This document shows positions 1 through 64,000 of a DNA stretch of 64,000 bases, in pieces; the first letter of the stretch is position 1; the number at the start of each line of letters is the position of its first letter. Source of the stretch: Paeniglutamicibacter kerguelensis. GTDB taxonomy: Bacteria; Actinomycetota; Actinomycetes; Actinomycetales; Micrococcaceae. A model generated the notes under the pieces. That model searched no databases. It worked only from the letters and a program-made list of their open reading frames with translations, and was not told the origin of the DNA. The position numbers were made by a program, and so were the translations under genes. The stretch lies in contig NZ_JAGIOF010000001.1 of the NCBI RefSeq assembly GCF_017876535.1, forward strand, positions 3,720,001-3,784,000, read 5' to 3'.

Positions 1-503
1 GTCATGCGGACGCCGACGATGTTGATCAGGTACATGAAGAGGATGACGCCGATGCCGATCACGATGGGAAGGTTCAGCTCAATGGGCCCGAGATTCACCA
101 CCCAGGTCGATTCGGGGAACCACTGCGCCTGGATCAGTGCGCCGGTGATGGCGCCGTAGGTTGCCAGGTTGGTGCCCCACGGGAACCAGTAGCCGACGCT
201 TGCAAGCGGCGCGACCCAGGGTGCGCGCTTCTTCCAGGCCTCGGCCGCGTAGTGGGTGATGCCGCCCGAGGACTCGGGGAACATCGTGGCAAGTTCGGTG
301 TAGATCCAGTTCACGCCCATGGCGATGATCATCGACACCGCCCAGAGGAACGCGGCGCCCCAGCCGCCGAGGTCGGCAATCGAGGCTCCCAGGGTGGCAA
401 TCAGCGCCGCAGGCATGGTCATGGACATTGCGAATCCGTCGAACCATCGCATCTTCTTGGGTAATTGCTCTTCGCTCTCCGGGAGCGTCAACTGCTCGGA
501 CAT
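1..503 (-). CDS. APC-family amino acid permease, N-terminal part (runs off the window)
   Basis: The visible 167 residues begin MSEQLTLPESEEQLPKKMRW and carry the N-terminal signature of the amino acid/polyamine/organocation superfamily. An FDGFAMSMTMPAAL helix is followed by a helix rich in G/A (ATLGASIADLGGWGAAF), and then the YTELATMFPESSGGITHYA loop typical of TM2-TM3. At least four membrane helices are visible, the last near VIGIGVILFMYLINIVG. It imports an amino acid or amine across the plasma membrane; the substrate cannot be read. The ATG at 503 is the first in frame after an AT-rich spacer. It is divergent from the aldehyde dehydrogenase gene, so the pair may take up and oxidise the same amine, but that is inference. 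The C-terminus lies outside the window. Confidence 0.85.
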   Translation of the reverse strand, partial: MSEQLTLPESEEQLPKKMRWFDGFAMSMTMPAALIATLGASIADLGGWGAAFLWAVSMIIAMGVNWIYTELATMFPESSGGITHYAAEAWKKRAPWVAPLASVGYWFPWGTNLATYGAITGALIQAQWFPESTWVVNLGPIELNLPIVIGIGVILFMYLINIVGVRM

Positions 504-622
504 TCGTGCCTTCCAATTCGATCACCGTCATTAGGACAAATAGAAGCCTGCCAAAATTGTCGCGAAAGTCAATAGATTGGCTACTCATTGTTTTTTCAGC
601 AAGAAACATTGAGATTTTACTC

Positions 623-650
623 TTGACGCCAATCGCGACCGGGCTATAGT
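623..650 (+). promoter_or_regulatory. sigma-70-type promoter for the aldehyde dehydrogenase gene
   Basis: TTGACG at 623-628 and TATAGT at 645-650 are separated by 16 bp, a near-consensus housekeeping promoter, about 50 bp upstream of the ATG at 699. It lies in the AT-rich 504-698 spacer, which also has to serve the divergent permease. Confidence 0.65.
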
Positions 651-698
651 GATCTACATCATCAACAACGGATTCCTCTTGAAAGGGCTTTTGATTCC

Positions 699-2156
699 AT
701 GACCGCTGTATCCGTGCCGACCCGCACACAGCTATTTATCGCCGGAGAGTACTCAGATGGAAGCGGCCAGGAGCGCTACGACGTCATCAGCCCATCCACC
801 GGTGAATTCATCGCCTCGATCCCGGTTCCCACCGAAGAAGACCTGAACCGCGCTGTGGCCAAGGCCCACGAGGCCAAGGGAGCCTGGCAGAAGCTCGGCG
901 TCTTCAAGCGCGCCGAAATCTGCCACAAGATCGGCGACGCCATGGAGCGCCGCATCGACGAGCTCGCCCACCTGCAGTCGCAGGAGCAGGGCAAGCCGCT
1001 GGCCGAGTCCATCGCCGACGTCACCGAAGCCGCACAGCTCTTCCACCTGCATGCAGAAGACGCAATCCGCCTCAACGGCGAAACCATTCCGTCCTCCGAC
1101 ACCGACAAGCGCATGTTCACCTTCCGCGCGGCCGTCGGCGTCTGGGGCATCATCACCCCGTGGAACTTCCCGCTGCTCATGTTCGCGGAGTTCGTTGCCC
1201 CGGGCCTTGCCACCGGCAACGCACACGTCGTGAAGCCGCCGGCAAACACCGCACTGACGGTTCTGGCCGCCATGGAATGCCTCATCGAGGCGGGCGTTCC
1301 CGAGGGACTCGTCTCCATCCTTCCGGGCGAGGGCGACTTCGGCGCCAAGCTGGTCTCCCACGACGGCATCGACGCCATCGGCTTCATCGGCTCCTCGGCC
1401 ACCGCCGCGAAGATCCAGAAGACCGCGGGCCTCAAGCGCTCCATCATGGAATGCTCCGGCAACGGCCCGGTGGTTGTCCTCGCCGATGCCGACGTCAAGC
1501 GTGCGGCCAAGGCCGCCGTCGACGGTGCATTCTTCTGCGCCGGCCAGGTCTGCTGCGCCACCGAGCGTGTCATCGTCCACAAGGACATCCACGAGGCATT
1601 CGTCAAGGAAGTCCTGGAATACGCCAAGGCAACCGTGAAGCTCGGCGATCCGTTCGCCGAGGGCACCAACCTGGGCCCGCTGAACAACGAGCTCGTTGCC
1701 GTGAAGATGGATACGCACATGGCCGACGCCCGCGAGCGCGGCCTGGACATCCTCCTGGGCGGCCGCCGCAGCCCGGATTTCGCCACCGACCTCTACTACG
1801 AATTCACCGTGGTGGACAACGTGACCGAGGACAGCCTGCTGAGCCGCGAAGAATCATTCGGCCCGGTCCTGCCGATCATCGTGGGCCAGGATGACGACGA
1901 CATCCTGCGCATCGCCAACGGCGACGCGCTGGGCCTGCAGTCCGCCGTCTTCACCCAGAGCATGAAGAGCGCCTTCCGCTTCATGGAGGAGCTCCAGACC
2001 GGCCAGGTCGTCGTGAACGACTCCAACGGCTGGTGGGACATCAACATGCCGTTCGGCGGCGCCGGCGGCAAGGGCACCGGCTGGGGCCGCATCGGCGGGG
2101 TCCACACCCTGCTCGACATGACGGACCTCCGCACGGGTGTCATCCACCTCAGCTAA
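699..2156 (+). CDS. NAD(P)-dependent aldehyde dehydrogenase
   Basis: A 485-residue cytosolic enzyme that oxidises an aldehyde to the acid. The family landmarks are in order: the cofactor-binding stretch ITPWNFP near residue 153, the VKPP motif near 178, and the glycine motif FIGSSATA near 229. General base Glu251 lies in MECSGNGP and the catalytic Cys285 in GQVCCA, 34 residues apart as in the family. The usual ELGG around the glutamate is changed to ECSG, which occurs in a subset of benzaldehyde/vanillin- and succinate-semialdehyde-type enzymes, so the substrate is open. The length is normal. It has its own promoter at 623-650 and a strong terminator at 2168-2209, so it is probably monocistronic. 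The Lrp/AsnC gene just downstream may regulate it. Confidence 0.93.
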   Translation: MTAVSVPTRTQLFIAGEYSDGSGQERYDVISPSTGEFIASIPVPTEEDLNRAVAKAHEAKGAWQKLGVFKRAEICHKIGDAMERRIDELAHLQSQEQGKPLAESIADVTEAAQLFHLHAEDAIRLNGETIPSSDTDKRMFTFRAAVGVWGIITPWNFPLLMFAEFVAPGLATGNAHVVKPPANTALTVLAAMECLIEAGVPEGLVSILPGEGDFGAKLVSHDGIDAIGFIGSSATAAKIQKTAGLKRSIMECSGNGPVVVLADADVKRAAKAAVDGAFFCAGQVCCATERVIVHKDIHEAFVKEVLEYAKATVKLGDPFAEGTNLGPLNNELVAVKMDTHMADARERGLDILLGGRRSPDFATDLYYEFTVVDNVTEDSLLSREESFGPVLPIIVGQDDDDILRIANGDALGLQSAVFTQSMKSAFRFMEELQTGQVVVNDSNGWWDINMPFGGAGGKGTGWGRIGGVHTLLDMTDLRTGVIHLS

Positions 2157-2167
2157 GGTAAAAGACA

Positions 2168-2209
2168 GGTACGGCTGTGGCGATACGGAAGTATCGCCAC
2201 AGCCGTACC
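2168..2209 (+). terminator. 19-bp perfect hairpin terminator
   Basis: Arms 2168-2186 and 2191-2209 are perfectly complementary around a GGAA loop, 12 bases after the aldehyde dehydrogenase stop codon. No long T-run follows, as is common in actinobacteria. Confidence 0.8.
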
Positions 2210-2314
2210 CACTTAACAAGGAACCAGTGGTGCCGGGGCAGGCCCGCCCAACCGGGTGCCTGCCCGAATGTTCACAATGAACGGCACCAACGGACGTTGC
2301 CGCGAAGGAATCCG

Positions 2315-2821
2315 ATGACCGAACTCGATGACATTGACCGCCAGCTCATTGCCGCGCTGCAGCTCAATGGCCGAAAGTCCTTCAAGGAAATTGCCGAGGA
2401 AACCGGCATTCCCGCATCCTCCGTGCGCTACCGCGTGCAGCGCCTGGAAGACTCCGGGACGCTGCAGATCGTCGGCATCGCCAACCCCCTCTCGATCGGC
2501 TTCGACCGCCTGGCACTGATCGGCGTGCGCTGCGCACCAGGCAAGGCACGGAACGTCTGCAAGGAAATGGCGGCGCTCACCGAGTCCAGCTACGTGGTGC
2601 TGACCACCGGAAGCTACGACGTCATGGTCGAGGTCGTGTGCCGGGACCTCGAGCACTACACCGAACTGCTCTACGACCGCCTGCAGCTCATCGACGGGGT
2701 CGTTGCCACCGAGACCTTCTTCGTCCTCGAGGCCCACAAGCTGGCCTACGGGTGGGGCGTGGGCACGCCCGCGGGCCTGAACCCACGCCACATGGGAATC
2801 AAGCCCGGCGAAGAATCCTGA
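2315..2821 (+). CDS. Lrp/AsnC-family transcriptional regulator
   Basis: A protein of 168 residues with the family's two parts. The N-terminal winged helix-turn-helix covers residues about 1-55 (LDDIDRQLIAALQLNGRKS, then EIAEETGIPASSVRYRVQRLE). The C-terminal RAM ligand-binding fold (ALIGVRC, then VVLTTGSYDVMVEVVC) contains the glycine-rich effector turn. Members bind small amino acids or related metabolites and act as octamers or dimers on nearby genes. The ATG at 2315 is preceded by GAAGGAA. An upstream in-frame ATG at 2177 falls inside the terminator hairpin and is rejected. Its position after the aldehyde dehydrogenase suggests local control of the amino acid/aldehyde genes, which is inference. 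Confidence 0.9.
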   Translation: MTELDDIDRQLIAALQLNGRKSFKEIAEETGIPASSVRYRVQRLEDSGTLQIVGIANPLSIGFDRLALIGVRCAPGKARNVCKEMAALTESSYVVLTTGSYDVMVEVVCRDLEHYTELLYDRLQLIDGVVATETFFVLEAHKLAYGWGVGTPAGLNPRHMGIKPGEES

Positions 2822-2859
2822 CTACCGGCTGAGCGCTCCAAGTCCACACGGGGCCGCGC

Positions 2860-3225
2860 CTACTTGTACTCGTTCTCCTTGAGCTCGACCAGGAACGCAC
2901 GCCGCTCGGCGATCTTGGCGTCCCGCATCACGAACACCTCGCCCACCACCATGCGCATGACTTCACCATCGGGTCGGGGCACCTCGCCCGAAAGCTCGGC
3001 CATCAAGACATCGTTTTCCTCGACCATCCGGACGACCTTCAAGACCGGCGGACCCGCGAACTCCTGGCCATCGATCTCGTTGTCGTAGGCTTCCTTGCCG
3101 ACCAGGTGGAAGTGCCCGAACACCGTCCATTCGATGTCGTCGGTCAGGCAGGACAGGATCTGGTCATGGTCGTTCTTGTTGAATCCGTCGATGTACTTCA
3201 TGACGGTTTCCTTGTTTGCGGACAT
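2860..3225 (-). CDS. SnoaL-like (NTF2 fold) small protein
   Basis: A 121-residue protein with the SnoaL/NTF2-like outline. An opening helix with YIDGFNKNDHDQILSCLTDD (residues about 10-29) is followed by the conserved WTVFGHF strand, a GKEAYDNEI segment, and alternating strands to the C-terminus. The fold is a cone-shaped dimer used by isomerases, hydratases and limonene-epoxide-hydrolase relatives, and also by ligand-binding proteins, so no reaction can be assigned. The ATG at 3225 is chosen because GGAGG lies 6 bases upstream; an earlier start at 3252 has no such site. It stands alone, convergent with the Lrp gene and tandem behind the VOC gene. Confidence 0.75.
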   Translation of the reverse strand: MSANKETVMKYIDGFNKNDHDQILSCLTDDIEWTVFGHFHLVGKEAYDNEIDGQEFAGPPVLKVVRMVEENDVLMAELSGEVPRPDGEVMRMVVGEVFVMRDAKIAERRAFLVELKENEYK

Positions 3226-3329
3226 GGGGAACCTCCAAAACCTGTTCGTCACCGAGCGATGCTTTCGAGGCTAGCGGGCTTCGCACCTCGAGTGAAGACC
3301 TTTGTCGGCAAGGCCAAGGCTGCTTGGCG

Positions 3330-4067
3330 TCATCGCGGTGCGAGGACGCAGAACTCGTTGCCTTCCGGATCGGCGAGGCAGACCCACGGCACATCGCCCT
3401 GTCCGACGTCCGCGTCGGTGGCGCCCAGCGCCCGCAGCCGGTCCACCTCCGCGGCCTGGTCATCACCGGGGTACGGCAACACATCCAGATGGACGCGTCC
3501 GCAAAAGCTGTCGGGATCCGGCGTGCGCAGGAACTCCAGATACGGCCCGACGCCCCGGGCCGAACGCAGCCTCGCATGGTCGTCCGTCACCTCGTCCAGC
3601 GTCCAATCCGTCGCCTCGCTCCAGAACTTGGCCATGGCCCGCGGATCCGCGCAGTTGACCACCACCGTGGCGATCGACCCGGTGTCGCTGTAGATCTCCC
3701 GGGGCTCCAGCACACAAAACAGGTTGCCCTCCGGGTCGGCCAGAACCGTCCACGGCACGTCGCCCTGGCCAATGTCGGCGGGCGTCGCACCGAGTTTTTT
3801 CAGGCGCTCAACCAGTTCCGTCTGGTGGGCAGCAGAGGTGGTTGCCAGGTCGAGGTGCGTTCGGTAGTTCACCGTCTCGGGGTCCGGGACGGTGACGACG
3901 TCGATGCAGACCGCGACGGGATCCGGCCAGGTGAAGTCCGGTGGTTCGACGTTTGTCACGCCGGGCCCCTCGCTGGAAACACCCCAGCCGAGCGCATCGG
4001 CCCAAAAGCGGCCAAGCGCGGAGTCGTCCCGGGCCTTGAAATTCACCTGTACAAGTCGCAGTGCCAT
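3330..4067 (-). CDS. Two-domain VOC (glyoxalase/dioxygenase superfamily) protein
   Basis: A 245-residue protein made of two tandem VOC modules of about 120 residues. Each module ends with a near-duplicate motif: GATPADIGQGDVPWTVLADP then EGNLFCVLEPRE in the first, and GATDADVGQGDVPWVCLADP then EGNEFCVLAPR in the second. The opening ALRLVQVNFKARDDSALGRF is typical of the hydroxylase-associated VOC group. Metal-binding His/Glu residues are only partly recognisable (HLD in both modules), so it may bind a ligand or antibiotic rather than catalyse. It is divergent from the MFS transporter across a 136-bp spacer containing the HxlR-type palindrome, so it may share that control. Confidence 0.8.
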   Translation of the reverse strand: MALRLVQVNFKARDDSALGRFWADALGWGVSSEGPGVTNVEPPDFTWPDPVAVCIDVVTVPDPETVNYRTHLDLATTSAAHQTELVERLKKLGATPADIGQGDVPWTVLADPEGNLFCVLEPREIYSDTGSIATVVVNCADPRAMAKFWSEATDWTLDEVTDDHARLRSARGVGPYLEFLRTPDPDSFCGRVHLDVLPYPGDDQAAEVDRLRALGATDADVGQGDVPWVCLADPEGNEFCVLAPR

Positions 4068-4141
4068 ACCGCCAGATCCTATACCGAGGCAGCACCCGAT
4101 TTGGAGGTGCATCGCGGCGGTTCGCCCCTCGTAACACTTTA

Positions 4142-4156
4142 CTTTCCTAAGGAAAG
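4142..4156. promoter_or_regulatory. Probable HxlR operator upstream of the MFS gene
   Basis: CTTTCCTAAGGAAAG is a palindrome with 7-bp arms around one base. A second copy differing at two positions lies in front of the HxlR gene at 6098-6112. The shared element in front of a transporter and a neighbouring regulator marks it as the likely regulator site. It lies 48 bp before the MFS start. Confidence 0.6.
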
Positions 4157-4203
4157 CGTGGCAGTGTGGTGCGACGAACCAGCCTCGCGAGAAAGCCTGA
4201 ACC

Positions 4204-5574
4204 ATGTCACTGCCTTCGTCACCCGCCGAACCCGCGCTTGCCGTCGCGAGCCGACCACGGCCGCGGTTGCACCGCGCGTGGCTGGTGGTTGCGGTGACGG
4301 TTTTGGCGCTCGTCGCGGCAGCGGCCTTCCGTTCCACCACCGGGGCGTTCTTCGAACCCCTGGAATCGGAATTCGGGTGGACGCGGGCCCAACTTTCCAT
4401 GACAGTGACGATCAACCTGGTAGTTTACGGGTTGGTGGCGCCGTTCGCCGCCACGCTCCTTGAACGATTCTCCATGCGAGCGGTTGCAGCCATAGCGTTG
4501 ACGCTGGTCTCCGCGGGTGCCGGGCTGGCGGTGTTCATCACCCAGGTGTGGCACCTATGGATCTTGTCGGGCGGGCTCGTTGGCGTCGGCACCGGCGCCA
4601 TGGCCCTGGTCTTTGGCGCGGTGGTGGCCAACCGCTGGTTCGTGCGCAGGCGTGGGCTTGTCATGGGAATCTTCTCCGCAGCGAACGCCTGCGGCCAGCT
4701 GATTTTCCTGCCGACCATCGTCCACCTGACCGGCCATCACGGATGGCGTGTTGCTTCATTCTTGGTGGCGGGATTCGCCCTGGCCATCGTGCCGCTGTTG
4801 TTCTGGCCCTTTGCCAACTCCCCCGCGGCGGTAAAAACCACCGCCTACGGTGCCGATGAAACCGATGCGGTCGAGAGCGCCCCTGCAGTTTTGCAGCGGC
4901 CCGCGGGCGGTGCAGTCGCCGAAACGTTCAAGGTCCTCGAACATGCCATGAAGTTCCGGGCCTTCTGGATCCTGGCCTTCACCTTCTGGATCTGCGGCTG
5001 GTCGACCAACGGGCTGATCCAAACGCACTTCATTCCCGCATCCCATGACCACGGCATGCCGGCGACAACCGCTTCGGGACTGCTGGCGCTGATCGGCGTT
5101 TTCGACATCATTGGAACCATTGCCTCGGGCTGGCTGACCGACCGCGTGCGTCCGTGGCTGTTGCTTGTCGTCTACTACGGCCTGCGCGGAATCTCGTTAC
5201 TGACGGTTCACTCGCTGATGGGCCCCACGGTCGAACCCGTGCTGTGGATCTTCATCCTGTTCTACGGCCTGGACTGGGTGGCAACGGTACCGCCGACCGT
5301 CGTGTTGTGCCGCAAGTACTTCGGGCCCGTGCGCGCCACCGTGGTCTTCGGCTGGGTCTTCGCCTTCCACATGGTGGGCGCCGGCGCCGGAGCCCTCACC
5401 GCCGGCATCGGCCGCGACATCTCCGGCAGCTACCTCATGGCCTGGATCACCGCCGCGGTGCTCTGCTTCCTGGCCGCCGGCAGCCTGTTCTTCCTGCCCG
5501 GCGCGCCCAAAGCATTCGATACGCCAGAGCAGAATGAGACCGTCGAAGAAAGCTCGGCACAGAAGCCGATTTAG
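4204..5574 (+). CDS. MFS transporter, oxalate/formate- or monocarboxylate-type
   Basis: A 456-residue membrane protein with about 12 hydrophobic helices split by a charged central loop (residues about 205-240). The first loop FRSTTGAFFEPLESEFGWTR matches the monocarboxylate porter/OFA group of the major facilitator superfamily. The A-like motif between TM2 and TM3 is in the GLVAPFAATLLERF region, with an RRRGLVMGIFSAANACGQ stretch near TM5. Cargo is unknown, with organic acids most likely by family. It has its own upstream palindrome at 4142-4156 and ends convergently, 4 bp overlapping the HxlR regulator. This geometry suggests the regulator controls this exporter or importer. Confidence 0.88.
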   Translation: MSLPSSPAEPALAVASRPRPRLHRAWLVVAVTVLALVAAAAFRSTTGAFFEPLESEFGWTRAQLSMTVTINLVVYGLVAPFAATLLERFSMRAVAAIALTLVSAGAGLAVFITQVWHLWILSGGLVGVGTGAMALVFGAVVANRWFVRRRGLVMGIFSAANACGQLIFLPTIVHLTGHHGWRVASFLVAGFALAIVPLLFWPFANSPAAVKTTAYGADETDAVESAPAVLQRPAGGAVAETFKVLEHAMKFRAFWILAFTFWICGWSTNGLIQTHFIPASHDHGMPATTASGLLALIGVFDIIGTIASGWLTDRVRPWLLLVVYYGLRGISLLTVHSLMGPTVEPVLWIFILFYGLDWVATVPPTVVLCRKYFGPVRATVVFGWVFAFHMVGAGAGALTAGIGRDISGSYLMAWITAAVLCFLAAGSLFFLPGAPKAFDTPEQNETVEESSAQKPI

Positions 5575-6068
5575 CGCTCGACAGCGGCACCGAGCGGCTT
5601 GGGGATCCGATCCGTCGAGATGGGCCGGATCCACGAAACGTTGTCCGCGCTCAGGACGGCACCGCATTCGCTGCAGGTTTCCCCCCTGGATGATTCCCGG
5701 CCGCAGTCGCGGCACACGATGACCAGGCGCTGCCCAAGCCCCGCGGTCGGGGTATGCTTTTCGGCCCACAGGGCGAAGGCATGGAGGATCGGCAGCGCAT
5801 CGATCCCGGCCTGCGTCGGCTCGTACTCATAGCGTCGCGTCGAGGCGTTCCCGTAGGGAATACGCGTGGCCAAACCGCCCTCGACGAGCTGGCGCAGCCG
5901 GTTGGCCAGGACCTTGTCCGACACCCCGACCGATTCGCGGATCTCGTCGAAACGCCGTACGCCGGAGATGAGCTCGCGGATGATCAGCAGTGTCCAGGGA
6001 TCGCCGACCGCGTCGATTCCGCGCGCGATCGAGCACGGCCTCTCGGACCAATCAGAACGCAATGGCAT
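5571..6068 (-). CDS. HxlR-family regulator with C-terminal Cys4 zinc-ribbon-like tail
   Basis: A 165-residue protein. The winged helix covers residues about 10-100 (CSIARGIDAVGDPWTLLIIRE, then the HTH segment FDEIRESVGVSDKVLANRLRQL and the wing YEYEPT), which is diagnostic of HxlR. An extra tail holds two CxxC-like pairs (VCRDCG and TCSECG), suggesting a small zinc ribbon or a thiol sensor, as in some family members that respond to electrophiles. The ATG at 6068 is preferred because GAGGAG lies 6 bases upstream; a GTG at 6089 would place that site inside the gene. Palindromes at 6098-6112 (its own promoter) and 4142-4156 are the likely operators. It overlaps the MFS stop codon. Confidence 0.88.
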   Translation of the reverse strand: MPLRSDWSERPCSIARGIDAVGDPWTLLIIRELISGVRRFDEIRESVGVSDKVLANRLRQLVEGGLATRIPYGNASTRRYEYEPTQAGIDALPILHAFALWAEKHTPTAGLGQRLVIVCRDCGRESSRGETCSECGAVLSADNVSWIRPISTDRIPKPLGAAVER

Positions 6069-6097
6069 GCCCGACTCCTCAAGGTTCACGGAACAAA

Positions 6098-6112
6098 CTA
6101 TCCTGAGGAAAG
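6098..6112. promoter_or_regulatory. Probable HxlR autoregulatory operator
   Basis: CTATCCTGAGGAAAG, 30 bp upstream of the HxlR start, matches the palindrome at 4142-4156 in 13 of 15 positions. The 6113-6296 stretch beyond it holds no recognisable gene. Confidence 0.6.
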
Positions 6113-6296
6113 CTTAGCGCCCTTCCCTGTCTGGAGCCTGCATCGCGAGATGCAGGACGATCGATACCACCTTGCACATCTACGACAACGCCTCGGGCGC
6201 GCTCAAAGAGATCACAGGCGCGCAGGGATGATTCTGAGTGCTGCGTGTTCGGACACTTACTCAACATGTCCGTCAATTCATAACTGGCGAATTGTC

Positions 6297-7367
6297 CTAG
6301 TTCTGCGAGATCCCCTCACCCAACGTGAGCATGAGCCGGTTGGCCCAGCTGAACATCGCCGAGACTGCCGCAGCATCCAAAATCTGCCCGTCATCCAACC
6401 CGTGCACCTTCAACGCCTCCAGATGGCCCGCTTCCACCGAGGACGGTGAAGTTGCCATGGCGCTGGCAAATCCCGCAAGTGCACGCTCACGCGATGACTC
6501 TAGCCCTGCAATACCAAGATGCTTGAGCCGCGGGCTGGAAATTGTGTCCTTTGAGAGGAAGAAGTGCCGTCGGCCATGCACCGTGGCACAGAATTCACAA
6601 CCGGTCTCCAAGCTGGTGGCCAGGGCAATGAATTCGCGTTCGGCGCGTTCCAGTTGCCCCTCCCCGGTCATGATCGTGTCGTACAGCTCGGTACGGACTC
6701 CCAGGAATCCTTCCTCGTGCCTGAGCACCGAATAGTAGTCCGAGGCCCCCTTGGCTTGGTCCGTACGCACGTCTTCGGAGAAAGCCGGGATGCCAATGAC
6801 AAATCCACGCCAATCCATCAACGGGTACTCCTGCCGGGGGTGCCCGAACTTCTGCTCACTGGTTTCGGAATAAGGAATCAACTGTGGCGCGACCGCAGCA
6901 CTACTGACGTTCAACAGCTCGGCGACCCTGCGAAGCCTGCCAAAGTACGCAACAAACGAGGTGACTTGGCTTGCCGCCACAATCGCTGCCTCACTATGAC
7001 CCGCTTCGCGCAGTGCGATGATTGCAGCTTCCCCGGTTGATGTCGGATCCACTGCCATCTCAATCGCATGCTCAAAAAGTGAGATCCGGCGCGCACTAAA
7101 GTTGTTAACCCAAGCGGATTCGTCAAGGATCGCAGCGTAGCTGCCGTTTCCCGCTATCGCGTCCAGCTCACTGCCAAACTCATCTACAAGGGTCTGATCA
7201 CCGCAATACGGGGCAACACAGATGGCGATTCGAAGTCGGTCAGCAGCCGAAATTGAAGTCAGTGCTTCCTGCACCGAGTTCAATTCGCCGAATGCCGCCT
7301 CGAGCGAAACATTCGTCAGCCTTGCAACCTCACTTCTAAGCGCGTTGGGCACTTTCCAATGCAGCAA
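6297..7367 (-). CDS. AhpD/carboxymuconolactone-decarboxylase-like two-domain protein
   Basis: A 356-residue protein with two CMD/AhpD-like all-helical domains. The first, residues about 20-150, lacks the redox cysteines. The second, about 190-350, has the intact CEFCATVHGRRHFF motif, the CxxC plus His proton relay of AhpD-type peroxidases. It is likely a cytosolic peroxidase-related enzyme that disposes of peroxide or a lipoate-linked intermediate. The TTG start at 7367 has AAGGA 6 bases upstream and lies 32 bp inside the preceding FAD gene, so translation is coupled. It is the last gene of the six-gene operon running from 13,680. Confidence 0.8.
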   Translation of the reverse strand: MLHWKVPNALRSEVARLTNVSLEAAFGELNSVQEALTSISAADRLRIAICVAPYCGDQTLVDEFGSELDAIAGNGSYAAILDESAWVNNFSARRISLFEHAIEMAVDPTSTGEAAIIALREAGHSEAAIVAASQVTSFVAYFGRLRRVAELLNVSSAAVAPQLIPYSETSEQKFGHPRQEYPLMDWRGFVIGIPAFSEDVRTDQAKGASDYYSVLRHEEGFLGVRTELYDTIMTGEGQLERAEREFIALATSLETGCEFCATVHGRRHFFLSKDTISSPRLKHLGIAGLESSRERALAGFASAMATSPSSVEAGHLEALKVHGLDDGQILDAAAVSAMFSWANRLMLTLGEGISQN

Positions 7368-9261
7368 TGTTCGTCCTTCCGAAGTTTATTGCGGCGCGAG
7401 CCACGGCATCATTGTCACGCAAGAATCGAGAGTTGGTATGCGCCAAGGGTCCTAGTTGTGTACCCCAGTGGATGGATTCCAGTGGAACCCCCACCACATA
7501 GATTCCTTCTTGCGATGTTCCGTCTGCGGCGATCAGGGCATACGGCTCATGCCCCACCTCGAGCGCCCCTGATATGAAAGGTTCTTGGCCCGGGTTCGGG
7601 ATTTGGAAAAGCCGTCCAGTCCCATCTTCAACGATTTGGCGAAGCAGCGATGAACTACTGCGGGCGGCATGGTTACCTGGTAGGTGGGCTTCAAGCAATC
7701 CAACGCATTCATGCACAATGCCGGGAATCGCAGGTGAAAAAGCCTTGAAACACCCGTCCGATCTTTCAACAACCATGTCGGGGCCGAGTGGGCAAACGAT
7801 TTCGGCTTCCACGAGTGCCTTGAGCTCGTTGATGCGCCGCGCTGGCGGACCGCTAGCGACTGAACCTGCAAAGCCACGTATCCATCCCTGCACATCCTTG
7901 GCATAAGAGTCCCCTGTGAACCCTCCGTACCGTGCCAACCTGCGAATCGCCCCTCTCGCTGCACCAATGGCGACCGCCGCACACTTGGTAGCGCTATGGA
8001 ACCCGTTGACTGCTTCCTCGTAGTCCTCAGCCAAATCGGTTTTCCACCAGTCAAGGAAGCTGTCATAGGTGCTAAAAGTTTTCCCGGCCAGCGGCTTGTC
8101 CATTGCGCCGAAGTCAATCCGATGCTGCTGATTTGGCACGGCGCTTGCCAAGACCGCTTCCATCCCAGCGCTCTCCCAGTTGAAGCTGTCCAGGCCATCG
8201 ACGATGTCCCCGAACGTGCCGGCGAAATACTCTGGGTGCTGCTCGGAAAGGACCCGGTAGTAGGTATACGCCGCATCCTTGACAGCAAGCGGCCAAAGGT
8301 CTTCCAAGAAATTGAGCTGACGTTCCTGGGAGGCAAGGTTTTCAACGATGGCCGGTGTCAGATAGCGTGCGGCAAACTGCGGTGTCATCTGGCCAAAGAG
8401 GCCCTTGGCCCGGTATGGCACTCCGCGTCGCGACCCCGCTAGAAGGATTGGCTCCTGCCCCGATGGCAGATAGGTCAGCGACCCGTCCGCTTCTTCCACA
8501 AAGCGACCGCCTCGGCCTTCGGTAAGAAGTGAGACGTAGTCAAAGAAGTTCATGCCCAATCCGCGAACTGCGATGACTGATCCAGGCTGGATACTGCTCA
8601 AGTCCTGGCTTATCGGGTTGGACGGCAACCCGTAGTAGAGGCCATGATCCGCCGCGAAATCAAGATTTGCTGCTTCCTGTTTATTGGGCAGAGAATCCGT
8701 ATGCCCGGTTGCGATAACGACAACGTCAAACTCGTAGGTTTCGGATTCGGTTTCCACGATGGTTCGGGCACCGACACGGCGAAGGCCCGTCACTTCCCGT
8801 TGTTCAAATGCCACAGTAAAGTTCTCAGGCAGTCGTTCCAGGTCCTTGTCGTAGCACCACTCAAGGTAGTGTCCAAGGATCTTTCGCGAAGGATGGCGGT
8901 GGGGTTCCATCCGGCTTGATTCGGCAAGGATGCCAGTCTCCACGGTTTCTATGGTCCCGTTGGCTACCATTCGGGACCATTCGTAGAGATTTGGGCCTTC
9001 GACGATCGGGCCTTCGCACTGAACCGAACGATCCGTGAAGTGTGTGGCGTCGGCGCACAAGGTGTTCATCAGCAAATGCTGCGGTTGCGCGCTTGCCCAC
9101 ACCCGTCCCCCTCCCGGTTCGAAGGGGTCGAAGAGCGTGACATTTGTTGATACGCCCTGGGCCAGCGCACTATTCGCAGAGAGCCGTTCCAGCACGGATA
9201 TCCCCCGCGGTCCCGCGCCCACAATTGCTATGCGGATCGTAGCTGCACCTGCTTCGGTCAT
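7336..9261 (-). CDS. FAD/NAD(P)-binding oxidoreductase (PF13454-type)
   Basis: A 641-residue protein starting with a dinucleotide-binding motif, IAIVGAGPRGISVLERLS (residues about 10-27), and an early second motif around LFDPFEPGGGRVWASAQP, which is the FAD-NAD(P)-binding family of large bacterial proteins. A second Rossmann segment ends in VVIATGHTD near residue 185, and an ALRGL-like stretch, VIAVRGLGMNFFDYVSL, near 230. The substrate is unknown; relatives sit with peptide, amino acid and opine-like metabolism. It overlaps the permease upstream by 4 bp (ATGA) and the AhpD gene downstream by 32 bp, so it is firmly part of the ABC/opine operon. Confidence 0.82.
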   Translation of the reverse strand: MTEAGAATIRIAIVGAGPRGISVLERLSANSALAQGVSTNVTLFDPFEPGGGRVWASAQPQHLLMNTLCADATHFTDRSVQCEGPIVEGPNLYEWSRMVANGTIETVETGILAESSRMEPHRHPSRKILGHYLEWCYDKDLERLPENFTVAFEQREVTGLRRVGARTIVETESETYEFDVVVIATGHTDSLPNKQEAANLDFAADHGLYYGLPSNPISQDLSSIQPGSVIAVRGLGMNFFDYVSLLTEGRGGRFVEEADGSLTYLPSGQEPILLAGSRRGVPYRAKGLFGQMTPQFAARYLTPAIVENLASQERQLNFLEDLWPLAVKDAAYTYYRVLSEQHPEYFAGTFGDIVDGLDSFNWESAGMEAVLASAVPNQQHRIDFGAMDKPLAGKTFSTYDSFLDWWKTDLAEDYEEAVNGFHSATKCAAVAIGAARGAIRRLARYGGFTGDSYAKDVQGWIRGFAGSVASGPPARRINELKALVEAEIVCPLGPDMVVERSDGCFKAFSPAIPGIVHECVGLLEAHLPGNHAARSSSSLLRQIVEDGTGRLFQIPNPGQEPFISGALEVGHEPYALIAADGTSQEGIYVVGVPLESIHWGTQLGPLAHTNSRFLRDNDAVARAAINFGRTNIAALESAQRA

Positions 9262-10226
9262 TCGGATGCCTTTTCACTCTTGCGGTAGCCCCGGAGGTAG
9301 AAGTACGCCGCTCCGGTCAACAAGATTGCCGTGCAGACAGCCAATGCTGAGGCTTGCCCCAACTGCTGCTGGTCGAATGCCAATGCCCTGATTTGGAGCG
9401 GCACGGTGACTGCGGAACCCGAAGGGCCGCCTCCATTCGAAAGCAGGTAGGGAACGTCAAAGTCATACGCCGTCCAGATGGTACGCAAGAGCATGCCGGC
9501 AAGCACCACGGGAATGATCGAGGGGAGCGTTACCGCCGTGAAACGGTGCCACCAGCCGCCACCATCGATGGCGACCGCCTCGAATAGGTCCTTCGGGATC
9601 GACTGAAGCCTGGCAAGGACGACGATGATGAAGAACGGAGAGTATTTCCAGACATTTACTGCAACCAACGTCGGCATCATCATCGCTGGATCGGAAAGCC
9701 AATTGAGCGGCTGATCGATGAATCCAACCTTCATCAGGACATAGTTGACTACGCCCGTGACGTCGTTGAACATGAACCTGAAGACCAGTGCAGCCACGAT
9801 GGCCGGAACCATGTACGGGATGAGAACCAAGACACGGGCGATACGTTGGCCCTTGAGGTTCAGGTTCAGCAGCATTGCCACTGCGACGCCCAAAACAACC
9901 TGCAGAATCATGTTCGACGTTGTCCAGCTGATGCTTCTGAAGAACGAGTCGCGGGTATTTGCATCGGCAAAGATGGCAACATAGTTTTCCAACCCCACGG
10001 GGGTTTTCATGCCCGTGTTGATGTCAACCAGGTTGAAGCTGTTGATGACTGCGACAATGAACGGGTAGACGGCGAAGACCAGGATAAGAACCAACGCCGG
10101 CGATATCAGCAGATATGCCAATGCTCTGTCGCTAAGGTAGCGTTTCGGCTTTGGCTGTTGATCCGAACCTTGTCCACGGCGAACAACCAACGATTGCTTG
10201 GGCGCTTTCTCAAGTGTCGTGCTCAA
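9258..10226 (-). CDS. ABC transporter permease, MalF-like
   Basis: A 322-residue inner membrane permease of the CUT1 (sugar-type) group, with six or so helices (first at YLLISPALVLILVFAVYPF). The cytoplasmic EAA loop, EAVAIDGGGWWHRFTAVTLPSI near residues 215-235, docks to the ATPase. It partners the MalG-like gene immediately upstream (4-bp overlap) and the binding protein. No ATPase gene is present in the operon, so a shared MsmX-type ATPase elsewhere is expected. Confidence 0.9.
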   Translation of the reverse strand: MSTTLEKAPKQSLVVRRGQGSDQQPKPKRYLSDRALAYLLISPALVLILVFAVYPFIVAVINSFNLVDINTGMKTPVGLENYVAIFADANTRDSFFRSISWTTSNMILQVVLGVAVAMLLNLNLKGQRIARVLVLIPYMVPAIVAALVFRFMFNDVTGVVNYVLMKVGFIDQPLNWLSDPAMMMPTLVAVNVWKYSPFFIIVVLARLQSIPKDLFEAVAIDGGGWWHRFTAVTLPSIIPVVLAGMLLRTIWTAYDFDVPYLLSNGGGPSGSAVTVPLQIRALAFDQQQLGQASALAVCTAILLTGAAYFYLRGYRKSEKASE

Positions 10227-11143
10227 CCCTTCACAGCTCCTTCAGTCAGGCCAGCAACCAGCCACTTTTGTGCCATGAAGAACAGAATCATGACCGGAAG
10301 AATGATGGTGAGAGCTGCTGCCATGAGCAGGCCCCACGATTCGGTACCCATATGTCCCATCAGCAGGAACACTGCCGGGTTTGCCGGGAGCTTTTCATTG
10401 CTCGTCATGAGCGTGGAAGCGAATAGGTACTCGCTCCAGGCTGCGTTGAAGGTGAAGATTGCGGTTGATGCAATTCCTGGCAGGGTTTGCGGCAGTACGA
10501 CTCGAATGAATGCCCCGAAGCGGGTGCAACCATCAATCATTGCTGCTTCCTCGGTATCGATTCCCAAACCCGAGAAGTACGAGCGCAGTATCCACAGGGC
10601 AAACGGCAGCAAGGTCGCCACGTACAGCACCGCAAGCGCTGCGCGGTTATCACCCAGACCATTTCCGAAGAGAATTTGTGTAATCGGAACCAAGACCAAA
10701 ATGGGCGGCAAGAGGTAGGCGAGAAGTGACAGTTCGCCAACGGCACGAACCCCCTTGAACTCGAACCGGCTCATTGCATAGGCCGCCATGATGCCGAAGA
10801 CCAGGGCAACCACGGTGGCTATCGAGGAAACGATCAGGCTGTTGGTGAGGTACTGCTGGAATCCGTAGACTTCAAAGAGATCGATGAAGTGCTTGAACGT
10901 CAGTTCCTTCGGGAAAATCGTTGGCGGGTACGCGGCGATTTCCGAGTCAGGACGTATCGCATTCACGACGATCCAGTACATGGGAACGATAGCGGTCAAG
11001 ACGACCGTGACAAGTGCGGCGTATTGCAATGTCCGCCCAAGGGTTGCCATGGGGCTACGTTTCTTTGCAGCTGCCCTGCTGACGGGAGCAATGGGTTGGG
11101 CAGCTCGTGAATTGACGTCGATACTCATCGGGTCAGCGCTCAT
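10223..11143 (-). CDS. ABC transporter permease, MalG-like
   Basis: A 306-residue permease with an N-terminal cytoplasmic stretch, a first helix at LQYAALVTVVLTAIVPMYW, and the EAA-type loop EEAAMIDGCTRFGAFIRVVLPQ near residues 195-215. The PDSEIAAYPPTIFPKELTFKHF segment after the first helix is typical of CUT1 MalG-type subunits. It sits 30 bp downstream of the binding-protein gene and overlaps the second permease by 4 bp. Confidence 0.9.
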   Translation of the reverse strand: MSADPMSIDVNSRAAQPIAPVSRAAAKKRSPMATLGRTLQYAALVTVVLTAIVPMYWIVVNAIRPDSEIAAYPPTIFPKELTFKHFIDLFEVYGFQQYLTNSLIVSSIATVVALVFGIMAAYAMSRFEFKGVRAVGELSLLAYLLPPILVLVPITQILFGNGLGDNRAALAVLYVATLLPFALWILRSYFSGLGIDTEEAAMIDGCTRFGAFIRVVLPQTLPGIASTAIFTFNAAWSEYLFASTLMTSNEKLPANPAVFLLMGHMGTESWGLLMAAALTIILPVMILFFMAQKWLVAGLTEGAVKG

Positions 11144-11173
11144 TTCGGAGTATGTGGAAGACCGGGAACATGG

Positions 11174-12649
11174 CTAGATGATTTCCGGTTTCCATGACGG
11201 ATTACTCTTCCGGAAGCTGTCGACGATGTCTTGCATTTTCTTGCCGGCGTCTTGCCAGGCTTCCTTGGTGTTTCGGTTCTCCAACAGGATCTCCTGGAAC
11301 ATCACGCCGTCGACTGCGGGGGCTGCCCAAATCTGTGAACCGAATGGAGCCAAATTCGTGATTCGTTTTTCGTACTTTCCGTCGACTACCGCACCCATGC
11401 TGACGGAAGCCGTCATGGAGTTTGGGGCGCAATCCATAAAGGTCTGAACCCAGTCGCCATGCTTCTTGAAGAATTCTTCCTTGGGTGTTGCCAGCTCTTT
11501 CTTGAACTCCGCCATGACACTCTTCAACGGTGGGAGCAGGTGGCCGGGAACCGTTTTCGCGAAGGCGAGTGCATCGGGACCTGTGGTCAGCCGCTTCAAG
11601 AATTCGCGTGCCATCTCCGGGTTGGCTGTCTTCGAATAGATCGCGTACTGCTGGCTTGAGCCAAAGTGCAGATCTCCGGTCATGAAGTCTCCGGCCGGGA
11701 TGCGCATGACGCCTGTCTTTGCGGCCAGTTCCGGGTCACGCTCTGCGATGACGGCTCCCATGCGTCCGGGGAATGTGGCAAAGGCAGCTTGGCCGGCCGT
11801 GTATGCCGAAACGATGTCTCCGAATGCAGCGTTGTGCATGGATTTCGGTGCAAACTTCATGACTGATACGAATTTTTCAACGGCGCCGAGGACATCGGGG
11901 TTGTTGAAAGTGACGTTGCCTTCACGGTCGAAGTAGTCGTGGCCTGACTGGTAGATGTACGGAGCAAAGAACTGCAGGGGCAGCTGCGGGGTCGGGCCGA
12001 CTGCCATGGCCATGCCGGCGATCCCGTCCTTGCCGTGGAGGGTTTCGATGGCGTTGTAGTACTCGTCGAAGGTCTTGGGGACGGTTAGCCCGGCACCTTC
12101 CAACAGATCCTTGCGGTAGTAGACCAGCGACGAATTGGATTGCAGCGGCATGGCAACGTCGTGTCCATCGACGATGATGCGGGTGCCGTCCATGAAATCA
12201 TCGGCCCCGATCTCTTGGATCAGATCATCCAGGTTCGACAGATGACCGGCACGAGCGAAGTCGGGGAATGAACTCACCGCCGGGGAGAAGATTCCGACAT
12301 CCACCTTGTTCTGGAATGCTGTCGTGAGGTACTGGAGCTGGTTGGCATCAGCGTAGACGGTTACCTTGACGTCCATGTCGGGAAAGTCTTTTTTGAAGTT
12401 CTCAATTGTCAGGTTGTAGAAGGCGAGTGTGGCCGGATCGTTTTCTACCGTGTACAGCGGAATGACGTTGCTGGTCTTTCCTGGCGAGCCAGCGTTTGAA
12501 GCGGTACCCCCGGCACAGGCGCTGAGGAGCACCGAGGCCGAAAGACCCATGGCGCCTGCAAGGAATCCTCGGCGTCCAATGTCTCCATTGACCAAACGCT
12601 TTTTGAGGTTCCGTAGAGTTGCGTGTTCGCTTTCCATTCCAGCCTTCAT
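11174..12649 (-). CDS. ABC transporter substrate-binding lipoprotein (CUT1-type), Tat/lipobox
   Basis: A 491-residue extracytoplasmic binding protein. The N-terminus has a twin-arginine segment (GDIGRRGFLAGAMG) followed by a lipobox ending LLSAC near residue 39, so it is exported and lipid-anchored. The body is a type-1 extracellular solute-binding fold (TVENDPATLAFYNLTIENFKKDFPDMDV, LYYNAIETLHG, AAFATFPGRMGAV). The family suggests an oligosaccharide, but the operon with an opine-dehydrogenase-like gene argues for some other ligand. The start at 12,649 is chosen because AAAGGAG lies 7 bases upstream. Only 2 bp separate it from the preceding gene. Confidence 0.9.
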   Translation of the reverse strand: MKAGMESEHATLRNLKKRLVNGDIGRRGFLAGAMGLSASVLLSACAGGTASNAGSPGKTSNVIPLYTVENDPATLAFYNLTIENFKKDFPDMDVKVTVYADANQLQYLTTAFQNKVDVGIFSPAVSSFPDFARAGHLSNLDDLIQEIGADDFMDGTRIIVDGHDVAMPLQSNSSLVYYRKDLLEGAGLTVPKTFDEYYNAIETLHGKDGIAGMAMAVGPTPQLPLQFFAPYIYQSGHDYFDREGNVTFNNPDVLGAVEKFVSVMKFAPKSMHNAAFGDIVSAYTAGQAAFATFPGRMGAVIAERDPELAAKTGVMRIPAGDFMTGDLHFGSSQQYAIYSKTANPEMAREFLKRLTTGPDALAFAKTVPGHLLPPLKSVMAEFKKELATPKEEFFKKHGDWVQTFMDCAPNSMTASVSMGAVVDGKYEKRITNLAPFGSQIWAAPAVDGVMFQEILLENRNTKEAWQDAGKKMQDIVDSFRKSNPSWKPEII

Positions 12650-12651
12650 TG

Positions 12652-13680
12652 TCAGACTCCTTTGGGTAGTGCGAGGTGATCGAGGAACAGGTCGGTGGTA
12701 ATCGGATCGGCTTCCAGGGGGACGCCAACCGCGAGAAGTTCTATGTTGCCGAGCAACGCGTCCATTGCCGGTGTTTCTATCCCCAAGGTCCTGGCCAAGG
12801 AAGCCCACTGCGCCACGCCGAATGGGACGTCGTCAGCGATATACCGGTAGTCGAGACTTGGTGGGGATGGAACCCGCTCGAAATTGGCGAAGTTGAGCAG
12901 GCACTCGACAATTCCATTGCCCGCCATGCCTTCTTCCCCGTAGAAACGAATCATCCATTCACGAACGGTGAGTGCCTCGGCTCCGACGCGTCGAGCAATT
13001 TCGATTCGTTCGGCATCTATTCGTTCGATGAGACGTCCAGCGGCAGGTGACAACCCATTGCGGTAGAAATTGAATTCTTCGCCATTCTCAACACGGATCG
13101 CGTTGAGTAGCACCACGCTGGGGTGAATCATATGGTTCGTGTTGGACAGAGACGTTGTGCTCAAATCGCTCGCGGTAAGTTCCGGCAGGAAGCGCTCGAA
13201 CAAGCTCAATAGTTCCTGTGTCGCAACAAGCGATTCAGCGGCGAACGGGAGGGAATGCTTGAGTGTGTGAGATCTAAGGTTTCCGTTCGCGATGGTTCCC
13301 GAGACGGGGAATCCGGTGGTCTCTGCCAGGCGTGGTGGAACCAACGACCATTCCTCGAACCACTTCTTGACCCGCAAAACGCCACCAAATCCGCCTGGTG
13401 CAAGCAACAGCGGCTTGCCGCAAAGCGCAAAGCGAAGTGGTTCAATGGCTTCACGAAGCCTGCGCGACTCGGTGACGACGATTGCGGCTTCGAATTGTTG
13501 GCTCGCTGCTTCCCGAACCGATAGCGAAATGACGTCCACTGCCACCAAGCCGCCATCTCGTTCTACTGCTACGACTGGAACTTGATTGCTTGCACTGAGA
13601 TACACCATCTCGCCAGAAACGGATGCAACATATCCAGCAACGTTGACAGCTTGCTGGTCTCCAAAAATAAGAATGGACAA
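12652..13680 (-). CDS. Opine/octopine dehydrogenase-family NAD(P) enzyme
   Basis: A 342-residue protein. The C-terminal domain carries the octopine dehydrogenase signature NTNHMIHPSVVLLNAIRVENG (residues about 180-200) with the catalytic-type HP pair. A long helical bundle follows (GRLIERIDAERIEIARRVG). The N-terminal Rossmann part starts SILIFGDQQAVNVAGYVAS, with a degenerate glycine motif. The family joins or splits amino acid-keto acid secondary amines (opines) with NAD(P)H. The TTG start at 13,680 has GGAGG 6 bases upstream. It is the first gene of the six-gene operon, opposite the GntR gene, and the operator-like repeat at 13,737-13,752 overlaps its promoter. Confidence 0.72.
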   Translation of the reverse strand: MSILIFGDQQAVNVAGYVASVSGEMVYLSASNQVPVVAVERDGGLVAVDVISLSVREAASQQFEAAIVVTESRRLREAIEPLRFALCGKPLLLAPGGFGGVLRVKKWFEEWSLVPPRLAETTGFPVSGTIANGNLRSHTLKHSLPFAAESLVATQELLSLFERFLPELTASDLSTTSLSNTNHMIHPSVVLLNAIRVENGEEFNFYRNGLSPAAGRLIERIDAERIEIARRVGAEALTVREWMIRFYGEEGMAGNGIVECLLNFANFERVPSPPSLDYRYIADDVPFGVAQWASLARTLGIETPAMDALLGNIELLAVGVPLEADPITTDLFLDHLALPKGV

Positions 13681-13736
13681 CTTTCACCTCCGACTCTCGA
13701 TTACCCGTGTGACCTGAGTAACAGTTCAATCTAAAA

Positions 13737-13752
13737 CTTGAGTCGTGTCAAG
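13737..13752. promoter_or_regulatory. Inverted repeat and promoter element between the opine operon and gntR
   Basis: CTTGA at 13,737-13,741 and TCAAG at 13,748-13,752 form a short palindrome. On the minus strand it overlaps TTGACA (complement of 13,746-13,751), a consensus -35 box for the operon at 13,680. A GntR protein bound here would block it. Confidence 0.5.
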
Positions 13753-13810
13753 AAAAAATCCAACTTAAATTTCAGTAGAATTTTTCGGATTGGATTGGTA
13801 CTCTTGCGAA

Positions 13811-14491
13811 ATGATGACCTCCTCCAAGGTGTCGCTTGTCGACCGTGCCTACGACCTAGCCAAGGGTCGAATTCTCAGCGCCCAGCTCATGCCAGATTCG
13901 GTCATTGACGAGAACGCCCTTGCCGCCGAACTCGGCGCCAGCAAAACGCCTGTCCGCCAAGCACTGGTCAGGCTGTCTTCCGAGGGATTCATTCGGATAC
14001 TCCCCCAACGAGGAACACTGGTAAACCGAATTTCTGCAAACGACATCCGTCATGTCTACTTGCTTCGTGCGCTCCTGGAGCCAGCTGCAAGTGAAATAGC
14101 CGCTTTGAAAGCTACAGCTGCCCAGATCGCTTATCTAGAGGACCTGGATGAAGTGTTCCAACGGAGCGATGAAAATTCCCCGGACTTGGACACCCACAGT
14201 TCCATCCACGTTGGCATTGCTGCGCTTGCGGGCATTCCAAAGATGACCAAGATTATTGCCGAATTGCAGGACCAGATGCATTGGTTCTTGTCTGTTCGTG
14301 CGGCCGAAGGTGGCCCAATGCCACCGCGACACAGGCACACTGAACTCATCGACGCTATCAAGAGTGGCGATCCACATCGTGCCCGACTAATCACCGAAGA
14401 GAGCATTGCCAGGTCACGCGCACAGATAACTTCGCAGATGGCCCAAGAGCAAGAATATGGCCTGCTTACCGGCAAGGGCGACACCCGCTAG
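13811..14491 (+). CDS. GntR-family regulator, FadR/FCD type
   Basis: A 226-residue regulator. The winged helix lies at residues about 8-70 (AYDLAKGRILSAQLMP, ALAAELGASKTPVRQALVRL), and the all-helical FCD effector domain about 80-210. That domain holds the metal-binding histidines in the THSSIHVGIA and RHRHTELIDAI segments, as in FadR-group proteins that bind carboxylates. The ATG at 13,811 (or 13,814) is taken; a TTG at 13,790 adds residues of no family match. It is divergent from the opine-type operon and most likely represses it until the imported ligand or a product appears. Confidence 0.85.
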   Translation: MMTSSKVSLVDRAYDLAKGRILSAQLMPDSVIDENALAAELGASKTPVRQALVRLSSEGFIRILPQRGTLVNRISANDIRHVYLLRALLEPAASEIAALKATAAQIAYLEDLDEVFQRSDENSPDLDTHSSIHVGIAALAGIPKMTKIIAELQDQMHWFLSVRAAEGGPMPPRHRHTELIDAIKSGDPHRARLITEESIARSRAQITSQMAQEQEYGLLTGKGDTR

Positions 14492-14645
14492 ATTACGCAG
14501 GCCCTTGGCATTCGAAGGTTAGAATTTCCCATATTCCGGGTTGAAGCAAAAGGTCAGCTGTGCGAATCCCCACGAGGTTGCAGGGGTATCGTCACCGTGT
14601 TGCTCGCAGCATTTCGGCAGCCGACATAAAGCTTAGGCACAAAAA

Positions 14646-14689
14646 GTGCAGGGGCATGGCTTCCAAATGCGAATGCCATGCCCCTGCAC
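14646..14689 (-). terminator. 15-bp hairpin terminator with T-run on the minus strand
   Basis: Arms 14,646-14,660 and 14,675-14,689 are perfectly complementary. Read on the minus strand the stem is followed by TTTTT, so it ends the enoyl-CoA hydratase operon, and it may also stop gntR transcripts from the other side. Confidence 0.85.
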
Positions 14690-14736
14690 CTGGTTTCCAT
14701 CAGGACTGCGTTGGCGGTGACCCCGCGGCGCTGATC

Positions 14737-15555
14737 CTATGCTGCGCTCCACGTAAAATTGGGTTTTTCTCCGGCCAAAAACGCTGCCTGCCCAACTCGG
14801 AAGTCCTCGCCATCCGGTACTTGCGCCCATTCGGCATCCCACAACGCCGCGCTGTCTTGGTCATCTGCGGCAACCATGGAATCAATGAGCGCCTTCATGG
14901 TGTGGATCGAGTACTGGGAGCGCTCGGCGATTCGCAAGACCAACGACCGGCCGAACTCCTCGAATTCTTCCTCCGGCACGGTTTCGGTCAGCAGCCCCCA
15001 ATCCGCCGCTTTCTTCGCCGGAATCAGGTCTGCACTGAACAGCACGTATTTTGCCGTGTCGGCGCCCAGACGCTGGACCAGACGCTCGATGCCGCTGCGT
15101 GGATAGATGATGCCAAGTTTGGACGGGGTTACCGCCAGTTTCACCGTTTCGGAGGCAATGCTCATGTCACAGGCCGATGCGATCTGCCACCCGCCGCCCA
15201 TGCAGATCCCTTCTACCAACGCAATGGTTGGCTTGGATGCCGACTGGAGCGCGGCGTCGGCCTCGCTGAGCCGGTCAATCGCCTGCCCGGCGGCGCCGTT
15301 GTCGAAGAGCACCTGGTGCAACTCATTGATCGCGGCACCGGCGGAGAAGTCCTTTCCCGCACCGCGCAGCGTGATGACCTTGACCCGCGGGTCGGCGTCT
15401 GCCCGTTGCACTGCCTTCACCAGGGAAATGCACATGTCCCGGGTCATGGCGTTGCGTTGGCGCGGATTGTCGATCACGATCCGGCCGATGCAACCATCAA
15501 CATCGAGGGCGATCTGCCCGCACTCGGTGGCGGCCATCAGGGTTTCCGTACTCAT
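14737..15555 (-). CDS. Enoyl-CoA hydratase/isomerase (crotonase family)
   Basis: A 272-residue crotonase-fold enzyme with the oxyanion-hole segments GAGKDFSAGAAINEL (residues about 66-80) and VEGICMGGGWQIASACDM (about 114-131). The first catalytic glutamate position of true hydratases is not conserved in the usual form (LAVTPSKLGIIYPRSG), so isomerase, lyase or hydrolase activity on a CoA thioester is equally possible. It is the last gene of the MatC-CoA-transferase-crotonase operon, with a 4-bp overlap with the CoA-transferase gene. The likely order of work is import of an acid, CoA transfer, then hydration or cleavage. Confidence 0.87.
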   Translation of the reverse strand: MSTETLMAATECGQIALDVDGCIGRIVIDNPRQRNAMTRDMCISLVKAVQRADADPRVKVITLRGAGKDFSAGAAINELHQVLFDNGAAGQAIDRLSEADAALQSASKPTIALVEGICMGGGWQIASACDMSIASETVKLAVTPSKLGIIYPRSGIERLVQRLGADTAKYVLFSADLIPAKKAADWGLLTETVPEEEFEEFGRSLVLRIAERSQYSIHTMKALIDSMVAADDQDSAALWDAEWAQVPDGEDFRVGQAAFLAGEKPNFTWSAA

Positions 15556-16793
15556 CGTGATGCCACTCCGCTCTGGCTCAGCACCTTTGGTTCGCGAACA
15601 ATGCCCTCGGTGACCAGCAAATCTATCTGTTCCGCGGACAGCCCCATGAAATCCAGGATCTCTCGGCTGTGTTCCCCGAGCGCAGGCGGTGCCTGCCTGA
15701 CCGGGGTGGGCTCATTGTCGACGCTGATCGGCCCGCGGAGGACACGCAGGTTCGAACCATCCGCCCGCTGGGTATCGGCAATGAGCTTAAGCGCCTGGGC
15801 CTGTTCGCTGTTGACTGCCTGCAAGTAATTGAGCACCGGCCCACACGGAATGCCAACGGCATTGATCGCCTCAATCCATTCACTGGCCGGCCGATCAACA
15901 AGGACTTTCAGGATGCACTTGTTGAGCTCGTCCCTATTGATCGCCCTGTCCCGACCCGTGCCGAAGCGCGGGTCGTCGAAGAGCTCGGGGCGATCCAGGA
16001 TGGAGCAGAACGCCTTCCACTGCGCCTCGGTTGCGACCGCCACCACGATGTTTTCCGTGGCTGTGGCAAAGGCGCCGTAGGGCGCAATCGTCGGGTGGTT
16101 GTTGCCCTGCGGCACCGGCGCCTGGTTCAGCGACAGGGCGGTCTGGCCCTGGAACGCGGAGAGCCCGAGCGCGGTTTCAAACAGGGAGGTGGAAACCCGC
16201 GCGGTCCCGTTGCCGTTCAGTCGAGAGTAAAGCGCGCTCACCAACGCGAAGGCCGCGGTCATGCCCGTGGCAATGTCGACCAGCGGGATCCCCACGCGGT
16301 AGGTTTCCTCGGCGTTCTTGCCCGTCACGGAGGTCAACCCGGAGGCCGCCTGAATCACCTGGTCCAGTCCGGCCCTGTCCTTCCACGGTCCGGCCGCGCC
16401 GTACCCGGTGATCGAGGAGACGACCAGGTGCGGGTTGATTTCACGCAGCCGGTCCGGGCCGAGCCCCATCTTTTCCATCGTACCGGGCTTGAAGTTTTCC
16501 ACCAGCGCATCGGCGTCGGCCAGAAGCCGGTCCAGCAGGACCCGGCCTTCCTCGCTGTAGAGATCCACGGAGATGGACTTCTTGTTGCGGTTGGTCGAGT
16601 CGAAGTACAGGCTGTGATCCCCTTGGAAGGGAGGCCAGGCGCGCGAGGAGTCTCCCCCGCTGATTGTCTCGATCTTGATGACCTCTGCACCCATGTCGGC
16701 GAGCAATGCCGTGCAGTAGGGGCCGGCAAGCGCTCGGCTGAGGTCGATGACTCGGATTCCGTTCAATGGCAGCAAGTGGTGCTCCTTGGTCAA
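15552..16793 (-). CDS. CaiB/BaiF (class III) CoA-transferase
   Basis: A 413-residue transferase. Family landmarks are LNGIRVIDLSRALAGPYC (residues about 9-26), ADMGAEVIKIE, DLYSEEGRVLLDRLLADADA, VENFKPGTMEKMGLG, and SSITGYGAAGPWKDRAGLD. The aspartate of that last segment (GLDQVIQAASG, near residue 162) is the position of the catalytic carboxylate. It moves CoA between carboxylic acids. With a MatC-type carrier upstream and a crotonase downstream, a dicarboxylate or branched acid is a plausible substrate; itaconate- or mesaconate-like routes use the same enzyme types, but no citramalyl-CoA lyase is present. Confidence 0.9.
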   Translation of the reverse strand: MTKEHHLLPLNGIRVIDLSRALAGPYCTALLADMGAEVIKIETISGGDSSRAWPPFQGDHSLYFDSTNRNKKSISVDLYSEEGRVLLDRLLADADALVENFKPGTMEKMGLGPDRLREINPHLVVSSITGYGAAGPWKDRAGLDQVIQAASGLTSVTGKNAEETYRVGIPLVDIATGMTAAFALVSALYSRLNGNGTARVSTSLFETALGLSAFQGQTALSLNQAPVPQGNNHPTIAPYGAFATATENIVVAVATEAQWKAFCSILDRPELFDDPRFGTGRDRAINRDELNKCILKVLVDRPASEWIEAINAVGIPCGPVLNYLQAVNSEQAQALKLIADTQRADGSNLRVLRGPISVDNEPTPVRQAPPALGEHSREILDFMGLSAEQIDLLVTEGIVREPKVLSQSGVASR

Positions 16794-16817
16794 GGTAGTG
16801 GTGAGTGGCGGAGGGCG

Positions 16818-18203
16818 CTAAAGCATCGTCGGTACGACGAGTGCACCCACCAGTAGCAGTGGGCCGACAACCACCATTGACAGTCCCCAGCGGGTCAATA
16901 GCTGGTTGATCCGGGGCCGTTCCTCTTCGTCGACGGTTGCCACCAGGGTTGCGCCGACCGTCGAGAACGGGGAGACGTCCACGATCGAGGAGCAAACGCC
17001 GAGTGCCGCGATGACCGCCCATCCGGCGATGTCGCCCGAGGCGACCAGCGGGATTGCCAGGGGAACCAGCGCCGCCAGCATGCCGGTGGTCGACGCGAAC
17101 GCCGAGACCAGGCCGCCGATCAGGCAAATGACAAGTGCCGCGATCAGGGGCGTGCCGATCTGGCTTGCAGCGTCGCCCAGCATGTCCACGGCGCCCATCT
17201 TCTGCAGGACGCCCACGAAGGTGATGATTCCTCCGACCATCAGCACCGTCGACCAGTCGATCTTGGTGACGGCGGTCTTGCCGGTCTTCGGGTCGACGAG
17301 TGTCATGACCGCTGCGAAGGCAAAGCACAGGACGCCAATGTCCGGGTTGCGGTCGAACACTGCCAAGGCAATGACGCTTGCCACCAGGCCGGCCATGCAC
17401 AAGACGGTGACGAGCTGGGTGGCGTTCATCTTGGCGCGCGGCTCAACCGGGACATCGACGGTCTCAAGGACCTGGACGCCGGCCTGCGCCGCCTGGCGAC
17501 TGCGTTCGGTCAGGCCCTCGCGTTCGAACGGGTGGGCCGGCAGCGGCTTCCTGTTGCTGAAGCGCGGCATGGCGGCGTTGCCCAGGCCGCCGGTCTTCTG
17601 CGAGCGGAGCAATCCGAAGCCGCCGAACATCACGTACGCGGCGAAGAGCAGTATCAGGTTGGCGCCGAGTGCCACGCCGAAGAGAACCAGCGGGTTCAGG
17701 TCGATGCCGACCGAGTGGGCGGTGCCGTAGGTGACGATTCCGAAGAGGCTGGTGGGTGCAAAGCCGCCTGCGCTCAGGCCGCAGCCAATCGCCAGGCCCA
17801 TGAGCATCCTGTCGATTCCGTACTTTTTGGCCAGCGGCATTCCGATGGGAGTCATGACCAAACCCGCAAGTGGAGATCCCATGGCGGAGATGCCGGCAGT
17901 GAGCGCGAAGAAGACCGCCGGGAGGATGAAGGCGTTGTCGCCCACCTTGGCGATGGCGGCTTCGATGATCCGATCCACCGTCCCGTTCGCCTGGGCGATC
18001 GCGAAGAAGTAGGTGACGCCCACCAGCAACACGAGGATGGAGATCGGGAAACCGTCGATCACCTCGCTGAGCTTCATATCGGCCAGCCAGATACCGACTC
18101 CCGCTGCTGCGGCGAACATGATGACGCCCAGGTGGACCTTGCGCAGGGTTGCCAGCGCGAAAATCCCCACGAAGATCAATAGAGCAAGAACTTGAGAAAG
18201 CAT
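16818..18203 (-). CDS. MatC-type dicarboxylate (malonate-like) carrier
   Basis: A 461-residue membrane protein of about 11-12 helices. The N-terminal half (MLSQVLALLIFVGIFALATL, VTYFFAIAQANGTVDRIIE, ISAMGSPLAGLVMTPIG) matches the MatC N-terminal domain of rhizobial malonate carriers within the ion-transporter superfamily. A long polar loop (residues about 205-265) divides two symmetrical halves. The second half repeats the helix-break motif (SAFASTTGMLAALVPLAIPL). The start at 18,203 has AAAGG 8 bases upstream. It is the first gene of a three-gene operon, divergent from the IclR regulator. Confidence 0.82.
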   Translation of the reverse strand: MLSQVLALLIFVGIFALATLRKVHLGVIMFAAAAGVGIWLADMKLSEVIDGFPISILVLLVGVTYFFAIAQANGTVDRIIEAAIAKVGDNAFILPAVFFALTAGISAMGSPLAGLVMTPIGMPLAKKYGIDRMLMGLAIGCGLSAGGFAPTSLFGIVTYGTAHSVGIDLNPLVLFGVALGANLILLFAAYVMFGGFGLLRSQKTGGLGNAAMPRFSNRKPLPAHPFEREGLTERSRQAAQAGVQVLETVDVPVEPRAKMNATQLVTVLCMAGLVASVIALAVFDRNPDIGVLCFAFAAVMTLVDPKTGKTAVTKIDWSTVLMVGGIITFVGVLQKMGAVDMLGDAASQIGTPLIAALVICLIGGLVSAFASTTGMLAALVPLAIPLVASGDIAGWAVIAALGVCSSIVDVSPFSTVGATLVATVDEEERPRINQLLTRWGLSMVVVGPLLLVGALVVPTML

Positions 18204-18228
18204 GCTTAACCTTTCACAACAGCGGGAA

Positions 18229-18247
18229 TGGTTCATCCAGTGAACCA
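18229..18247. promoter_or_regulatory. Probable IclR operator
   Basis: TGGTTCA-TCCAG-TGAACCA is a perfect 7-bp inverted repeat 26 bp upstream of the carrier start. A third half-site, GGTTCA, follows at 18,250-18,255. Its place in the spacer shared with the divergent IclR gene marks it as the likely binding site. Confidence 0.6.
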
Positions 18248-18324
18248 ACGGTTCATTTCTGGAATGTGGATGTAAGCTATATCACAACCCGTGGTTGGTC
18301 AAGGAAAGATCGGTAAACATCTAA

Positions 18325-19104
18325 ATGAGTACGCAGAGCGTGGTGACGGCAATCAAAGTCATCGAGACGATTTCGTTGCACCAGCCCATCGGGCTCTCGG
18401 ATATTGCCAAACAGCTGGATTCATCGAAGGCAACGGTTCTGCGCATGCTCAGCACCCTGAAGGAGCTGAATTGGGTCGCACAGAGCGAGTCGAGAGATGC
18501 GGCCTGGTCATTGACCATCCACGCCTACGCCGTCACCGCGAGGGCAAGCATAGGCGCAAATCTCCGCGATGTGGCCATCGGTCCAATGAACGGCCTGCAG
18601 CTGGACACGCAGGAAACCGTTCACTTGTGTGTCCCCGATGGCGACGCATTGGTCGTGGTTGAACGCCTCGATACGCCACACGTCCTGCGGGCCTTCCTGG
18701 CTCTGGGTACCCAGATTCCACTCCACGCCTCGGCGACCGGATTGGCATTTCTCGCAGCGTCTTCGGATGCATATGTGCACGACATCCTGGGCGGCTCACT
18801 CGAGAAGGTCAGCGACCAAACGAAAACCCAACCCAGTAGCGTTTGGCAGCTCATCAGGGAATCCCGGGAACGCGGTTATTCGATCAACGCAGAGGGGCTG
18901 AGCAGTGGAATCACGTCGGTGGGAGCGGCAATCGTCAGCTCCGCCGGAAAGCCCCTCGGCTGCGTGTCGATTTCCGGGCCTTCCAGCCGAATCGTCGCTG
19001 CGAAGTTTGAAGATTATGGCACCGCGGTGGCGAGGACTGCCCGTGAAATCAGTGACCTACTGGGACAACGCTCATTGGGCGGAGCGGGGCGCGTTCGCCA
19101 TTAA
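18325..19104 (+). CDS. IclR-family transcriptional regulator
   Basis: A 259-residue regulator. The N-terminal helix-turn-helix covers residues about 5-65 (VVTAIKVIETISLHQPIGLSDIAKQL, then SSKATVLRMLSTLKELNWV). The GAF-like effector domain runs from about 80 to 250 with the signatures ALGTQIPLHASATGLAFLA and YSINAEGLSSGITSVGAAIVS. It should sense the acid handled by the divergent MatC/CoA-transferase operon. The ATG at 18,325 follows a weak AAGGAAAG, 15 bases upstream. Confidence 0.9.
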   Translation: MSTQSVVTAIKVIETISLHQPIGLSDIAKQLDSSKATVLRMLSTLKELNWVAQSESRDAAWSLTIHAYAVTARASIGANLRDVAIGPMNGLQLDTQETVHLCVPDGDALVVVERLDTPHVLRAFLALGTQIPLHASATGLAFLAASSDAYVHDILGGSLEKVSDQTKTQPSSVWQLIRESRERGYSINAEGLSSGITSVGAAIVSSAGKPLGCVSISGPSSRIVAAKFEDYGTAVARTAREISDLLGQRSLGGAGRVRH

Positions 19105-19141
19105 GGTGGACAACGAACTGGCAGCCAAGGCCGTTTTTGCC

Positions 19142-22100
19142 TTAGCGCGCCACGGCGTTGGCCGAAGTGAATACGTTGACAGGCATTTCGCGCTGCAATT
19201 TCCATGTAATTGCGATCGGATTGGAACCTTGGTGCTTGACGTAGTCGACTGCACCCAAACAGGTGAAGGGCACAACCATCCCGTCAGCATCCTTGGCAAC
19301 GTCGCGTGTGAAAAGCAGGATGTGTGAATCGTGGTCCTTGCGGTTCAAGTAGCGTCGGCCAGTCGGGCTGGTTGGTGACGTTGCGTTCTGCGACTCCCAG
19401 TGGAAAAGACGCGGGCTGATCGCATAGTCCTTGTAGAGCGTGTTGGGATTGTGAACGGACTCGTCCTTGTCCAACGTCACGAAGAGAGCATCGGCACTCG
19501 CCTGTGAGCACCAGGCAACGCCCTCGCGGTGATTGACCCCCTTGCCTTGTTCCAAGGAACCATATTCAAGCGCCGCGAGCACCTCGGATCGCCGATACGT
19601 GGCGTGGGAGTACAGCGGAACCTGCTGCAATCCCAGCGGCAGCCCCTTCGGCGCGTGCGGGCTTCGAGCCACTCCACGCGCGAATGCAGCAAGCAGCTCC
19701 TGAACCAGGTACCCATTGGCACGAATACGATCTAGCCCGTCGTCGTAGGTGGCAAAGCCTCCGCCGTTGTCCCAGAACGTGAAGAACAGCATGCGCGCGA
19801 ATACCTGTTTCCGATCCCCCAGTTCCGCATAGCGTGGGGCGTCCGTAGAGAGCAGGTCGGAATATGCCTCGGCACGCTCGGCATCATCAACGTGAAGGAA
19901 ACCCGTGACCCGCTTGAGCAGGTCCCGCTCTTCGTCCTGCTGGGCGACGCCGAACTCAACCAGGTTTTCCTCCCATGGCGAGCGCGCGGAGACCAGTCCT
20001 GCCCGGCGAATCAGATCTGTCCAGGAAGCCCCCGTTTTGCGGTAGATGTCCTTGACGTCCCGGCCGGATTCTTCAAGATAGTCGTCCAGTCCAAGCAACC
20101 CATGCGACCTGATCTCACGAACCAGCGCTGGCTTGTTGAGCTTGAGTTGGGAACGAATGTTATCCAACACGATGGTGCGCGCCACCCGGTCAAGCATGAG
20201 TTGGCATCCGGAGGGCAGCCCGGGCGCACCGTCATCAATGATGCGTTCCAGCTTCTTGCGTGGAACATCCAGCAAGGCGCGGTACTTGACGTCAAAACGG
20301 AACTCCCGGCGTTGTTGCCCGATGAAGTCCAGCACGGTGAGCACTGCCTTGTCGTCGGCTCGACGGAGTCCACGACCGAGCTGCTGGAGGAAAATGGTCG
20401 AGCTCTGGGTCGGACGCAGCAGGAGGATCGTGTCGATCTCCGGCACGTCGAGTCCCTCGTTGAAGAGGTCGACGGCGAAGATGCAGTTCAGTTCACTGGC
20501 ACGCAGCTTGGCCAGCGCTTCCTCGCGTTCCTCGGTGCTCGAGTTTCCCGAAACCGCCGCCGAAGGGATGCCAGCCTCGTTGAAGACCTTCGCCATGTAG
20601 TTTGCGTGTTGGACCGAGACACAGAAACCCAGCGCTCGCATCATGGAGGTGCTGAGCACCTTGTCGCGAAGTTCGTTGATGATCTTCAGCGCACGCATGT
20701 CGTTGCCGGTGTACACGTTGCTCAGCTGCTCCAGGTCGTAGGACCCTCGCTTCCACTCAATGGCGCTGAGGTCGACGTCGTCCGCCACCCCGAAGTAGTG
20801 GAAGGGAACCAGCAAGTCGGCGTCGAGTGCGTCCCACAGCCGCAGCTCCGAGGCAATGCGACCATCGAAGAAGGTATCCGCCACATTGATGCCGTCGCCG
20901 CGTTCGGGTGTTGCCGTGAGTCCTAGTAATTCGCTCGGCAACAGGTGTTCAATGAGCTTGCGGTACGAGGTCGCCTCGGCATGATGGAATTCGTCGATCA
21001 CCACGACGTCGAAGGCTTGTTGGTCGATTTTGGAGAGTCCAAGTGCTGCCAAGGACTGGACGCTGGCAAACACGTGTTTCCACGCCACAGGCCTTTGCCC
21101 ATCGACGAACATCTCGCCAAAGGATCCCTTGCCCAAGACCTTGCGATACGTTTTCATGGATTGCTCAAGGATTTCCTTGCGGTGTGCCACAAACAAGAGC
21201 GTGAGCTGCTGTCCAGCCGCTTCGCACAGTCGTTTGTAGTCCAGCGCTGCCAGGACTGTCTTGCCGGTCCCAGTTGCGGCAACCACGAGATTGCGATGCT
21301 CGTTGCGGTTGGTCCGGGCTGCGTCGAGCTCTTCGAGCATCTCCTTCTGGTGAAGCAACGGAAGCACTTCAAGCCCGGTGGATCCGAGCATCCGCTCCGC
21401 CGTCGTTCCACCGGCACGTTTCAACGCCGAATCCAGCCGCTCTGCATCCGTATCGGGATCGTAAGGAACGAAGGCGTCGTCTTCCCAATAGCTGTCGAAG
21501 GTCAGCGCGAACTTTTGCAGTAGTCCTGGCGTCGCCGCACCCGAGAGCCGGACATTCCATTCGAGGCCGTCAAGCAGCGCCGGCCTGCTGAGGTTGGAGC
21601 TTCCAACGTACGCGGTATCAAATCCCGAATTGCGGTGGAACATCCATGCCTTCGCGTGAAGTCTCGTCGCATTCGTCTCGTAGTTGATGCGGACTTCTGC
21701 ACCGAAACGGCGAACCAATTCGTCGATGGCATGGCGTTGGGTGGCGCCCATGTAGGTCGTAGTGATGACCCGTATCGGAATGCCATGGTCCTTGATCGCC
21801 TCAAGCGACTCCGAAAGCAGTCTCAGCCCTTCCCATTTGATAAAGGCGCACAACAGGTCAACACGATCCGCTGAGGAAAGTTCGGCCCGTAGTTCAGCGG
21901 CCAGCTGCGGGTCTTCGCGACTGTTCGTAAGCAAGGCTGCAGAACTCAATGAGGTTTGCGGGCGTTTGAACGACCGAACACGAACACCATTGTCGCGTTG
22001 CAGCTCCATGAGCTTCTGAGGCCCAGGAAGCACGTCTTCAGCGTGCCCGACAAGGTCAAGCAGCTGATTGGTCAGCGTAATCATTTGATCAGCTTCGAGC

Positions 22101-22294
22101 ACACTCAACCGTGCTTCAATCGCGTGTCCGAGGAAACGAGCCAGTTCGCCCGGTGCGTTTTCGACCGCGACCGATTCCACGGACCACTTGTAGCCGTTAA
22201 GGGGCTCAAGCCTCTCTGCCAGACGATCGGTCAGCAAGCTCTCAAAAATTCCTTCACCCAAGTCGAACTCGCTATTTACTCCGGGAGTGTCCAT
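19142..22294 (-). CDS. PLD nuclease - SF2 helicase - DUF3427 protein
   Basis: A 1050-residue multidomain protein. An N-terminal PLD-type phosphodiesterase half-site (RLHAKAWMFH near residue 215, then YVGSSNLS) is followed by a superfamily 2 helicase with Walker A ATGTGKT (near 336), the DEFHHA box (near 434), LTATPER, and QQLGRGLRR (motif VI). A C-terminal DUF3427 region of about 450 residues follows. This architecture occurs in many actinobacteria and is suspected of nucleic acid restriction, but its role is not settled. It is a single gene, convergent with IclR, beside a serine recombinase and at the border of the defence-rich region. Base composition is like its neighbours. Confidence 0.88.
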   Translation of the reverse strand: MDTPGVNSEFDLGEGIFESLLTDRLAERLEPLNGYKWSVESVAVENAPGELARFLGHAIEARLSVLEADQMITLTNQLLDLVGHAEDVLPGPQKLMELQRDNGVRVRSFKRPQTSLSSAALLTNSREDPQLAAELRAELSSADRVDLLCAFIKWEGLRLLSESLEAIKDHGIPIRVITTTYMGATQRHAIDELVRRFGAEVRINYETNATRLHAKAWMFHRNSGFDTAYVGSSNLSRPALLDGLEWNVRLSGAATPGLLQKFALTFDSYWEDDAFVPYDPDTDAERLDSALKRAGGTTAERMLGSTGLEVLPLLHQKEMLEELDAARTNRNEHRNLVVAATGTGKTVLAALDYKRLCEAAGQQLTLLFVAHRKEILEQSMKTYRKVLGKGSFGEMFVDGQRPVAWKHVFASVQSLAALGLSKIDQQAFDVVVIDEFHHAEATSYRKLIEHLLPSELLGLTATPERGDGINVADTFFDGRIASELRLWDALDADLLVPFHYFGVADDVDLSAIEWKRGSYDLEQLSNVYTGNDMRALKIINELRDKVLSTSMMRALGFCVSVQHANYMAKVFNEAGIPSAAVSGNSSTEEREEALAKLRASELNCIFAVDLFNEGLDVPEIDTILLLRPTQSSTIFLQQLGRGLRRADDKAVLTVLDFIGQQRREFRFDVKYRALLDVPRKKLERIIDDGAPGLPSGCQLMLDRVARTIVLDNIRSQLKLNKPALVREIRSHGLLGLDDYLEESGRDVKDIYRKTGASWTDLIRRAGLVSARSPWEENLVEFGVAQQDEERDLLKRVTGFLHVDDAERAEAYSDLLSTDAPRYAELGDRKQVFARMLFFTFWDNGGGFATYDDGLDRIRANGYLVQELLAAFARGVARSPHAPKGLPLGLQQVPLYSHATYRRSEVLAALEYGSLEQGKGVNHREGVAWCSQASADALFVTLDKDESVHNPNTLYKDYAISPRLFHWESQNATSPTSPTGRRYLNRKDHDSHILLFTRDVAKDADGMVVPFTCLGAVDYVKHQGSNPIAITWKLQREMPVNVFTSANAVAR

Positions 22295-22588
22295 CCTGCC
22301 AGGCTACTAGAAATAGGCTTCAGCTCGCGGTCCCGCAACAATTCATGGACAGCCCAACGTTTCCCGAGTTTCGAGGTAGGAGTCATTTTGGGCAGACACA
22401 CATCTTCAAATCTAGTTACTTGCGCAGATGAAACCGCAGCTGAGTTCTTTATGAGGATCCCCCACCGCGACACCCGGGCACCAAAAATCCGGCCTTCAAA
22501 AACATTGAAAATTCAAGGAACCCGGATTCGCGTATACCCAGCCCGCAAAACCGTCCCGGTCAGGTGACACAAACGCTACACTCGAGAC

Positions 22589-23212
22589 ATGTCACCGCAC
22601 CTGGTCGGGTACGCCCGCGTCTCCACCAACCAACAAGACCTCAGCTCCCAGCAAGCCGGCCTCAAGGCCCTCGGCGTCCCGGACGACCTGGTCTACGTCG
22701 ACCACGGCCTCACCGGACGCAACCGCGAACGCCCCGGACTCCAACAAGCCCTCGCCGCCTGCCGCGCCGGCGACACCCTGGTGGTCACCAAGCTCGACCG
22801 CCTCGCCCGTTCCCTGCCCGACGCCCGCGACATCGTCGAGGACCTCACCAAGCGCAACGTCAAGCTCAGCCTCGGCGGCTCCATCCACGACCCCACCGAC
22901 CCCGTCGGCAAACTCCTCTTCAACGTCCTGGCCATGGTCGCCGAATTCGAATCCGACCTCATCCGCGCCCGCACCCGCGAAGGCATGCAAATCGCCAAGG
23001 CCAAGGGAAAGCTCCGCGGCAAGCAGCCCAAGCTCTCGAAGGCCCAGGAAAAGCACCTCGTCGCCCTCCACCGCGGAGGCCAGCACACCAGCGCGGAAAT
23101 CGCCGAGCTGTTCGGGGTCGCCCGGAGTACGGTGTACCGCATCGTGCAACGGACACCATCGAAAGTGCTGAAATTTCCTAATAGCGACTACGAGGACAGT
23201 CCCAGCACGTGA
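22589..23212 (+). CDS. Serine recombinase (resolvase/invertase family)
   Basis: A 207-residue recombinase. The N-terminal catalytic domain shows VGYARVSTNQQD (nucleophilic serine near residue 12), DTLVVTKLDRLARSL, and LLFNVLAMVAEFESDLIRARTREGM. A C-terminal helix-turn-helix follows (HTSAEIAELFGVARSTVYRIV, about residues 165-188). A -10-like TACACT 11 bases before the ATG suggests a leaderless or near-leaderless mRNA. It cuts and joins DNA through a serine-phosphate link at a short dyad site. No second transposase gene is next to it, so it may be a relic of the element that brought the flanking defence genes. Confidence 0.9.
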   Translation: MSPHLVGYARVSTNQQDLSSQQAGLKALGVPDDLVYVDHGLTGRNRERPGLQQALAACRAGDTLVVTKLDRLARSLPDARDIVEDLTKRNVKLSLGGSIHDPTDPVGKLLFNVLAMVAEFESDLIRARTREGMQIAKAKGKLRGKQPKLSKAQEKHLVALHRGGQHTSAEIAELFGVARSTVYRIVQRTPSKVLKFPNSDYEDSPST

Positions 23213-23240
23213 GGATGCAAACCAAAATGCAGAACACCAG

Positions 23241-23285
23241 GGTCAAGTTCCCCGACTGGACCTTGACCGGGGAACCTGAACAACC
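23241..23285. repeat. Nested inverted repeats behind the recombinase gene
   Basis: GGTCAAG (23,241-23,247) pairs with CTTGACC (23,272-23,278), and GTTCCCC (23,247-23,253) pairs with GGGGAAC (23,279-23,285). The interlocked pairs lie 29 bp after the recombinase stop codon and could be its recombination site or a terminator. Confidence 0.4.
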
Positions 23286-23420
23286 GGTATACCTGTGCGA
23301 CTTTCCTCCCAATTCACCGACAAAAATGTTTTTCGGATGGATAGCCATAAAACGTCGACAAACTGCACGGAGTTGGCATAAAAATTCTCTTTGCATTCAC
23401 CCCGGCAACTCACGGTCGAG

Positions 23421-24647
23421 TTAATGCTCTATTGACTCCAGTATTCGCGCCCACATAGGTAAATGAAGGCTATTGTCTTCGAGGCGTTGTATAACCTTTT
23501 GAGGTTGATTAAGCGATTCAACTGCATCGTTGAACCTTCGATAGTCCGCTAGCAATCGTCCAGTCACATCGGCTGTCGACAATTGCGACCATTCTTGGAT
23601 TTCCCGCGCACGCGCATAAACCGAATGCCGCATAAGGGAATGGTATTCCAGCGAAATTGGGGACTTCGATTCGCATTCCAGGCAAGCGCATGCGACGAGA
23701 TCGGGAAACTGTTCGTAGAGGATCTGGGCGATGTCCACTGACACATAACGATGCAGAATAGAAAGATAGAATCGAGCGGGCGGTGCCCCTGACGAAGGCA
23801 ACTCGACCCAGTTACGATGTTCCCCAAACCCAATCCCGTGAGAAGCCCCCGTCAAACCGAATCGAGCAAAAAGAACGGCCAGGAATCCGCCGTACAATGC
23901 AAAAACGCTTTGCCCCCTCGCGGCCGCGGCCTTAATTGCCTCGCCGTAGTCAACCAAATCCCGTTCTGATCCAACTCGAAATTCATCTAAGTCACTGACC
24001 CAAGCAACGATCTCGCGATCATCAACTTGCGCGGCAAGTTCCGACCATACGCGGGGAGACTCGGCCGCAATAACGCGACGAAGCAAACCTAATTCCTCGA
24101 CATGCCTGGCCTCGATTACGGTTGCTTCCCAAATAGCATTAGAAACCTGCGCCCAACCATCGTCGGCTTGCTTCGCCATTAGATACGGAGGCAAGACGAA
24201 CAACGGACGCTCCTTATCTTCCGATAATATCTTCTCGCCTAAACGTTTCGCATATTTATCAAATGTTTTTGATTGAACATTATCAAAATTAATATTAAAC
24301 TTCAGCCAATTTATGGCAATAGTTTTAATTATATCTTTGGTAAAATCGGAAGGGGTCACCCCTCCGTCCTTCAATAGAACATGGGAAACACCCAAAATTT
24401 CAGCCAACATTTGGTGTGATTTTTTTGGCTTCTTTAGCTTATTTTGAAAAAGCGGAAAACGAGAATCGATTACGTAAGGCTCTTTAGATCGCGCCGAAAG
24501 TGTCAGAACAAAACCTTTGGTTCCTTCAGACTGAAAAGCAGCGATAGTACCAGGCACGATAAGGCCATTAAACGAATCTTTCAACTCTCTCATTGTTGCT
24601 TGATCAGTTGAGCCGTAACTTAAGTAGTGCTGAAAACTATTAAACAT
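23421..24647 (-). CDS. TGT-like (tRNA-guanine transglycosylase fold?) protein with CxCxxC motif
   Basis: A 408-residue protein of unproven function. Residues 320-325 form CACLEC with histidines at 336 and 341, resembling the CxCxxC...H zinc site of tRNA-guanine transglycosylases and the DNA-modifying DpdA group. Upstream, WVSDLDEF (216-223) and FALYGGFLAVLFARFGLTGA (249-268) followed by SHGIGFGEHR look like barrel strands ending in Gly-rich loops. If the resemblance holds it would exchange a base in tRNA or DNA. It is the last gene of a four-gene operon, 8 bp overlapping the nuclease gene, with GGAG before its ATG. Local GC falls to about 40% in 24,240-24,600, unlike the chromosome, which suggests acquisition. 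The family call is tentative. Confidence 0.5.
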   Translation of the reverse strand: MFNSFQHYLSYGSTDQATMRELKDSFNGLIVPGTIAAFQSEGTKGFVLTLSARSKEPYVIDSRFPLFQNKLKKPKKSHQMLAEILGVSHVLLKDGGVTPSDFTKDIIKTIAINWLKFNINFDNVQSKTFDKYAKRLGEKILSEDKERPLFVLPPYLMAKQADDGWAQVSNAIWEATVIEARHVEELGLLRRVIAAESPRVWSELAAQVDDREIVAWVSDLDEFRVGSERDLVDYGEAIKAAAARGQSVFALYGGFLAVLFARFGLTGASHGIGFGEHRNWVELPSSGAPPARFYLSILHRYVSVDIAQILYEQFPDLVACACLECESKSPISLEYHSLMRHSVYARAREIQEWSQLSTADVTGRLLADYRRFNDAVESLNQPQKVIQRLEDNSLHLPMWARILESIEH

Positions 24648-25092
24648 TCATTTCTCCAACTAACTTGAGTCTTACGACTGACCGATCTCGTGCAGTTCGA
24701 TCGCAGGAAGGGGTTCCTGGAGTCACCAGGATTTTTGCTTGGTCACCAATGATCGTAATCACACCTACCCCGAAGCGCGACGCATCGTTGAGGCTAGAAT
24801 CGCGCGGGGTTCTGCCAATTACAATCCATGATCTATCGAAAGTTTGGCGGTTATATACCGCTTGTTCCAGCACGCGTCCAAAGTCATCCAGTTTGAGTTC
24901 AAACGCACTGAGCACGCCGCTCTTTGTCAAAGCCGCTAAATCTACCCGTCGACCACTAACTGGAAATTCGCGCACCAAGACGGTGTCTCCTCGAAGCCAT
25001 CTTCGCGCCCTCAGAAAGTCTACGAGTATGGGCATCATGCGGGACTCACCTCTCGTATCAAACGCGGCGTCATGACGGGCAAACGCGATCAT
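24640..25092 (-). CDS. PD-(D/E)XK nuclease-like small protein
   Basis: A 150-residue protein carrying the core of the PD-(D/E)XK fold. Asp51 lies in GRRVDLAAL, Glu65-x-Lys67 in FELKL, and Gln77 in EQAVYN, followed by a helix and the strand SWIVIGR. The spacing D-x13-E-x-K with a following Q is the restriction-endonuclease/NERD-like pattern. A single-domain nuclease of this size usually depends on a partner for specificity. The ATG at 25,092 overlaps the membrane-protein stop by 4 bp, and its own stop overlaps the next gene by 8 bp, so all are made as a set. Confidence 0.7.
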   Translation of the reverse strand: MIAFARHDAAFDTRGESRMMPILVDFLRARRWLRGDTVLVREFPVSGRRVDLAALTKSGVLSAFELKLDDFGRVLEQAVYNRQTFDRSWIVIGRTPRDSSLNDASRFGVGVITIIGDQAKILVTPGTPSCDRTARDRSVVRLKLVGEMNV

Positions 25093-25712
25093 CGCGTTCC
25101 TCGGATTTCAACAGTCTCGGGCACTACTCCATCCTCAATTCCTTGCTGGATACGTTGATCTAAGAACGCAAACCAAAGGAAAACCAATACAAGTAATGTG
25201 GCAACAATTGCAGTCATGACTATTAATGTCATCCACTGCATTTTATCACTGTAATTTAGCCAATAACTCATTGTAGCTGTTCCGCAAAATATCGGAAAGG
25301 CTAATAGTGAATATTTTATAATACTACATGAGACTAATAAATATTTTAGATTCTTTGAAATGCTTTGGCGTTCTTTTATCAGCTTAATACTCTTCTGGGC
25401 TGGCTTGATTGCGGAGCTGGGTTCTGCAATAACAGTCAATGGATCAAAGAGGGCATCGTGAAGCGGGAGTATCAAATTTATTTCTTCTCGCAGTTGCTCT
25501 AAGGCGCCGAAGGCGTTTTCGGTAAGCCCCGCGAACGCAATCCTAACTTTGGTAGTCAGGCGTTCCCTATTCTTTTCCCTCATGTGAACAGCACTGACGA
25601 ACCCCCCGATGCCAAATATGGTCAGGACTACCCCAAGGCTCAGAACAAGATCCATATTTGGAATATCACGAGCTACTAATTCAGTTAACTGAGTAAGACT
25701 AGGCACGATCAC
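25089..25712 (-). CDS. Membrane protein with central coiled segment, unknown function
   Basis: A 207-residue protein with one N-terminal helix (residues about 20-43, NMDLVLSLGVVLTIFGIGGF), a charged, partly coiled stretch (about 45-120), and two C-terminal helices (about 125-147 and 157-182). No enzyme motif was seen. In a defence setting this layout would fit a membrane effector or anchor, but that is inference. The GTG start at 25,712 lies 14 bp inside the preceding gene; ATG at 25,655 is an alternative that would remove 19 residues. AT-rich codon use matches its operon partners rather than the chromosome. Confidence 0.65.
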   Translation of the reverse strand: MIVPSLTQLTELVARDIPNMDLVLSLGVVLTIFGIGGFVSAVHMREKNRERLTTKVRIAFAGLTENAFGALEQLREEINLILPLHDALFDPLTVIAEPSSAIKPAQKSIKLIKERQSISKNLKYLLVSCSIIKYSLLAFPIFCGTATMSYWLNYSDKMQWMTLIVMTAIVATLLVLVFLWFAFLDQRIQQGIEDGVVPETVEIRGTR

Positions 25713-26238
25713 CTAGCACTTCATCCCTGATAATGGATTTTGTTGTGAAATTATCATATTTCATATATACATAACGTATTAATTGACGTAAGGGTAAATT
25801 GACAAACTGATTCTTGAAGTCTCGGAGCTCATCTAGAGCATCTTTCGATAATTCTCCGCTGAGCGCGTTGAAGTATCGCCATCCTCGATCGGTCAACTGA
25901 AAGTCTCTGGTGGAGTACGGGTCGGGATTTAACCCGATCCCTTCTCGCTGTTCCCAGGAGTCGGTAGTATCAGATGATTCCTTTGAGGAGTCCAGCAGTA
26001 ATCCTGCGGCACCAAGTGTATCCACTGCTTGATATATTTTTTGAGAAAATGGGCCGAAGTTGTACGCTTCGAAATCAGCATCTTGGTCAAGCCAATTCTT
26101 GCTATTCGTTTCTCGTTCAAGTAGGAATATGAGTTTTTCGAGCCTGGTAATGCCGCTCAAAGATCCGCCCGGGTTCTTCGGTGAACCTGAACCGATGAGA
26201 AGAATTATTGCATCATCGATTTCAATTGGATCACTCAT
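25699..26238 (-). CDS. Winged-helix protein (YwgA/SocA-like), first gene of the four-gene operon
   Basis: A 179-residue protein. The pattern GITRLEKLIFLLERE, FEAYNFGPFSQKIYQAV, then FQLTDRGWRYF reads as a winged-helix core like that of YwgA or SocA/Panacea-type proteins, which act as antitoxins, chaperone-adaptors or regulators. The ATG at 26,238 has GGAAGG 4 bases upstream; an earlier in-frame start at 26,265 is weaker. An imperfect palindrome at 26,278-26,295 lies 40 bp upstream and could be its operator. It heads the overlapping operon and is the natural sensor or regulator. The family label is a pattern judgement and may be wrong. Confidence 0.6.
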   Translation of the reverse strand: MSDPIEIDDAIILLIGSGSPKNPGGSLSGITRLEKLIFLLERETNSKNWLDQDADFEAYNFGPFSQKIYQAVDTLGAAGLLLDSSKESSDTTDSWEQREGIGLNPDPYSTRDFQLTDRGWRYFNALSGELSKDALDELRDFKNQFVNLPLRQLIRYVYMKYDNFTTKSIIRDEVLGDRA

Positions 26239-26277
26239 TTTACCTTCCTTATTATATATAAACATCTTTGAAACTTA

Positions 26278-26295
26278 CTGATTTATTATAATCAG
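26278..26295. promoter_or_regulatory. AT-rich palindrome in front of the four-gene operon
   Basis: CTGATT and AATCAG form 6-bp arms around TATTAT. On the minus strand the same stretch contains TATAAT-like sequence, so promoter and operator may coincide. Confidence 0.45.
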
Positions 26296-26889
26296 ATTCA
26301 CTCGTCTTATTCGCAGACAAAAAGAGAATTAAATTCTTTTTCTGTATTCACGACGGACGCCTAGAGCGCAGTACTGGTAGTGATACCAGTAGGGTAATTC
26401 TAGGGCCTTTATCGTGTTTTTCCGATCTTCCTCTTGTCCGTGCGACTCAGGCGCTGAGACCATTCAGCCCACAGTCCTATAATCTTCCCATAGCAAGTTG
26501 TACGGAATTATGCCAGCACGTCCCGACCTTTTCTAAAGATTTCTGAGTGCGCGTCTGCACGACGCCCAGAATATGCAAGCGGATCGTGGTGTAGCTGAAC
26601 CGCGCTGCATTTGATGTTGATGACCTAGGCGAACAAGCCCTGCAGGTGCTTCTCGAGACAAGTCCGGGTCGCCTCTGACCTCCGGTACCTTCTTCACGTT
26701 CCATTCCAATCTATTGAGTTCACTGATTACTTAAAATCTCAGATTCTTACCTGTCTCCAACGTCGGATTGGCTCGAAATGGCATGTCCTGTGTTTCGACT
26801 CGTTGAGGTTTCGGTGGATGTTTCAGGTTGACGATTCCTCGGCTTGCCATTCATCTCACGAGAACAACCAAAATCACCCCCCATCTTCT

Positions 26890-26972
26890 TTGGCCTATAG
26901 GACCGCTCCCTGGGAATCCAGGGCTACTGCCATCAGGGAAGATTTGTGCGGATCAATGCCAATGATGGTCAT
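26890..26972 (-). pseudogene. IS110-family transposase, N-terminal fragment
   Basis: Read on the minus strand from the ATG at 26,972 the sequence gives MTIIGIDPHKSSLMAVALDS and then stops in frame eight codons later. IGIDPHK...AVALD is the DEDD-transposase N-terminal signature of IS110-type elements (the first catalytic Asp is in IGID). Nothing of the catalytic core remains, so the element is a dead remnant. Confidence 0.65.
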
Positions 26973-27144
26973 GTTGCCTACCTTGTTCGATTCAAAGAGA
27001 TGACTCCCGAGGCGGGCATCCTGACTTCAAGAGATTGGTCATTCCTCTGTCGAACCACACCCAGGGCAGGCGCTGGTTGGCGCGGCACACTGTTAGTGAG
27101 CCAATCTCATTCAAGATGGCAAGGGGTACGAGGTCCTATGCCAA

Positions 27145-27168
27145 CCAACACCAACACCAACACCAACA
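27145..27168. repeat. CCAACA hexamer repeat, four copies
   Basis: Four head-to-tail CCAACA units, preceded by a partial CCAA, lie in non-coding DNA. Probably slippage; there are no spacers, so it is not a CRISPR. Confidence 0.7.
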
Positions 27169-27372
27169 CCACTACGAGGCTGTAGGCCTCGAAGCATCGG
27201 CCAACTCCAGTAAACATAAGTCAGCGTTTTGTCACCCAGTCGTCCAGCACGGTTGCAAACACTACGCTCACTCTCGCTTCGGCCCGACGCCTTAGCCGGC
27301 TCCCCCATCGCGCCCAATGGACCATAGGCTTCCCGTGCTGGTCAATGATCAGACGAATTGAGTATACACAAT

Positions 27373-27390
27373 GGTTCTTTTATGAGAACC
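27373..27390. promoter_or_regulatory. Operator-like inverted repeat before the AbiEi-like gene
   Basis: GGTTCT-TTTATG-AGAACC has 6-bp perfect arms and ends 7 bp before the ATG at 27,398. AbiEi-type antitoxins are known to repress their own promoter through inverted repeats, so this is the expected place for such a site. Confidence 0.55.
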
Positions 27391-27397
27391 TTTATGT

Positions 27398-28078
27398 ATG
27401 GATTCTGTGACAACGAGGGAAGCGGCCGACCGCCTGGGCATCAGCGATGTCGCGGTGCGCAAGATGCTGCGCACGGGCCGGCTCACCGGCGCGGGCACCG
27501 CCGGCCGCACCCTGCTCATCGACCCCGCTTCCCTGCAGCGGGTTGCCGATTCCGGCAAACATGCCGGCAGGCTGTGGAGCCCCAAGACGGCATGGGCGGC
27601 CCTGTGCCTGCTCTCCGGGCAGAAAACACCATGGATCAGCGCGGCGGAAAAATACCGCCTGAAGACCCGATTGGGTGAAATCCGTGCCGAGGACGTGCAC
27701 CTGCTGGCCAGGAACCGCGCCGCGGTGAAGCGCTACCGGGCAACCCCGGCGGCCGTGGACCTGCTCCGCCCACGGCTCATGCCGACCGCGGGTTCGGCGA
27801 TGCACGATGAGGAAACGGCCGCACGCTTCGGTCTCTCCGGCGGCGGCGGGTTTGCCGAGGGCTATGCAACGGCCGGGGATGGCGAGAAGTTTGCCACCGC
27901 ACTGGGCATGGTCGAGGACCCCAACGGCAACGTGGTGATCCGTGAAACGGCCCTCGCCGAACCGTTCAATTCCGGCCGAACCCCCCTGGCCGCGGTCGCG
28001 GTGGACCTGATGGATTCCCTGTCCACCCGGGAACGCTCCGCAGGCATCCGCGTCCTCGAGGAACTGCTCCATGGCTGA
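27398..28078 (+). CDS. AbiEi-like helix-turn-helix antitoxin candidate
   Basis: A 226-residue protein. An excisionase/MerR-type helix-turn-helix opens it (TTREAADRLGISDVAVRKML, residues about 5-24, then GRTLLIDPASLQRVA). A helical middle and C-terminal part follows (LAEPFNSGRTPLAAVAVDLMDS, then LSTRERSAGIRVLEELL), consistent with AbiEi_4/AbiEi-type antitoxins paired with nucleotidyltransferases. It overlaps the next gene by 8 bp. Together they resemble a type IV toxin-antitoxin module with phage-defence potential. GC content is like the host, so the pair is not recent AT-rich cargo. Confidence 0.65.
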   Translation: MDSVTTREAADRLGISDVAVRKMLRTGRLTGAGTAGRTLLIDPASLQRVADSGKHAGRLWSPKTAWAALCLLSGQKTPWISAAEKYRLKTRLGEIRAEDVHLLARNRAAVKRYRATPAAVDLLRPRLMPTAGSAMHDEETAARFGLSGGGGFAEGYATAGDGEKFATALGMVEDPNGNVVIRETALAEPFNSGRTPLAAVAVDLMDSLSTRERSAGIRVLEELLHG

Positions 28079-28901
28079 ACCAACAAGCCTGGACCGGGAC
28101 GGGGACCGCCCCACCTGGGAAGCCCCCACGCCTCCGGGCGGATGGGGCTCGCCCTGGCCGCAGTGCCTCGAGCTGGCCCGGGCGCTGCCCGCCAGCAAAT
28201 GGACCCTGGTCGGCGGACTCATGGTGCAGTTGCACGCCGCCGTCGCGGGAATGGACGTCACCCGGCCGACCTCCGACGTCGACATCATCCTGCATGTCGA
28301 AACGGGCTCGGTTACCGCCGGCGAACTCACCGAAACGTTGCGCACGCTCGGATACAGCCTGCAGGCCTCGATCGATGGCGACGCCCCGGCCCACCGCTTC
28401 GTGCGGGGCACCGAGCAGATCGATGTCATGGTCGCCGACCACGGGGTGGCCAAGCCGCCGCTGTTCCTGGGCCGGCGGGAGGTGTTCCGGGTCCCCGCCG
28501 GGACACAGGCCCTGCAGCGAACCGTCTACTGCAGCATCGACACCGGCGAGGGAGCCGTGAGGGTCAGCATCCCCAACACGCTTGGCGCGCTGGTCCTGAA
28601 GGGGGCGGCCTATAGGGAGGACTCCCGCGACGGGCGCCGCCACCTGGACGATGCGGCGGTGCTGACTGCCACGCTCAAGGACCCGCTCGGGCTGGTGCCG
28701 GAATTGAAGGGCAGCGATCGCAGCCGGATCATCACCCTGCACCGGGCCTTGGCCGACCCGTTGTTTCCGTCCTGGCTCATGCTGGAGGAAAAGGACCGGA
28801 CCCACGGCCAGGACGCCCTGCGCATCCTGGCCACCAACCCGCAGGACTTCGCGCTCCCGACGGGGTTGCCCGGCGGGTTGGGACCGAACACCGGGCACTA
28901 G
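28071..28901 (+). CDS. AbiEii-like nucleotidyltransferase (toxin candidate)
   Basis: A 276-residue protein with a polymerase-beta-type nucleotidyltransferase core. LVGGLMVQLHAAVAG (residues about 45-59) supplies the Gly-Gly turn, SDVDIILHV (about 67-75) supplies the paired acidic residues D-x-D, and DVMVADHG near 119 gives the third acid. Enzymes of this group attach nucleotides to protein or tRNA acceptors. The gene overlaps its helix-turn-helix partner by 8 bp, the usual antitoxin-toxin order. The fold is well supported by motifs; the toxin role is inferred from the pairing. Confidence 0.72.
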   Translation: MAEPTSLDRDGDRPTWEAPTPPGGWGSPWPQCLELARALPASKWTLVGGLMVQLHAAVAGMDVTRPTSDVDIILHVETGSVTAGELTETLRTLGYSLQASIDGDAPAHRFVRGTEQIDVMVADHGVAKPPLFLGRREVFRVPAGTQALQRTVYCSIDTGEGAVRVSIPNTLGALVLKGAAYREDSRDGRRHLDDAAVLTATLKDPLGLVPELKGSDRSRIITLHRALADPLFPSWLMLEEKDRTHGQDALRILATNPQDFALPTGLPGGLGPNTGH

Positions 28902-29653
28902 CTGGATCGGGTACCCGAACAAATGCATAACTCGCTTGGAATTATGCGTTGAATGCCAGCCGGAAACGTTTCGGAATTCATGCGTGACACTGTACGAAGC
29001 ATGAATTCCGGGATAACGGCACATCGGTCTCGCCGAAAAGGGCTTCCGGAAGAAAGGCACCGCCTTCGATCGCAGAAGTGCGATTGCCACCCAAGCATCA
29101 GCACGGCACCAGCCTGGGATCTCATAAAAGGCCCGGTCGGTGTTCCTTGCGAAGGATGGGCGTCAGACACGTTGTTGGGACGGTCAAATTTGCTTCCACC
29201 AGTGAATCCTGCGCCCTATTAACTTGTCACTCCGTTCCAGTCGACGGTCTCATCAAACCATCCTTTGATGCGATGGAAAACAGACCCCAAAAAACGATGT
29301 CACGCGTTTTCCTGGCGCCTACCCCGACGCAACGGGTGTAAATATTCCCGAAGGAGCCAACAACTACCCCTGGATTCCGGGTATCCAGATTTGAGCGGAT
29401 GATGCATTAATCATCCATCCAATGAGCATTTCAGGAAAATACGTGGCAACCCGAGGCAAGGCGAAGCGCCTGGAAGCCGGAGACATCTAACGGCTGAGCG
29501 CACCCGCGCAACCAAAAGCAGGGGTCCCTGCCACGAATCGCGCCATCAATCTTGTAACCCCATAGGCCCGCGTCATCTACGTATTTTGGGCCGCCGAAAT
29601 CCTCCCCTTGGGTAGGCTTGTTTGCACTCATCAAACGCCCATTTTGGAGAAAC
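28902..29653. other. Gene-free stretch with palindromes
   Basis: No coding region is supported. It holds two inverted repeats: GCATAA/TTATGC at 28,925-28,930 and 28,942-28,947, possibly the terminator of the AbiE-like pair, and the longer palindrome at 28,973-29,009. Confidence 0.55.
28973..29009. repeat. 11-bp perfect inverted repeat
   Basis: GGAATTCATGC (28,973-28,983) and GCATGAATTCC (28,999-29,009) flank a 15-bp spacer. The length and spacing would suit a recombinase or regulator site. No gene starts near it. Confidence 0.6.
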
Positions 29654-30847
29654 ATGATCAGGAAAATCACTACGCTGGCCGCCACAGCAACTCTGGTCGC
29701 TGGCGCTCTCGTCGGAGCCTCGGCGCCGGCCCACGCCGCGGCAAACAACATCTACAAACAATGCACCGATATCAATGACCGCAAACTGACCCCGAGGATC
29801 CTGGAGAGCACAGATTTCATCAACTGCAGGAACATTGCCGATGTGTCACCCCTGTCAGCTGCGAAGAACCTGCGGTGGCTCAACCTTCTCGGTGACGACA
29901 AAACGCTGAAGATCACCGGCATGTCCAAGCTCAAGGATCTTGGCATCACCACCCTGCACATGGGGATTGGCGTAAGCGACCCGACATTTGCCTTTGTGAA
30001 GGATTTCCCGCGACTTACGGCGCTGAGCACCGGGACGACCACGGTCTCCTCGCTCGAGCACATCGCCACACTTGAGGATCTTGATCGGTTGTCGATGGCA
30101 ACCAGTAAACCGCATGACCTTAGCAGTTTGGCCAGTGACGAAAAGCTGACTTCCCTAGCGCTGGACGTTGGCCGTTCAACTGTCGATATGGAATCCATCG
30201 CGGCACTCCCGAGCCTGGAAAGACTCACGCTGTTCAGTGACAACGCGCCGTCGCTGGAGCCTTTGCGGAAGTCAACCTCCCTGGCGGTCGTCGAAGTCCA
30301 CACCGAGACGCTCACGAAATTGAAGAAGGGACAAACCTACAAGATCCCTGCTGAGATACGCAACAGATACGGTGCCTTTACCGCGCGCGCCGCTATCGGA
30401 TGGAATCCCGGAACCAAGAACGTCCGCTCCGTGTCGTCCAACGGTACAGGCATGGCTGCCCTCTCCGCCGGGAAGGAAAGCAAGCTAGGACAGTTCTGGG
30501 TGACCAACACTATTTCCCTGATACTCCATACGCCGGGCAAGATCGATTTCACGAAGCCCACCGTGTCGAAGAAGACCGCCCGCAAGGGACAAACGGTGCG
30601 AGCTACCGCCGCCCGTGACAAACAGTCCCACAGCTGGAACCCCGTGATTTCCAAGTGCAGCTACCAGTGGCAGCGGAACACCAAGAACATCAAGGGAGCC
30701 ACCAAACTTACGTACAAGGCTGCCCGCGCCGATGTCGGAAAGACCCTGCGCCTGAAGACCACCTGCCACCCGGTCGCCGAGGTCAAGGACTCCTTCGGAT
30801 TCAGCGCAAACACCAAGTACTCGGGAGCGGTGAAGGTCCGCAAGTAG
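29654..30847 (+). CDS. Secreted leucine-rich-repeat protein with C-terminal Ig-like module
   Basis: A 397-residue exported protein. The signal peptide covers residues 1-28 (MIRKITTLAATATLVAGALV, cleavage after AHA). A mature region of LRR-like units (LSAAKNLRWLNLLG, FPRLTALSTG, IATLEDLDRLSM, LPSLERLTLF) gives a short solenoid with irregular repeats. The C-terminus (YQWQRNTKNIKGATKLTY, then KAARADVGKTLRLKT) is the Ig-like repeat common in actinobacterial surface proteins. No sorting signal is present, so it is likely released or wall-associated by charge. The ATG at 29,654 has TGGAGA 5 bases upstream. Binding partner unknown. Confidence 0.82.
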   Translation: MIRKITTLAATATLVAGALVGASAPAHAAANNIYKQCTDINDRKLTPRILESTDFINCRNIADVSPLSAAKNLRWLNLLGDDKTLKITGMSKLKDLGITTLHMGIGVSDPTFAFVKDFPRLTALSTGTTTVSSLEHIATLEDLDRLSMATSKPHDLSSLASDEKLTSLALDVGRSTVDMESIAALPSLERLTLFSDNAPSLEPLRKSTSLAVVEVHTETLTKLKKGQTYKIPAEIRNRYGAFTARAAIGWNPGTKNVRSVSSNGTGMAALSAGKESKLGQFWVTNTISLILHTPGKIDFTKPTVSKKTARKGQTVRATAARDKQSHSWNPVISKCSYQWQRNTKNIKGATKLTYKAARADVGKTLRLKTTCHPVAEVKDSFGFSANTKYSGAVKVRK

Positions 30848-30868
30848 ACTCCGGTTTTGCTCAACATT

Positions 30869-30906
30869 GGGGCGAGCGTACCAATTCATATCGGTAAGCT
30901 CGCCCC
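30869..30906 (+). terminator. 9-bp GC hairpin after the LRR gene
   Basis: GGGGCGAGC (30,869-30,877) pairs perfectly with GCTCGCCCC (30,898-30,906), 22 bp after the stop codon. Confidence 0.65.
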
Positions 30907-31311
30907 AGCGAGTTTCCTTACCCGCAATCTCAGCGCTCCAGACGACAACGGTTTCACCGCCAGAAGTCGGCTGCACTCGCCCCCAGGCTCGGGAATCCCA
31001 ATGCCGGCGGCTTCGACCCTCCCACGGTCTATTGAGAGGCCGGACCCGTTCCAGTCAGAGGAAGAGCAACCGGATTGTCATCGGAGGAACTCTCGTATGG
31101 AGGTATCCGCCGCTCGCTGTCGCAGGGACGTCGCTCTGGATCATTTCAAATAGCCATATGCGCCGTTGTCAGCGTGGAGCCCGAAGCGCCCCGCCAATCA
31201 TCCCTCTCGCACAATGGCGGCAGGATTTCAGGTACCCTTCAACCAGCTTTGATTCGCAACTGATACGAGGGTCTTGCGGATCGAAAGCGTCAATTTGAAA
31301 GGCCGCAGAAC
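30907..31311. other. Spacer without recognisable gene
   Basis: Short open frames here have no start with a ribosome site and no family pattern. No hairpin or promoter of note was seen before the EVE-HNH gene. Confidence 0.5.
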
Positions 31312-32286
31312 ATGACGTCCAACGTTTCATCCCCGGGAGAGGTATGGCTATTTGCCTCCAACGCCGCAAACTTCGACGCAGAAGAAGCATTCACCACTCA
31401 AGACGAGATCTGGTGGTCAGAGACGACGAACGCACATGTGCAGCTCGGTGACACGGTCTTCCTGTATGCCACCAAGCCAACGCAGGCGCTGACCCACCAG
31501 TGCATCGTGACCGAGACGGGACTCCCGGACGGGAAGAGCTCCTGGACCAACAAAGCTGCCCGCAAGGCGCGTGTGCACAAGACCTGGATGGCTCTTCAGC
31601 TGGTACGCGTGCTAGACAGCAACGAACGGAGGCTCCTGGGTCTCTCCGCGATGGAAAACGCCGGACTACCGGGCCCGGTCCGAGGGCGACGCCGCGCGTC
31701 GCAGGGAATCCTGGACCTCTTGGGTCAAGTCCTTCTTGCCCCCACGACGCCCCCCGTGGAGGACAGCGCAGCGGAGAGGTACCCCACCGAAAAACTATTG
31801 GTCCGGAAATTCGCAGATCGCATGGATCAGGGAGACTATTCCGTTTCGGACCTGGAGACAAGCTCGCCAGACCGCTATGCGAACCAAAAAACCAGAGGAA
31901 GCGCCCAGAGAGCTTTCGCCAACCGCGTGAAGTCCGACTATGGGTACGCGTGCGCACTGACTGGAATCAATACCCCGCACTTCCTCGTTGCCTCACATAT
32001 TGTGCCGTGGAGTGAAGATCACACCATCCGATTGGATCCCACAAATGGTATCTGCCTGTCGACGCTGGTAGACCGCGCCTTCGAAGACGGATATCTGCGG
32101 ATTGCACCCGACGGGGTAGTCCACGTGAACCACAGTAAAGTCGGCGCTGACCAGGCACTCGCCCAAGAACTTATGCCCTACGACGGAGTCAAGCTGCGCA
32201 AACCCACCAAATTTCCGCCCAACCCGAAGTGGCTCCAACGCCGCTGGAATGCCGGAGCGAAGTCAAGTATCCACCCCGGCCCTTAA
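31312..32286 (+). CDS. EVE-HNH endonuclease (modified-DNA restriction candidate)
   Basis: A 324-residue two-domain protein. The N-terminal EVE/PUA-like domain (WLFASNAANF, DTVFLYATKP, residues about 11-140) is the type that binds modified bases. The C-terminal HNH module has Cys214 in CALTG, His229 in LVASHIVPW, Asn245 in DPTNGICL, then DRAFEDGYL. EVE-HNH fusions act as restriction enzymes on hypermodified phage DNA in studied cases; the target here is unknown. It ends 27 bp before the left end of the Tn3-family transposon, and a second EVE-HNH gene lies at 63,219, so this protein belongs with the defence genes on the far side of the transposon. Confidence 0.82.
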   Translation: MTSNVSSPGEVWLFASNAANFDAEEAFTTQDEIWWSETTNAHVQLGDTVFLYATKPTQALTHQCIVTETGLPDGKSSWTNKAARKARVHKTWMALQLVRVLDSNERRLLGLSAMENAGLPGPVRGRRRASQGILDLLGQVLLAPTTPPVEDSAAERYPTEKLLVRKFADRMDQGDYSVSDLETSSPDRYANQKTRGSAQRAFANRVKSDYGYACALTGINTPHFLVASHIVPWSEDHTIRLDPTNGICLSTLVDRAFEDGYLRIAPDGVVHVNHSKVGADQALAQELMPYDGVKLRKPTKFPPNPKWLQRRWNAGAKSSIHPGP

Positions 32287-32308
32287 AGTCAGGCCCTCCC
32301 CACAGTCG

Positions 32309-32313
32309 GGATC
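32309..32313. repeat. Target site duplication GGATC, left copy
   Basis: GGATC directly precedes the left terminal repeat and is repeated at 53,031-53,035 directly after the right one. Five base pairs is the usual Tn3-family duplication. Confidence 0.85.
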
Positions 32314-32351
32314 GGGGTCTTGGTAGTAACGGCGGGAAATTGAACGCTAAG
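32314..32351 (+). repeat. Tn3-family terminal inverted repeat, left (IR-A)
   Basis: 38 bp beginning GGGGTCTTGG and ending GAACGCTAAG; exact inverted match to 52,993-53,030. GGGG outer and TAAG inner ends are the Tn3-family form. Confidence 0.9.
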
Positions 32352-32473
32352 CTCGCGGCGTCAGGTTGAGGTCGGGCCGATGGCGGCGCGGTGGTCTGCG
32401 ATAACGGTGCGGACGGGCCCGATCTGGAGGGGAACAGTGGTTGGCGCCAAGGAATCTGTTTGGGCGGCATGGT

Positions 32474-33121
32474 TCAGGTGTTGCCGGTGGGCAGGTGGCG
32501 GTAAATGGATGCACGGGAGACTCCCAGTGCTTTGGCGATCTGCGTGTGGCTTTCCCCGTTGGCGCGTCTGGCTCGGGCGGCTGCGAGGGTATCGGCATCC
32601 ATGACGGTGGGGCGGCCGCCGGTGCGGCCTTGGGCACGGGCTGCGGCCAGGCCGGCCATGGTCCGTTCACGGATCATGTCGCGCTCGAGTTCGGCGAACG
32701 CGGCCATCATGACGAAGAAGAATTTCCCTTCCCCGGTCGGGCTGTAGGTTCCCGTCAGGGTTCCGGTGAGCATGCGCAGGCCGACTCCCAGGTCGTGGAG
32801 GCCTTCGGCGATGGTCCGTACTTCCTTCACCGACCGGCCGAGACGGTCCAATTTCCATACGCACAAGGTGTCCGTTGGCCGGAGGTGGTCGAGGGCTTCA
32901 ACGAGCTCCGGGCGGGCGGTGGCGCGGCTGGAGATTTTGTCTTCGAAGATCCGGCCGCATCCGGCGGTTTCGAGGGCGTCCCGTTGGAGTTGGGAGTCTT
33001 GTCCGTTGGTGGAGACGCGGGCGTAGCCGATGAGATTGATGTCATTTTCTCTAAGGCGTCTGCACCAAACAGCAACGGCTATTGCGTCGGAGCCCCCGCA
33101 GCGACTGTTGCCGGCACCCAC
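32474..33121 (-). CDS. Serine recombinase/resolvase 1 of the transposon
   Basis: A 215-codon frame. From about codon 29 it shows LIGYARVSTNGQD (nucleophilic Ser), LCVWKLDRLGRSV, FFFVMMAAFAELERDMIRERT, and a C-terminal helix-turn-helix (THSQIAKALGV-like, ending SIYRHLPTG), so the catalytic core is complete. The first 28 codons, from a GTG at 33,121, have no family match and overlap a recombinase relic in another frame. The true start may be a rare codon near 33,037 or the start may have been lost. It would resolve cointegrates during transposition. It is the gene nearest the left end, as in many Tn3-family elements. Confidence 0.8.
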   Translation of the reverse strand: MGAGNSRCGGSDAIAVAVWCRRLRENDINLIGYARVSTNGQDSQLQRDALETAGCGRIFEDKISSRATARPELVEALDHLRPTDTLCVWKLDRLGRSVKEVRTIAEGLHDLGVGLRMLTGTLTGTYSPTGEGKFFFVMMAAFAELERDMIRERTMAGLAAARAQGRTGGRPTVMDADTLAAARARRANGESHTQIAKALGVSRASIYRHLPTGNT

Positions 33122-33155
33122 CGATAGAGGGTGGGCACGGAGACTCCGAGGGTGT
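33079..33155 (-). pseudogene. C-terminal fragment of a serine recombinase
   Basis: In the frame ending at 33,079 the sequence reads DTLGVSVPTLYRWVPATVAA, the last helix of a recombinase DNA-binding domain, with no catalytic part upstream in frame. It is cut off by the repeat at 33,149-33,186. Confidence 0.5.
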
Positions 33156-33186
33156 CCGGACCATCGGTACAGCGGTTGGCGCTAAG
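33149..33186. repeat. Relic of a different Tn3-type end
   Basis: ATCGGTACAGCGGTTGGCGC followed by TAAG matches the ends of the mini-element at 62,636-62,979 over about 28 bp with few changes. It has no partner nearby, so it marks an older insertion inside the transposon's recombinase region. Confidence 0.55.
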
Positions 33187-33314
33187 CACGTGATCGTAGT
33201 TCTTCCTGGCTGCGGGCCTTCGGGTGCGGGTGAGGTTGAAGACGCTCGCGGAGGTCGACCCCTTCGGGCATGCGTCGTTCAGAAGCACACTGCACTCCCC
33301 TGGGGCACCAGGGA

Positions 33315-33908
33315 TCACTGGCTCTTGACGGATCCGGAGTCTTGTCCGAGGTGGCGGTAGAGCGTCGCGCGACTCCATCCGACCAAGCGTGCCGCGTCTT
33401 CCGCGGTGCGTCCCTTCGCACGGGCCTCCTTCGCGATCGCGAGCTTGTCCGCGATCACCGTGGGATCGGAGGGCGGCCGGCCGAAACGGGTGCCGTTTTG
33501 CCGGGCCGCGGCGATCCCGGCGTTGACGCGCTCCACGATCAGCTCGCGCTCGTACTCGGCCAGGGAGGCCAGTAGGTTCAGCATCATCCGCCCGGTCGAG
33601 GTCGCCGGGTCGATCCCGTCCGAAATGGAGCGGACGTTCACGCCGCGTTCGCGCAGCAGGTTCACGGTGTTCAGGACATCGATCAGGGACCTCCCCAGCC
33701 GGTCGACCCGCCAAACGACCACGGTGTCGCCGGACTCGGCATACTCCAGGAGCTTCTTCATCCCGGGGCGCTCGATCGCGGTCCTGCTGCCGGAGGTGAC
33801 GTCGGCAAACACGTCCCGTTTCTGCACCCCGTCCTTGACCAGCGCGTCGAGCTGCAGCTGCGCGTCCTGGCTCGAGGTGCTCACCCGCGTGTATCCCAAA
33901 TGTCTCAC
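33315..33908 (-). CDS. Serine resolvase 2 of the transposon
   Basis: A 197-residue resolvase of standard length. LGYTRVSTSSQD has the nucleophilic Ser near residue 10, followed by TVVVWRVDRLGRSLID, SISDGIDPATSTGRMMLNLL, LASLAEYERELIVERVNAGI, and a C-terminal helix-turn-helix (TAEDAARLVGWSRATLYRHL, residues about 168-187). It starts with GTG at 33,908. ATGTCTCA-type motifs overlap and follow its start (33,900-34,066), the expected location of the res site and autoregulation. With this complete gene next to its site, it is the better candidate for the transposon's working resolvase. Confidence 0.88.
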   Translation of the reverse strand: MRHLGYTRVSTSSQDAQLQLDALVKDGVQKRDVFADVTSGSRTAIERPGMKKLLEYAESGDTVVVWRVDRLGRSLIDVLNTVNLLRERGVNVRSISDGIDPATSTGRMMLNLLASLAEYERELIVERVNAGIAAARQNGTRFGRPPSDPTVIADKLAIAKEARAKGRTAEDAARLVGWSRATLYRHLGQDSGSVKSQ

Positions 33909-34066
33909 CCCGCCATTTTGACTCAGAAATCCCTTGATGCCAACCGCGCGAGACGTTTTACGGTGGGACGACTTTTCGAGACATATTGCGCCCCGTCACC
34001 CCGGGCCAGTGTATTTATGGATCGGGATCCGTATCAATGTCTCATAAAGCTTCAGATTTATGAGAC
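33900..34066. other. Probable res (resolution) site
   Basis: The motif ATGTCTC(AT) recurs in both orientations at 33,900-33,907, 33,978-33,984 (inverted), 34,038-34,048 and 34,057-34,066 (inverted). The last two form a perfect 10-bp inverted repeat, GTCTCATAAA/TTTATGAGAC. Spaced dyads beside a resolvase gene are the hallmark of res. Confidence 0.55.
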
Positions 34067-34201
34067 GGGCTCGCGGGGCATGACTGAAATGCGAACGCCA
34101 CGGAACGCCACTCCCGGCAACTTCGGCGGTCGGCCCCAGAGGCCGTCGGTGCGGGCCCCGTTGACCGAGCATCATGTCATTGATCAGAAAATTTGGATAT
34201 C

Positions 34202-34217
34202 ATCAGTAGATGCTGAT
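34202..34217. promoter_or_regulatory. Operator-like repeat at the cmtR start
   Basis: ATCAG-TAGATG-CTGAT overlaps the ATG at 34,210. A wider pair, TTGATCAG/CTGATCAA (34,180-34,187 and 34,213-34,220), encloses a TATCAT -10-like box. Overlap with the start codon suggests a leaderless, autorepressed transcript. Confidence 0.5.
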
Positions 34218-34596
34218 CAATCAAAATGTTCCGGCGGACACCTGCGGCCTGGATCCCGCGACCGCCCTGTTCCGTTCCCTCGGCGATCCGGTTCGCCTGA
34301 AAATCGTCAAGCGCATGGCCAGCGGCGAGGTGCGGGTCGGAGACCTCACCCGCGAGCTCGGCCTGCCCCAATCGACGGTGTCCATGCACGTGGCCTGCCT
34401 GCGAGACTGCGGCCTGGTCGAAGGACGCTCCGAAGGCCGCAGCGTCTACTACTCGCTGTCCCGTCCGGAACTGATGGACATGCTCGCCCAGGCCGAGATC
34501 CTGCTCGCCGCCACCGGCAACGCGGTCAGCCTGTGCCCGAACTACGGCCCCGACGGCACCACCGCCCCGATGGTTGAAAAGGAGAACGCCCGATGA
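34210..34596 (+). CDS. cmtR: CmtR-type Cd/Pb-sensing ArsR/SmtB repressor
   Basis: A 128-residue winged-helix repressor (RSLGDPVRLKIVKRMASGE, then LGLPQSTVSMHVACLRDCGL). Cys63 and Cys67 in the recognition helix plus Cys109 in the tail (SLCPNYG) reproduce the three-cysteine Cd(II)/Pb(II) site known for mycobacterial CmtR. In the absence of metal it represses, and metal binding releases DNA. It is the first gene of the Cd/Pb cassette, overlapping the ATPase gene by 4 bp. The operator-like repeats at its start are the likely autoregulatory site. Confidence 0.85.
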   Translation: MLINQNVPADTCGLDPATALFRSLGDPVRLKIVKRMASGEVRVGDLTRELGLPQSTVSMHVACLRDCGLVEGRSEGRSVYYSLSRPELMDMLAQAEILLAATGNAVSLCPNYGPDGTTAPMVEKENAR

Positions 34597-36539
34597 GCGA
34601 CGCCTGCGGCTGCAGCGACGAAAAAACCGAAACCGGTGAAGCCGAGGAGCCGTTGGGCTTCTGGCAGGTGACCGAGGTGCGGGCGGCCGCCGTGGCCGGC
34701 GTGCTGCTGTTGGCGGCATGGATCACCTCGCTGGCCGGAGGCCCCCGGGTCGTGACGCTGCCGCTGGAACTCGGCGCGCTGCTGGTTGCGGCCTGGACGT
34801 TCGTGCCCTCCACGCTCCGGCGCCTGTTCAAGGGCAAAATCGGGGTCGGCACACTGATGACGATCGCCGCAATCGGCGCCGTCGCCCTTGGCCAGTTCGA
34901 GGAAGCGGCCATGCTGGCGTTCCTGTATGCGATTTCCGAAGGTCTGGAAGAATACTCGCTGGCCAAAACCCGGCGCGGCCTGCGGGCACTGCTGGACCTG
35001 GTCCCGGCCGAGGCCAGGGTCCTGCGCAACGGGACCGAGACGGTTGTTTCCCCGACGGACCTTGTCCCCGGGGACCGCATGGTCGTCCGCCCCGGGGAAC
35101 GCCTGGCCACCGACGGACGAATCGTCCTTGGTCGCACCTCGCTGGACACCTCGGCACTCACCGGCGAATCAGTCCCCGTCGAGGCCGGCCCCGGCTCCGA
35201 GGTCTACGCCGGGTCCATCAACGGCACCGGCCCGCTGGAAGTTGAAGTGACCAGCACCGCGGAGAACAACTCGCTGGCCAAGATCGTACACATCGTCGAG
35301 GCCGAGCAATCGCGCAAGGGACCGGGACAGCGACTGGCCGACTCCATCGCCAAGAAACTGGTCCCCGGCATCCTGATCGCCGCCGCCCTGATCATCGCCT
35401 TCGGCTTCATCGTCGGGGAACCCGTGCTCTGGTTTGAACGCGCCCTGGTCGTGCTGGTCGCGGCATCCCCCTGCGCGCTGGCCATCTCCGTGCCCGTCAC
35501 CGTCGTGGCCTCGGTGGGTGCCGCCAGCCGGATCGGGGTGCTCATCAAGGGCGGCGGGGCGCTGGAAACCCTCGGCAAGATCCGCACCATCGCCCTGGAC
35601 AAGACCGGGACCCTGACCCGGAACAAGCCCTCCGTGATCGAGGTCCTCGGCACCCCCACCACCACCCGCGAACAGGTCCTGGCCCTCGCGGCCGGGCTGG
35701 AGGCCCGCAGCGAACACCCGCTCGCCCGCGCGATCCTCGCCTCGACCACCGAACGGGCCTCGGTCACCGACGTGGACACGGTTCCCGGAGCTGGCCTGGA
35801 GGGGCTGCTTGATGGCAGGGTCATCCGGCTCGGACGCCCCGGATGGATCGAGGCCGGTTCCCTGGCCCCGGACATCGAGCGGATGCAACACGCCGGAGCC
35901 ACCGCGGTGCTCATCGAGGACAACGGAGCGGTCATCGGCGCCATCGGCGTCCGCGACGAGCTGCGCCCCGAAGCCCGCGAGGTCATCGCCAGGCTCACGG
36001 CCTCCGGATACACCACGGCCATGCTCACCGGGGACAACCTCATCACCGCAACGGCCCTGGGCAAGGCCGCGGGAATCACCGAGATCCACGCGGACCTGCG
36101 CCCCGAGGACAAGGCGGAAATCATCCGCACACTCAAGTCGCGCCAGCCCACCGCAATGGTCGGTGACGGCGTCAACGACGCCCCGGCGCTGGCCACCGCG
36201 GACACCGGCATCGCCATGGGCGCCATGGGCACCGACGTCGCCATCGAAACCGCGGACATCGCCCTGATGGGCGAGGACCTGCACCACCTGCCCCAGGTCC
36301 TTGACCACGCACGCAACACCCGGCGCATCATGCTCCAGAACGTGGGCCTGTCCCTGGCACTGATCGCGGTGCTGATCCCCTTGGCGCTCTTCGGGGTCCT
36401 GGGACTCGCCGCCGTGGTGCTCATCCACGAACTGGCCGAAATCGTCGTGATCGCCAACGGCGTGCGCGCCGGACGGCTCCGCCGCAAGACAGCGCTGCGG
36501 ACCATCCAGCCGGCATCAGCCCTGGAGCCCGTGGCATGA
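34593..36539 (+). CDS. P1B-type heavy-metal ATPase with SPC motif (Cd/Pb/Zn/Co efflux)
   Basis: A 648-residue pump. The membrane metal site is SPC (AASPCALA, near residue 292) instead of CPC, and the late helix has HELAEIVVIANG (near 612). This combination places it in the P1B-4-like branch (Co2+, and often Cd2+ or Zn2+). Catalytic landmarks are intact: TGESV in the actuator domain, DKTGT (near 336), the HP pair SEHPLA, and GDGVNDAP (near 523). The N-terminus has CGC (residues 5-7) but no full metal-binding domain. Control by a CmtR-type sensor argues for Cd or Pb as the physiological cargo. Overlaps of 4 bp on both sides tie it to cmtR and lspA. Confidence 0.9.
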   Translation: MSDACGCSDEKTETGEAEEPLGFWQVTEVRAAAVAGVLLLAAWITSLAGGPRVVTLPLELGALLVAAWTFVPSTLRRLFKGKIGVGTLMTIAAIGAVALGQFEEAAMLAFLYAISEGLEEYSLAKTRRGLRALLDLVPAEARVLRNGTETVVSPTDLVPGDRMVVRPGERLATDGRIVLGRTSLDTSALTGESVPVEAGPGSEVYAGSINGTGPLEVEVTSTAENNSLAKIVHIVEAEQSRKGPGQRLADSIAKKLVPGILIAAALIIAFGFIVGEPVLWFERALVVLVAASPCALAISVPVTVVASVGAASRIGVLIKGGGALETLGKIRTIALDKTGTLTRNKPSVIEVLGTPTTTREQVLALAAGLEARSEHPLARAILASTTERASVTDVDTVPGAGLEGLLDGRVIRLGRPGWIEAGSLAPDIERMQHAGATAVLIEDNGAVIGAIGVRDELRPEAREVIARLTASGYTTAMLTGDNLITATALGKAAGITEIHADLRPEDKAEIIRTLKSRQPTAMVGDGVNDAPALATADTGIAMGAMGTDVAIETADIALMGEDLHHLPQVLDHARNTRRIMLQNVGLSLALIAVLIPLALFGVLGLAAVVLIHELAEIVVIANGVRAGRLRRKTALRTIQPASALEPVA

Positions 36540-37045
36540 GCGGCCAAACCACGGACCATATCGCGGCGCCGGGGCGACCGGCGCGCACTGCCCGTACCGT
36601 CATGATCCTGTGTGCCGCCGGGCTGGTCGCTATCGATCTGGCCGTCAAGGCGTTGGCCGAGGCGCTGCTTTCCACCGGTGAGACGATCGACCTGGGGCTG
36701 ATGAATCTCCGGCTGCTCTACAACCCCGGCGTCGCATTCAGCTTTGGCGCGAACCTTCCCGGCTGGGTCGTCATCGCCGTCACCGGGCTGATCATCACGG
36801 CCATGGCCTGGTACTCGCTCACCACGGCCCCCGCCATGGGCCGGCTTTCCCGCACCGGCGCGACGCTGTTGCTCGGCGGGGCCGTCGGCAACTTCATTGA
36901 CCGGCTCGACGGGCGCGGCGTCGTGGACTACCTGCACAGCGGCTGGTTCGCGACCTTCAACCTCGCCGATGTCTTCGTCACCACCGGAGTGGTGCTCTAC
37001 GCCCTGGGCACACTTCGTTCTGCACCGCCACAACACGGCAAATGA
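36536..37045 (+). CDS. lspA: Lipoprotein signal peptidase (LspA) in a metal operon
   Basis: A 169-residue membrane aspartyl protease with four helices. The catalytic pair is in GNFIDRLDG and FNLADVFV, with the conserved NPGVAFSFG loop (residues about 61-69). It cleaves lipoprotein signal peptides. A second, metal-associated LspA is known from the pbr lead-resistance operon, where PbrC plays this part, so its presence behind a CmtR/ATPase pair fits a Cd/Pb cassette. It overlaps the ATPase gene by 4 bp and is followed by a strong hairpin. Confidence 0.9.
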   Translation: MSGQTTDHIAAPGRPARTARTVMILCAAGLVAIDLAVKALAEALLSTGETIDLGLMNLRLLYNPGVAFSFGANLPGWVVIAVTGLIITAMAWYSLTTAPAMGRLSRTGATLLLGGAVGNFIDRLDGRGVVDYLHSGWFATFNLADVFVTTGVVLYALGTLRSAPPQHGK

Positions 37046-37086
37046 CCACCGGGTCCCGGGACACACCCGGGCAACTTACCTGACAC

Positions 37087-37118
37087 GATCCGTTGGCCCC
37101 GACCCGGGCCAACGGATC
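37087..37118 (+). terminator. 13-bp hairpin between lspA and the DsbA-like gene
   Basis: GATCCGTTGGCCC (37,087-37,099) pairs perfectly with GGGCCAACGGATC (37,106-37,118). It may end the cmtR-ATPase-lspA transcript or lower expression of the thiol pair downstream. Confidence 0.65.
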
Positions 37119-37175
37119 ACAACCATGCTGCTCGGCCCGCACCGCGGCCATCCAGCCCAATGAACGGAACACCCC

Positions 37176-37877
37176 GTGAACACCAATCCCCCGGCAACCG
37201 ACCGCGCCCCGAAGAAGGCCAAGATCATCGTCTGGGCCCTGCTGGCCGCCGTCGTCGTGGCGGCAATCGTCGGCTATGTCGTTGCGCAGAACAACGCCAG
37301 GACCGCGGCCCACGAGGCCTCGGAAGCCTCCGCTTCCGTCACGGAGGCCCCGGTCGTTCGGGACAACAGCCGGGTGCTCTCCCAGGCGCCGAAGGAAAAG
37401 GCGGTCCTGGTGGAGTTCCTGGACTTCGAGTGCGAGTCCTGCGGCGCGTTCTACCCGATCATCGAGGAGCTGCGCGGCGAATATTCGGAAAACGTCACCT
37501 TCGTCCAGCGGTACTTCCCGCTGCCCGGGCACCTGAATTCCATGAATGCCGCCGTGGCGGTGGAGTCCGCGGCCGAACAGGGCGCCTACGAACCGATGTA
37601 CAAGAAGATGTTCGAGACCCAGGCCCAGTGGGGCGAATCAGCGGACAACAAGAGTGCCGTCTTCCGCACCTACGCCGAAGACCTCGGCCTGGACATGGCC
37701 GCGTACGACCACGCCGTGGGCGACCCCTCCACCCAAGACCGCGTCAAGCTCGACATCGCAGACGGCAAGGCCCTGGGCGTCAGCGGAACCCCGACGTTCT
37801 TCCTCGAGGGAAAGATGCTCACGGTCCAGAGCCTGGAACAGTTCGTCGCCGCCATCGCAGAAGCCGCCGCAAACTAG
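37176..37877 (+). CDS. DsbA-like thiol-disulfide oxidoreductase, membrane anchored
   Basis: A 233-residue protein with an N-terminal membrane anchor (IIVWALLAAVVVAAIVGYVV, residues about 13-32) and an extracytoplasmic DsbA-type thioredoxin fold. The active site CESC is near residue 86 (DFECESCGAFYP), and the cis-proline segment GVSGTPTFFLEG is near 197. It would put disulfides into exported proteins. The VKOR gene 29 bp downstream is its natural electron acceptor. Protection or repair of exported thiol proteins under Cd or Cu stress is a reasonable inference from the neighbours. Confidence 0.87.
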   Translation: MNTNPPATDRAPKKAKIIVWALLAAVVVAAIVGYVVAQNNARTAAHEASEASASVTEAPVVRDNSRVLSQAPKEKAVLVEFLDFECESCGAFYPIIEELRGEYSENVTFVQRYFPLPGHLNSMNAAVAVESAAEQGAYEPMYKKMFETQAQWGESADNKSAVFRTYAEDLGLDMAAYDHAVGDPSTQDRVKLDIADGKALGVSGTPTFFLEGKMLTVQSLEQFVAAIAEAAAN

Positions 37878-37906
37878 CCCGCCGTCCCGAACCTGGAGAA
37901 TACGCC

Positions 37907-38548
37907 ATGACCACACCGGCCACCGACGATCCCGCAGCCGTTCCCCGGCACCCAAGCCCCGGCAGCCCACGCTTTGCCCGCCCGCGCACGTTCGGCTTCC
38001 TGCTATTGGCAACCGGGGCCGTGGGCTGGGTCGCCTCGGCCATCCTCGTCCTGGAGCGCCTGGCCCTGTTCAAGGATTCGGGCCACGTTACCAGCTGCGA
38101 CGTGAACCCGTGGGTCTCCTGCGGGCGGGTCATGGGCACCTGGCAGTCGGAATTGTTCGGCTTACCCAACCCGCTGATCGGCATCGTCGCGTTCGCCGTG
38201 GTCCTGGCCACCGCCATGGTGGTCCTCTCCGGGGCCGCCCCGGGGCGCTGGTACTGGGCCGGGCTGCAGGCCGGGGTGACCCTGGGGACGGTGTTCGTCA
38301 TCTGGCTCTGGAGCCAGGCCCTCTTTGAGATCTACATCCTGTGCCTGTACTGCATGGTGGTGTGGGCGGCGATGATCCCCCTGTTCCTCCTGCTCACGGT
38401 CCGCAACCTCGTCCACGGCGTCATACCCGCACCGCGGGCCGTGGTCCGGTTCGTTGCCGGCTGGGCCGGCACGCTCGTGGCCATCGCCTATGTCGCGGTC
38501 GCCGGATCCGTGTTCCTTCGATTCTTCCCGGCCTTCACCGGCGGATAG
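37907..38548 (+). CDS. Vitamin K epoxide reductase (VKOR)-family membrane protein
   Basis: A 213-residue, five-helix membrane protein. Cysteines 64 and 72 (SCDVNPWVSCG) and the CLYC pair at 146-149 have the VKOR spacing. The first pair shuttles electrons from the thiol partner and the second faces quinone. Bacterial VKORs re-oxidise DsbA-like proteins in organisms lacking DsbB. The ATG at 37,907 follows TGGAG at a spacing of 9. It forms a two-gene unit with the DsbA-like protein and closes the first cassette of the transposon. Confidence 0.88.
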   Translation: MTTPATDDPAAVPRHPSPGSPRFARPRTFGFLLLATGAVGWVASAILVLERLALFKDSGHVTSCDVNPWVSCGRVMGTWQSELFGLPNPLIGIVAFAVVLATAMVVLSGAAPGRWYWAGLQAGVTLGTVFVIWLWSQALFEIYILCLYCMVVWAAMIPLFLLLTVRNLVHGVIPAPRAVVRFVAGWAGTLVAIAYVAVAGSVFLRFFPAFTGG

Positions 38549-38850
38549 CCACCGGTCCCGAGGTACTCCCCGGGAGCGATGCGGCGAGCATCGTACCCCG
38601 CGGGTTCATCTTGCCGCGGTCGAAGGAACCTTTCATCAACAGCCGCCAGGCACCGCTGGAATCAGGGCATTTGGCGTTGAGATCCGCGGTCCCGATTGCC
38701 GTTCCCTACCCGGGACAGCGGCCCAAATGTCACAGGGATCCCGCGTTTACTGCGCTCCAGCGAGTTCTGGAGCTTGGAACTGCGACATTTATCGCTGCAA
38801 ATAATGCGACATTTAGCGGGTTCTGGCACGAATTTCGTGAATGGTGCCGG
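38549..38850. other. Junction spacer between the VKOR gene and the tnpA 3' end
   Basis: There is no gene. A palindrome, CTCCAG/CTGGAG (38,755-38,760 and 38,767-38,772), and the direct repeats listed separately lie here, which suggests an old recombination or resolution site. Confidence 0.5.
38781..38818. repeat. Direct repeat TGCGACATTTA(T/G)CG
   Basis: Copies at 38,781-38,794 and 38,805-38,818 differ by one base and are spaced 24 bp apart, beside the end of tnpA. The spacing suits paired recombinase subsites. Confidence 0.5.
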
Positions 38851-41800
38851 TCAGAGCTCGATCTGCCCGGCTGCGGGGTCTTGCAGCGGTCTCAGCCCGT
38901 CGGGTGCGGGTGCGGTGAAGGCATAGCGGCCGAGCATGTTGATGTGCTGATCGGCCAACGGAGACAGGCGGGCAACGTCAACCTCGGAGATTTCCTGCCC
39001 GGCCTTGTGTAGCGCCGTGACGGCGGCGTCGGTGTAGCGGGTGTTCCATAGCACGACGGCGTTGAGCACGAGTCCGAGCGCGCCAAGTTGGTCTTCCTGG
39101 CCCTCGCGGTAGCGCTGGTAGATCTGCCCGCGCCGGCCGTGGAAGATCGCCCTGGCGAGGCGGTGCCGTGACTCCTGCACGGTGAGCTGGGTGTTGATCG
39201 AACGCCGGTAGGTCTCATCCGTCGGGTCGACCACGGCCAGCAGATGCAGGGTCTTGGCGATGCGCCCATACTCCGCGATCGCCGCCCCGAGCGGGTTCGG
39301 TGCCCCGTTGTCGCGGGTGAGCATGCGCAGCACGTCGTAGGCGCGTACCGTCCCAGTGACCAGCGAGGCGGCCACGCGGGCCATGTCGTCCCAGTGGTCG
39401 GTGATCTTCTCCAGACGGATCTTGTGCCGGGCGACGTCGTTCAGCGCCCCGTAGTCGCCCGGTGCCTGGCCCGGGAGCGTGGCGCGCCACAGCCGCTGGT
39501 CCGCGAGGTCGGCGATGCGTGGTGAGAACCGGTATCCGAGCAGGGTGAAGATCCCGAAGACCATGTCGGAGTAGGAGGCGGTGTCCGAAGCGACCATCTC
39601 GGGCTTCGGGCCGCCGTCGAGGTTGAGCATGGTGTCCAGCACGTACAGCGAGTCGCGCACCGTGCCGGGCACGACGACTCCGCCGATCCCGGCGACCTGG
39701 TCGTTGACCGCGTTGAACCAGGTCAGCCCGCGCCCGCGACCAAAGTACTTCGGGTTCGGAGCGGCGTTGATCGTGCGGACCGGCACCACGAACCGCAGCC
39801 CGTCGACCGAGGCCAGCAGCCCGCCGCCCCACGATGCGGCGATCGGCACGTCGGACTGCGCATCGATCAGGAGGGCGTTCGCGGCCGCGTGGGTCTCGGA
39901 GCGAACGTAGTTCGCGTCCACATGCCCCAACCGGTCCCGGGTCAGCGCCGGGTGTCCCTCGGCGAGAACCGGTGTCAGGCCGACGTTGCAGGCCTCGGCG
40001 ATCAGGACCGCCGCGACCGAGACCGGCAAGTCACTCATTCGCGGGCCGGCGCCGGAGACGTGGGTGTAGGCGTGAAGGAACCCGGTCCAGGCGTGCACCT
40101 CGAGCAGGATCTCGGGCAAGTCCACCCGCGGCAGCATTCCGGCGACCCGTGCCCGCAACACCGTCAGGGACTCAGGTACATCGAGGGCATCCAGCGGCGC
40201 GGCCGACAGCTTGACCTTGCCACCCTCGGTCTCGGTCAGCCGCACGCTCGAGTCCGGGCCGGCCCCAACGATCGCGTCAGCAAGGCCTCGCCAGGCGACG
40301 TCCAGCAGTTCGACCTTGCCAGCCAGATGCTCGCTCACCGGGACATCCAGACTCAGTGACCGCAGCGCCGGCCCGCGAGCCGCGTCCCAAGCAGGACCAT
40401 CGAGCAATTGGGCGCGCGGGTCGGCCCAGCGCGTCGAGACCGTGGCGAACACGTCCCGACGGCGCAGGTGCAAGCGGAGCTGTTCCAGCACGCACACGAC
40501 CCAGGCGTCCCGGTCCACCTCGACCTCGTCGACGCGGCCGAACACCGCGGAGTGCCAGGCCGGCGGAATAAGCGCTTCGTCGATCTCCTCACGCCGCACC
40601 TTGCGCCGGCCCCGCAAAGCGTCCAGGCCGGCAAGCGCCTCGAGCAGGGGCTGGCCGGCGACGGTCGCACCCCACGGGATCGTAGTGGCCAACAGCCGCA
40701 GGAACGGTGCCACGGTCCGGAAGCGACGCGCCATCTGCTCGCGCATGGCGCCTTCGGTGCCGGAGCCCTCCGGCACAAGCTGGCCGACCGTCACCACGGC
40801 CTCGGCGATCTGGTCCCGCGCGGCGATCTGTTCCAATGCCGTCCAGGCTGCGGCGACGTCGACATGGTCACCGGAATCCTCAAGCACGCGAAGCAGCCGG
40901 GCTCCGACACGGGCCAGGACGCGCGAGGCCTTCGCCAGCTCGGGCAACTTCGCCAGCTGCTCCGCGGCCGCCGCACGCCGCGACGGGCCGAGCACCCTCG
41001 TGGTCATCAGCAGATCAAACAGGTCCAGCGCATCATCGACTGCGTTAGCCTCCAACGCCGTGACCGTCGCCACGAGCGTCGCTGTGCGTCGTGGTTCGGC
41101 CAAACGCCGCAACGACTGCGCCTTGGCCACGATCCCGTACCGGGCCAAGGCACGCACCCGCGCCGGTGGCACCGCCGACAGGTCAACCACCCCGGCCCCG
41201 AGCGCCCGCACCGCAGCGACCCTCCCCAGCGCTTTGTCCAGCTCCGGGCCCGAGACCCTCGTCGGACCCGCCCGCAACGCCTCCAGACGGCTCGCGCGGT
41301 CACCCTGGTCAGTCACGAGCAGCCCGCGCAACACCACCGGCAACCGCGGATCGACAGCGCTGGCCGCCGTCGCGACGACGCCGTACACCCCGGACTGCGC
41401 CGCCTCGCGCGCAGACTGCACCACCCGCACGAGCGTCGTCACCCCGGGAAGAAGCACACGCTCCCGACGAAGCCACGCCGTCGCAAGCTCGAAAAGAACA
41501 GTCGGACCCTCCCCGTGCGTCCACGCCCTCGAGTAGACGTACGCCGACAGGTCTTCCAGGACAGGCCCGACCAGGTCACGGTAGCCGTAAACAGCGCGGA
41601 TCTCGCGGGCGTGCTCGTGAACCGTCGGTCGCCGCTGCATGTATTTCTTCACGATCGAGGGGTCCGCGATGCCGAGTCGGGCCGAAAGGTAATCGACAAC
41701 ACCCCACGGAACATCAAGCGGATCCGCAAGCAACACACCCAGGAATCGGAGCGTCCCAAGCTGCACGGCAAAGCCGAGCCGGTTGTGGTCTCCACGCCGC

Positions 41801-41925
41801 TTCGCGATCAACTCCAGATCGGCGTCGTCAAGATAGAAAAACCGCTCCAGATCAGCCCGCGACGGTTCACCCAGGAAGCGCCCGAACCCGCCCGCCTGCT
41901 CCTCGCTCAGAAACTCCACCGACAC
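38851..41925 (-). CDS. tnpA: Tn3-family transposase TnpA, full length
   Basis: A 1024-residue transposase, the usual Tn3-family size. The N-terminal DUF4158 region ([33 protein letters not shown]) binds the 38-bp ends. The C-terminal DDE core shows LASVDGLRFVVP (first Asp, near residue 708), VASDTASYSDMVFG (second Asp, near 779), and the family's closing segment LVLNAVVLWNTRYTDAAV. It moves the element by replicative cointegrate formation, which the serine recombinases then resolve. It starts 43 bp inside the imperfect end IR-B. No frameshift or stop was found, so it could act on the perfect outer ends. Confidence 0.93.
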   Translation of the reverse strand: MSVEFLSEEQAGGFGRFLGEPSRADLERFFYLDDADLELIAKRRGDHNRLGFAVQLGTLRFLGVLLADPLDVPWGVVDYLSARLGIADPSIVKKYMQRRPTVHEHAREIRAVYGYRDLVGPVLEDLSAYVYSRAWTHGEGPTVLFELATAWLRRERVLLPGVTTLVRVVQSAREAAQSGVYGVVATAASAVDPRLPVVLRGLLVTDQGDRASRLEALRAGPTRVSGPELDKALGRVAAVRALGAGVVDLSAVPPARVRALARYGIVAKAQSLRRLAEPRRTATLVATVTALEANAVDDALDLFDLLMTTRVLGPSRRAAAAEQLAKLPELAKASRVLARVGARLLRVLEDSGDHVDVAAAWTALEQIAARDQIAEAVVTVGQLVPEGSGTEGAMREQMARRFRTVAPFLRLLATTIPWGATVAGQPLLEALAGLDALRGRRKVRREEIDEALIPPAWHSAVFGRVDEVEVDRDAWVVCVLEQLRLHLRRRDVFATVSTRWADPRAQLLDGPAWDAARGPALRSLSLDVPVSEHLAGKVELLDVAWRGLADAIVGAGPDSSVRLTETEGGKVKLSAAPLDALDVPESLTVLRARVAGMLPRVDLPEILLEVHAWTGFLHAYTHVSGAGPRMSDLPVSVAAVLIAEACNVGLTPVLAEGHPALTRDRLGHVDANYVRSETHAAANALLIDAQSDVPIAASWGGGLLASVDGLRFVVPVRTINAAPNPKYFGRGRGLTWFNAVNDQVAGIGGVVVPGTVRDSLYVLDTMLNLDGGPKPEMVASDTASYSDMVFGIFTLLGYRFSPRIADLADQRLWRATLPGQAPGDYGALNDVARHKIRLEKITDHWDDMARVAASLVTGTVRAYDVLRMLTRDNGAPNPLGAAIAEYGRIAKTLHLLAVVDPTDETYRRSINTQLTVQESRHRLARAIFHGRRGQIYQRYREGQEDQLGALGLVLNAVVLWNTRYTDAAVTALHKAGQEISEVDVARLSPLADQHINMLGRYAFTAPAPDGLRPLQDPAAGQIEL

Positions 41926-41967
41926 ACACCAAGGCTACCGAACAGCACCAAGACCAGCTCAACGAGG

Positions 41968-42007
41968 CTTAGCGTTCAATTTCCCGCCGTTACCAGTACA
42001 AGACCCC
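41968..42007 (-). repeat. Internal, imperfect Tn3-family end (IR-B)
   Basis: It matches the outer ends from CTTAGCG through CGCCGTTAC, then differs (CAGTACAA instead of TACCAA) before GACCCC, making it 40 bp instead of 38. The flank TAATA does not match GGATC, so it is not the active right end. Confidence 0.75.
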
Positions 42008-42375
42008 TAATACGTACATGACGGCTTGAACCAGTGCTCGACGCTTTCTCCGATGAATCGTTGAACACGTGATTCCGGCTGTGCGGAGGGCAGCGAGAAT
42101 GACCTGCAAGGGTGGTTCTAACACCGCTGGGGGTATACGGTGAATTGCAGAAGTTCCCAGGGCTCAGAGTGCCTGGACCACGTGATCAATCTGTGCTCAA
42201 GCGGTATTCCGGCGGGTACGCTGCCAGCGCACGGACGCAGGTATGCCGGAGGAAATGCGCGAGCAGGGCAGCGCCGTCGCCCAGAAAGCGGTGAGGATGA
42301 AACGAGGGACCTGGATAGATTCTTTCAGTCATTTGCCTACGGGCAACCGGTGAGAATCCAAGCCTAAGGAGAACC
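42008..42375. other. Spacer between IR-B and the copper cassette
   Basis: No supported gene. The open frames lack start sites and family patterns. AAGGAG at 42,366-42,371 is a ribosome site left in front of the broken DUF302 gene. Confidence 0.5.
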
Positions 42376-42650
42376 GCGAAGTCCTACACCCGTACCGTCA
42401 CCGTCCCAGTGGGATGGGATGAAGCCGTCCGGCGGACACGCGGGGCCCTTGCTTCCCGGGGGTTCTGGATTCAGTCCGAAATTGACGTCCGGGCTACGTT
42501 TACAGTCAAGCTCGGTACCGAAGCCGCCAACGCCATTGGGGACTATGTGATCTTAGATGCGTGACAACCCGGCGCTGCCGGACATTCCCAACGAGGCAGA
42601 CGCGCGGCTCCGCTCGGCTCTGGCCTCCACCGCCGAGGGTGTGCCGCAAT
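42376..42650 (+). pseudogene. Broken DUF302-domain gene
   Basis: SYTRTVTVPVGWDEAVRRTR ... SEIDVRATFTVKLGTE ... DYVILDA is the DUF302 core, a small fold often found in copper loci. No start codon follows the intact AAGGAG at 42,366, and the frame ends at TGA 42,562. In the next frame the expected continuation resumes (NPALPDIPNEADARL, ending at 42,650), so there is a start loss plus a small frameshift. Confidence 0.65.
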
Positions 42651-42888
42651 AGCCGGCCGGCATCAGTGGCGCCGAGATCGGGGCAACATACAGCCCTCGT
42701 CGTCACCGGGCAACCAGCGGCGGGCGGCAAATCGCTGAATCTACCGTTTCGGTTTTCCGCACGGCGGCACATTGAAAGCGAATCCGGTTGAAGCGGCTCT
42801 TGGCCGGGTGCAGCCGGGAACCGTTGCGCAAATGGTGCGGTGGGCTGTAGACGGGCGGCGACAGGTATGGCAAGAAGGGAGAAGGAAA

Positions 42889-43116
42889 ATGATGGATGGA
42901 TATGGATATGGTTCGATGATGGGCTGGACCTGGCTGTTTTGGCTGCTGTTGGTCATCGGCCTCGTCCTGCTGGTCATCTTTGCCGTGCGGGCTTTTTCCG
43001 GCGGGGCTCGCGACGGCAGGAGCGCCCGGCGAATCTTGGATGAACGCTATGCCCGGGGCGAAATGACTACCGAAGAATACCGCGAACGCCTCAAAACCCT
43101 TAGGGGCGAAACCTGA
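42889..43116 (+). CDS. SHOCT-domain small membrane protein
   Basis: A 75-residue protein. A Gly/Met/Tyr-rich N-terminus (MMDGYGYGSMMGWTW) and one helix (LFWLLLVIGLVLLVIFAVRA) are followed by the SHOCT motif ILDERYARGEMTTEEYRERL (residues about 50-69). Such proteins recur beside copper oxidases and pumps, with an undefined role, possibly assembly or oligomerisation. The ATG at 42,889 has GGAGAAGG upstream. It overlaps the multicopper oxidase start by one base (TGATG), so translation is coupled. Confidence 0.85.
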   Translation: MMDGYGYGSMMGWTWLFWLLLVIGLVLLVIFAVRAFSGGARDGRSARRILDERYARGEMTTEEYRERLKTLRGET

Positions 43117-44573
43117 TGCAACCTCTTAGCCGTCGCAGCGCACTGATTCTGGTAAGTGTCGGGGCAGCGGCCACCGCGACGGGTGCGGCAGGATTGCTGT
43201 GGGGCAGCGGGGTTCAGTCCGTCCACGGGCAGGAGCTGGAAGAACCGCAGACCCTACGAAGTGCCGATGGCCGGCTTCAACTTACGCTTTCAGCAGCCTT
43301 GGGGAAGGTAAAGATCGCCGGCAAGGATGCCACTGCACTGTCCTATAACGGTTCCCTGCCCGGTCCCACCCTGTTCCTCCGGGCCGGAGACCGGCTGAAC
43401 GTGACGCTGGAGAACCGGCTGCGGGACCCGACGAACCTGCACATGCACGGGCTGCATGTTTCCCCGCAGGGCAACGGCGACAATCCGTTGCTTTCCGTTG
43501 GCCCCGGCACGTCCTTTGACTACGAGTACCAGCTGCCGGCGGATCACCCGCCGGGAGTGTACTGGTACCACCCGCATCACCACGGCTTGGTCGCCGACCA
43601 GATTTTCGGCGGGCTGTATGGAGCCATCGTCATCCAGGATCCCCAGCCCATCCCGACGAGTAGGGAACGGGTTCTGGTGATCTCCGATATTTCCCTGACT
43701 CCGGGCGGAAGAATCGCCGCAGTGTCGGTGATGGAGAAAATGATGGGCCGGGAAGGCAACATGGTCCTCGTCAACGGGCAGCTGAACCCGCGCCTGGCGG
43801 CCCGGCCGGGCGAGCGAGAACGGTGGAGGGTCATCAATGCCTGCACCGGCCGGTACCTGAAGCTTCGCCTGGATGGTCAGTCGCTGCAACTGTTGGGTCT
43901 GGACTCCGGCCGCTTCAGGGTCCCCGCCAAAGCCGACGAGGTGCTGCTGGCACCGGGAAACAGGGCCGATCTGTTGGTCACCGCCCAGGCAGGCACTGCT
44001 GTGCTGCGGGCACTGCCCGTCGACAGGGGAAGCATAGGCCCGATGATGGGCGGCAATGGGCCTCTGCGCTCTTCGGCTGGCCGATCCGGGGCGGTCCTGG
44101 CGACCTTCACCGTTGCAGGTGCACCCGTTGCCCCCCTCGCTCCTGTCCCCGAGCAGCAGGCGCCGCGGGACCTCCGGTCCGAGCCGGTCGCCGCCCGGCG
44201 CGAACTGGTCTTCGCCATGGGCATGGGCATGGGGCCGGGCACCGGGATGATGGATTTCACCATCAACGGCAAGTCCTTCGACCCGGCAAGGGTCGATACC
44301 ACTGTTTCGGCCGGCGGCGTCGAGGAATGGACGCTGCGGAACACCAGCCTTATGGACCACCCCGTGCATCTGCATGTGTGGCCCATGCAGGTCATCGAAC
44401 AGGCAGGCCTTCCCGTGGCCACCCCCCGGTGGCAGGACGTGGTCAACGTTCCGGCTCGCAGCAGCGTCAGGGTTCGGATCGCCTTCGATGACTTCACCGG
44501 AAAAACCGTTTACCACTGCCACATTCTGGATCACGAGGACGCCGGGATGATGGGACTGCTGGAAGCGCGATGA
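43116..44573 (+). CDS. Multicopper oxidase (CueO/CopA-type)
   Basis: A 485-residue exported oxidase. The start SRRSALILVSVGAAATATGA is a signal segment with RR, compatible with Tat export of a folded copper enzyme. All four copper-binding motifs are present: HMHGLHV (near residue 110), HPHHHG (near 152), HPVHLHVWP (near 415), and HCHILDHEDAGMM (near 467) with the type 1 Cys-His-Met set. A Met-rich loop, MGMGMGPGTGMM, near 365 resembles the CueO substrate-copper loop. It oxidises Cu(I) to less toxic Cu(II) outside the membrane. Confidence 0.92.
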   Translation: MQPLSRRSALILVSVGAAATATGAAGLLWGSGVQSVHGQELEEPQTLRSADGRLQLTLSAALGKVKIAGKDATALSYNGSLPGPTLFLRAGDRLNVTLENRLRDPTNLHMHGLHVSPQGNGDNPLLSVGPGTSFDYEYQLPADHPPGVYWYHPHHHGLVADQIFGGLYGAIVIQDPQPIPTSRERVLVISDISLTPGGRIAAVSVMEKMMGREGNMVLVNGQLNPRLAARPGERERWRVINACTGRYLKLRLDGQSLQLLGLDSGRFRVPAKADEVLLAPGNRADLLVTAQAGTAVLRALPVDRGSIGPMMGGNGPLRSSAGRSGAVLATFTVAGAPVAPLAPVPEQQAPRDLRSEPVAARRELVFAMGMGMGPGTGMMDFTINGKSFDPARVDTTVSAGGVEEWTLRNTSLMDHPVHLHVWPMQVIEQAGLPVATPRWQDVVNVPARSSVRVRIAFDDFTGKTVYHCHILDHEDAGMMGLLEAR

Positions 44574-45134
44574 CCCGACACCTTCCAGGTTCCGCAACCG
44601 ATGCGCCGCGCCTTCCCCGTGGATAACTGGCGCGGCGGGGAAAACAGCTCCATCTGCGGAAGGACCGTCGACTGCCTCGCGGCCGGCGAATAACTATTTG
44701 AGAAAATGATGGGAGGAGTGTACTGCTTCCTGGCGCTGGCACGGCTCGATGCCGCTACCTCTCTCGCTGGCCTTGGCATCACGGTGGAATCGGCCAGGGG
44801 CGGCCTTGGCAGGGAAGATCCGCGCGAGGTGCCGTCCGTGTCGGGTATGTCCCGGGCCAGTTAACGCAATTTGATACAGGACCTCGTTGGGGGTGCCGGT
44901 CACAGCACCAATGCCGTTCCCTTGCCAGCCGGGGCCTTAGCCTCCGTGGGTCTCGTCCTTTCTCCGGCGGTGGTTGCGATCCTGATGTCCGTTTCGTCCC
45001 TTCTGGACTTCCCGAACATGCAACTCCTGCGCCGGCTCAGGTCTGGATCTGTCACCATCCAATATCCTAGGGACTCGCACCCGGCAACGCCCCGGTAAGC
45101 TGGAAAGCAGGCAACCACCGGAAAGGCGGGACAC
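44574..45134. other. Gene-poor spacer in the copper cassette
   Basis: Short frames occur on both strands, none with a convincing start or family pattern. No operator was recognised, although a copper-responsive site for the DUF6153 gene could lie here. Confidence 0.45.
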
Positions 45135-45593
45135 ATGGGCATCGGCAAACCGCTGCGTCGGCGTTCCGCTACGCTCTTCCTCCCACTACCGGCCCTGCTG
45201 GGGCTGGTCCTGCTCATTCTGGGCCTGATGGGGATGCACACCATCGCCGGCAACCACGCCGGACCATCCATGGCGGGCTCCTCGGTGACGGTTTCCGCGA
45301 GCGGCGGGAACCACCACCATTCCGGTCCCGCGGACCACGCCCACGATTCGTCGGTGTCCTCCCCCGCTACGGGCTGGGCGGACCTGGAATGCCCGAGCTG
45401 CTGCGGCGATATGCCGCAGGCCGCGGGCTGTGACTTGGCACCGGTGGCCGGCAGCATGACCTCGTTTTTCCTCCCGGTATTCCTGGTGTTGCCGGGCGAT
45501 CTGGGGTTGCGCGGCCCGCCACCGGTCACCGGCGCCACCGAATACATCCCGCCCCCTCCTTCATTGATCGAACTGTCCATCAGCCGCACGTAG
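45135..45593 (+). CDS. DUF6153-family protein
   Basis: A 152-residue protein with an N-terminal helix (FLPLPALLGLVLLILGLMGM), a His-rich middle (GGNHHHSGPADHAHDS), cysteines in ECPSCCGDMPQAAGC, and a second hydrophobic segment near the C-terminus. His/Cys content and location between copper genes suggest metal binding at the outer membrane face. DUF6153 proteins are typical of actinobacterial copper loci, but their function is not known. The ATG at 45,135 has GGAAAGG 8 bases upstream. Confidence 0.78.
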   Translation: MGIGKPLRRRSATLFLPLPALLGLVLLILGLMGMHTIAGNHAGPSMAGSSVTVSASGGNHHHSGPADHAHDSSVSSPATGWADLECPSCCGDMPQAAGCDLAPVAGSMTSFFLPVFLVLPGDLGLRGPPPVTGATEYIPPPPSLIELSISRT

Positions 45594-45607
45594 AACCTTG
45601 GCCCCCG

Positions 45608-45651
45608 CCGCAATGGTGTGGGCCAGTTTTCGCGCGCCCGCACCATTGCGG
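45608..45651 (+). terminator. 11-bp hairpin between DUF6153 and DUF305 genes
   Basis: CCGCAATGGTG (45,608-45,618) pairs perfectly with CACCATTGCGG (45,641-45,651). Confidence 0.65.
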
Positions 45652-45691
45652 GCCGATCGACAGCATCCGATTGATTTTTGAAGGAAAACCC

Positions 45692-46300
45692 ATGAAACGC
45701 CTGACCCTTATTTCGGCAACCGCTCTTGCTGCCGCCCTGGCACTGACCGGCTGCGCCACCGACACCGGAACGAATCCCGCCACCACGCCCGGCGTGGTCC
45801 CTGGCTCCATGTCCGCGTCCCCGTCCGCCGAAACCGCTGCGCCCGCCGATCACAACAGCGCCGATGCGATGTTCGCCCGAATGATGATCCCGCACCACGA
45901 GCAGGCCGTGGAAATGAGTGAACTGATGCTCGCCAAGGACGGCATCGACCCGGCGATCACCGACCTGGCCGAAGGCATCAAGGCCGCCCAGGGACCGGAA
46001 ATCAAGACCATGACCGGCTGGCTCAGCGCCTGGGGAGAACCCGCCGCCATGTCCGGGGGCCATGGGATGCAGGGCATGATGAGTCAGGACGACATGGCCG
46101 CCCTGCAAGCAGCCCAGGGAACCGAGGCCGCCAGGCTCTTTTTGACCCAGATGATTGCGCACCACAAGGGCGCCATCAAGATGGCCCAGGACGAAATCGC
46201 CAACGGGTCCAACCCGGACGCCGTCGCCCAGGCAGAAAAAATGGCCCGGGACCAGAGTGCGGAAATCGACAAAATGAAGGAACTGCTGGCCGGCCTCTGA
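45692..46300 (+). CDS. DUF305 lipoprotein (copper-associated)
   Basis: A 202-residue lipoprotein. The signal peptide ends in lipobox LTGC (Cys near residue 18), so it sits on the outer membrane face. Two DUF305 four-helix halves carry the metal-type motifs MMIPHHEQAVEMSELML and LTQMIAHHKGAIKMAQDEI. The paired HH/EM residues are likely copper ligands, and a Met-rich link (MSGGHGMQGMMSQDDM) lies between them. A buffering or sensor role is inferred. The ATG at 45,692 has GAAGGAA upstream; an earlier start at 45,671 would disrupt the signal. Confidence 0.88.
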   Translation: MKRLTLISATALAAALALTGCATDTGTNPATTPGVVPGSMSASPSAETAAPADHNSADAMFARMMIPHHEQAVEMSELMLAKDGIDPAITDLAEGIKAAQGPEIKTMTGWLSAWGEPAAMSGGHGMQGMMSQDDMAALQAAQGTEAARLFLTQMIAHHKGAIKMAQDEIANGSNPDAVAQAEKMARDQSAEIDKMKELLAGL

Positions 46301-46316
46301 AGCTCGGCTGCATCTG

Positions 46317-46344
46317 GCTGTGGGGCGCAGGTGCGCCCCACAGC
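46317..46344 (+). terminator. 12-bp GC hairpin after the DUF305 gene
   Basis: GCTGTGGGGCGC (46,317-46,328) pairs perfectly with GCGCCCCACAGC (46,333-46,344) around a 4-base loop. Confidence 0.65.
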
Positions 46345-46386
46345 ACCCTCGTCGTTGACCCCCTTTTCTGTTCTGGAGACTCCCTC

Positions 46387-47250
46387 ATGAACCGCACTTC
46401 CCTTTGCCCTGCCCACGCCACGGGCCGCATGGCCGCGGCCGCCGCCCTGATCCTGCTGCTGACCTCCTGCACCCCGGCGTCCACCCAAGGCCCACAACCC
46501 GTCACTGCACCGAACCAGCCCTTCGCCCATATCCATGGCATGGCGGTTGATTCCGACACCGGAGAAGTCATGCTTGCCACCCACGACGGGCTCTTTGGCC
46601 TTGACTCGGGAACGCCGGAAAAGATTGGCCCCACCATTGATCTGATGGGCTTTGCGGCAGCCGGCAATGACCACTACTACGCCTCGGGGCATCCGGCCCC
46701 GGAGACCGGCCTGCCCGAACCGGCCGGACTGCTCCGGACCCAGGACGGCGGGGACACCTGGCAGCAGCTCTCCCTGGGCGGCCTTTCTGATTTCCACGCC
46801 CTGGCGATGACCCGCAGCGGAATCATCGGCTTTGACGGAACCCTGAAGAGCACCACGGACCTGGAAACCTGGACCACCCGCGACGGAGGCTTCGCCCCCT
46901 ACCACCTGTCCGGGACACCTACCAGTGATGTCGTGCTGGCCACCACGGAGGCCGGCGTGCACCGTTCCACCGACGGCGGGAAGACCTGGACGGCGCCCTC
47001 GGGCGGACCGGTCCTGCTGCTGACGGCCTTCGCCACCGCCTCGACGGTCGTCGGCATCGCACCGGACGGAACAGTGCACCTGAGCTCGGACGCGGGCCGG
47101 ACATGGAGGGCCGCCGGAGCGGTCGCCGGCCACCCCTCGGCCCTCGCCGCCGCCGGCCCCGATGAACGCCCGCAGATCTGGGTTGCCACACCCACCGGCA
47201 TCGAACGCTCCACCGATGGTGGGCAAACCTTCAGCACGGACGCCAAATGA
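46387..47250 (+). CDS. F510_1955-type BNR/beta-propeller lipoprotein
   Basis: A 287-residue protein with a signal peptide ending in lipobox LLTSC (Cys near residue 25). Asp-box/BNR repeats follow: LLRTQDGGDTWQQL, VHRSTDGGKTWTAP, VHLSSDAGRTWRAA, and IERSTDGGQTFSTD, each one blade of a propeller. Members are called F510_1955 family and occur in actinobacterial copper loci. Glycosyl hydrolase labels come from the fold only, and no catalytic residues were recognised. It overlaps the GNAT gene by 4 bp. Confidence 0.82.
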   Translation: MNRTSLCPAHATGRMAAAAALILLLTSCTPASTQGPQPVTAPNQPFAHIHGMAVDSDTGEVMLATHDGLFGLDSGTPEKIGPTIDLMGFAAAGNDHYYASGHPAPETGLPEPAGLLRTQDGGDTWQQLSLGGLSDFHALAMTRSGIIGFDGTLKSTTDLETWTTRDGGFAPYHLSGTPTSDVVLATTEAGVHRSTDGGKTWTAPSGGPVLLLTAFATASTVVGIAPDGTVHLSSDAGRTWRAAGAVAGHPSALAAAGPDERPQIWVATPTGIERSTDGGQTFSTDAK

Positions 47251-47987
47251 TCCCTGTCGATTTCCGCCCCCACTCCCGGGAAAACACCATGCCAAGCCCT
47301 ATCAATTCCCACGTTGCGATTCGTCCAGCCACACTCGGCGACTTCCCTCTGACTGCCGACTGGCAATGCCGGTTTCTGCGCGACGGACTCTTTCCCCTGC
47401 TGGGACCCAGGTTCGTGAGGCACTGGCACGCGACCTTCCTCGACGCCCCCTGGGGTTTCGCCTTCATTGCCGAAACCACTGGTCCTGACGGACCGGTGCC
47501 GTCAGGCTTCCTGTTCGGATCCAGCGACCAGTTACGGCACGTTGACGACGTTCTCCGATCTCACCGCACGCGGCTGGGCATTCAAGGCGTTCTCGGGCTG
47601 GCGGTGCGGCCCCGGCTGTGTCTGGGGTTCTTGCGCACCCGCGCAAGGCCATACCTTCGCCGACTGCTGAAACGCCCGGTCCCCGAGACGGTTCCTGCAG
47701 CCGGCCCGATGCCAGTGGCCAAGCCCCGTATTGCCGTCATCACCGCTCTCGTGGTAGACCCGGCGTCCCGGGGACACGGCATAGGTGGACAACTGGTGGA
47801 ACATTTCCTCGCCCAAGCGTCGGACGCCGGGGCACCCCTGGCCGAACTCGTGACCAAGGCCGGCCCTGACGGGGCCGGGCGCTTCTACGAACGGCTCGGG
47901 TGGGCCCCGGTGCACGAGCACACCACCAGGGACGGAGGGATCGCCAGGACCTACCGCTTCCGTTTGTCTCTGGGGACACCCGGCTGA
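47247..47987 (+). CDS. GNAT-family N-acetyltransferase
   Basis: A 246-residue protein with the acetyl-CoA-binding motif A segment VVDPASRGHGIGGQLVEHFL (residues about 170-189) and motif B near GAGRFYERLGWAPVHEHTT. An N-terminal extension with arginine-rich helices precedes it. The substrate is unknown. The ATG at 47,247 makes an ATGA overlap with the preceding lipoprotein gene, so that start is preferred over one at 47,289. It is odd cargo in a copper cassette and may modify a thiol or sugar. Confidence 0.85.
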   Translation: MIPVDFRPHSRENTMPSPINSHVAIRPATLGDFPLTADWQCRFLRDGLFPLLGPRFVRHWHATFLDAPWGFAFIAETTGPDGPVPSGFLFGSSDQLRHVDDVLRSHRTRLGIQGVLGLAVRPRLCLGFLRTRARPYLRRLLKRPVPETVPAAGPMPVAKPRIAVITALVVDPASRGHGIGGQLVEHFLAQASDAGAPLAELVTKAGPDGAGRFYERLGWAPVHEHTTRDGGIARTYRFRLSLGTPG

Positions 47988-48625
47988 CTGACGAAGCGTA
48001 TTCGTCCGAGAACGCTGCCCTGGGCCGGGATCGTCCGATCCTTGCTCAAATCGGCGGCCTGCGCCGGTGCGTTCCCTTGCATCTTTTGTCCTGGTGCTCA
48101 GGCGACCGCCCAGCCTTGAGGGGACCAAAGCCCCTGATGTCTCACGGTGCCGGGAACGATAGTGAACGTTAGGACGGTGGCACATCGACGCGCCGGAGGA
48201 AGCAACGATGATGTATCGGCGGAGACATGGGCAGCTGGGGCTACGTCCTGACGGTCATGAGCTTTGTGTTGCTCCTGGGGTGTCAGGCTCATGGCGATCG
48301 TCCTGTTCGCCCGCTCCACGATGGCCGACGGTATGAGGGCGGGGTGCCGGATCCCGGCATTGCAGAGGATCGGCTCGCAGAGCGTTTTGCCCGCTATGAA
48401 ATTGAGGAGAGTGAAGACACCGTCGGGCTGACCGTACTCCGCCGCGGACGCGGTGCACTACGGTGAACGGCGGTGCCTACACTCCTTGAACGATGCCCCT
48501 AGAGGGTATACGTTCGACGATAACCGGAAAATGACGTCGCGGCGACAGCCTCCACGCAGTGCAGGCTCGACAACGGGTGTGCCGCCCCGCTGCCGTCCGC
48601 GGACAATCCCGCGAAAGGGCGGACC
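47988..48625. other. Spacer with a degenerate SHOCT-like frame
   Basis: Apart from the broken frame listed at 48,227-48,466 no gene is supported. The stretch before the P-type ATPase should hold its promoter, but none was identified with confidence. Confidence 0.45.
48227..48466 (+). pseudogene. Degenerate SHOCT-domain gene
   Basis: It starts MGSWGYVLTVMSFVLLLG, a membrane helix like that of SHOCT proteins, and ends IAEDRLAERFARYEIEESED, a worn SHOCT motif (ARGEID changed to ARYEIE). The middle fits the family only in another frame (MAIVLFARSTMADGM), so two compensating shifts are likely. Confidence 0.4.
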
Positions 48626-51238
48626 ATGGCTGCTGAGACGAAGGGCGCCGGAGGAGCCGTGAACACTCCTTTGAAGATCACGGTCGTGGAGGTGCGCGGC
48701 CTGCACCGGGCGAGCTCCAAGGCGGTCATCGAGCGCGTGCTGCTGCAGCGCCCGGGAGTCGCCGCCGTCGATGCAAACCCCGTTGCCCAGACCGCGACCG
48801 TGACCTTTGACACCTCCGTGACCTCCGTGGAGCAAATCTCAGGGTGGATCCGGGACTGCGGATACCACTGCCGGGGCGCATCCGTCCCCGACCATGTCTG
48901 CTACCCGATGGACGAAACAGGACTCACCCCCGGGACGAGGCACGATGTCGCAGGCAAGACCGGCGCCGGCCATCCACCGTCAGGTCACGTCCACCCCAGT
49001 GCAGCACAACCAATGGAGCATATGCACCCGACGCAGCCTGATCACCGGGGACTACACGCAGGGCACGCGCCGGAAACGGTGGAACCCCACCCCGGCCATG
49101 CCCAGCCTCCGGCGGACAGCCATGCAGGACACGACGATGCCGGCACACACGCAGCGATGCCCCGGACCCCGCAGGAGACGATGGGCCACGGTGGACACCA
49201 CGCCAGCATGTCGATGGATGACATGGTCAAGGACATGCGCAACCGGTTCCTGGTCGCAGCGATCTTGTCAGTGGGTGTGACGCTTTGGTCACCGATGGGC
49301 CGGGACATGTTCGGCTTCACCGTCCCGACACCGTTCGGGCTCCGTGATGACGTCATGGCCCTGATCCTGTCGCTGCCGGTCATCTTCTATTCCGCCTGGA
49401 TCTTCTTCGACGGCGCCTACCGGGCACTGAAGGCCCGCACCCTGGACATGATGGTCCTGGTCGCGATCGCCGTCGGCACCGGCTGGCTCTACAGCGTCTG
49501 GGTCACGCTCACCGGCGGCGGTGAAGTGTTCTACGAAGCCGCCACGGTCCTGACCTCCTTCGTGCTGCTGGGCCACTGGTTCGAGATGCGCGCACGGGGC
49601 GGGGCGAACGAGGCCATCCGCACCCTGCTCGAGCTGGCACCACCGGTCGCGGTCGTCATCCGCGATGGCGGGACGGTCGAAATACCCACCTCCGAGGTCC
49701 GGACCGGGGACCTGCTGCTGATCCGCCCGGGATCCAAGATCCCCGTTGACGGGGAGGTCGAGGACGGCCAGTCTGAGGTGGATGAATCCATGGTCACCGG
49801 GGAAAGCCTTCCGGTGACCAAATCCACCGGCTCGCAACTCATCGGCGCGTCCATCAACACCACCGGCACCATGCGGGTCCGGGCCACCAAGGTCGGCGCC
49901 AACACGGCCTTGGCCCAGATCGTCGCCCTGGTCCAGGAAGCCCAGAACTCCAAGGCACCCGGCCAGCGGCTGGCCGACAGAGCCGCATTCTGGCTCGTCC
50001 TGGTCGCCCTGATCGGCGGAACCGCGACGTTCGCGACTTGGCTTGCCCTCGGCGCTCCGATCCAGGCCGCGCTGCTGTTCGCCATCACCGTCGTTGTGAT
50101 CACTTGCCCCGACGCACTGGGCCTGGCCACACCGACGGCCATCATGGTCGGCACCGGCCTCGGGGCCAAACGCGGCGTCCTGTTCAAGAACGCCACCGCC
50201 CTGGAGGTCTCCGCCCGGATCGATACCGTCGTGATGGACAAGACCGGCACCCTGACCAAGGGTGAACCGGAAGTCACAGACGTCGTCGTTGAGGGAATCG
50301 ACGAAAACGTGCTGCTGGCCCTGGTCGCCGGGGTGGAGCAAGAATCCGAGCACCCCCTCGCTGCCGCCGTCGTCCGGTACGCGCAGGAAAAAGGCGCACC
50401 CGTCCTGACCGCCTCGGCTTTCCTCAATGTTCCCGGGCACGGTGCAGGCGCCACCGTTGACGGACGCCGGGTGCTGGTCGGCAACCGCAGACTCATGGCC
50501 AACGAAGACATCGACCTGGGGTCGCTGGCCCCGGTGCGCGATGAACTTGCCGCCACCGGACGCACCGCAGTCCTCGTTGCCGTCGACGGCAAGGCCGCGG
50601 CGGTGATCGCGTTGGCGGACGCCGCGCGGGAAACCGCGGCCGCCGCGGTCGCAGCCCTGCACGAGGTCGGGATTGAGGTCGTCATGCTCACCGGGGACAA
50701 CGAAGCGACCGCCCGCAGGATCGCGGGCCAGCTGGGCATCGACACCGTCATCGCCGAGGTGCTGCCAGGAGACAAATCGGCCAAGGTGGCCCAGCTCCAA
50801 CAGGAGGGGAAGAAAGTAGCCATGGTCGGTGATGGCGTCAACGACGCCCCCGCCCTGGCCCAGGCCGACCTCGGCATCGCGATCGGTGCCGGCACCGACG
50901 TGGCCATCGAAACAGCCGACGTGGTGCTGATGCGCTCTGACCCGTTGGACGTGCCGATCGCGCTGCGGATCGGGAAAGGAACCCTGCGCAAGATGCGCCA
51001 GAACCTGGGCTGGGCCGTCGGGTACAACGCGATAGCGCTGCCGCTCGCGGCCGGGGTGTTCGCGTTCGCCGGGATCGTCCTCAGCCCGGAGATCGCTGCC
51101 CTGTCGATGTCCGGCTCCAGCTTCCTGGTCGCCGTCAACGCCCTGCTGCTCAAAAGACTCCGACTGCCGCGGCCGGAAACGCCCGAGGACAGCACCGCCC
51201 GACAAACCCGCCCGCTGGCCCCGGCAGGAAACCGCTAG
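48626..51238 (+). CDS. Copper-type P1B ATPase with CPD motif and His-rich N-terminus
   Basis: An 870-residue pump. The N-terminal ferredoxin-like domain (residues about 12-75) lacks the usual CxxC, with HCRGASVPDHVC beyond it. A His/Met-rich region follows (residues about 110-200, many HAGH, HPGH and HGGHH). The membrane site reads CPD (ITCPDALGLATP, near residue 493) rather than CPC or CPH. TGES (near 391), DKTGT (near 538), SEHPLA and GDGVNDAP (near 735) are intact, so it should be an active ATPase. Neighbours point to copper export. The CPD form is unusual for textbook CopA/CopB. Confidence 0.9.
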   Translation: MAAETKGAGGAVNTPLKITVVEVRGLHRASSKAVIERVLLQRPGVAAVDANPVAQTATVTFDTSVTSVEQISGWIRDCGYHCRGASVPDHVCYPMDETGLTPGTRHDVAGKTGAGHPPSGHVHPSAAQPMEHMHPTQPDHRGLHAGHAPETVEPHPGHAQPPADSHAGHDDAGTHAAMPRTPQETMGHGGHHASMSMDDMVKDMRNRFLVAAILSVGVTLWSPMGRDMFGFTVPTPFGLRDDVMALILSLPVIFYSAWIFFDGAYRALKARTLDMMVLVAIAVGTGWLYSVWVTLTGGGEVFYEAATVLTSFVLLGHWFEMRARGGANEAIRTLLELAPPVAVVIRDGGTVEIPTSEVRTGDLLLIRPGSKIPVDGEVEDGQSEVDESMVTGESLPVTKSTGSQLIGASINTTGTMRVRATKVGANTALAQIVALVQEAQNSKAPGQRLADRAAFWLVLVALIGGTATFATWLALGAPIQAALLFAITVVVITCPDALGLATPTAIMVGTGLGAKRGVLFKNATALEVSARIDTVVMDKTGTLTKGEPEVTDVVVEGIDENVLLALVAGVEQESEHPLAAAVVRYAQEKGAPVLTASAFLNVPGHGAGATVDGRRVLVGNRRLMANEDIDLGSLAPVRDELAATGRTAVLVAVDGKAAAVIALADAARETAAAAVAALHEVGIEVVMLTGDNEATARRIAGQLGIDTVIAEVLPGDKSAKVAQLQQEGKKVAMVGDGVNDAPALAQADLGIAIGAGTDVAIETADVVLMRSDPLDVPIALRIGKGTLRKMRQNLGWAVGYNAIALPLAAGVFAFAGIVLSPEIAALSMSGSSFLVAVNALLLKRLRLPRPETPEDSTARQTRPLAPAGNR

Positions 51239-51249
51239 GTACCCGCGCC

Positions 51250-52611
51250 ATGGACCTCCGACTCATCTCCCGGGTGCTGTTCCTCCGCGCCGCCTGGCGC
51301 AGGCGGGACCGTTGGGACGCCGCCCTGATCGCCAAACACCAGGACCACGCCCTGCAGGAATTGCGACGGGCGGCCTACACCGGCTCGGAGTTCTACCGGC
51401 GCCATCACGCAGGCCTGCACGTCGCGCCCCTGAACGAGCTGCCACCCGTGACCAAAGCGGACCTGATGGAACACTTCGACGAAGCCATCACCTCACCCGG
51501 ACTGAGGTTGGCGGATCTTGAGACCCACCTGCAGTCGCTGACCCGGAATGGAGCTGACCCCGGAGTGCCGTGGCAAGGCCGGTGGTGGGCGGCCAGCACG
51601 GCAGGGACCACGGGCCGGCGCGGAACCTTCGTCTGGAACCGCTCCGAATGGGGCACCGTCCTGGCATCCTATGCCCGGGCCAATGATTGGGCCGGGATCG
51701 CCGCCGGACCGACCCGGCCGCTGAAGGCGGCGATCGTCAGCTCCCGCATCCCCACTCACCAGTCCGCCGTCGTCGGGGCCTCGCTGCGTTCCAAGCTCGT
51801 CCCCACGCTCCGTCTGGATGTGACCGCCCCCCTCGGTGAGACGGTCGCCGCACTGAACGGGTTTCAGCCCAGGATCCTGGTCGGCTATGCCTCGGCACTC
51901 AAACCCCTCGCCGCGGAGCAGCACGCGGGGCGGCTTCGCATCTCCCCCCAGGGCGTGATCTCCGCCTCCGAAGTGCTCACCCCGCACACTGCCGCCGAAC
52001 TGGAAGCGGCTTGGGGAAGCCCGCCCTTCGACGTGTACGCGGCGACCGAAACGGCCGGCATAGCCTCACCCTGTATCCACCGGAACCGACACGTCTATGA
52101 AGACCTGCTGATCATTGAACCCGTGGACAGGGACGGAAACCCAGTGCCGCCGGGAACCACGGGTGCAAGACTCCTCGTGACCGTCCTGTTCTCCCGCACC
52201 CTCCCGTTGATCCGCTACGAAATGTCCGACACCGTCCGGTTGGGTGGCCGCGGCTGCCCCTGCGGACGCGCCTTCAGACTCATGGAGGACATCGAAGGTC
52301 GAACCGAAGACATCCTGCACCTGCCAGGCAAGGCCGGAACCGTAGCCGTCCACCCCCTTGTGTTCCACCACGTGCTGGATCAAGCCGCCCTCACCGGATG
52401 GCAAATTATCCAGGAACCCGGCCGGCTGCGGGTGCTTATGGTGGGACTCTCGCACGGAAACTCGCAGGAGGGAGTCCGCGCCGCCGTACAGCATGCCCTT
52501 GCGGAGGCCGGAGTCATGCCAACTGGTGTGGATGTGAGGATCGTGGATCGGCTTGAAAGAACAGCCCTCGGCAAGGCCCCCTTCGTGCGCGGATTGAAGG
52601 CCACGCCATAA
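51250..52611 (+). CDS. PaaK-like adenylate-forming enzyme
   Basis: A 453-residue protein of the phenylacetate-CoA ligase/CapK type. ASTAGTTGRRGTFVWNRSEW (residues about 115-134) is the P-loop analogue, FDVYAATETAGIASPCI (about 259-275) the adenylation motif, and the C-terminal hinge is EDIEGRTEDILHL. It activates a carboxylic acid with ATP; partner and acid are unknown. It follows the copper pump by 11 bp, so the two are likely one transcript. A ligase is unexpected in a copper cassette and has no obvious link to metal. Confidence 0.82.
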   Translation: MDLRLISRVLFLRAAWRRRDRWDAALIAKHQDHALQELRRAAYTGSEFYRRHHAGLHVAPLNELPPVTKADLMEHFDEAITSPGLRLADLETHLQSLTRNGADPGVPWQGRWWAASTAGTTGRRGTFVWNRSEWGTVLASYARANDWAGIAAGPTRPLKAAIVSSRIPTHQSAVVGASLRSKLVPTLRLDVTAPLGETVAALNGFQPRILVGYASALKPLAAEQHAGRLRISPQGVISASEVLTPHTAAELEAAWGSPPFDVYAATETAGIASPCIHRNRHVYEDLLIIEPVDRDGNPVPPGTTGARLLVTVLFSRTLPLIRYEMSDTVRLGGRGCPCGRAFRLMEDIEGRTEDILHLPGKAGTVAVHPLVFHHVLDQAALTGWQIIQEPGRLRVLMVGLSHGNSQEGVRAAVQHALAEAGVMPTGVDVRIVDRLERTALGKAPFVRGLKATP

Positions 52612-52728
52612 GAGATTCACCCCGTGTCGGAGCCGGCACGGGCCGAACACCCCAGCCACTCAGGCGACCGGCAACGGTAGGACAAAACGGATTCACCCAC
52701 GGACTCTTCCGTGTCCCATCCGCGCGCG

Positions 52729-52950
52729 CCACGGAACATCAAGCGGATCCGCAAGCAACACACCCAGGAATCGGAGCGTCCCAAGCTGCACGGCAAAGCC
52801 GAGCCGGTTGTGGTCTCCACGCCGCTTCGCGATCAACTCCAGATCGGCGTCGTCAAGATAGAAAAACCGCTCCAGATCAGCCCACGACGGTTCACCCAGG
52901 AAGCGCCCGAACCCGCCCGCCTGCTCCTCGCTCAGAAACTCCACCGACAC
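52729..52950 (-). pseudogene. Truncated second copy of tnpA (first 74 codons)
   Basis: From the ATG at 52,950 the product matches the first residues of the full TnpA ([20 protein letters not shown], then [14 protein letters not shown]) with one change (W for R near residue 23). It leaves the match after PLDVPW. DNA identity runs from 52,729 (equals 41,704) through the terminal repeat. Confidence 0.92.
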
Positions 52951-52992
52951 ACACCAAGGCTACCGAACAGCACCAAGACCAGCTCAACGAGG

Positions 52993-53030
52993 CTTAGCGT
53001 TCAATTTCCCGCCGTTACTACCAAGACCCC
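52993..53030 (-). repeat. Tn3-family terminal inverted repeat, right (IR-C)
   Basis: Exact inverted copy of 32,314-32,351; reads CTTAGCGTTC inward to AAGACCCC at the outer end. Confidence 0.9.
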
Positions 53031-53035
53031 GGATC
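53031..53035. repeat. Target site duplication GGATC, right copy
   Basis: Directly follows the right end and matches 32,309-32,313. Confidence 0.85.
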
Positions 53036-53073
53036 CCTTGCAAAACCAAATCTCGAGAGTTGGTTTTGCAAGG
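53036..53073 (-). terminator. 14-bp perfect hairpin terminator of the nuclease operon
   Basis: CCTTGCAAAACCAA (53,036-53,049) pairs with TTGGTTTTGCAAGG (53,060-53,073), 1 bp beyond the stop codon at 53,075-53,077. The transposon landed immediately after it and did not break a gene. Confidence 0.8.
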
Positions 53074-53074
53074 A

Positions 53075-54010
53075 CTAATTTGCTTCGTAGGCCCGTCGTG
53101 ACAGGGATTCCACGAGGTCCCACGATTCCCGGTCATGGATTCGCAGCTCCACATCCCCGGTCCCAAAATGGCCGATGCTGGAAACATCCCGAATCAATCC
53201 CGCCTGCATCTCAACCGTCTGCGGGTCGAGCTTCAAATAGATGAGCAGGTTCCGGGAGGTCGGATGCACCTCAACACAGGCAAAATTCTTCAGCCTTCGG
53301 AACGCGAAATAATCTTGGCGTTCGTTTCTGACCACATCATCCCCCAGGGAGAGGACAAACTCCTCGTACGCTTTGTAGAGGCTTGCCAGCTCCTTATCGG
53401 CTCTCGCCAGGAGGTCACCCGCATTGCGTCTCCTGCTGCCGGTTGTGACCTGTACCGGTGATTCTATTGGTTCCGGGGCAACGATCCTGCGAGTCGGCGA
53501 GGCAGCAGTCGTGGCCGTCACCAATTCGATGGCCAGTAGATCCGAGCCGAAGTCACGGTACCGAACGAGCTCCACGTTGCGGTCGATCTGCTTCACCGCA
53601 TGTTCGTCATACCGGGTGAAATCATTCGCCACGCAAACCAGTCTCGGCGTCGACCAATCAATGTTCAGGGAAGCGTCGCGCCCAAGTTTTTCCTCGACGA
53701 GGAGCCGGAATTCTGCTTGGTGGTCCATCAACCAGTCGAGGTAGAACAACCCCTGGTTGATGACGTTCTCGTTGATCGTCCGCTTGTACTCAAGGATCAC
53801 GGGAGACCCGTTCTCATCCAACCCGAGGGAGTCGATGCGCCCCCTATGGACCTTGCCGGTCAGGTACTCGCTGGCCAAAAACCTCATGCCAAAAATCGCC
53901 TCAAGATTATTCTCGAGAAGCACCTGCAGACCACGTTCCAAGGCAACGCTGCCCGAAGGAATCTCGGTAGCCGTTCCCTCTGCGATCCTAAACAACTTCA
54001 AATCGGCCAT
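53075..54010 (-). CDS. PD-(D/E)XK nuclease-like protein with DUF5655-type C-terminus
   Basis: A 311-residue protein. Residues about 40-110 have the NucS/DUF91-type nuclease core: Asp60 in HRGRIDSLG, Glu74-x-Lys76 in ILEYKR, and Gln86 in INQGLFYLDWL. A linker with basic residues follows, then a C-terminal domain (YEEFVLSLGDDVVRNERQDY, LIYLKLDPQ, FGTGDVELRI) of the DUF5655 type. It is likely a DNA-end or mismatch-type endonuclease used with the restriction-like genes upstream. The ATG at 54,010 follows the TTG at 54,013. It overlaps the frameshifted gene before it. Confidence 0.75.
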   Translation of the reverse strand: MADLKLFRIAEGTATEIPSGSVALERGLQVLLENNLEAIFGMRFLASEYLTGKVHRGRIDSLGLDENGSPVILEYKRTINENVINQGLFYLDWLMDHQAEFRLLVEEKLGRDASLNIDWSTPRLVCVANDFTRYDEHAVKQIDRNVELVRYRDFGSDLLAIELVTATTAASPTRRIVAPEPIESPVQVTTGSRRRNAGDLLARADKELASLYKAYEEFVLSLGDDVVRNERQDYFAFRRLKNFACVEVHPTSRNLLIYLKLDPQTVEMQAGLIRDVSSIGHFGTGDVELRIHDRESWDLVESLSRRAYEAN

Positions 54011-54426
54011 CAAAAATCACTTTCTCGCTGCTGCTCCCCATGCCCGGCTTCCCCGGACAAGGTACTGCCCGTCTGCGCGGGCTAACATGTTCTGCCACCC
54101 TGCGACTCGATCGCTTGGGCTTTTCCGGGTATACGGAGGTTTCTAGATCGCCGCTGACGACTAGTCCTATTCTGCTATCTGCAATGCCGGCAAATTCGCC
54201 ATGAACTTGTTGGTCGCCACCGACACGGGCCAGAAGTTCCATGGCGGCGGCAGTCTCCAGCATCTGGGTTTGGACGGGCAAACGGAGTGCTTCGAAAGGT
54301 TTCCACGGCTTCAACGCCTTCCACTGCTGCACGCAGTGACGCGGTGATCTCATCATTCATCTGGTTGGTGGTCAGCACGCTGGTTCCGGGAAACTCGCGG
54401 CAAGCATGCTGCCCTTTATCAGGCAT
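53988..54426 (-). pseudogene. Frameshifted gene between the helicase and the nuclease
   Basis: The frame starting at 54,426 (MPDKGQHACREFPGTSVLTT, then MNDEITASLRAAVEGVEAVE) overlaps the helicase stop by 8 bp, as a coupled gene would. Near 54,300 sense content moves to another frame (PFEALRLPVQTQMLETAAAM, VGGDQQVHGEFAGIADSRIG), which runs to 53,988 and overlaps the nuclease start. One frameshift would rejoin them into about 145 residues. No family was recognised, so this could also be non-coding. Confidence 0.4.
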
Positions 54427-56917
54427 GGCCTTCCCCCACAGTCACGGTGTCCCATAGGCCGATCTGTTCGTGCTGGTGGCGGCGTTCGCGTTCCTCGTCG
54501 GTGAGGGCGTAGTCGAGGCTGGCGGACTCGAAGCGCTTGAACTGGTAGATGGCGTGGTTCATGTGCTGGGCATTGAACAGGCCGAGGTTGTTGAGCGTCT
54601 TGAAGTCGGTCACTGACAGGCCGGTGACGCGCTCGAACAGCTCCGAGTCGAGCGACTCGATAACGTGCTTGAGGGATTCCTCGCGGTAGTCGGTGGTGTA
54701 CATGAACACCGGGATCTTGGCCAGGAACTTCTGCAGCTTCTCGCGGATCTCGGCGCGCTTCTTGGCGGTCTCGGACTGTTGCTTCTTCTGGCCGGGGGTG
54801 AGCGTGCCGCTTTGGTCGCGTTTGGCTTTTTTGAGGTCCTTGGTGTTGGTGATGACCTGCTGGGCGTTGTCGACCAGCGCGCGGAAGTCCTCGACGTTCT
54901 CCAGGGCCTCCATCAGGGCCGGCTGGGCCAGGACTGCGGACAGGGTGTGCTCGTTGACATCGACAAGCAGCGGGGAGTTCCAGCGACGAGCCAGCGCCGC
55001 AGCTCCGACTCCAGCGCTGGCCCAGTCCAGCACCGCTGTGGCGTCGAGCTGGGTCATTGCTCCCCCGGTGAAGCCAAAGATTGGCAGGTAGTTGATCAGC
55101 TCGCCGATGGCCTGCGACGGGGTTGTGTCGCCGGTGGTGGCGAGCTTGGAGCCGTACTCGGCGACCAGCGACAGGGCGCGGTTGGGGTCGAACTCGAAGA
55201 CGAAGCAGGTCGGCTTGCGCAGGTCGAGGTTGCCCTCGGCGTCACGGTAGGCCCACGGGGACTGGACGCGGAACGCGGCCTGGAAGTATGACTCGGGGCC
55301 CTTCAGCGACCGGAGCATGAAGATCGCGCCCCATTCGCGCACGGTGACGCCGGTCAAAAGCTTGCCGACCGACAAGGTAATCGAGCCGACCCCGTCGCCC
55401 TTCTTGACGTCCTCGATGGCGCGCTCGACGGGCGGCAGGGCGGCCACGCCCTGGCCGGCCTTGTCGCCGGCGGCGATCACGATCTCGAACTGGGAGAAGA
55501 ACGGATGATTGCGCAGCATCTCGGCCATCGCGAAGCAGGCGGCGACGTTGTTCATGTACCAGACCGAGTGCTTGACGGCGGATTTGAACCGGACGGCCTC
55601 ATAGGGGAACGGCGGCTTGTCCTGGGTGAGCACCTGGAGCTTCATCTGGTCCGAGAGCTTGCCGCGGAACATCTCCAGGAACTCGGCCACCTCGTCGGGG
55701 CGCTCGAACTCGAAGCCGTCGTTGGTCTTGGCGGCCTTGAAGAACTCGTTGAGGCTGAAGCCGTTGAACTCACCGTCCTCGGCGTAGCTCTCGGCGTTCT
55801 TGCCCATGTCGTAGGAGTACATCTGCATCTGGGGCAGCGTGATGTACGGGTTGGGACCCTCGGCGTTATCCCACTCGGCCTTCTCGCGCTGCTCGTCGAC
55901 GTAGGTCCAGTTGAAGATCGCGTCCTCGGTGAACTCGCCGTCGGTGATCGCGCGGAACGGGGTGCCTGACAAGTACAGGTAGTGGCTAGCCTTGACCGCT
56001 AGTTCCTCGGCGAGGCCCTCGACGGTCACCTGCTCGTCGGGCTCCGCCAGTTCGGCCTCGGTCTTGTCAGCGGGGTCGTAGAGGGCCCGGGCGGAGTCAC
56101 GCCAGGCCCCGAAGTGGTACTCGTCCAGGACGATGGCGTCCCAGTCGATCAAGTGGATGGCTTCGTTCTTGGCCTTGATGCTGCCGTCGGCATCGCGGCC
56201 ACCGAGGTCCTGCAGAGAGGCGAACCAAACCACCGGGCCGTCGTAGTCGGCGGCGTCGTCGCGCTCTGCTTCGCTGGCCTCCTTGTCGATGTAGCGCCAG
56301 CCGTCGAAGTCGACGTGGGAGATCAGGTCGTCGTTCCAGGCCGTGGCCACCGCAGGCTTGAAGGTGAGCACGAGCACCCGCTGCCAGCCCATCTTCTTAG
56401 CGAGCTGGTAGGTCGAGAAGGTCTTGCCGAAGCGCATCTTTGCGTTCCATAGGAACTTCGGCGCCTTGCTGCCTGCGTGGTTGCGGAAGTAGGCCGCAGT
56501 GGTCTCGACGGCGGCGCGCTGTTCAGGTCGCATGTCAAAAGACTGGGTCCGCTTGGGCTGGTAGGAAATGTCGGAGCGCACCGTCTGGATCGCGGCCTGG
56601 ACCTCGTCAAGAGTCGCCTCGAACCACTCACCGCCGGTGCGCTTGATACCGGCCGCGACCAGGGCCGCGTGCACATCATGGTCGGAGAAGTCCTCGCCGT
56701 GCATGTTGGTCGCGGGCTCGTCCAGGAGGATGGTCACGCCCTTGAGGCCGGGGTAGGCGGTGTTGAGCTGCTGCTTGATGCGGGCGCGGGCGGTGCCCTT
56801 GGCGGTCTGTCCAACTTTCAGCAGACCGGCGCCCGTGACAAGTGTCGACCCCTCGGTGCGTTCCCAGGGCTCGGTGTCCTTGCCGACAACGGTGTAGACG
56901 TAAATGCGCTTGGTCAC
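54419..56917 (-). CDS. GIY-YIG nuclease - SF2 helicase fusion
   Basis: An 832-residue protein. The N-terminal part (residues about 1-95, IYVYTVVGK, GLLKVGQTAKGTARARIKQQ) resembles the GIY-YIG-like T5orf172/MUG113 nuclease group. A helicase follows with a modified Walker A, AKMRFGKT (near 159), DEYHFG (near 264), LYLSGTPFR, and a motif VI-like AAFRVQSPW. The long C-terminal part has no recognised domain. It starts with GTG at 56,917 and overlaps the methyltransferase by 4 bp. Together with the two methyltransferase genes it looks like the cleavage/translocation subunit of a restriction system. Confidence 0.85.
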   Translation of the reverse strand: MTKRIYVYTVVGKDTEPWERTEGSTLVTGAGLLKVGQTAKGTARARIKQQLNTAYPGLKGVTILLDEPATNMHGEDFSDHDVHAALVAAGIKRTGGEWFEATLDEVQAAIQTVRSDISYQPKRTQSFDMRPEQRAAVETTAAYFRNHAGSKAPKFLWNAKMRFGKTFSTYQLAKKMGWQRVLVLTFKPAVATAWNDDLISHVDFDGWRYIDKEASEAERDDAADYDGPVVWFASLQDLGGRDADGSIKAKNEAIHLIDWDAIVLDEYHFGAWRDSARALYDPADKTEAELAEPDEQVTVEGLAEELAVKASHYLYLSGTPFRAITDGEFTEDAIFNWTYVDEQREKAEWDNAEGPNPYITLPQMQMYSYDMGKNAESYAEDGEFNGFSLNEFFKAAKTNDGFEFERPDEVAEFLEMFRGKLSDQMKLQVLTQDKPPFPYEAVRFKSAVKHSVWYMNNVAACFAMAEMLRNHPFFSQFEIVIAAGDKAGQGVAALPPVERAIEDVKKGDGVGSITLSVGKLLTGVTVREWGAIFMLRSLKGPESYFQAAFRVQSPWAYRDAEGNLDLRKPTCFVFEFDPNRALSLVAEYGSKLATTGDTTPSQAIGELINYLPIFGFTGGAMTQLDATAVLDWASAGVGAAALARRWNSPLLVDVNEHTLSAVLAQPALMEALENVEDFRALVDNAQQVITNTKDLKKAKRDQSGTLTPGQKKQQSETAKKRAEIREKLQKFLAKIPVFMYTTDYREESLKHVIESLDSELFERVTGLSVTDFKTLNNLGLFNAQHMNHAIYQFKRFESASLDYALTDEERERRHQHEQIGLWDTVTVGEGHA

Positions 56918-58533
56918 TCGTCGATCTCCGGCCCATCGGTTCCTGCACCAGGTCGGTGCTTCGATCCGCCGGGCAGGTGACTGGCCGGGATGGGCGAGTC
57001 GAGAGAGAGGTTCACCGAACGCGGCTTGATGGTCAAGTTGATGTAGTCGCGCTCTTCGTGGGTGAGATGGAAGTGGTCGTACAGCTCCTCGTCGGTCCAG
57101 CTCCGAGTCATATCGAGCATGGGAGCAAACCGGAAGCGATCCGGCGTGATGTCCTGAGTGACCTTGCGTTGCAGCACGAGGAAGCGGACGAACTTGGTGG
57201 CGAGGTAGTTGGCGTAGTTCTCCGTCTCCGTGGCGGAGTTGAAGACGCCTGCGACGAAGTATGTCTGGGTACACGCAGAACCGGGGGCGAGCGCGATCGG
57301 CGCTCCAGTTACGACGTCAATGATATTGCCCTCGTCATCGAGCGGGGTGTCACCACTGCCTGCCTTTGGGAGCAATACTTTCCACCGATCTACCCAGGCA
57401 TGGTTTCGCTCAAGCTGGTCGTCCCGGACGTAACCGACGCGCGTCCCGTAGATAAGGGGGATGGATTCGGGGAAGGGCGCTTCCAAGGATCCGGCGAAGT
57501 TAGTCCTCAACCCGAAGGGGACCTGGGGGCCGAAAGTTTCTTCGACCGACGGGTAGCCGTGCTGCGCGACCCGCTCGGTGATCAAGGCGGCGCGGTTGTC
57601 CCGGACAAGAACGCCCTCACCCTTGCGCAAGTCCCTTCGCGCGGTCGATCGGATAGTGCCGTCAATCCTCGTGGAGAACTCAGTATCGTCATTGTGCTCC
57701 CGGTCCCAGAGGAAATAGCTCACACCCCCGCGGATCTTCACTCCGGGAAAGCAGTCAAAAATTTTGGGGTTGTCGACAAGCTTGGCCATGCGGCGATCGG
57801 CAATCATCCGCGCGCGAAAATCGTCGAGACCGAGACCACCAGCGAACCAGCGCGACGGGGTGATCATCAAGACATATCGAGGGTCAAGGGCGATGGCCTG
57901 GTCCACGAACTTCTGGTAGATCGGCATGGTCCGTGTGTTGCCGTCAGAGTCAATCTGGTAGGGCGGGTTGCCGACAATGACGTCGAACTTCATGTTGGCC
58001 ATCTCCTGCGTGGGGTAGGTGCCGTGGATAAACGAATAGGCATAGTTTTCGCGACCCTCGCCGCGTTCAAGTTCCTCGGGCGCACTACACAAACGACAGC
58101 GGTCGTTGGCCTGGAAGTCGTGCGCTGCGGGGACGAACGGGAGATTGCCCTGCGGCTCGGCGAATCGGACGATGCTGTGCGGGCCGGAGGCGTTCGCGGA
58201 GCAGTAGAGGCTGCGACGCGAGATGATCCCGGTCATCTCGGTGATCGAGGCACCGTGGAGCATGTTGCCCAGGATGTGCTCGCGGCGTGTGGCGAAGTCT
58301 GGCTCCCAGTCGGCCAGGCCGTCGAGCAGCCTAGTGGCGATCTCACGGAGGAAGACACCTGACTTGCTGAACGGATCGAGCCACACGAAGTCGGGCCTAC
58401 TCCAGACCTCGTCGGGAAGCAGATCCAACATCGCTCGGGCGAGCTTGGGCGGGGTGGGAACCTCGTCGTTGGAAAGCTGCGCAAGGCAGTCGAGGATATC
58501 GGGAACGTGGTGCCCAAAACGCGTCGTGGTCAT
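56914..58533 (-). CDS. Eco57I-type N6-adenine DNA methyltransferase-like protein
   Basis: A 539-residue protein. Motif I (SAM binding) reads LDPFSKSGVFL (near residue 50) and the catalytic motif IV NPPYQ near 187 (VIVGNPPYQIDSDG), the adenine-methylase order. A long C-terminal region probably recognises the target. A Cys pair, CRLCSAP, near 145 is unusual. It overlaps the upstream methylase by 4 bp and the helicase by 4 bp. Having motif I in both methylase genes suggests the two proteins form a pair instead of one enzyme split by chance. Confidence 0.85.
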   Translation of the reverse strand: MTTTRFGHHVPDILDCLAQLSNDEVPTPPKLARAMLDLLPDEVWSRPDFVWLDPFSKSGVFLREIATRLLDGLADWEPDFATRREHILGNMLHGASITEMTGIISRRSLYCSANASGPHSIVRFAEPQGNLPFVPAAHDFQANDRCRLCSAPEELERGEGRENYAYSFIHGTYPTQEMANMKFDVIVGNPPYQIDSDGNTRTMPIYQKFVDQAIALDPRYVLMITPSRWFAGGLGLDDFRARMIADRRMAKLVDNPKIFDCFPGVKIRGGVSYFLWDREHNDDTEFSTRIDGTIRSTARRDLRKGEGVLVRDNRAALITERVAQHGYPSVEETFGPQVPFGLRTNFAGSLEAPFPESIPLIYGTRVGYVRDDQLERNHAWVDRWKVLLPKAGSGDTPLDDEGNIIDVVTGAPIALAPGSACTQTYFVAGVFNSATETENYANYLATKFVRFLVLQRKVTQDITPDRFRFAPMLDMTRSWTDEELYDHFHLTHEERDYINLTIKPRSVNLSLDSPIPASHLPGGSKHRPGAGTDGPEIDE

Positions 58534-59165
58534 GATCGGGCCTTCTTGGTGTCCATCACTGGTCCGGGGTTGCCGGCCAGCAGGGAGTAGTGGATCGGCG
58601 CATCGTCGGCTTTCGGCACCGAGAACAGGTCGAGCTGGTCAGCGGCACCGGCCGTCGACCACTCTCGCTGGAAGGTACCGTTACGGCTGGCGCGGTAATC
58701 GACCCACTCAATGGAGTGAAGATCGGTCAGGGTGTTGGCCAGGACGATATTGGTTTCCAAGATGGCGTCGACCGCACTGGCGAAGCCAGGAGTCGGCACC
58801 TTGGTGTTGAGGTCGTTGTCCAGGTGGGACTGCATCACGTGTTTCATCCGGTCCTTCGACTCGTCGACGTTCTCGGGGTCGATGTCTACGGCGTAGATCG
58901 AGGCAAGGCCACGCAGCAGCCGGTGTTCGTACAACACGGTGGAGCGGTAATGGTCAGCAGTCACGAAGGCAAGCTTGCGGCGCAGGATCTCTTCGAGGAA
59001 ATTGCCGGAACCTGCCGCCGGCTCGAAAAACTTGCGGTCGGTGTTGCTGGGGTCGTCCATGGTGGGGAACATGTCAGGGATCAAGTCAAGCATGGCCGTC
59101 ACCTCGCGGGTGTGGGTGTAGACCTCAGCGAGGTCACGCACCCGCTGGCGAGTCTTAATCTGCAT
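58530..59165 (-). CDS. N6-type DNA methyltransferase, short N-terminal-like protein
   Basis: A 211-residue protein with the SAM-binding motif FFEPAAGSGNFLEEILRR (near residue 50) and the preceding segment LAEVYTHTREVTAMLDLIP, as in type I HsdM and Eco57I-like methylases. A VDIDPENVDESK motif II-like stretch follows. The expected catalytic NPPY is replaced by NPGPVMDTKK at the very C-terminus, so it probably cannot methylate alone. The ATG at 59,165 has GAGGAG 5 bases upstream. It is the first gene of the restriction-like operon. Confidence 0.8.
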   Translation of the reverse strand: MQIKTRQRVRDLAEVYTHTREVTAMLDLIPDMFPTMDDPSNTDRKFFEPAAGSGNFLEEILRRKLAFVTADHYRSTVLYEHRLLRGLASIYAVDIDPENVDESKDRMKHVMQSHLDNDLNTKVPTPGFASAVDAILETNIVLANTLTDLHSIEWVDYRASRNGTFQREWSTAGAADQLDLFSVPKADDAPIHYSLLAGNPGPVMDTKKARS

Positions 59166-59731
59166 GTTTCTCCTCAAGTCACAGTGGGTTCACCAGTCCA
59201 TTGTCTCAGCCAAGTACAAAGCACCAGAACACCGACGCAGTGCCACCGAGCATGTCCGTAAGCCGTTCCTGCTATGGGACGGACTTTGACTTGATTCCGT
59301 CGGCAAGCTGAAGTCCAGTTGCTATCTGGCTCCACTCGCCCTTAGCGTACGATTTTTCCGTTTTCTGCGGCGACCCCAAAAACGACATACTCACTCGCGC
59401 GTATCCAATAATCGCCATACCAAAAACGGTACCGGGTCAGAATTCCGGCGATTCAGTTTTGAACAACCTTTTAGACACGGATCGACCCCGGCGTGTCGCC
59501 GGGGTCAAGAGAAGTTCAAAGATCAGTTCTCAAACGGTCGTTTGTGCCACCCCTCCTCCACCGCTGGTGATCTGGCAGAACCGCCACAAGGTTGTGTTGC
59601 AGTTGGGGCACCCCGGATCCTGTTGGTCGAAGCACCACCCAATTGAGGGGTTTCTTCGATGTATCAACGGTTCCATTCGCCTGAGGACAACGGAGCTTGG
59701 TCGGCGATGCTCTCGATGGTTGGATTGAGTC
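59166..59731. other. Spacer with a hairpin, no supported gene
   Basis: It contains the perfect hairpin GACCCCGGCG/CGCCGGGGTC (59,484-59,493 and 59,497-59,506) and a short minus-strand frame with CPNC and C residues that was not accepted as a gene. Promoters for the two divergent genes should be here. Confidence 0.5.
59484..59506. terminator. 10-bp perfect hairpin, TGT loop
   Basis: Very stable stem in non-coding DNA; it may be a terminator for a transcript entering from either side. Confidence 0.5.
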
Positions 59732-60577
59732 ATGAAGCTATCGCCGTTCGAATCCGAGTATGCAGATTCAGCCCTTCCAACATTTCAGGGTGCCCCAGCC
59801 ACACATAACGCGGTGAGAAACAGCGCGGATGCGGAGACTCCATGGACGCAGATGTCCGCTCTTTTGGGGACGACAGTGATCCAAGCCGTCCAAAGCTTCT
59901 ACCTGGCAAAACGGTCCAGTCAATACTTCAGTGATCTGCCGGAAAACGACGATCGCGTTGGTCAGGCGATCGAGAACATCAACAACAGGTTAATGCGGAT
60001 GGCGGTGCTCGACATCGCCGCGCTCAACGACCGCGGACTAGCAAGCAACGACCCCAAGAACACTCGGGTGGCGTCACTGCCCACAGCCCATCGACGTATG
60101 AAGCGGCATTTGACCGACGCCAACGCGTCCGCTGCCGAGCTGGATCAGCTAGGCAAGCTGCAAACTGACATCAACTGTGATCATTACATGCCGTTGATGT
60201 ACGTCCGCCACCTCCGCAACAAATGGGCAGGGCACCCGTCTCTGGATCGTCGGTTCGATGCCTGGGCAAGTGCCGACAAGACACTGTCGGTTGCTGCGGT
60301 GGAGGCAGCCTTGACTCGGCTGGTCAACAATACCCACGACACTGCATTGTTCGTCTCCTCAGCTCCTGCTCTGCAGGAATTTCGCCAGCCTCCGGCGGTA
60401 GCGAATCCCGACGGTTCTTGGCCCATGACGGTTGATCTGAGCAACGTCACAGTCTGGGCGGACCACATGCGGGATTCCGCCGATAAAGAGGTTCGTGCCC
60501 TCCGTGCTCAGATCACAGGCGAGACCAAGCTTGAGCGATCGGCCCACACGGAGGCTTACCGAGGTAAGCAGTATTAG
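59732..60577 (+). CDS. HEPN-like (AbiU2-like) protein
   Basis: A 281-residue, mostly helical protein. VRHLRNKWAGHPS (residues 158-170) contains R162-N-x4-H168, the RNx4H motif of HEPN ribonucleases and toxins. Preceding helices (ETPWTQMSALLGTTVIQAVQ, NINNRLMRMAVLDIAAL) fit the AbiU2-like four-helix pattern. HEPN proteins in such places usually cleave RNA during phage infection. No nucleotidyltransferase partner is next to it, so it may act alone or with the restriction operon. The ATG at 59,732 is preceded by no clear ribosome site (TTGAGTC). Confidence 0.65.
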   Translation: MKLSPFESEYADSALPTFQGAPATHNAVRNSADAETPWTQMSALLGTTVIQAVQSFYLAKRSSQYFSDLPENDDRVGQAIENINNRLMRMAVLDIAALNDRGLASNDPKNTRVASLPTAHRRMKRHLTDANASAAELDQLGKLQTDINCDHYMPLMYVRHLRNKWAGHPSLDRRFDAWASADKTLSVAAVEAALTRLVNNTHDTALFVSSAPALQEFRQPPAVANPDGSWPMTVDLSNVTVWADHMRDSADKEVRALRAQITGETKLERSAHTEAYRGKQY

Positions 60578-60848
60578 GACTGCGTAGTTCAGTGTCGTTA
60601 GGCGAACACTCCACAGTCACGTGACGGAAATCTAAGGATTTTGCTCCTGATCCGCTTTCGAGCAGCTGGAGAACGGCTGCCTAGTCGACCTCTCCCGTAT
60701 CGCGCCTAAAAGCCCATCCCACAAACGGTCGTTAGTGGACTAGTACGGGCTTTGGGACTACCGGTCTCCGGCTGTGCAAGGGCCGCCACACAGGCGGCCA
60801 TATCCCGCGCCACCGCAAAGACGAATAGTGGGTTTGAGCTCGGCTTTT
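60578..60848. other. Spacer behind the HEPN gene
   Basis: No gene is supported. CGGGCTTTGGGACTACCGGT at 60,748-60,767 also occurs at the left end of the mini-element (62,635-62,654), so it may be a fragment of the same kind of element. Confidence 0.45.
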
Positions 60849-60886
60849 CTATCCCGTGAGCGAACGAAGCTATCCCGTGAGCGAAC
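60849..60886. repeat. 17-bp direct repeat CTATCCCGTGAGCGAAC
   Basis: Two identical copies at 60,849-60,865 and 60,870-60,886, spaced 21 bp start to start (two helical turns), so they could bind a protein on one face of the DNA. Confidence 0.6.
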
Positions 60887-60938
60887 ACTTAACCTATCGG
60901 GGTAAATATCGGGAGACTGGAAGGTGGGACTGCAAAAG

Positions 60939-60970
60939 AAAGAGCATCCGGTTGCCGCCGGATGCTCTTT
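60939..60970. terminator. 13-bp perfect hairpin terminator
   Basis: AAAGAGCATCCGG (60,939-60,951) pairs with CCGGATGCTCTTT (60,958-60,970). The A-flank and T-flank make it bidirectional. Confidence 0.7.
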
Positions 60971-61214
60971 GGTCCCTAGCAATTCAAACGACCAGTAAGT
61001 CACGAGAGATTGGAAGAGATGTGTTGATTGATTTCCAGACTAGGACGAAGAAGCGGCGCATACAACTCAAAGTTGAGGGGTCACCCCGGATGTTCGCTGC
61101 GGGCTGTGTTGCAGTGGTCTTCCTGGTGGCTGGGGCAGGTGGGGCTTCGCCAATCGCATCCCCGGTGGACACCGACATCCCTGCGGTCATCAATCAGATA
61201 TTGGACTGATGGTC

Positions 61215-61288
61215 GCCCCCTGCCCATCGAACTAGATGGGTGGGGGTGCCCCCTGCCCATCGAACTAGATGGGTGGGGGTGCCCCCTG
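61215..61288. repeat. 33-bp tandem repeat of hairpins, two copies plus a partial
   Basis: Units 61,215-61,247 and 61,248-61,280 are identical, with a third start GCCCCCTG at 61,281-61,288. Each unit can fold: CCCATC-GAACTA-GATGGG inside CCCCC/GGGGG. Confidence 0.7.
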
Positions 61289-61355
61289 GGGCACTTCGTC
61301 AGAATACGGTCGATTAGGAAGCACGCGCTGCAACAGCGCATCATCCCAAATAGTT

Positions 61356-62072
61356 CTAGTTTTGGGTTCCTTCAGCGGTAGCAAAATTGAGATTCAGCGA
61401 ACCTAATTCTCCGACAATCCATCGCTTGCTGTTCTCTACGACCTTCGAGTTAAGCCAAATACCGTCAGCCAGGTCTTGGCCAATCACGAGCAGTTTAGTC
61501 GGAGACAATGGGAAGGAAATCGTACACACTTCCTCACCACCAGGTTCACACCACAGAAGAACCGCACCGTCTCCGGTAACAAGCCCGTTGGCTGGCCATA
61601 TCTCCCAAGGCCATTCTTCGATGCCAAGTTTGCTCAATCGACGCACTTCCGGCAAGTACTGTGAAAGAAGTATCAGGTCACCGAGATTCAGGTTGGCGTT
61701 TTCGTGCGAACCATCAGTTTTCACTAAAATTGCGGGGGCCAAGGTCTTAGCTTGATTTGCATAACGGCCACGATCTAGATGCATATCAAGGAATGCGACC
61801 AGCGCTTTTCGTTCGGCATCCGACAAATCGGAATGGCCGTCGCGTAATTTGTTGATAACTGGGATGCCGTTGCTTTCGACCTCTGCATAGGCTTGCTCTA
61901 GGTCGTGAGTAAGAATATTTGGGTCGTAGACGTAACTGACGACTGTGGCGCTGTTATACGATCTTCGGTAACCTCGACCATCTTGTTTGTCTAAGACTTC
62001 AAGCACGTTCTTTGCATTAGCCCACGCGCGAATATAGCTCTTTGAGACCATATGTGCGTCTTTCACAGCCAT
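61356..62072 (-). CDS. DUF4238-domain protein
   Basis: A 238-residue protein. The opening DAHMVSKSYIRAWAN and the segment VVSYVYDPNILTHDLEQAYAEVE match the DUF4238 pattern (His and Arg near the N-terminus, then a Glu-rich helix), followed by ALVAFLDMHLDRG. Function is unknown; such genes are often near mobile or defence loci. The ATG at 62,072 begins one base after the upstream gene's stop. Codon use is less GC-rich than that of the host genes to the left. It forms a two-gene unit with the small protein upstream. Confidence 0.72.
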   Translation of the reverse strand: MAVKDAHMVSKSYIRAWANAKNVLEVLDKQDGRGYRRSYNSATVVSYVYDPNILTHDLEQAYAEVESNGIPVINKLRDGHSDLSDAERKALVAFLDMHLDRGRYANQAKTLAPAILVKTDGSHENANLNLGDLILLSQYLPEVRRLSKLGIEEWPWEIWPANGLVTGDGAVLLWCEPGGEEVCTISFPLSPTKLLVIGQDLADGIWLNSKVVENSKRWIVGELGSLNLNFATAEGTQN

Positions 62073-62073
62073 G

Positions 62074-62487
62074 TTAGTAGTCAACCCCAAGGGCTAGACG
62101 AAGCTCTCTCACGTTATCTGCAATTCCAGCGTCACCATCGGAGGCCTCACCCTTTCCACTAACATCAGCTTCGGGGAACATTTTCGCAATTCGCTCAATT
62201 GCCTCTGCGCTAGTTCGCGCCTCGAGTGAGTAAGAGACTGCACCCGCCCTTTCCAAAAGAACAGCCAAGGCATGGAGCAGCGTTGCGCCATCTTCTGCTG
62301 CTCTCAAATCATCGATGTTCTCATCGCTCAAGTCCTGCATTGCATCAGCCCATGTTCCGCTTTCTACCGATGCCGGGGGCACGATTGAACTACGTCCGAC
62401 AAAAGTGGACTTGAGTGCGGTAGAGCTGGCCGGAATTGCTTCGTCGGGCTGGCCAAACGTTGACTTGATCGGGGCGGGTCGGGTCAT
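62074..62487 (-). CDS. Small unknown protein, partner of the DUF4238 gene
   Basis: A 137-residue acidic protein with a disordered N-terminus (TRPAPIKSTFGQPDEAIPAS) and a helical C-terminal part (DGATLLHALAVLLERAGAV, TSAEAIERIAKMFPEAD). No family was recognised. The ATG has AAAGGAAAAACACC upstream, a good ribosome site. Its stop is one base from the next start. The pair may be a toxin-antitoxin-like or defence unit, but nothing proves it. Confidence 0.6.
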   Translation of the reverse strand: MTRPAPIKSTFGQPDEAIPASSTALKSTFVGRSSIVPPASVESGTWADAMQDLSDENIDDLRAAEDGATLLHALAVLLERAGAVSYSLEARTSAEAIERIAKMFPEADVSGKGEASDGDAGIADNVRELRLALGVDY

Positions 62488-62635
62488 GGTGTTTTTCCTT
62501 TGAAGGTTGTTAGCCGGCCCCTGTGCCGGTGTCGCTTGTTAGTAGTCAGAGTCAGGGAATTCTTGGCCGTAAATGTTCCAGGGATCGGGTCTGAACGCGA
62601 TCCGTGCATCCTGCGCCTGGTGCCATGCGTAATCC

Positions 62636-62979
62636 GGGCTTTGGGACTACCGGTACAGCGATTGGCGCTAAGCACTTGATCATGATCGTTTAGGGGTCGT
62701 TTAGCGCAGGCGATCCATGTTGTGCGGAGTTTTGCCGGAAGACTCTCGATCACTGGTGGGGTGGCTGTTGTCAGTCTCAGGCCAGTGGAATTTCTGACTG
62801 ATGAGTATGTCGATGCCTATGGACGGTTCGCAGAGGAACCTACGAGGCCCGAGTTAGAGCGCTTCTTCTTCCTCGACGACGAGGACCGGACTCTGAGCTT
62901 TGAACGGCGCGGTGACCCGCAGCCAAGGACTGCGGTCTCTCGCTTAGCGCCAACCGCTGTATCGATAGTCCCCAATGAC
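62636..62979. mobile_element. Mini Tn3-derived element (about 345 bp)
   Basis: Left end 62,636-62,672 (GGGACTACCGGTACAGCGAT then TGGCGCTAAG) and right end 62,943-62,979 are inverted, about 26 of 30 matching over the inner part. Both flanks read GTAATCC (62,629-62,635 and 62,981-62,987). Inside is only a tnpA start, so it must be moved by a transposase elsewhere. Confidence 0.6.
62761..62922 (+). pseudogene. tnpA N-terminal fragment inside the mini-element
   Basis: PVEFLTDEYVDAYGRFAEEP then ELERFFFLDDEDR and FERRGD parallel the TnpA start ([37 protein letters not shown]), but the sequence is diverged, so it comes from a different Tn3 relative. The frame runs into the right end. Confidence 0.8.
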
Positions 62980-63218
62980 GGTAATCCGTTAGCGATTGAT
63001 TTTCTGCCACGGACACGAGGAAGGACTCCGCGTCACAGCGTATTTCTTCTCACTCTTCATTCGTACGTCCATACATGCCGTCAACTTTCTCTCGATTTTC
63101 CACGCAGCGGCACTTAGGCAGCGCACCCTTCTCGGTGAATCCGATCTCTGTGAAACGTCGAAATGTCACTCCGGCCTGCTTTGATTGTAGGAAATACAGT
63201 TAGGAACCAAGGGTAAAC

Positions 63219-64000
63219 GTGAGCAAATTCTGGTGGGTAAATCAAGGACAAAGCTACAAGTGGGAATCCGAGCTACGCATACTGTGGTCTCCGCTGGCTA
63301 CCGAAGGAGGCAAAAAGCAGCACCATTGGGACCGCATGGAATTGCTCAGCCCGGGCGATGTCGTCATCAACTACTCCGAGAAGAAGATCCGAGCGGTCAG
63401 TGAGGTGCTAGCGCCTCAACGATCAGCCACCAACCCGCACCTCGGGCTCACTGATCTTGAATGGCAGCGGGATGGACGAGAAATCAACCTCAGCATGCAC
63501 CTGCTGGACGTGCCTCTCGAGCTGTGCGACATCCCGGAAGAACTCCGCAGATCGTGGAAAAGCCCCGGAAGCCCCTTCAACATACACGGAGGCATCAACC
63601 AGGGATATCTCTTCGAGCTGTCGGATGACGCCGGCCTTTGGATCATGAAAGAGCTCGGGTTGACCGCGGAGCCCACCGACGACCTGGCCGACGCGGCGCC
63701 AGGCACCAGCGACGACCAGCTCGAATTGGTCATCGTGGTGGGTCCCGATGGGGAATTTACAACCACACGGCGCCCCGAGCATGCACGGCTCAAGGGATAC
63801 CTATTCGGCAATACGAAGCTGAACGCCTGCGCACTGTGCGGAAACGTGCTTCCCAACAGCCTGCTGGTGGCTTCACACATCAAAAAGCGGTCGGAATGCG
63901 ATCTCGGGGAACGCGGCGACCTGCGTGTTGTCATGGCCGCATGTGCGCTGGGATGCGACGCGGTGTACGAGCGCGGGTACATTGCGGTCGATCAGGCTGG
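63219..64000 (+). CDS. EVE-HNH endonuclease 2, incomplete at the window end
   Basis: From a GTG at 63,219 (AAGGG 8 bases upstream), 260 codons are visible without a stop. The EVE domain (KFWWVNQGQSYKWESELRIL, WDRMELLSPGDVVINYS) is near the N-terminus. The HNH module begins at CALCGNVLPNSLLVASHIKK (near residue 206-225), with further Cys in ERSECDLG-like and ACALGCD segments. It differs from the protein at 31,312 in having WWVNQ at the start and a shorter linker. It likely restricts modified DNA. The C-terminus lies beyond the window. Confidence 0.8.
   Translation, partial: MSKFWWVNQGQSYKWESELRILWSPLATEGGKKQHHWDRMELLSPGDVVINYSEKKIRAVSEVLAPQRSATNPHLGLTDLEWQRDGREINLSMHLLDVPLELCDIPEELRRSWKSPGSPFNIHGGINQGYLFELSDDAGLWIMKELGLTAEPTDDLADAAPGTSDDQLELVIVVGPDGEFTTTRRPEHARLKGYLFGNTKLNACALCGNVLPNSLLVASHIKKRSECDLGERGDLRVVMAACALGCDAVYERGYIAVDQA

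Follow-up and report, generated by a model that had tools for sequence, protein, structure and literature searches.

The window, the 64,000-nucleotide stretch of DNA analysed here (G000:C1:3720001-3784000, from a 4.8 Mb source genome that is 99.8% complete), contains four overlapping genes, A to D, which form a conserved and mobile unit. It is probable that this unit is a defence system. What is observed is a gene set kept in order around D, a TGT fold in the predicted model of D, an intact nuclease-like core in C, a B with hydrophobic segments, a SocA-like A, a patchy spread, and restriction or mobility genes close to several copies. The original prediction was of an abortive or restriction-type system, and it is supported by the co-occurrence of the genes, the fold of D and the restriction genes nearby, from which we infer function. 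A fuller description of the unit as a mobile, translationally coupled immune operon of abortive type, working by the mechanism set out below, is plausible, and we stop just short of favouring it. The most specific reading is tentative and rather doubtful: D would be an immune sensor in which the nucleophilic Asp of the TGT fold has been swapped for a His/Glu/Arg set, and whose guanine pocket would detect or excise a particular base in the RNA of infected cells or in phage DNA and thereby trigger a nuclease and an exchangeable effector, either a membrane protein or a SIR2-like protein. If true, the fold of the queuosine base-swapping enzyme would have a role in immune recognition or attack that lies outside the Dpd pathway. 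At 2.8 kb the unit is small, and being both conserved and intact it is open to direct testing.

Layout and distribution of the operon

All four open reading frames lie on the same strand of the window:

Gene A: 26238..25699, - strand, 179 aa, SocA/Panacea- and YwgA-like (winged-helix type) protein
Gene B: 25712..25089, - strand, 207 aa, protein with three hydrophobic segments
Gene C: 25092..24640, - strand, 150 aa, putative PD-(D/E)XK-type nuclease-like protein
Gene D: 24647..23421, - strand, 408 aa, predicted TGT-fold barrel
Probable ribosome-binding site AAGGAAGG: 26243..26250, - strand, 4 bases 5' of the gene A ATG

The one-strand arrangement and the overlaps first described (A/B 14, B/C 4 and C/D 8 bp) are exact. 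Gene A has an alternative start at 26265; the ATG at 26238, preceded by AAGGAAGG, is favoured. Scans of the operon region for promoter-like sites and terminators gave results at chance level. The operon is AT-rich, as had been noted, with a G+C content of 46.1% against 61.6% in the remaining window, and 9 of 612 operon-sized sliding windows (step 100, those overlapping the operon counted too) are as low.

Homologues of D were sought in several collections. Among 7,995 scored candidates, 349 matched at E<=0.001, its own record counted; within the best 120 of these, P0051 alone is named a tRNA-guanine family transglycosylase, the rest being unnamed or labelled hypothetical or uncharacterized protein. 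Thirty rows taken from these 120 make up alignment A1, and a search of genome contigs with A1 found nine D loci, against no match with the single D sequence. By the A1 search, D occurs in 3 of 295 genomes of the window's family, 3 of 396 of its order and 2 of 396 of its phylum (overlapping samples in which the source genome itself is counted), and in 2 of 301 genomes of the phylum of G693. One copy was found in 72,556 plasmid records; D was absent from the 50,697 phage records searched, and a pattern-based search of IMG/VR gave none.

These searches lead to 15 distinct places with D (window, L006-L014, L047-L050 and L052), after merging L001 and L003 with the window, L002 and L004 as short copies of L006 and L048, L045 and L046 with L049 and L010, and L005 and L044 with L050. 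C is present in 15/15 and the order A-B-C-D in 14/15, a recurrence beyond chance, which bears out the predicted co-occurrence of the four genes. Since D was the entry point to every place, these counts show that A and C accompany D; A, B and C may still occur alone. Carriers of A-B-C-D are distantly related and include Arthrobacter, Glaciibacter, Mycolicibacterium and Conexibacter, bins of Solirubrobacterales, Acidimicrobiaceae, Chloroflexi and Latescibacterota, two loci in the window's order (L048, L049) and one in the sample around G693 (L047, with A and D only partly seen). The mobilizable plasmid pSI-1 of Arthrobacter sp. AK-1 carries all four genes, each annotated 'hypothetical protein', together with a relaxase and an integrase. 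The fifteenth place, L050, is a variant that lacks B: after A and C come a longer D (D') and, 17 bp further, a 398-aa protein that we take to be SIR2-like by its motifs GAGxS, NWD, LHGS and paired CxxC, a label for which Pfam, PF13289 and PDB sequence searches returned no match. A gene for an MT-A70 methyltransferase lies upstream in L050. In the family of G532, relatives of D' were found in 1 of 19 genomes, G532 itself.

Overlap between neighbouring genes recurs. Across 12 measured four-gene loci (L047 and L052 omitted), B and C overlap by 4 bp in 11 and by 8 bp in one. An 8-bp overlap of C and D can be had in 8 of the 12, and in L006, L007, L010 and L048 an alternative start lengthens it; in the remaining four the overlap is 1, 4 or 11 bp or there is a gap of 7. 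A/B overlaps are 1, 4, 14 or 68 bp (in L006 and L012 the position taken as the A start lacks a start codon, which leaves overlaps unaffected). Over 11 loci (L014, whose D is truncated at the contig end, being omitted too), pairwise identities correlate at 0.82 for A-C, at 0.85 for both A-D and C-D, and at 0.61-0.66 where B is involved; these values are uncorrected for host phylogeny, which may contribute to them. Where several D starts are possible, the first was used for identities. Median identity is highest in A (0.56), followed by D (0.47), C (0.41) and the fastest-evolving gene, B (0.29).

Restriction and mobility genes lie near several copies. In the window, the recombinase of the original prediction is a serine recombinase (22589..23212) that matches a DNA invertase at E 9.6e-30 and flanks the operon on the D side; a type IV restriction enzyme (19142..22294; PADLOC, 1148.6 bits) lies ~1 kb from the operon. 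On the A side, 25 codons that run into a stop (26972..26895, - strand; MTIIGIDPHKSS...) are, by their look, presumably the start of an IS110 transposase. The proximity to defence genes extends to other loci: L048 has a 61%-identical homologue of the type IV enzyme, again ~1 kb away; in L013 a type ISP/IIG enzyme lies one ORF off, with a ThiF-domain protein on the opposite side; and L012 has a HerA-family match ~2 kb away plus a serine recombinase. Phage-type integrases lie near the operon in L006 and L008, and L048 has a fragment resembling the one in L006. At least 7 of the 15 places (window, L006, L008, L012, L013, L048, L052) have restriction, HerA-type or mobility genes nearby, a count that gives no rate or enrichment because the flank proteins searched were picked by hand (7 from the window in one set, 10 flank proteins in a second, and 9 flank plus 1 window protein in a third). 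By eye, nothing unusual stands out in the flanks of L007 and L014.

This distribution bears on the possibility that the genes serve RNA handling rather than defence, as a horizontally spread accessory function in which D would bind or repair tRNA and C would trim RNA. The TGT fold of D would suit such a role; an operon present in just 0.5-1% of sampled genomes, found repeatedly beside restriction, HerA-type or mobility genes and including a fast-changing protein with hydrophobic segments, makes it quite improbable.

The predicted TGT-fold protein and its possible substrate

The description of D as TGT-like held at the level of fold, judged from a predicted model, and failed at the level of sequence models. 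Foldseek matched the model of D to TGTs with modest TM-scores (0.44-0.48 for the better rows, with rmsd above 8) and listed the DpdA structure 7ui4 at E 4.7e-3. Among viral models, two matches reached E<=0.001, both unnamed or uncharacterized, and named queuine tRNA-ribosyltransferases ranked 5, 7 and 30. By sequence, the Pfam TGT family (PF01702) had no match at E up to 1 in D or its 30 aligned sequences, a PDB sequence search with the D profile gave nothing useful, and hhalign of D against 8 TGTs (from 8 of 11 tgt loci; L022, L024 and L025 were left out) aligned the CxCxxC stretch only.

Conserved positions of D are D61, YGGF (252-255), H270, E276, R278, CxCxxC (320-325) and H341. The CxCxxC motif, already pointed out from the single sequence, is present in 29 of the 30 rows of A1 and missing in P0099, L013, L049 and the plasmid copy, whereas D61, H270, E276 and R278 are invariant in 30/30. 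By strand order, D61 is found where strand 3 ends, as is the Asp of the TDSGG motif of TGT, and H270 falls at the place of the strand-8 nucleophilic Asp, an assignment that is not a residue-level superposition. The nucleophilic (FDC) Asp of TGT thus seems absent from the model of D, with H270, E276 and R278 in its stead. D' of L050, only 22-25% identical to D, retains D61, YGGF, H270, E276 and R278 and, in all, 51 of 103 near-invariant columns.

An apparently missing nucleophile raises the possibility that D is catalytically dead and guides C as a scaffold or nucleic-acid-binding subunit. The second subunit of the eukaryotic TGT acts as such a non-catalytic scaffold or binding subunit, and the CxCxxC motif of D is dispensable in some lineages. 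Four residues that are invariant throughout A1 and kept in D' are, however, more than a scaffold requires, and we regard this reading as somewhat unlikely; it is compatible with a defence role, so the probabilities of the readings do not sum to one.

A different possibility is modification-based restriction of the Dpd kind, in which D would write a 7-deazaguanine mark in host DNA or RNA and C would cut what is unmarked. The fold of D, with DpdA among its Foldseek matches, and the nuclease core of C are in keeping with it; the apparent loss of the nucleophilic Asp, the failure of A-D to match any Dpd model at E up to 1, and the supply of precursor are not. Canonical tgt is present in 11 of 13 genome entries with the operon (G076 and G689 share tgt coordinates and are apparently one genome, so that the 13 are probably 12 genomes), but a strong full-length QueC match is missing in 12/13. 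Some QueC match occurs in 5/13, near full-length and strong only in the Latescibacterota bin G697, the best in the other four being short or weak (up to 26.7 bits). The source genome has no QueC match, and Glaciibacter (G691, of unreported completeness) has neither a QueC nor a tgt match. A host-made 7-deazaguanine mark is therefore unlikely in these carriers, D is probably independent of host-made preQ0 in most of them, with salvaged bases possible, and the Dpd-like alternative is quite improbable.

Partner proteins and a proposed mechanism

Gene C appears, from its sequence, to encode a PD-(D/E)XK-type nuclease-like domain of the sce7726/P4 cII kind. The proposed core (D51, E65-x-K67 and Q77) stands: E16, D51, E65, K67 and Q77 are invariant in 12/12 aligned C sequences, that of the window included. 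The NCBIfam model sce7726 (NF033832) matches C at E 2.7e-6, with 27.4 of 70 bits and thus under its cut-off, and the PADLOC 'cll' (cII) model matches it weakly (E 1e-4) and matches 4 of the 12 C sequences. Alignment of C with P4 cII by hhalign (E 1.4e-4, probability 52) covers 99 columns in the N-terminal part of cII, which the P4 record annotates as a 'sce7726 family protein'; the domain thus appears common to both, while the C-terminal half of cII is absent from C. BLASTP of C against P4 cII and a Pfam search with C found no match. A weaker row, PADLOC PDC-S11, is taken as a cross-match, and the best PDB-sequence row for the C profile is attributed to chance: it is a designer PPR protein at E 7.1e-5 across 27 residues, with no single stretch that passes by itself.

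The three-helix membrane protein of the original prediction is reflected in three hydrophobic segments of the window's B (22-40, 125-143 and 163-181). Of 11 aligned B sequences, 8 have three segments above the threshold and 3 have two, B of L013 having been identified by position and alignment rather than by phmmer. B may be a membrane effector; its weak PADLOC ZorA match (E 0.048) is taken as a cross-match.

The winged-helix assignment of A agrees with a weak match to SocA_Panacea (PF13274, E 0.037) at 15.4 of the 25.7 bits of the Pfam cut-off, rising to 22.7 bits in the relative at L005; a PDB sequence search with the A profile gave nothing useful. PADLOC PDC-M19A matches 10/10 aligned A sequences (that of the window and nine homologues). 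PDC-M19 was rejected as a name for the system because this model matches broadly, in 38 of 119 genomes and in 3 of 14 control genomes. Further PADLOC matches of A, to Specificity_I (10/10 sequences, best E 2.1e-5) and DarG (4/10), are taken as cross-matches that probably reflect common winged-helix-type stretches. From its family resemblance, A is a possible antitoxin or sensor.

Such an A beside such a B could be a toxin-antitoxin pair, with C and D as accessories, that stabilises mobile elements more than it defends. Panacea antitoxins neutralise membrane toxins (PMC8832971), and one copy of the operon is on a mobilizable plasmid. Set against this, A scores below the Pfam cut-off, C accompanies D in every place found through D, C and D are better conserved than B, and the L050 variant keeps A, C and D' without the supposed toxin; we hold a toxin-antitoxin pair to be unlikely.

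In the abortive-type mechanism proposed here, the TGT-like pocket of D would accommodate a guanine-type base in RNA or DNA, and D would either flag or remove that base. This action would recruit or license C, leading to a cut in nucleic acid. The killing part would be exchangeable, being B or, in the divergent form, the SIR2-like protein, and A would silence the set until phage infection disturbs A.

Comparison with known systems

The statement that no named system has this gene set is upheld, since PADLOC 2.0.0 gave only PDC-M19A for A, the weak cII match for C and cross-matches. The structure search called for at the outset led from D to the TGT fold, no search placed the set in a named system, and in the open-licence literature no paper was recognised as describing it. 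In PDC-M19, the nearest label for A, no model matches B, C or D. A BREX-related system has a TGT homologue in its defence cluster of seven components, which include PglZ, DUF6079, DUF4007 and HerA/FtsK (PMC12839542); the six non-TGT components, as given there, are all absent from the four-gene operon. PanAT systems resemble the operon in their SocA/Panacea-like protein, with membrane toxins among their known partners (PMC8832971), and differ from it in that the operon has four genes, with nuclease-like and TGT-fold proteins, and an A under the Pfam cut-off.

TGT and DpdA share with D a barrel fold, CxCxxC in most members and an Asp like D61, but D has no PF01702 match, lacks a counterpart of the FDC Asp by strand order and resides mostly in hosts without QueC.

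A further parallel is with gop-beta-cII of P4, which blocks lambda and P1 (PMC9122126). The N-terminal part of its cII and the operon's C appear to be related and of the same family. Both systems combine a cII-like protein with a barrel protein (as judged from the models of a Beta homologue and of D) and a protein with hydrophobic segments, one in P4 gop and three in B. The model of the Beta homologue, in a second comparison, narrowly favoured TGT, within a tie. Homology between D and Beta is unsupported by sequence (PF14350 without a match at E up to 1 in 30 D sequences; hhalign of D against 23 Beta sequences at E 0.17 over 19 columns), and gop, used as a single sequence, gave hhalign E 0.1 against B and 0.53 against A. 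If the reading of D as an immune sensor is true, the operon would provide a concrete, testable link to the poorly understood gop-beta-cII system.

Putative defence-type genes around the operon in the window

Several further ORFs of putative defence type lie in the same window as the four-gene operon A-B-C-D:

19142-22294, - strand, type IV restriction enzyme-like protein
27398-28901, + strand, pair of overlapping ORFs
53078-54013, - strand, candidate for defence by a single gene, matching PDC-S18 at E 1.2e-137
54422-57274, - strand, ORF that resembles type IIG restriction-methylases and includes a T5orf172 domain, adjoining the PDC-S18 candidate

A homologue of the restriction enzyme-like protein (61% identity), carrying PLD, helicase and DUF3427 domains, is encoded about 1 kb from the operon in L048, a locus of another genome. 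The second ORF of the overlapping pair bears a weak likeness to PDC-M21B (E 0.0011) and had no match in a Pfam search. On inspection by eye, the ORFs at 34210-51238 resemble a putative metal-resistance and Tn3-type transposon region.

Gene order in L050

In L050 (5378-9816), an MT-A70 methyltransferase gene is followed by A, C and the longer, divergent D', and then by a protein that, judging from its motifs, is presumably SIR2-like. This arrangement may represent a variant of the operon system with a different effector.

Neighbours resembling defence systems

Two other loci carry defence-type neighbours:

L009 10132-11454, - strand, trypsin-like protease protein, downstream of the operon at a distance of about 1 kb
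L013 10877-12675, + strand, small ORF and ThiF-domain protein, near the operon

The former protein matches RT-Protease_XI defence models, and the ThiF-domain protein matches E1-E2 defence models.
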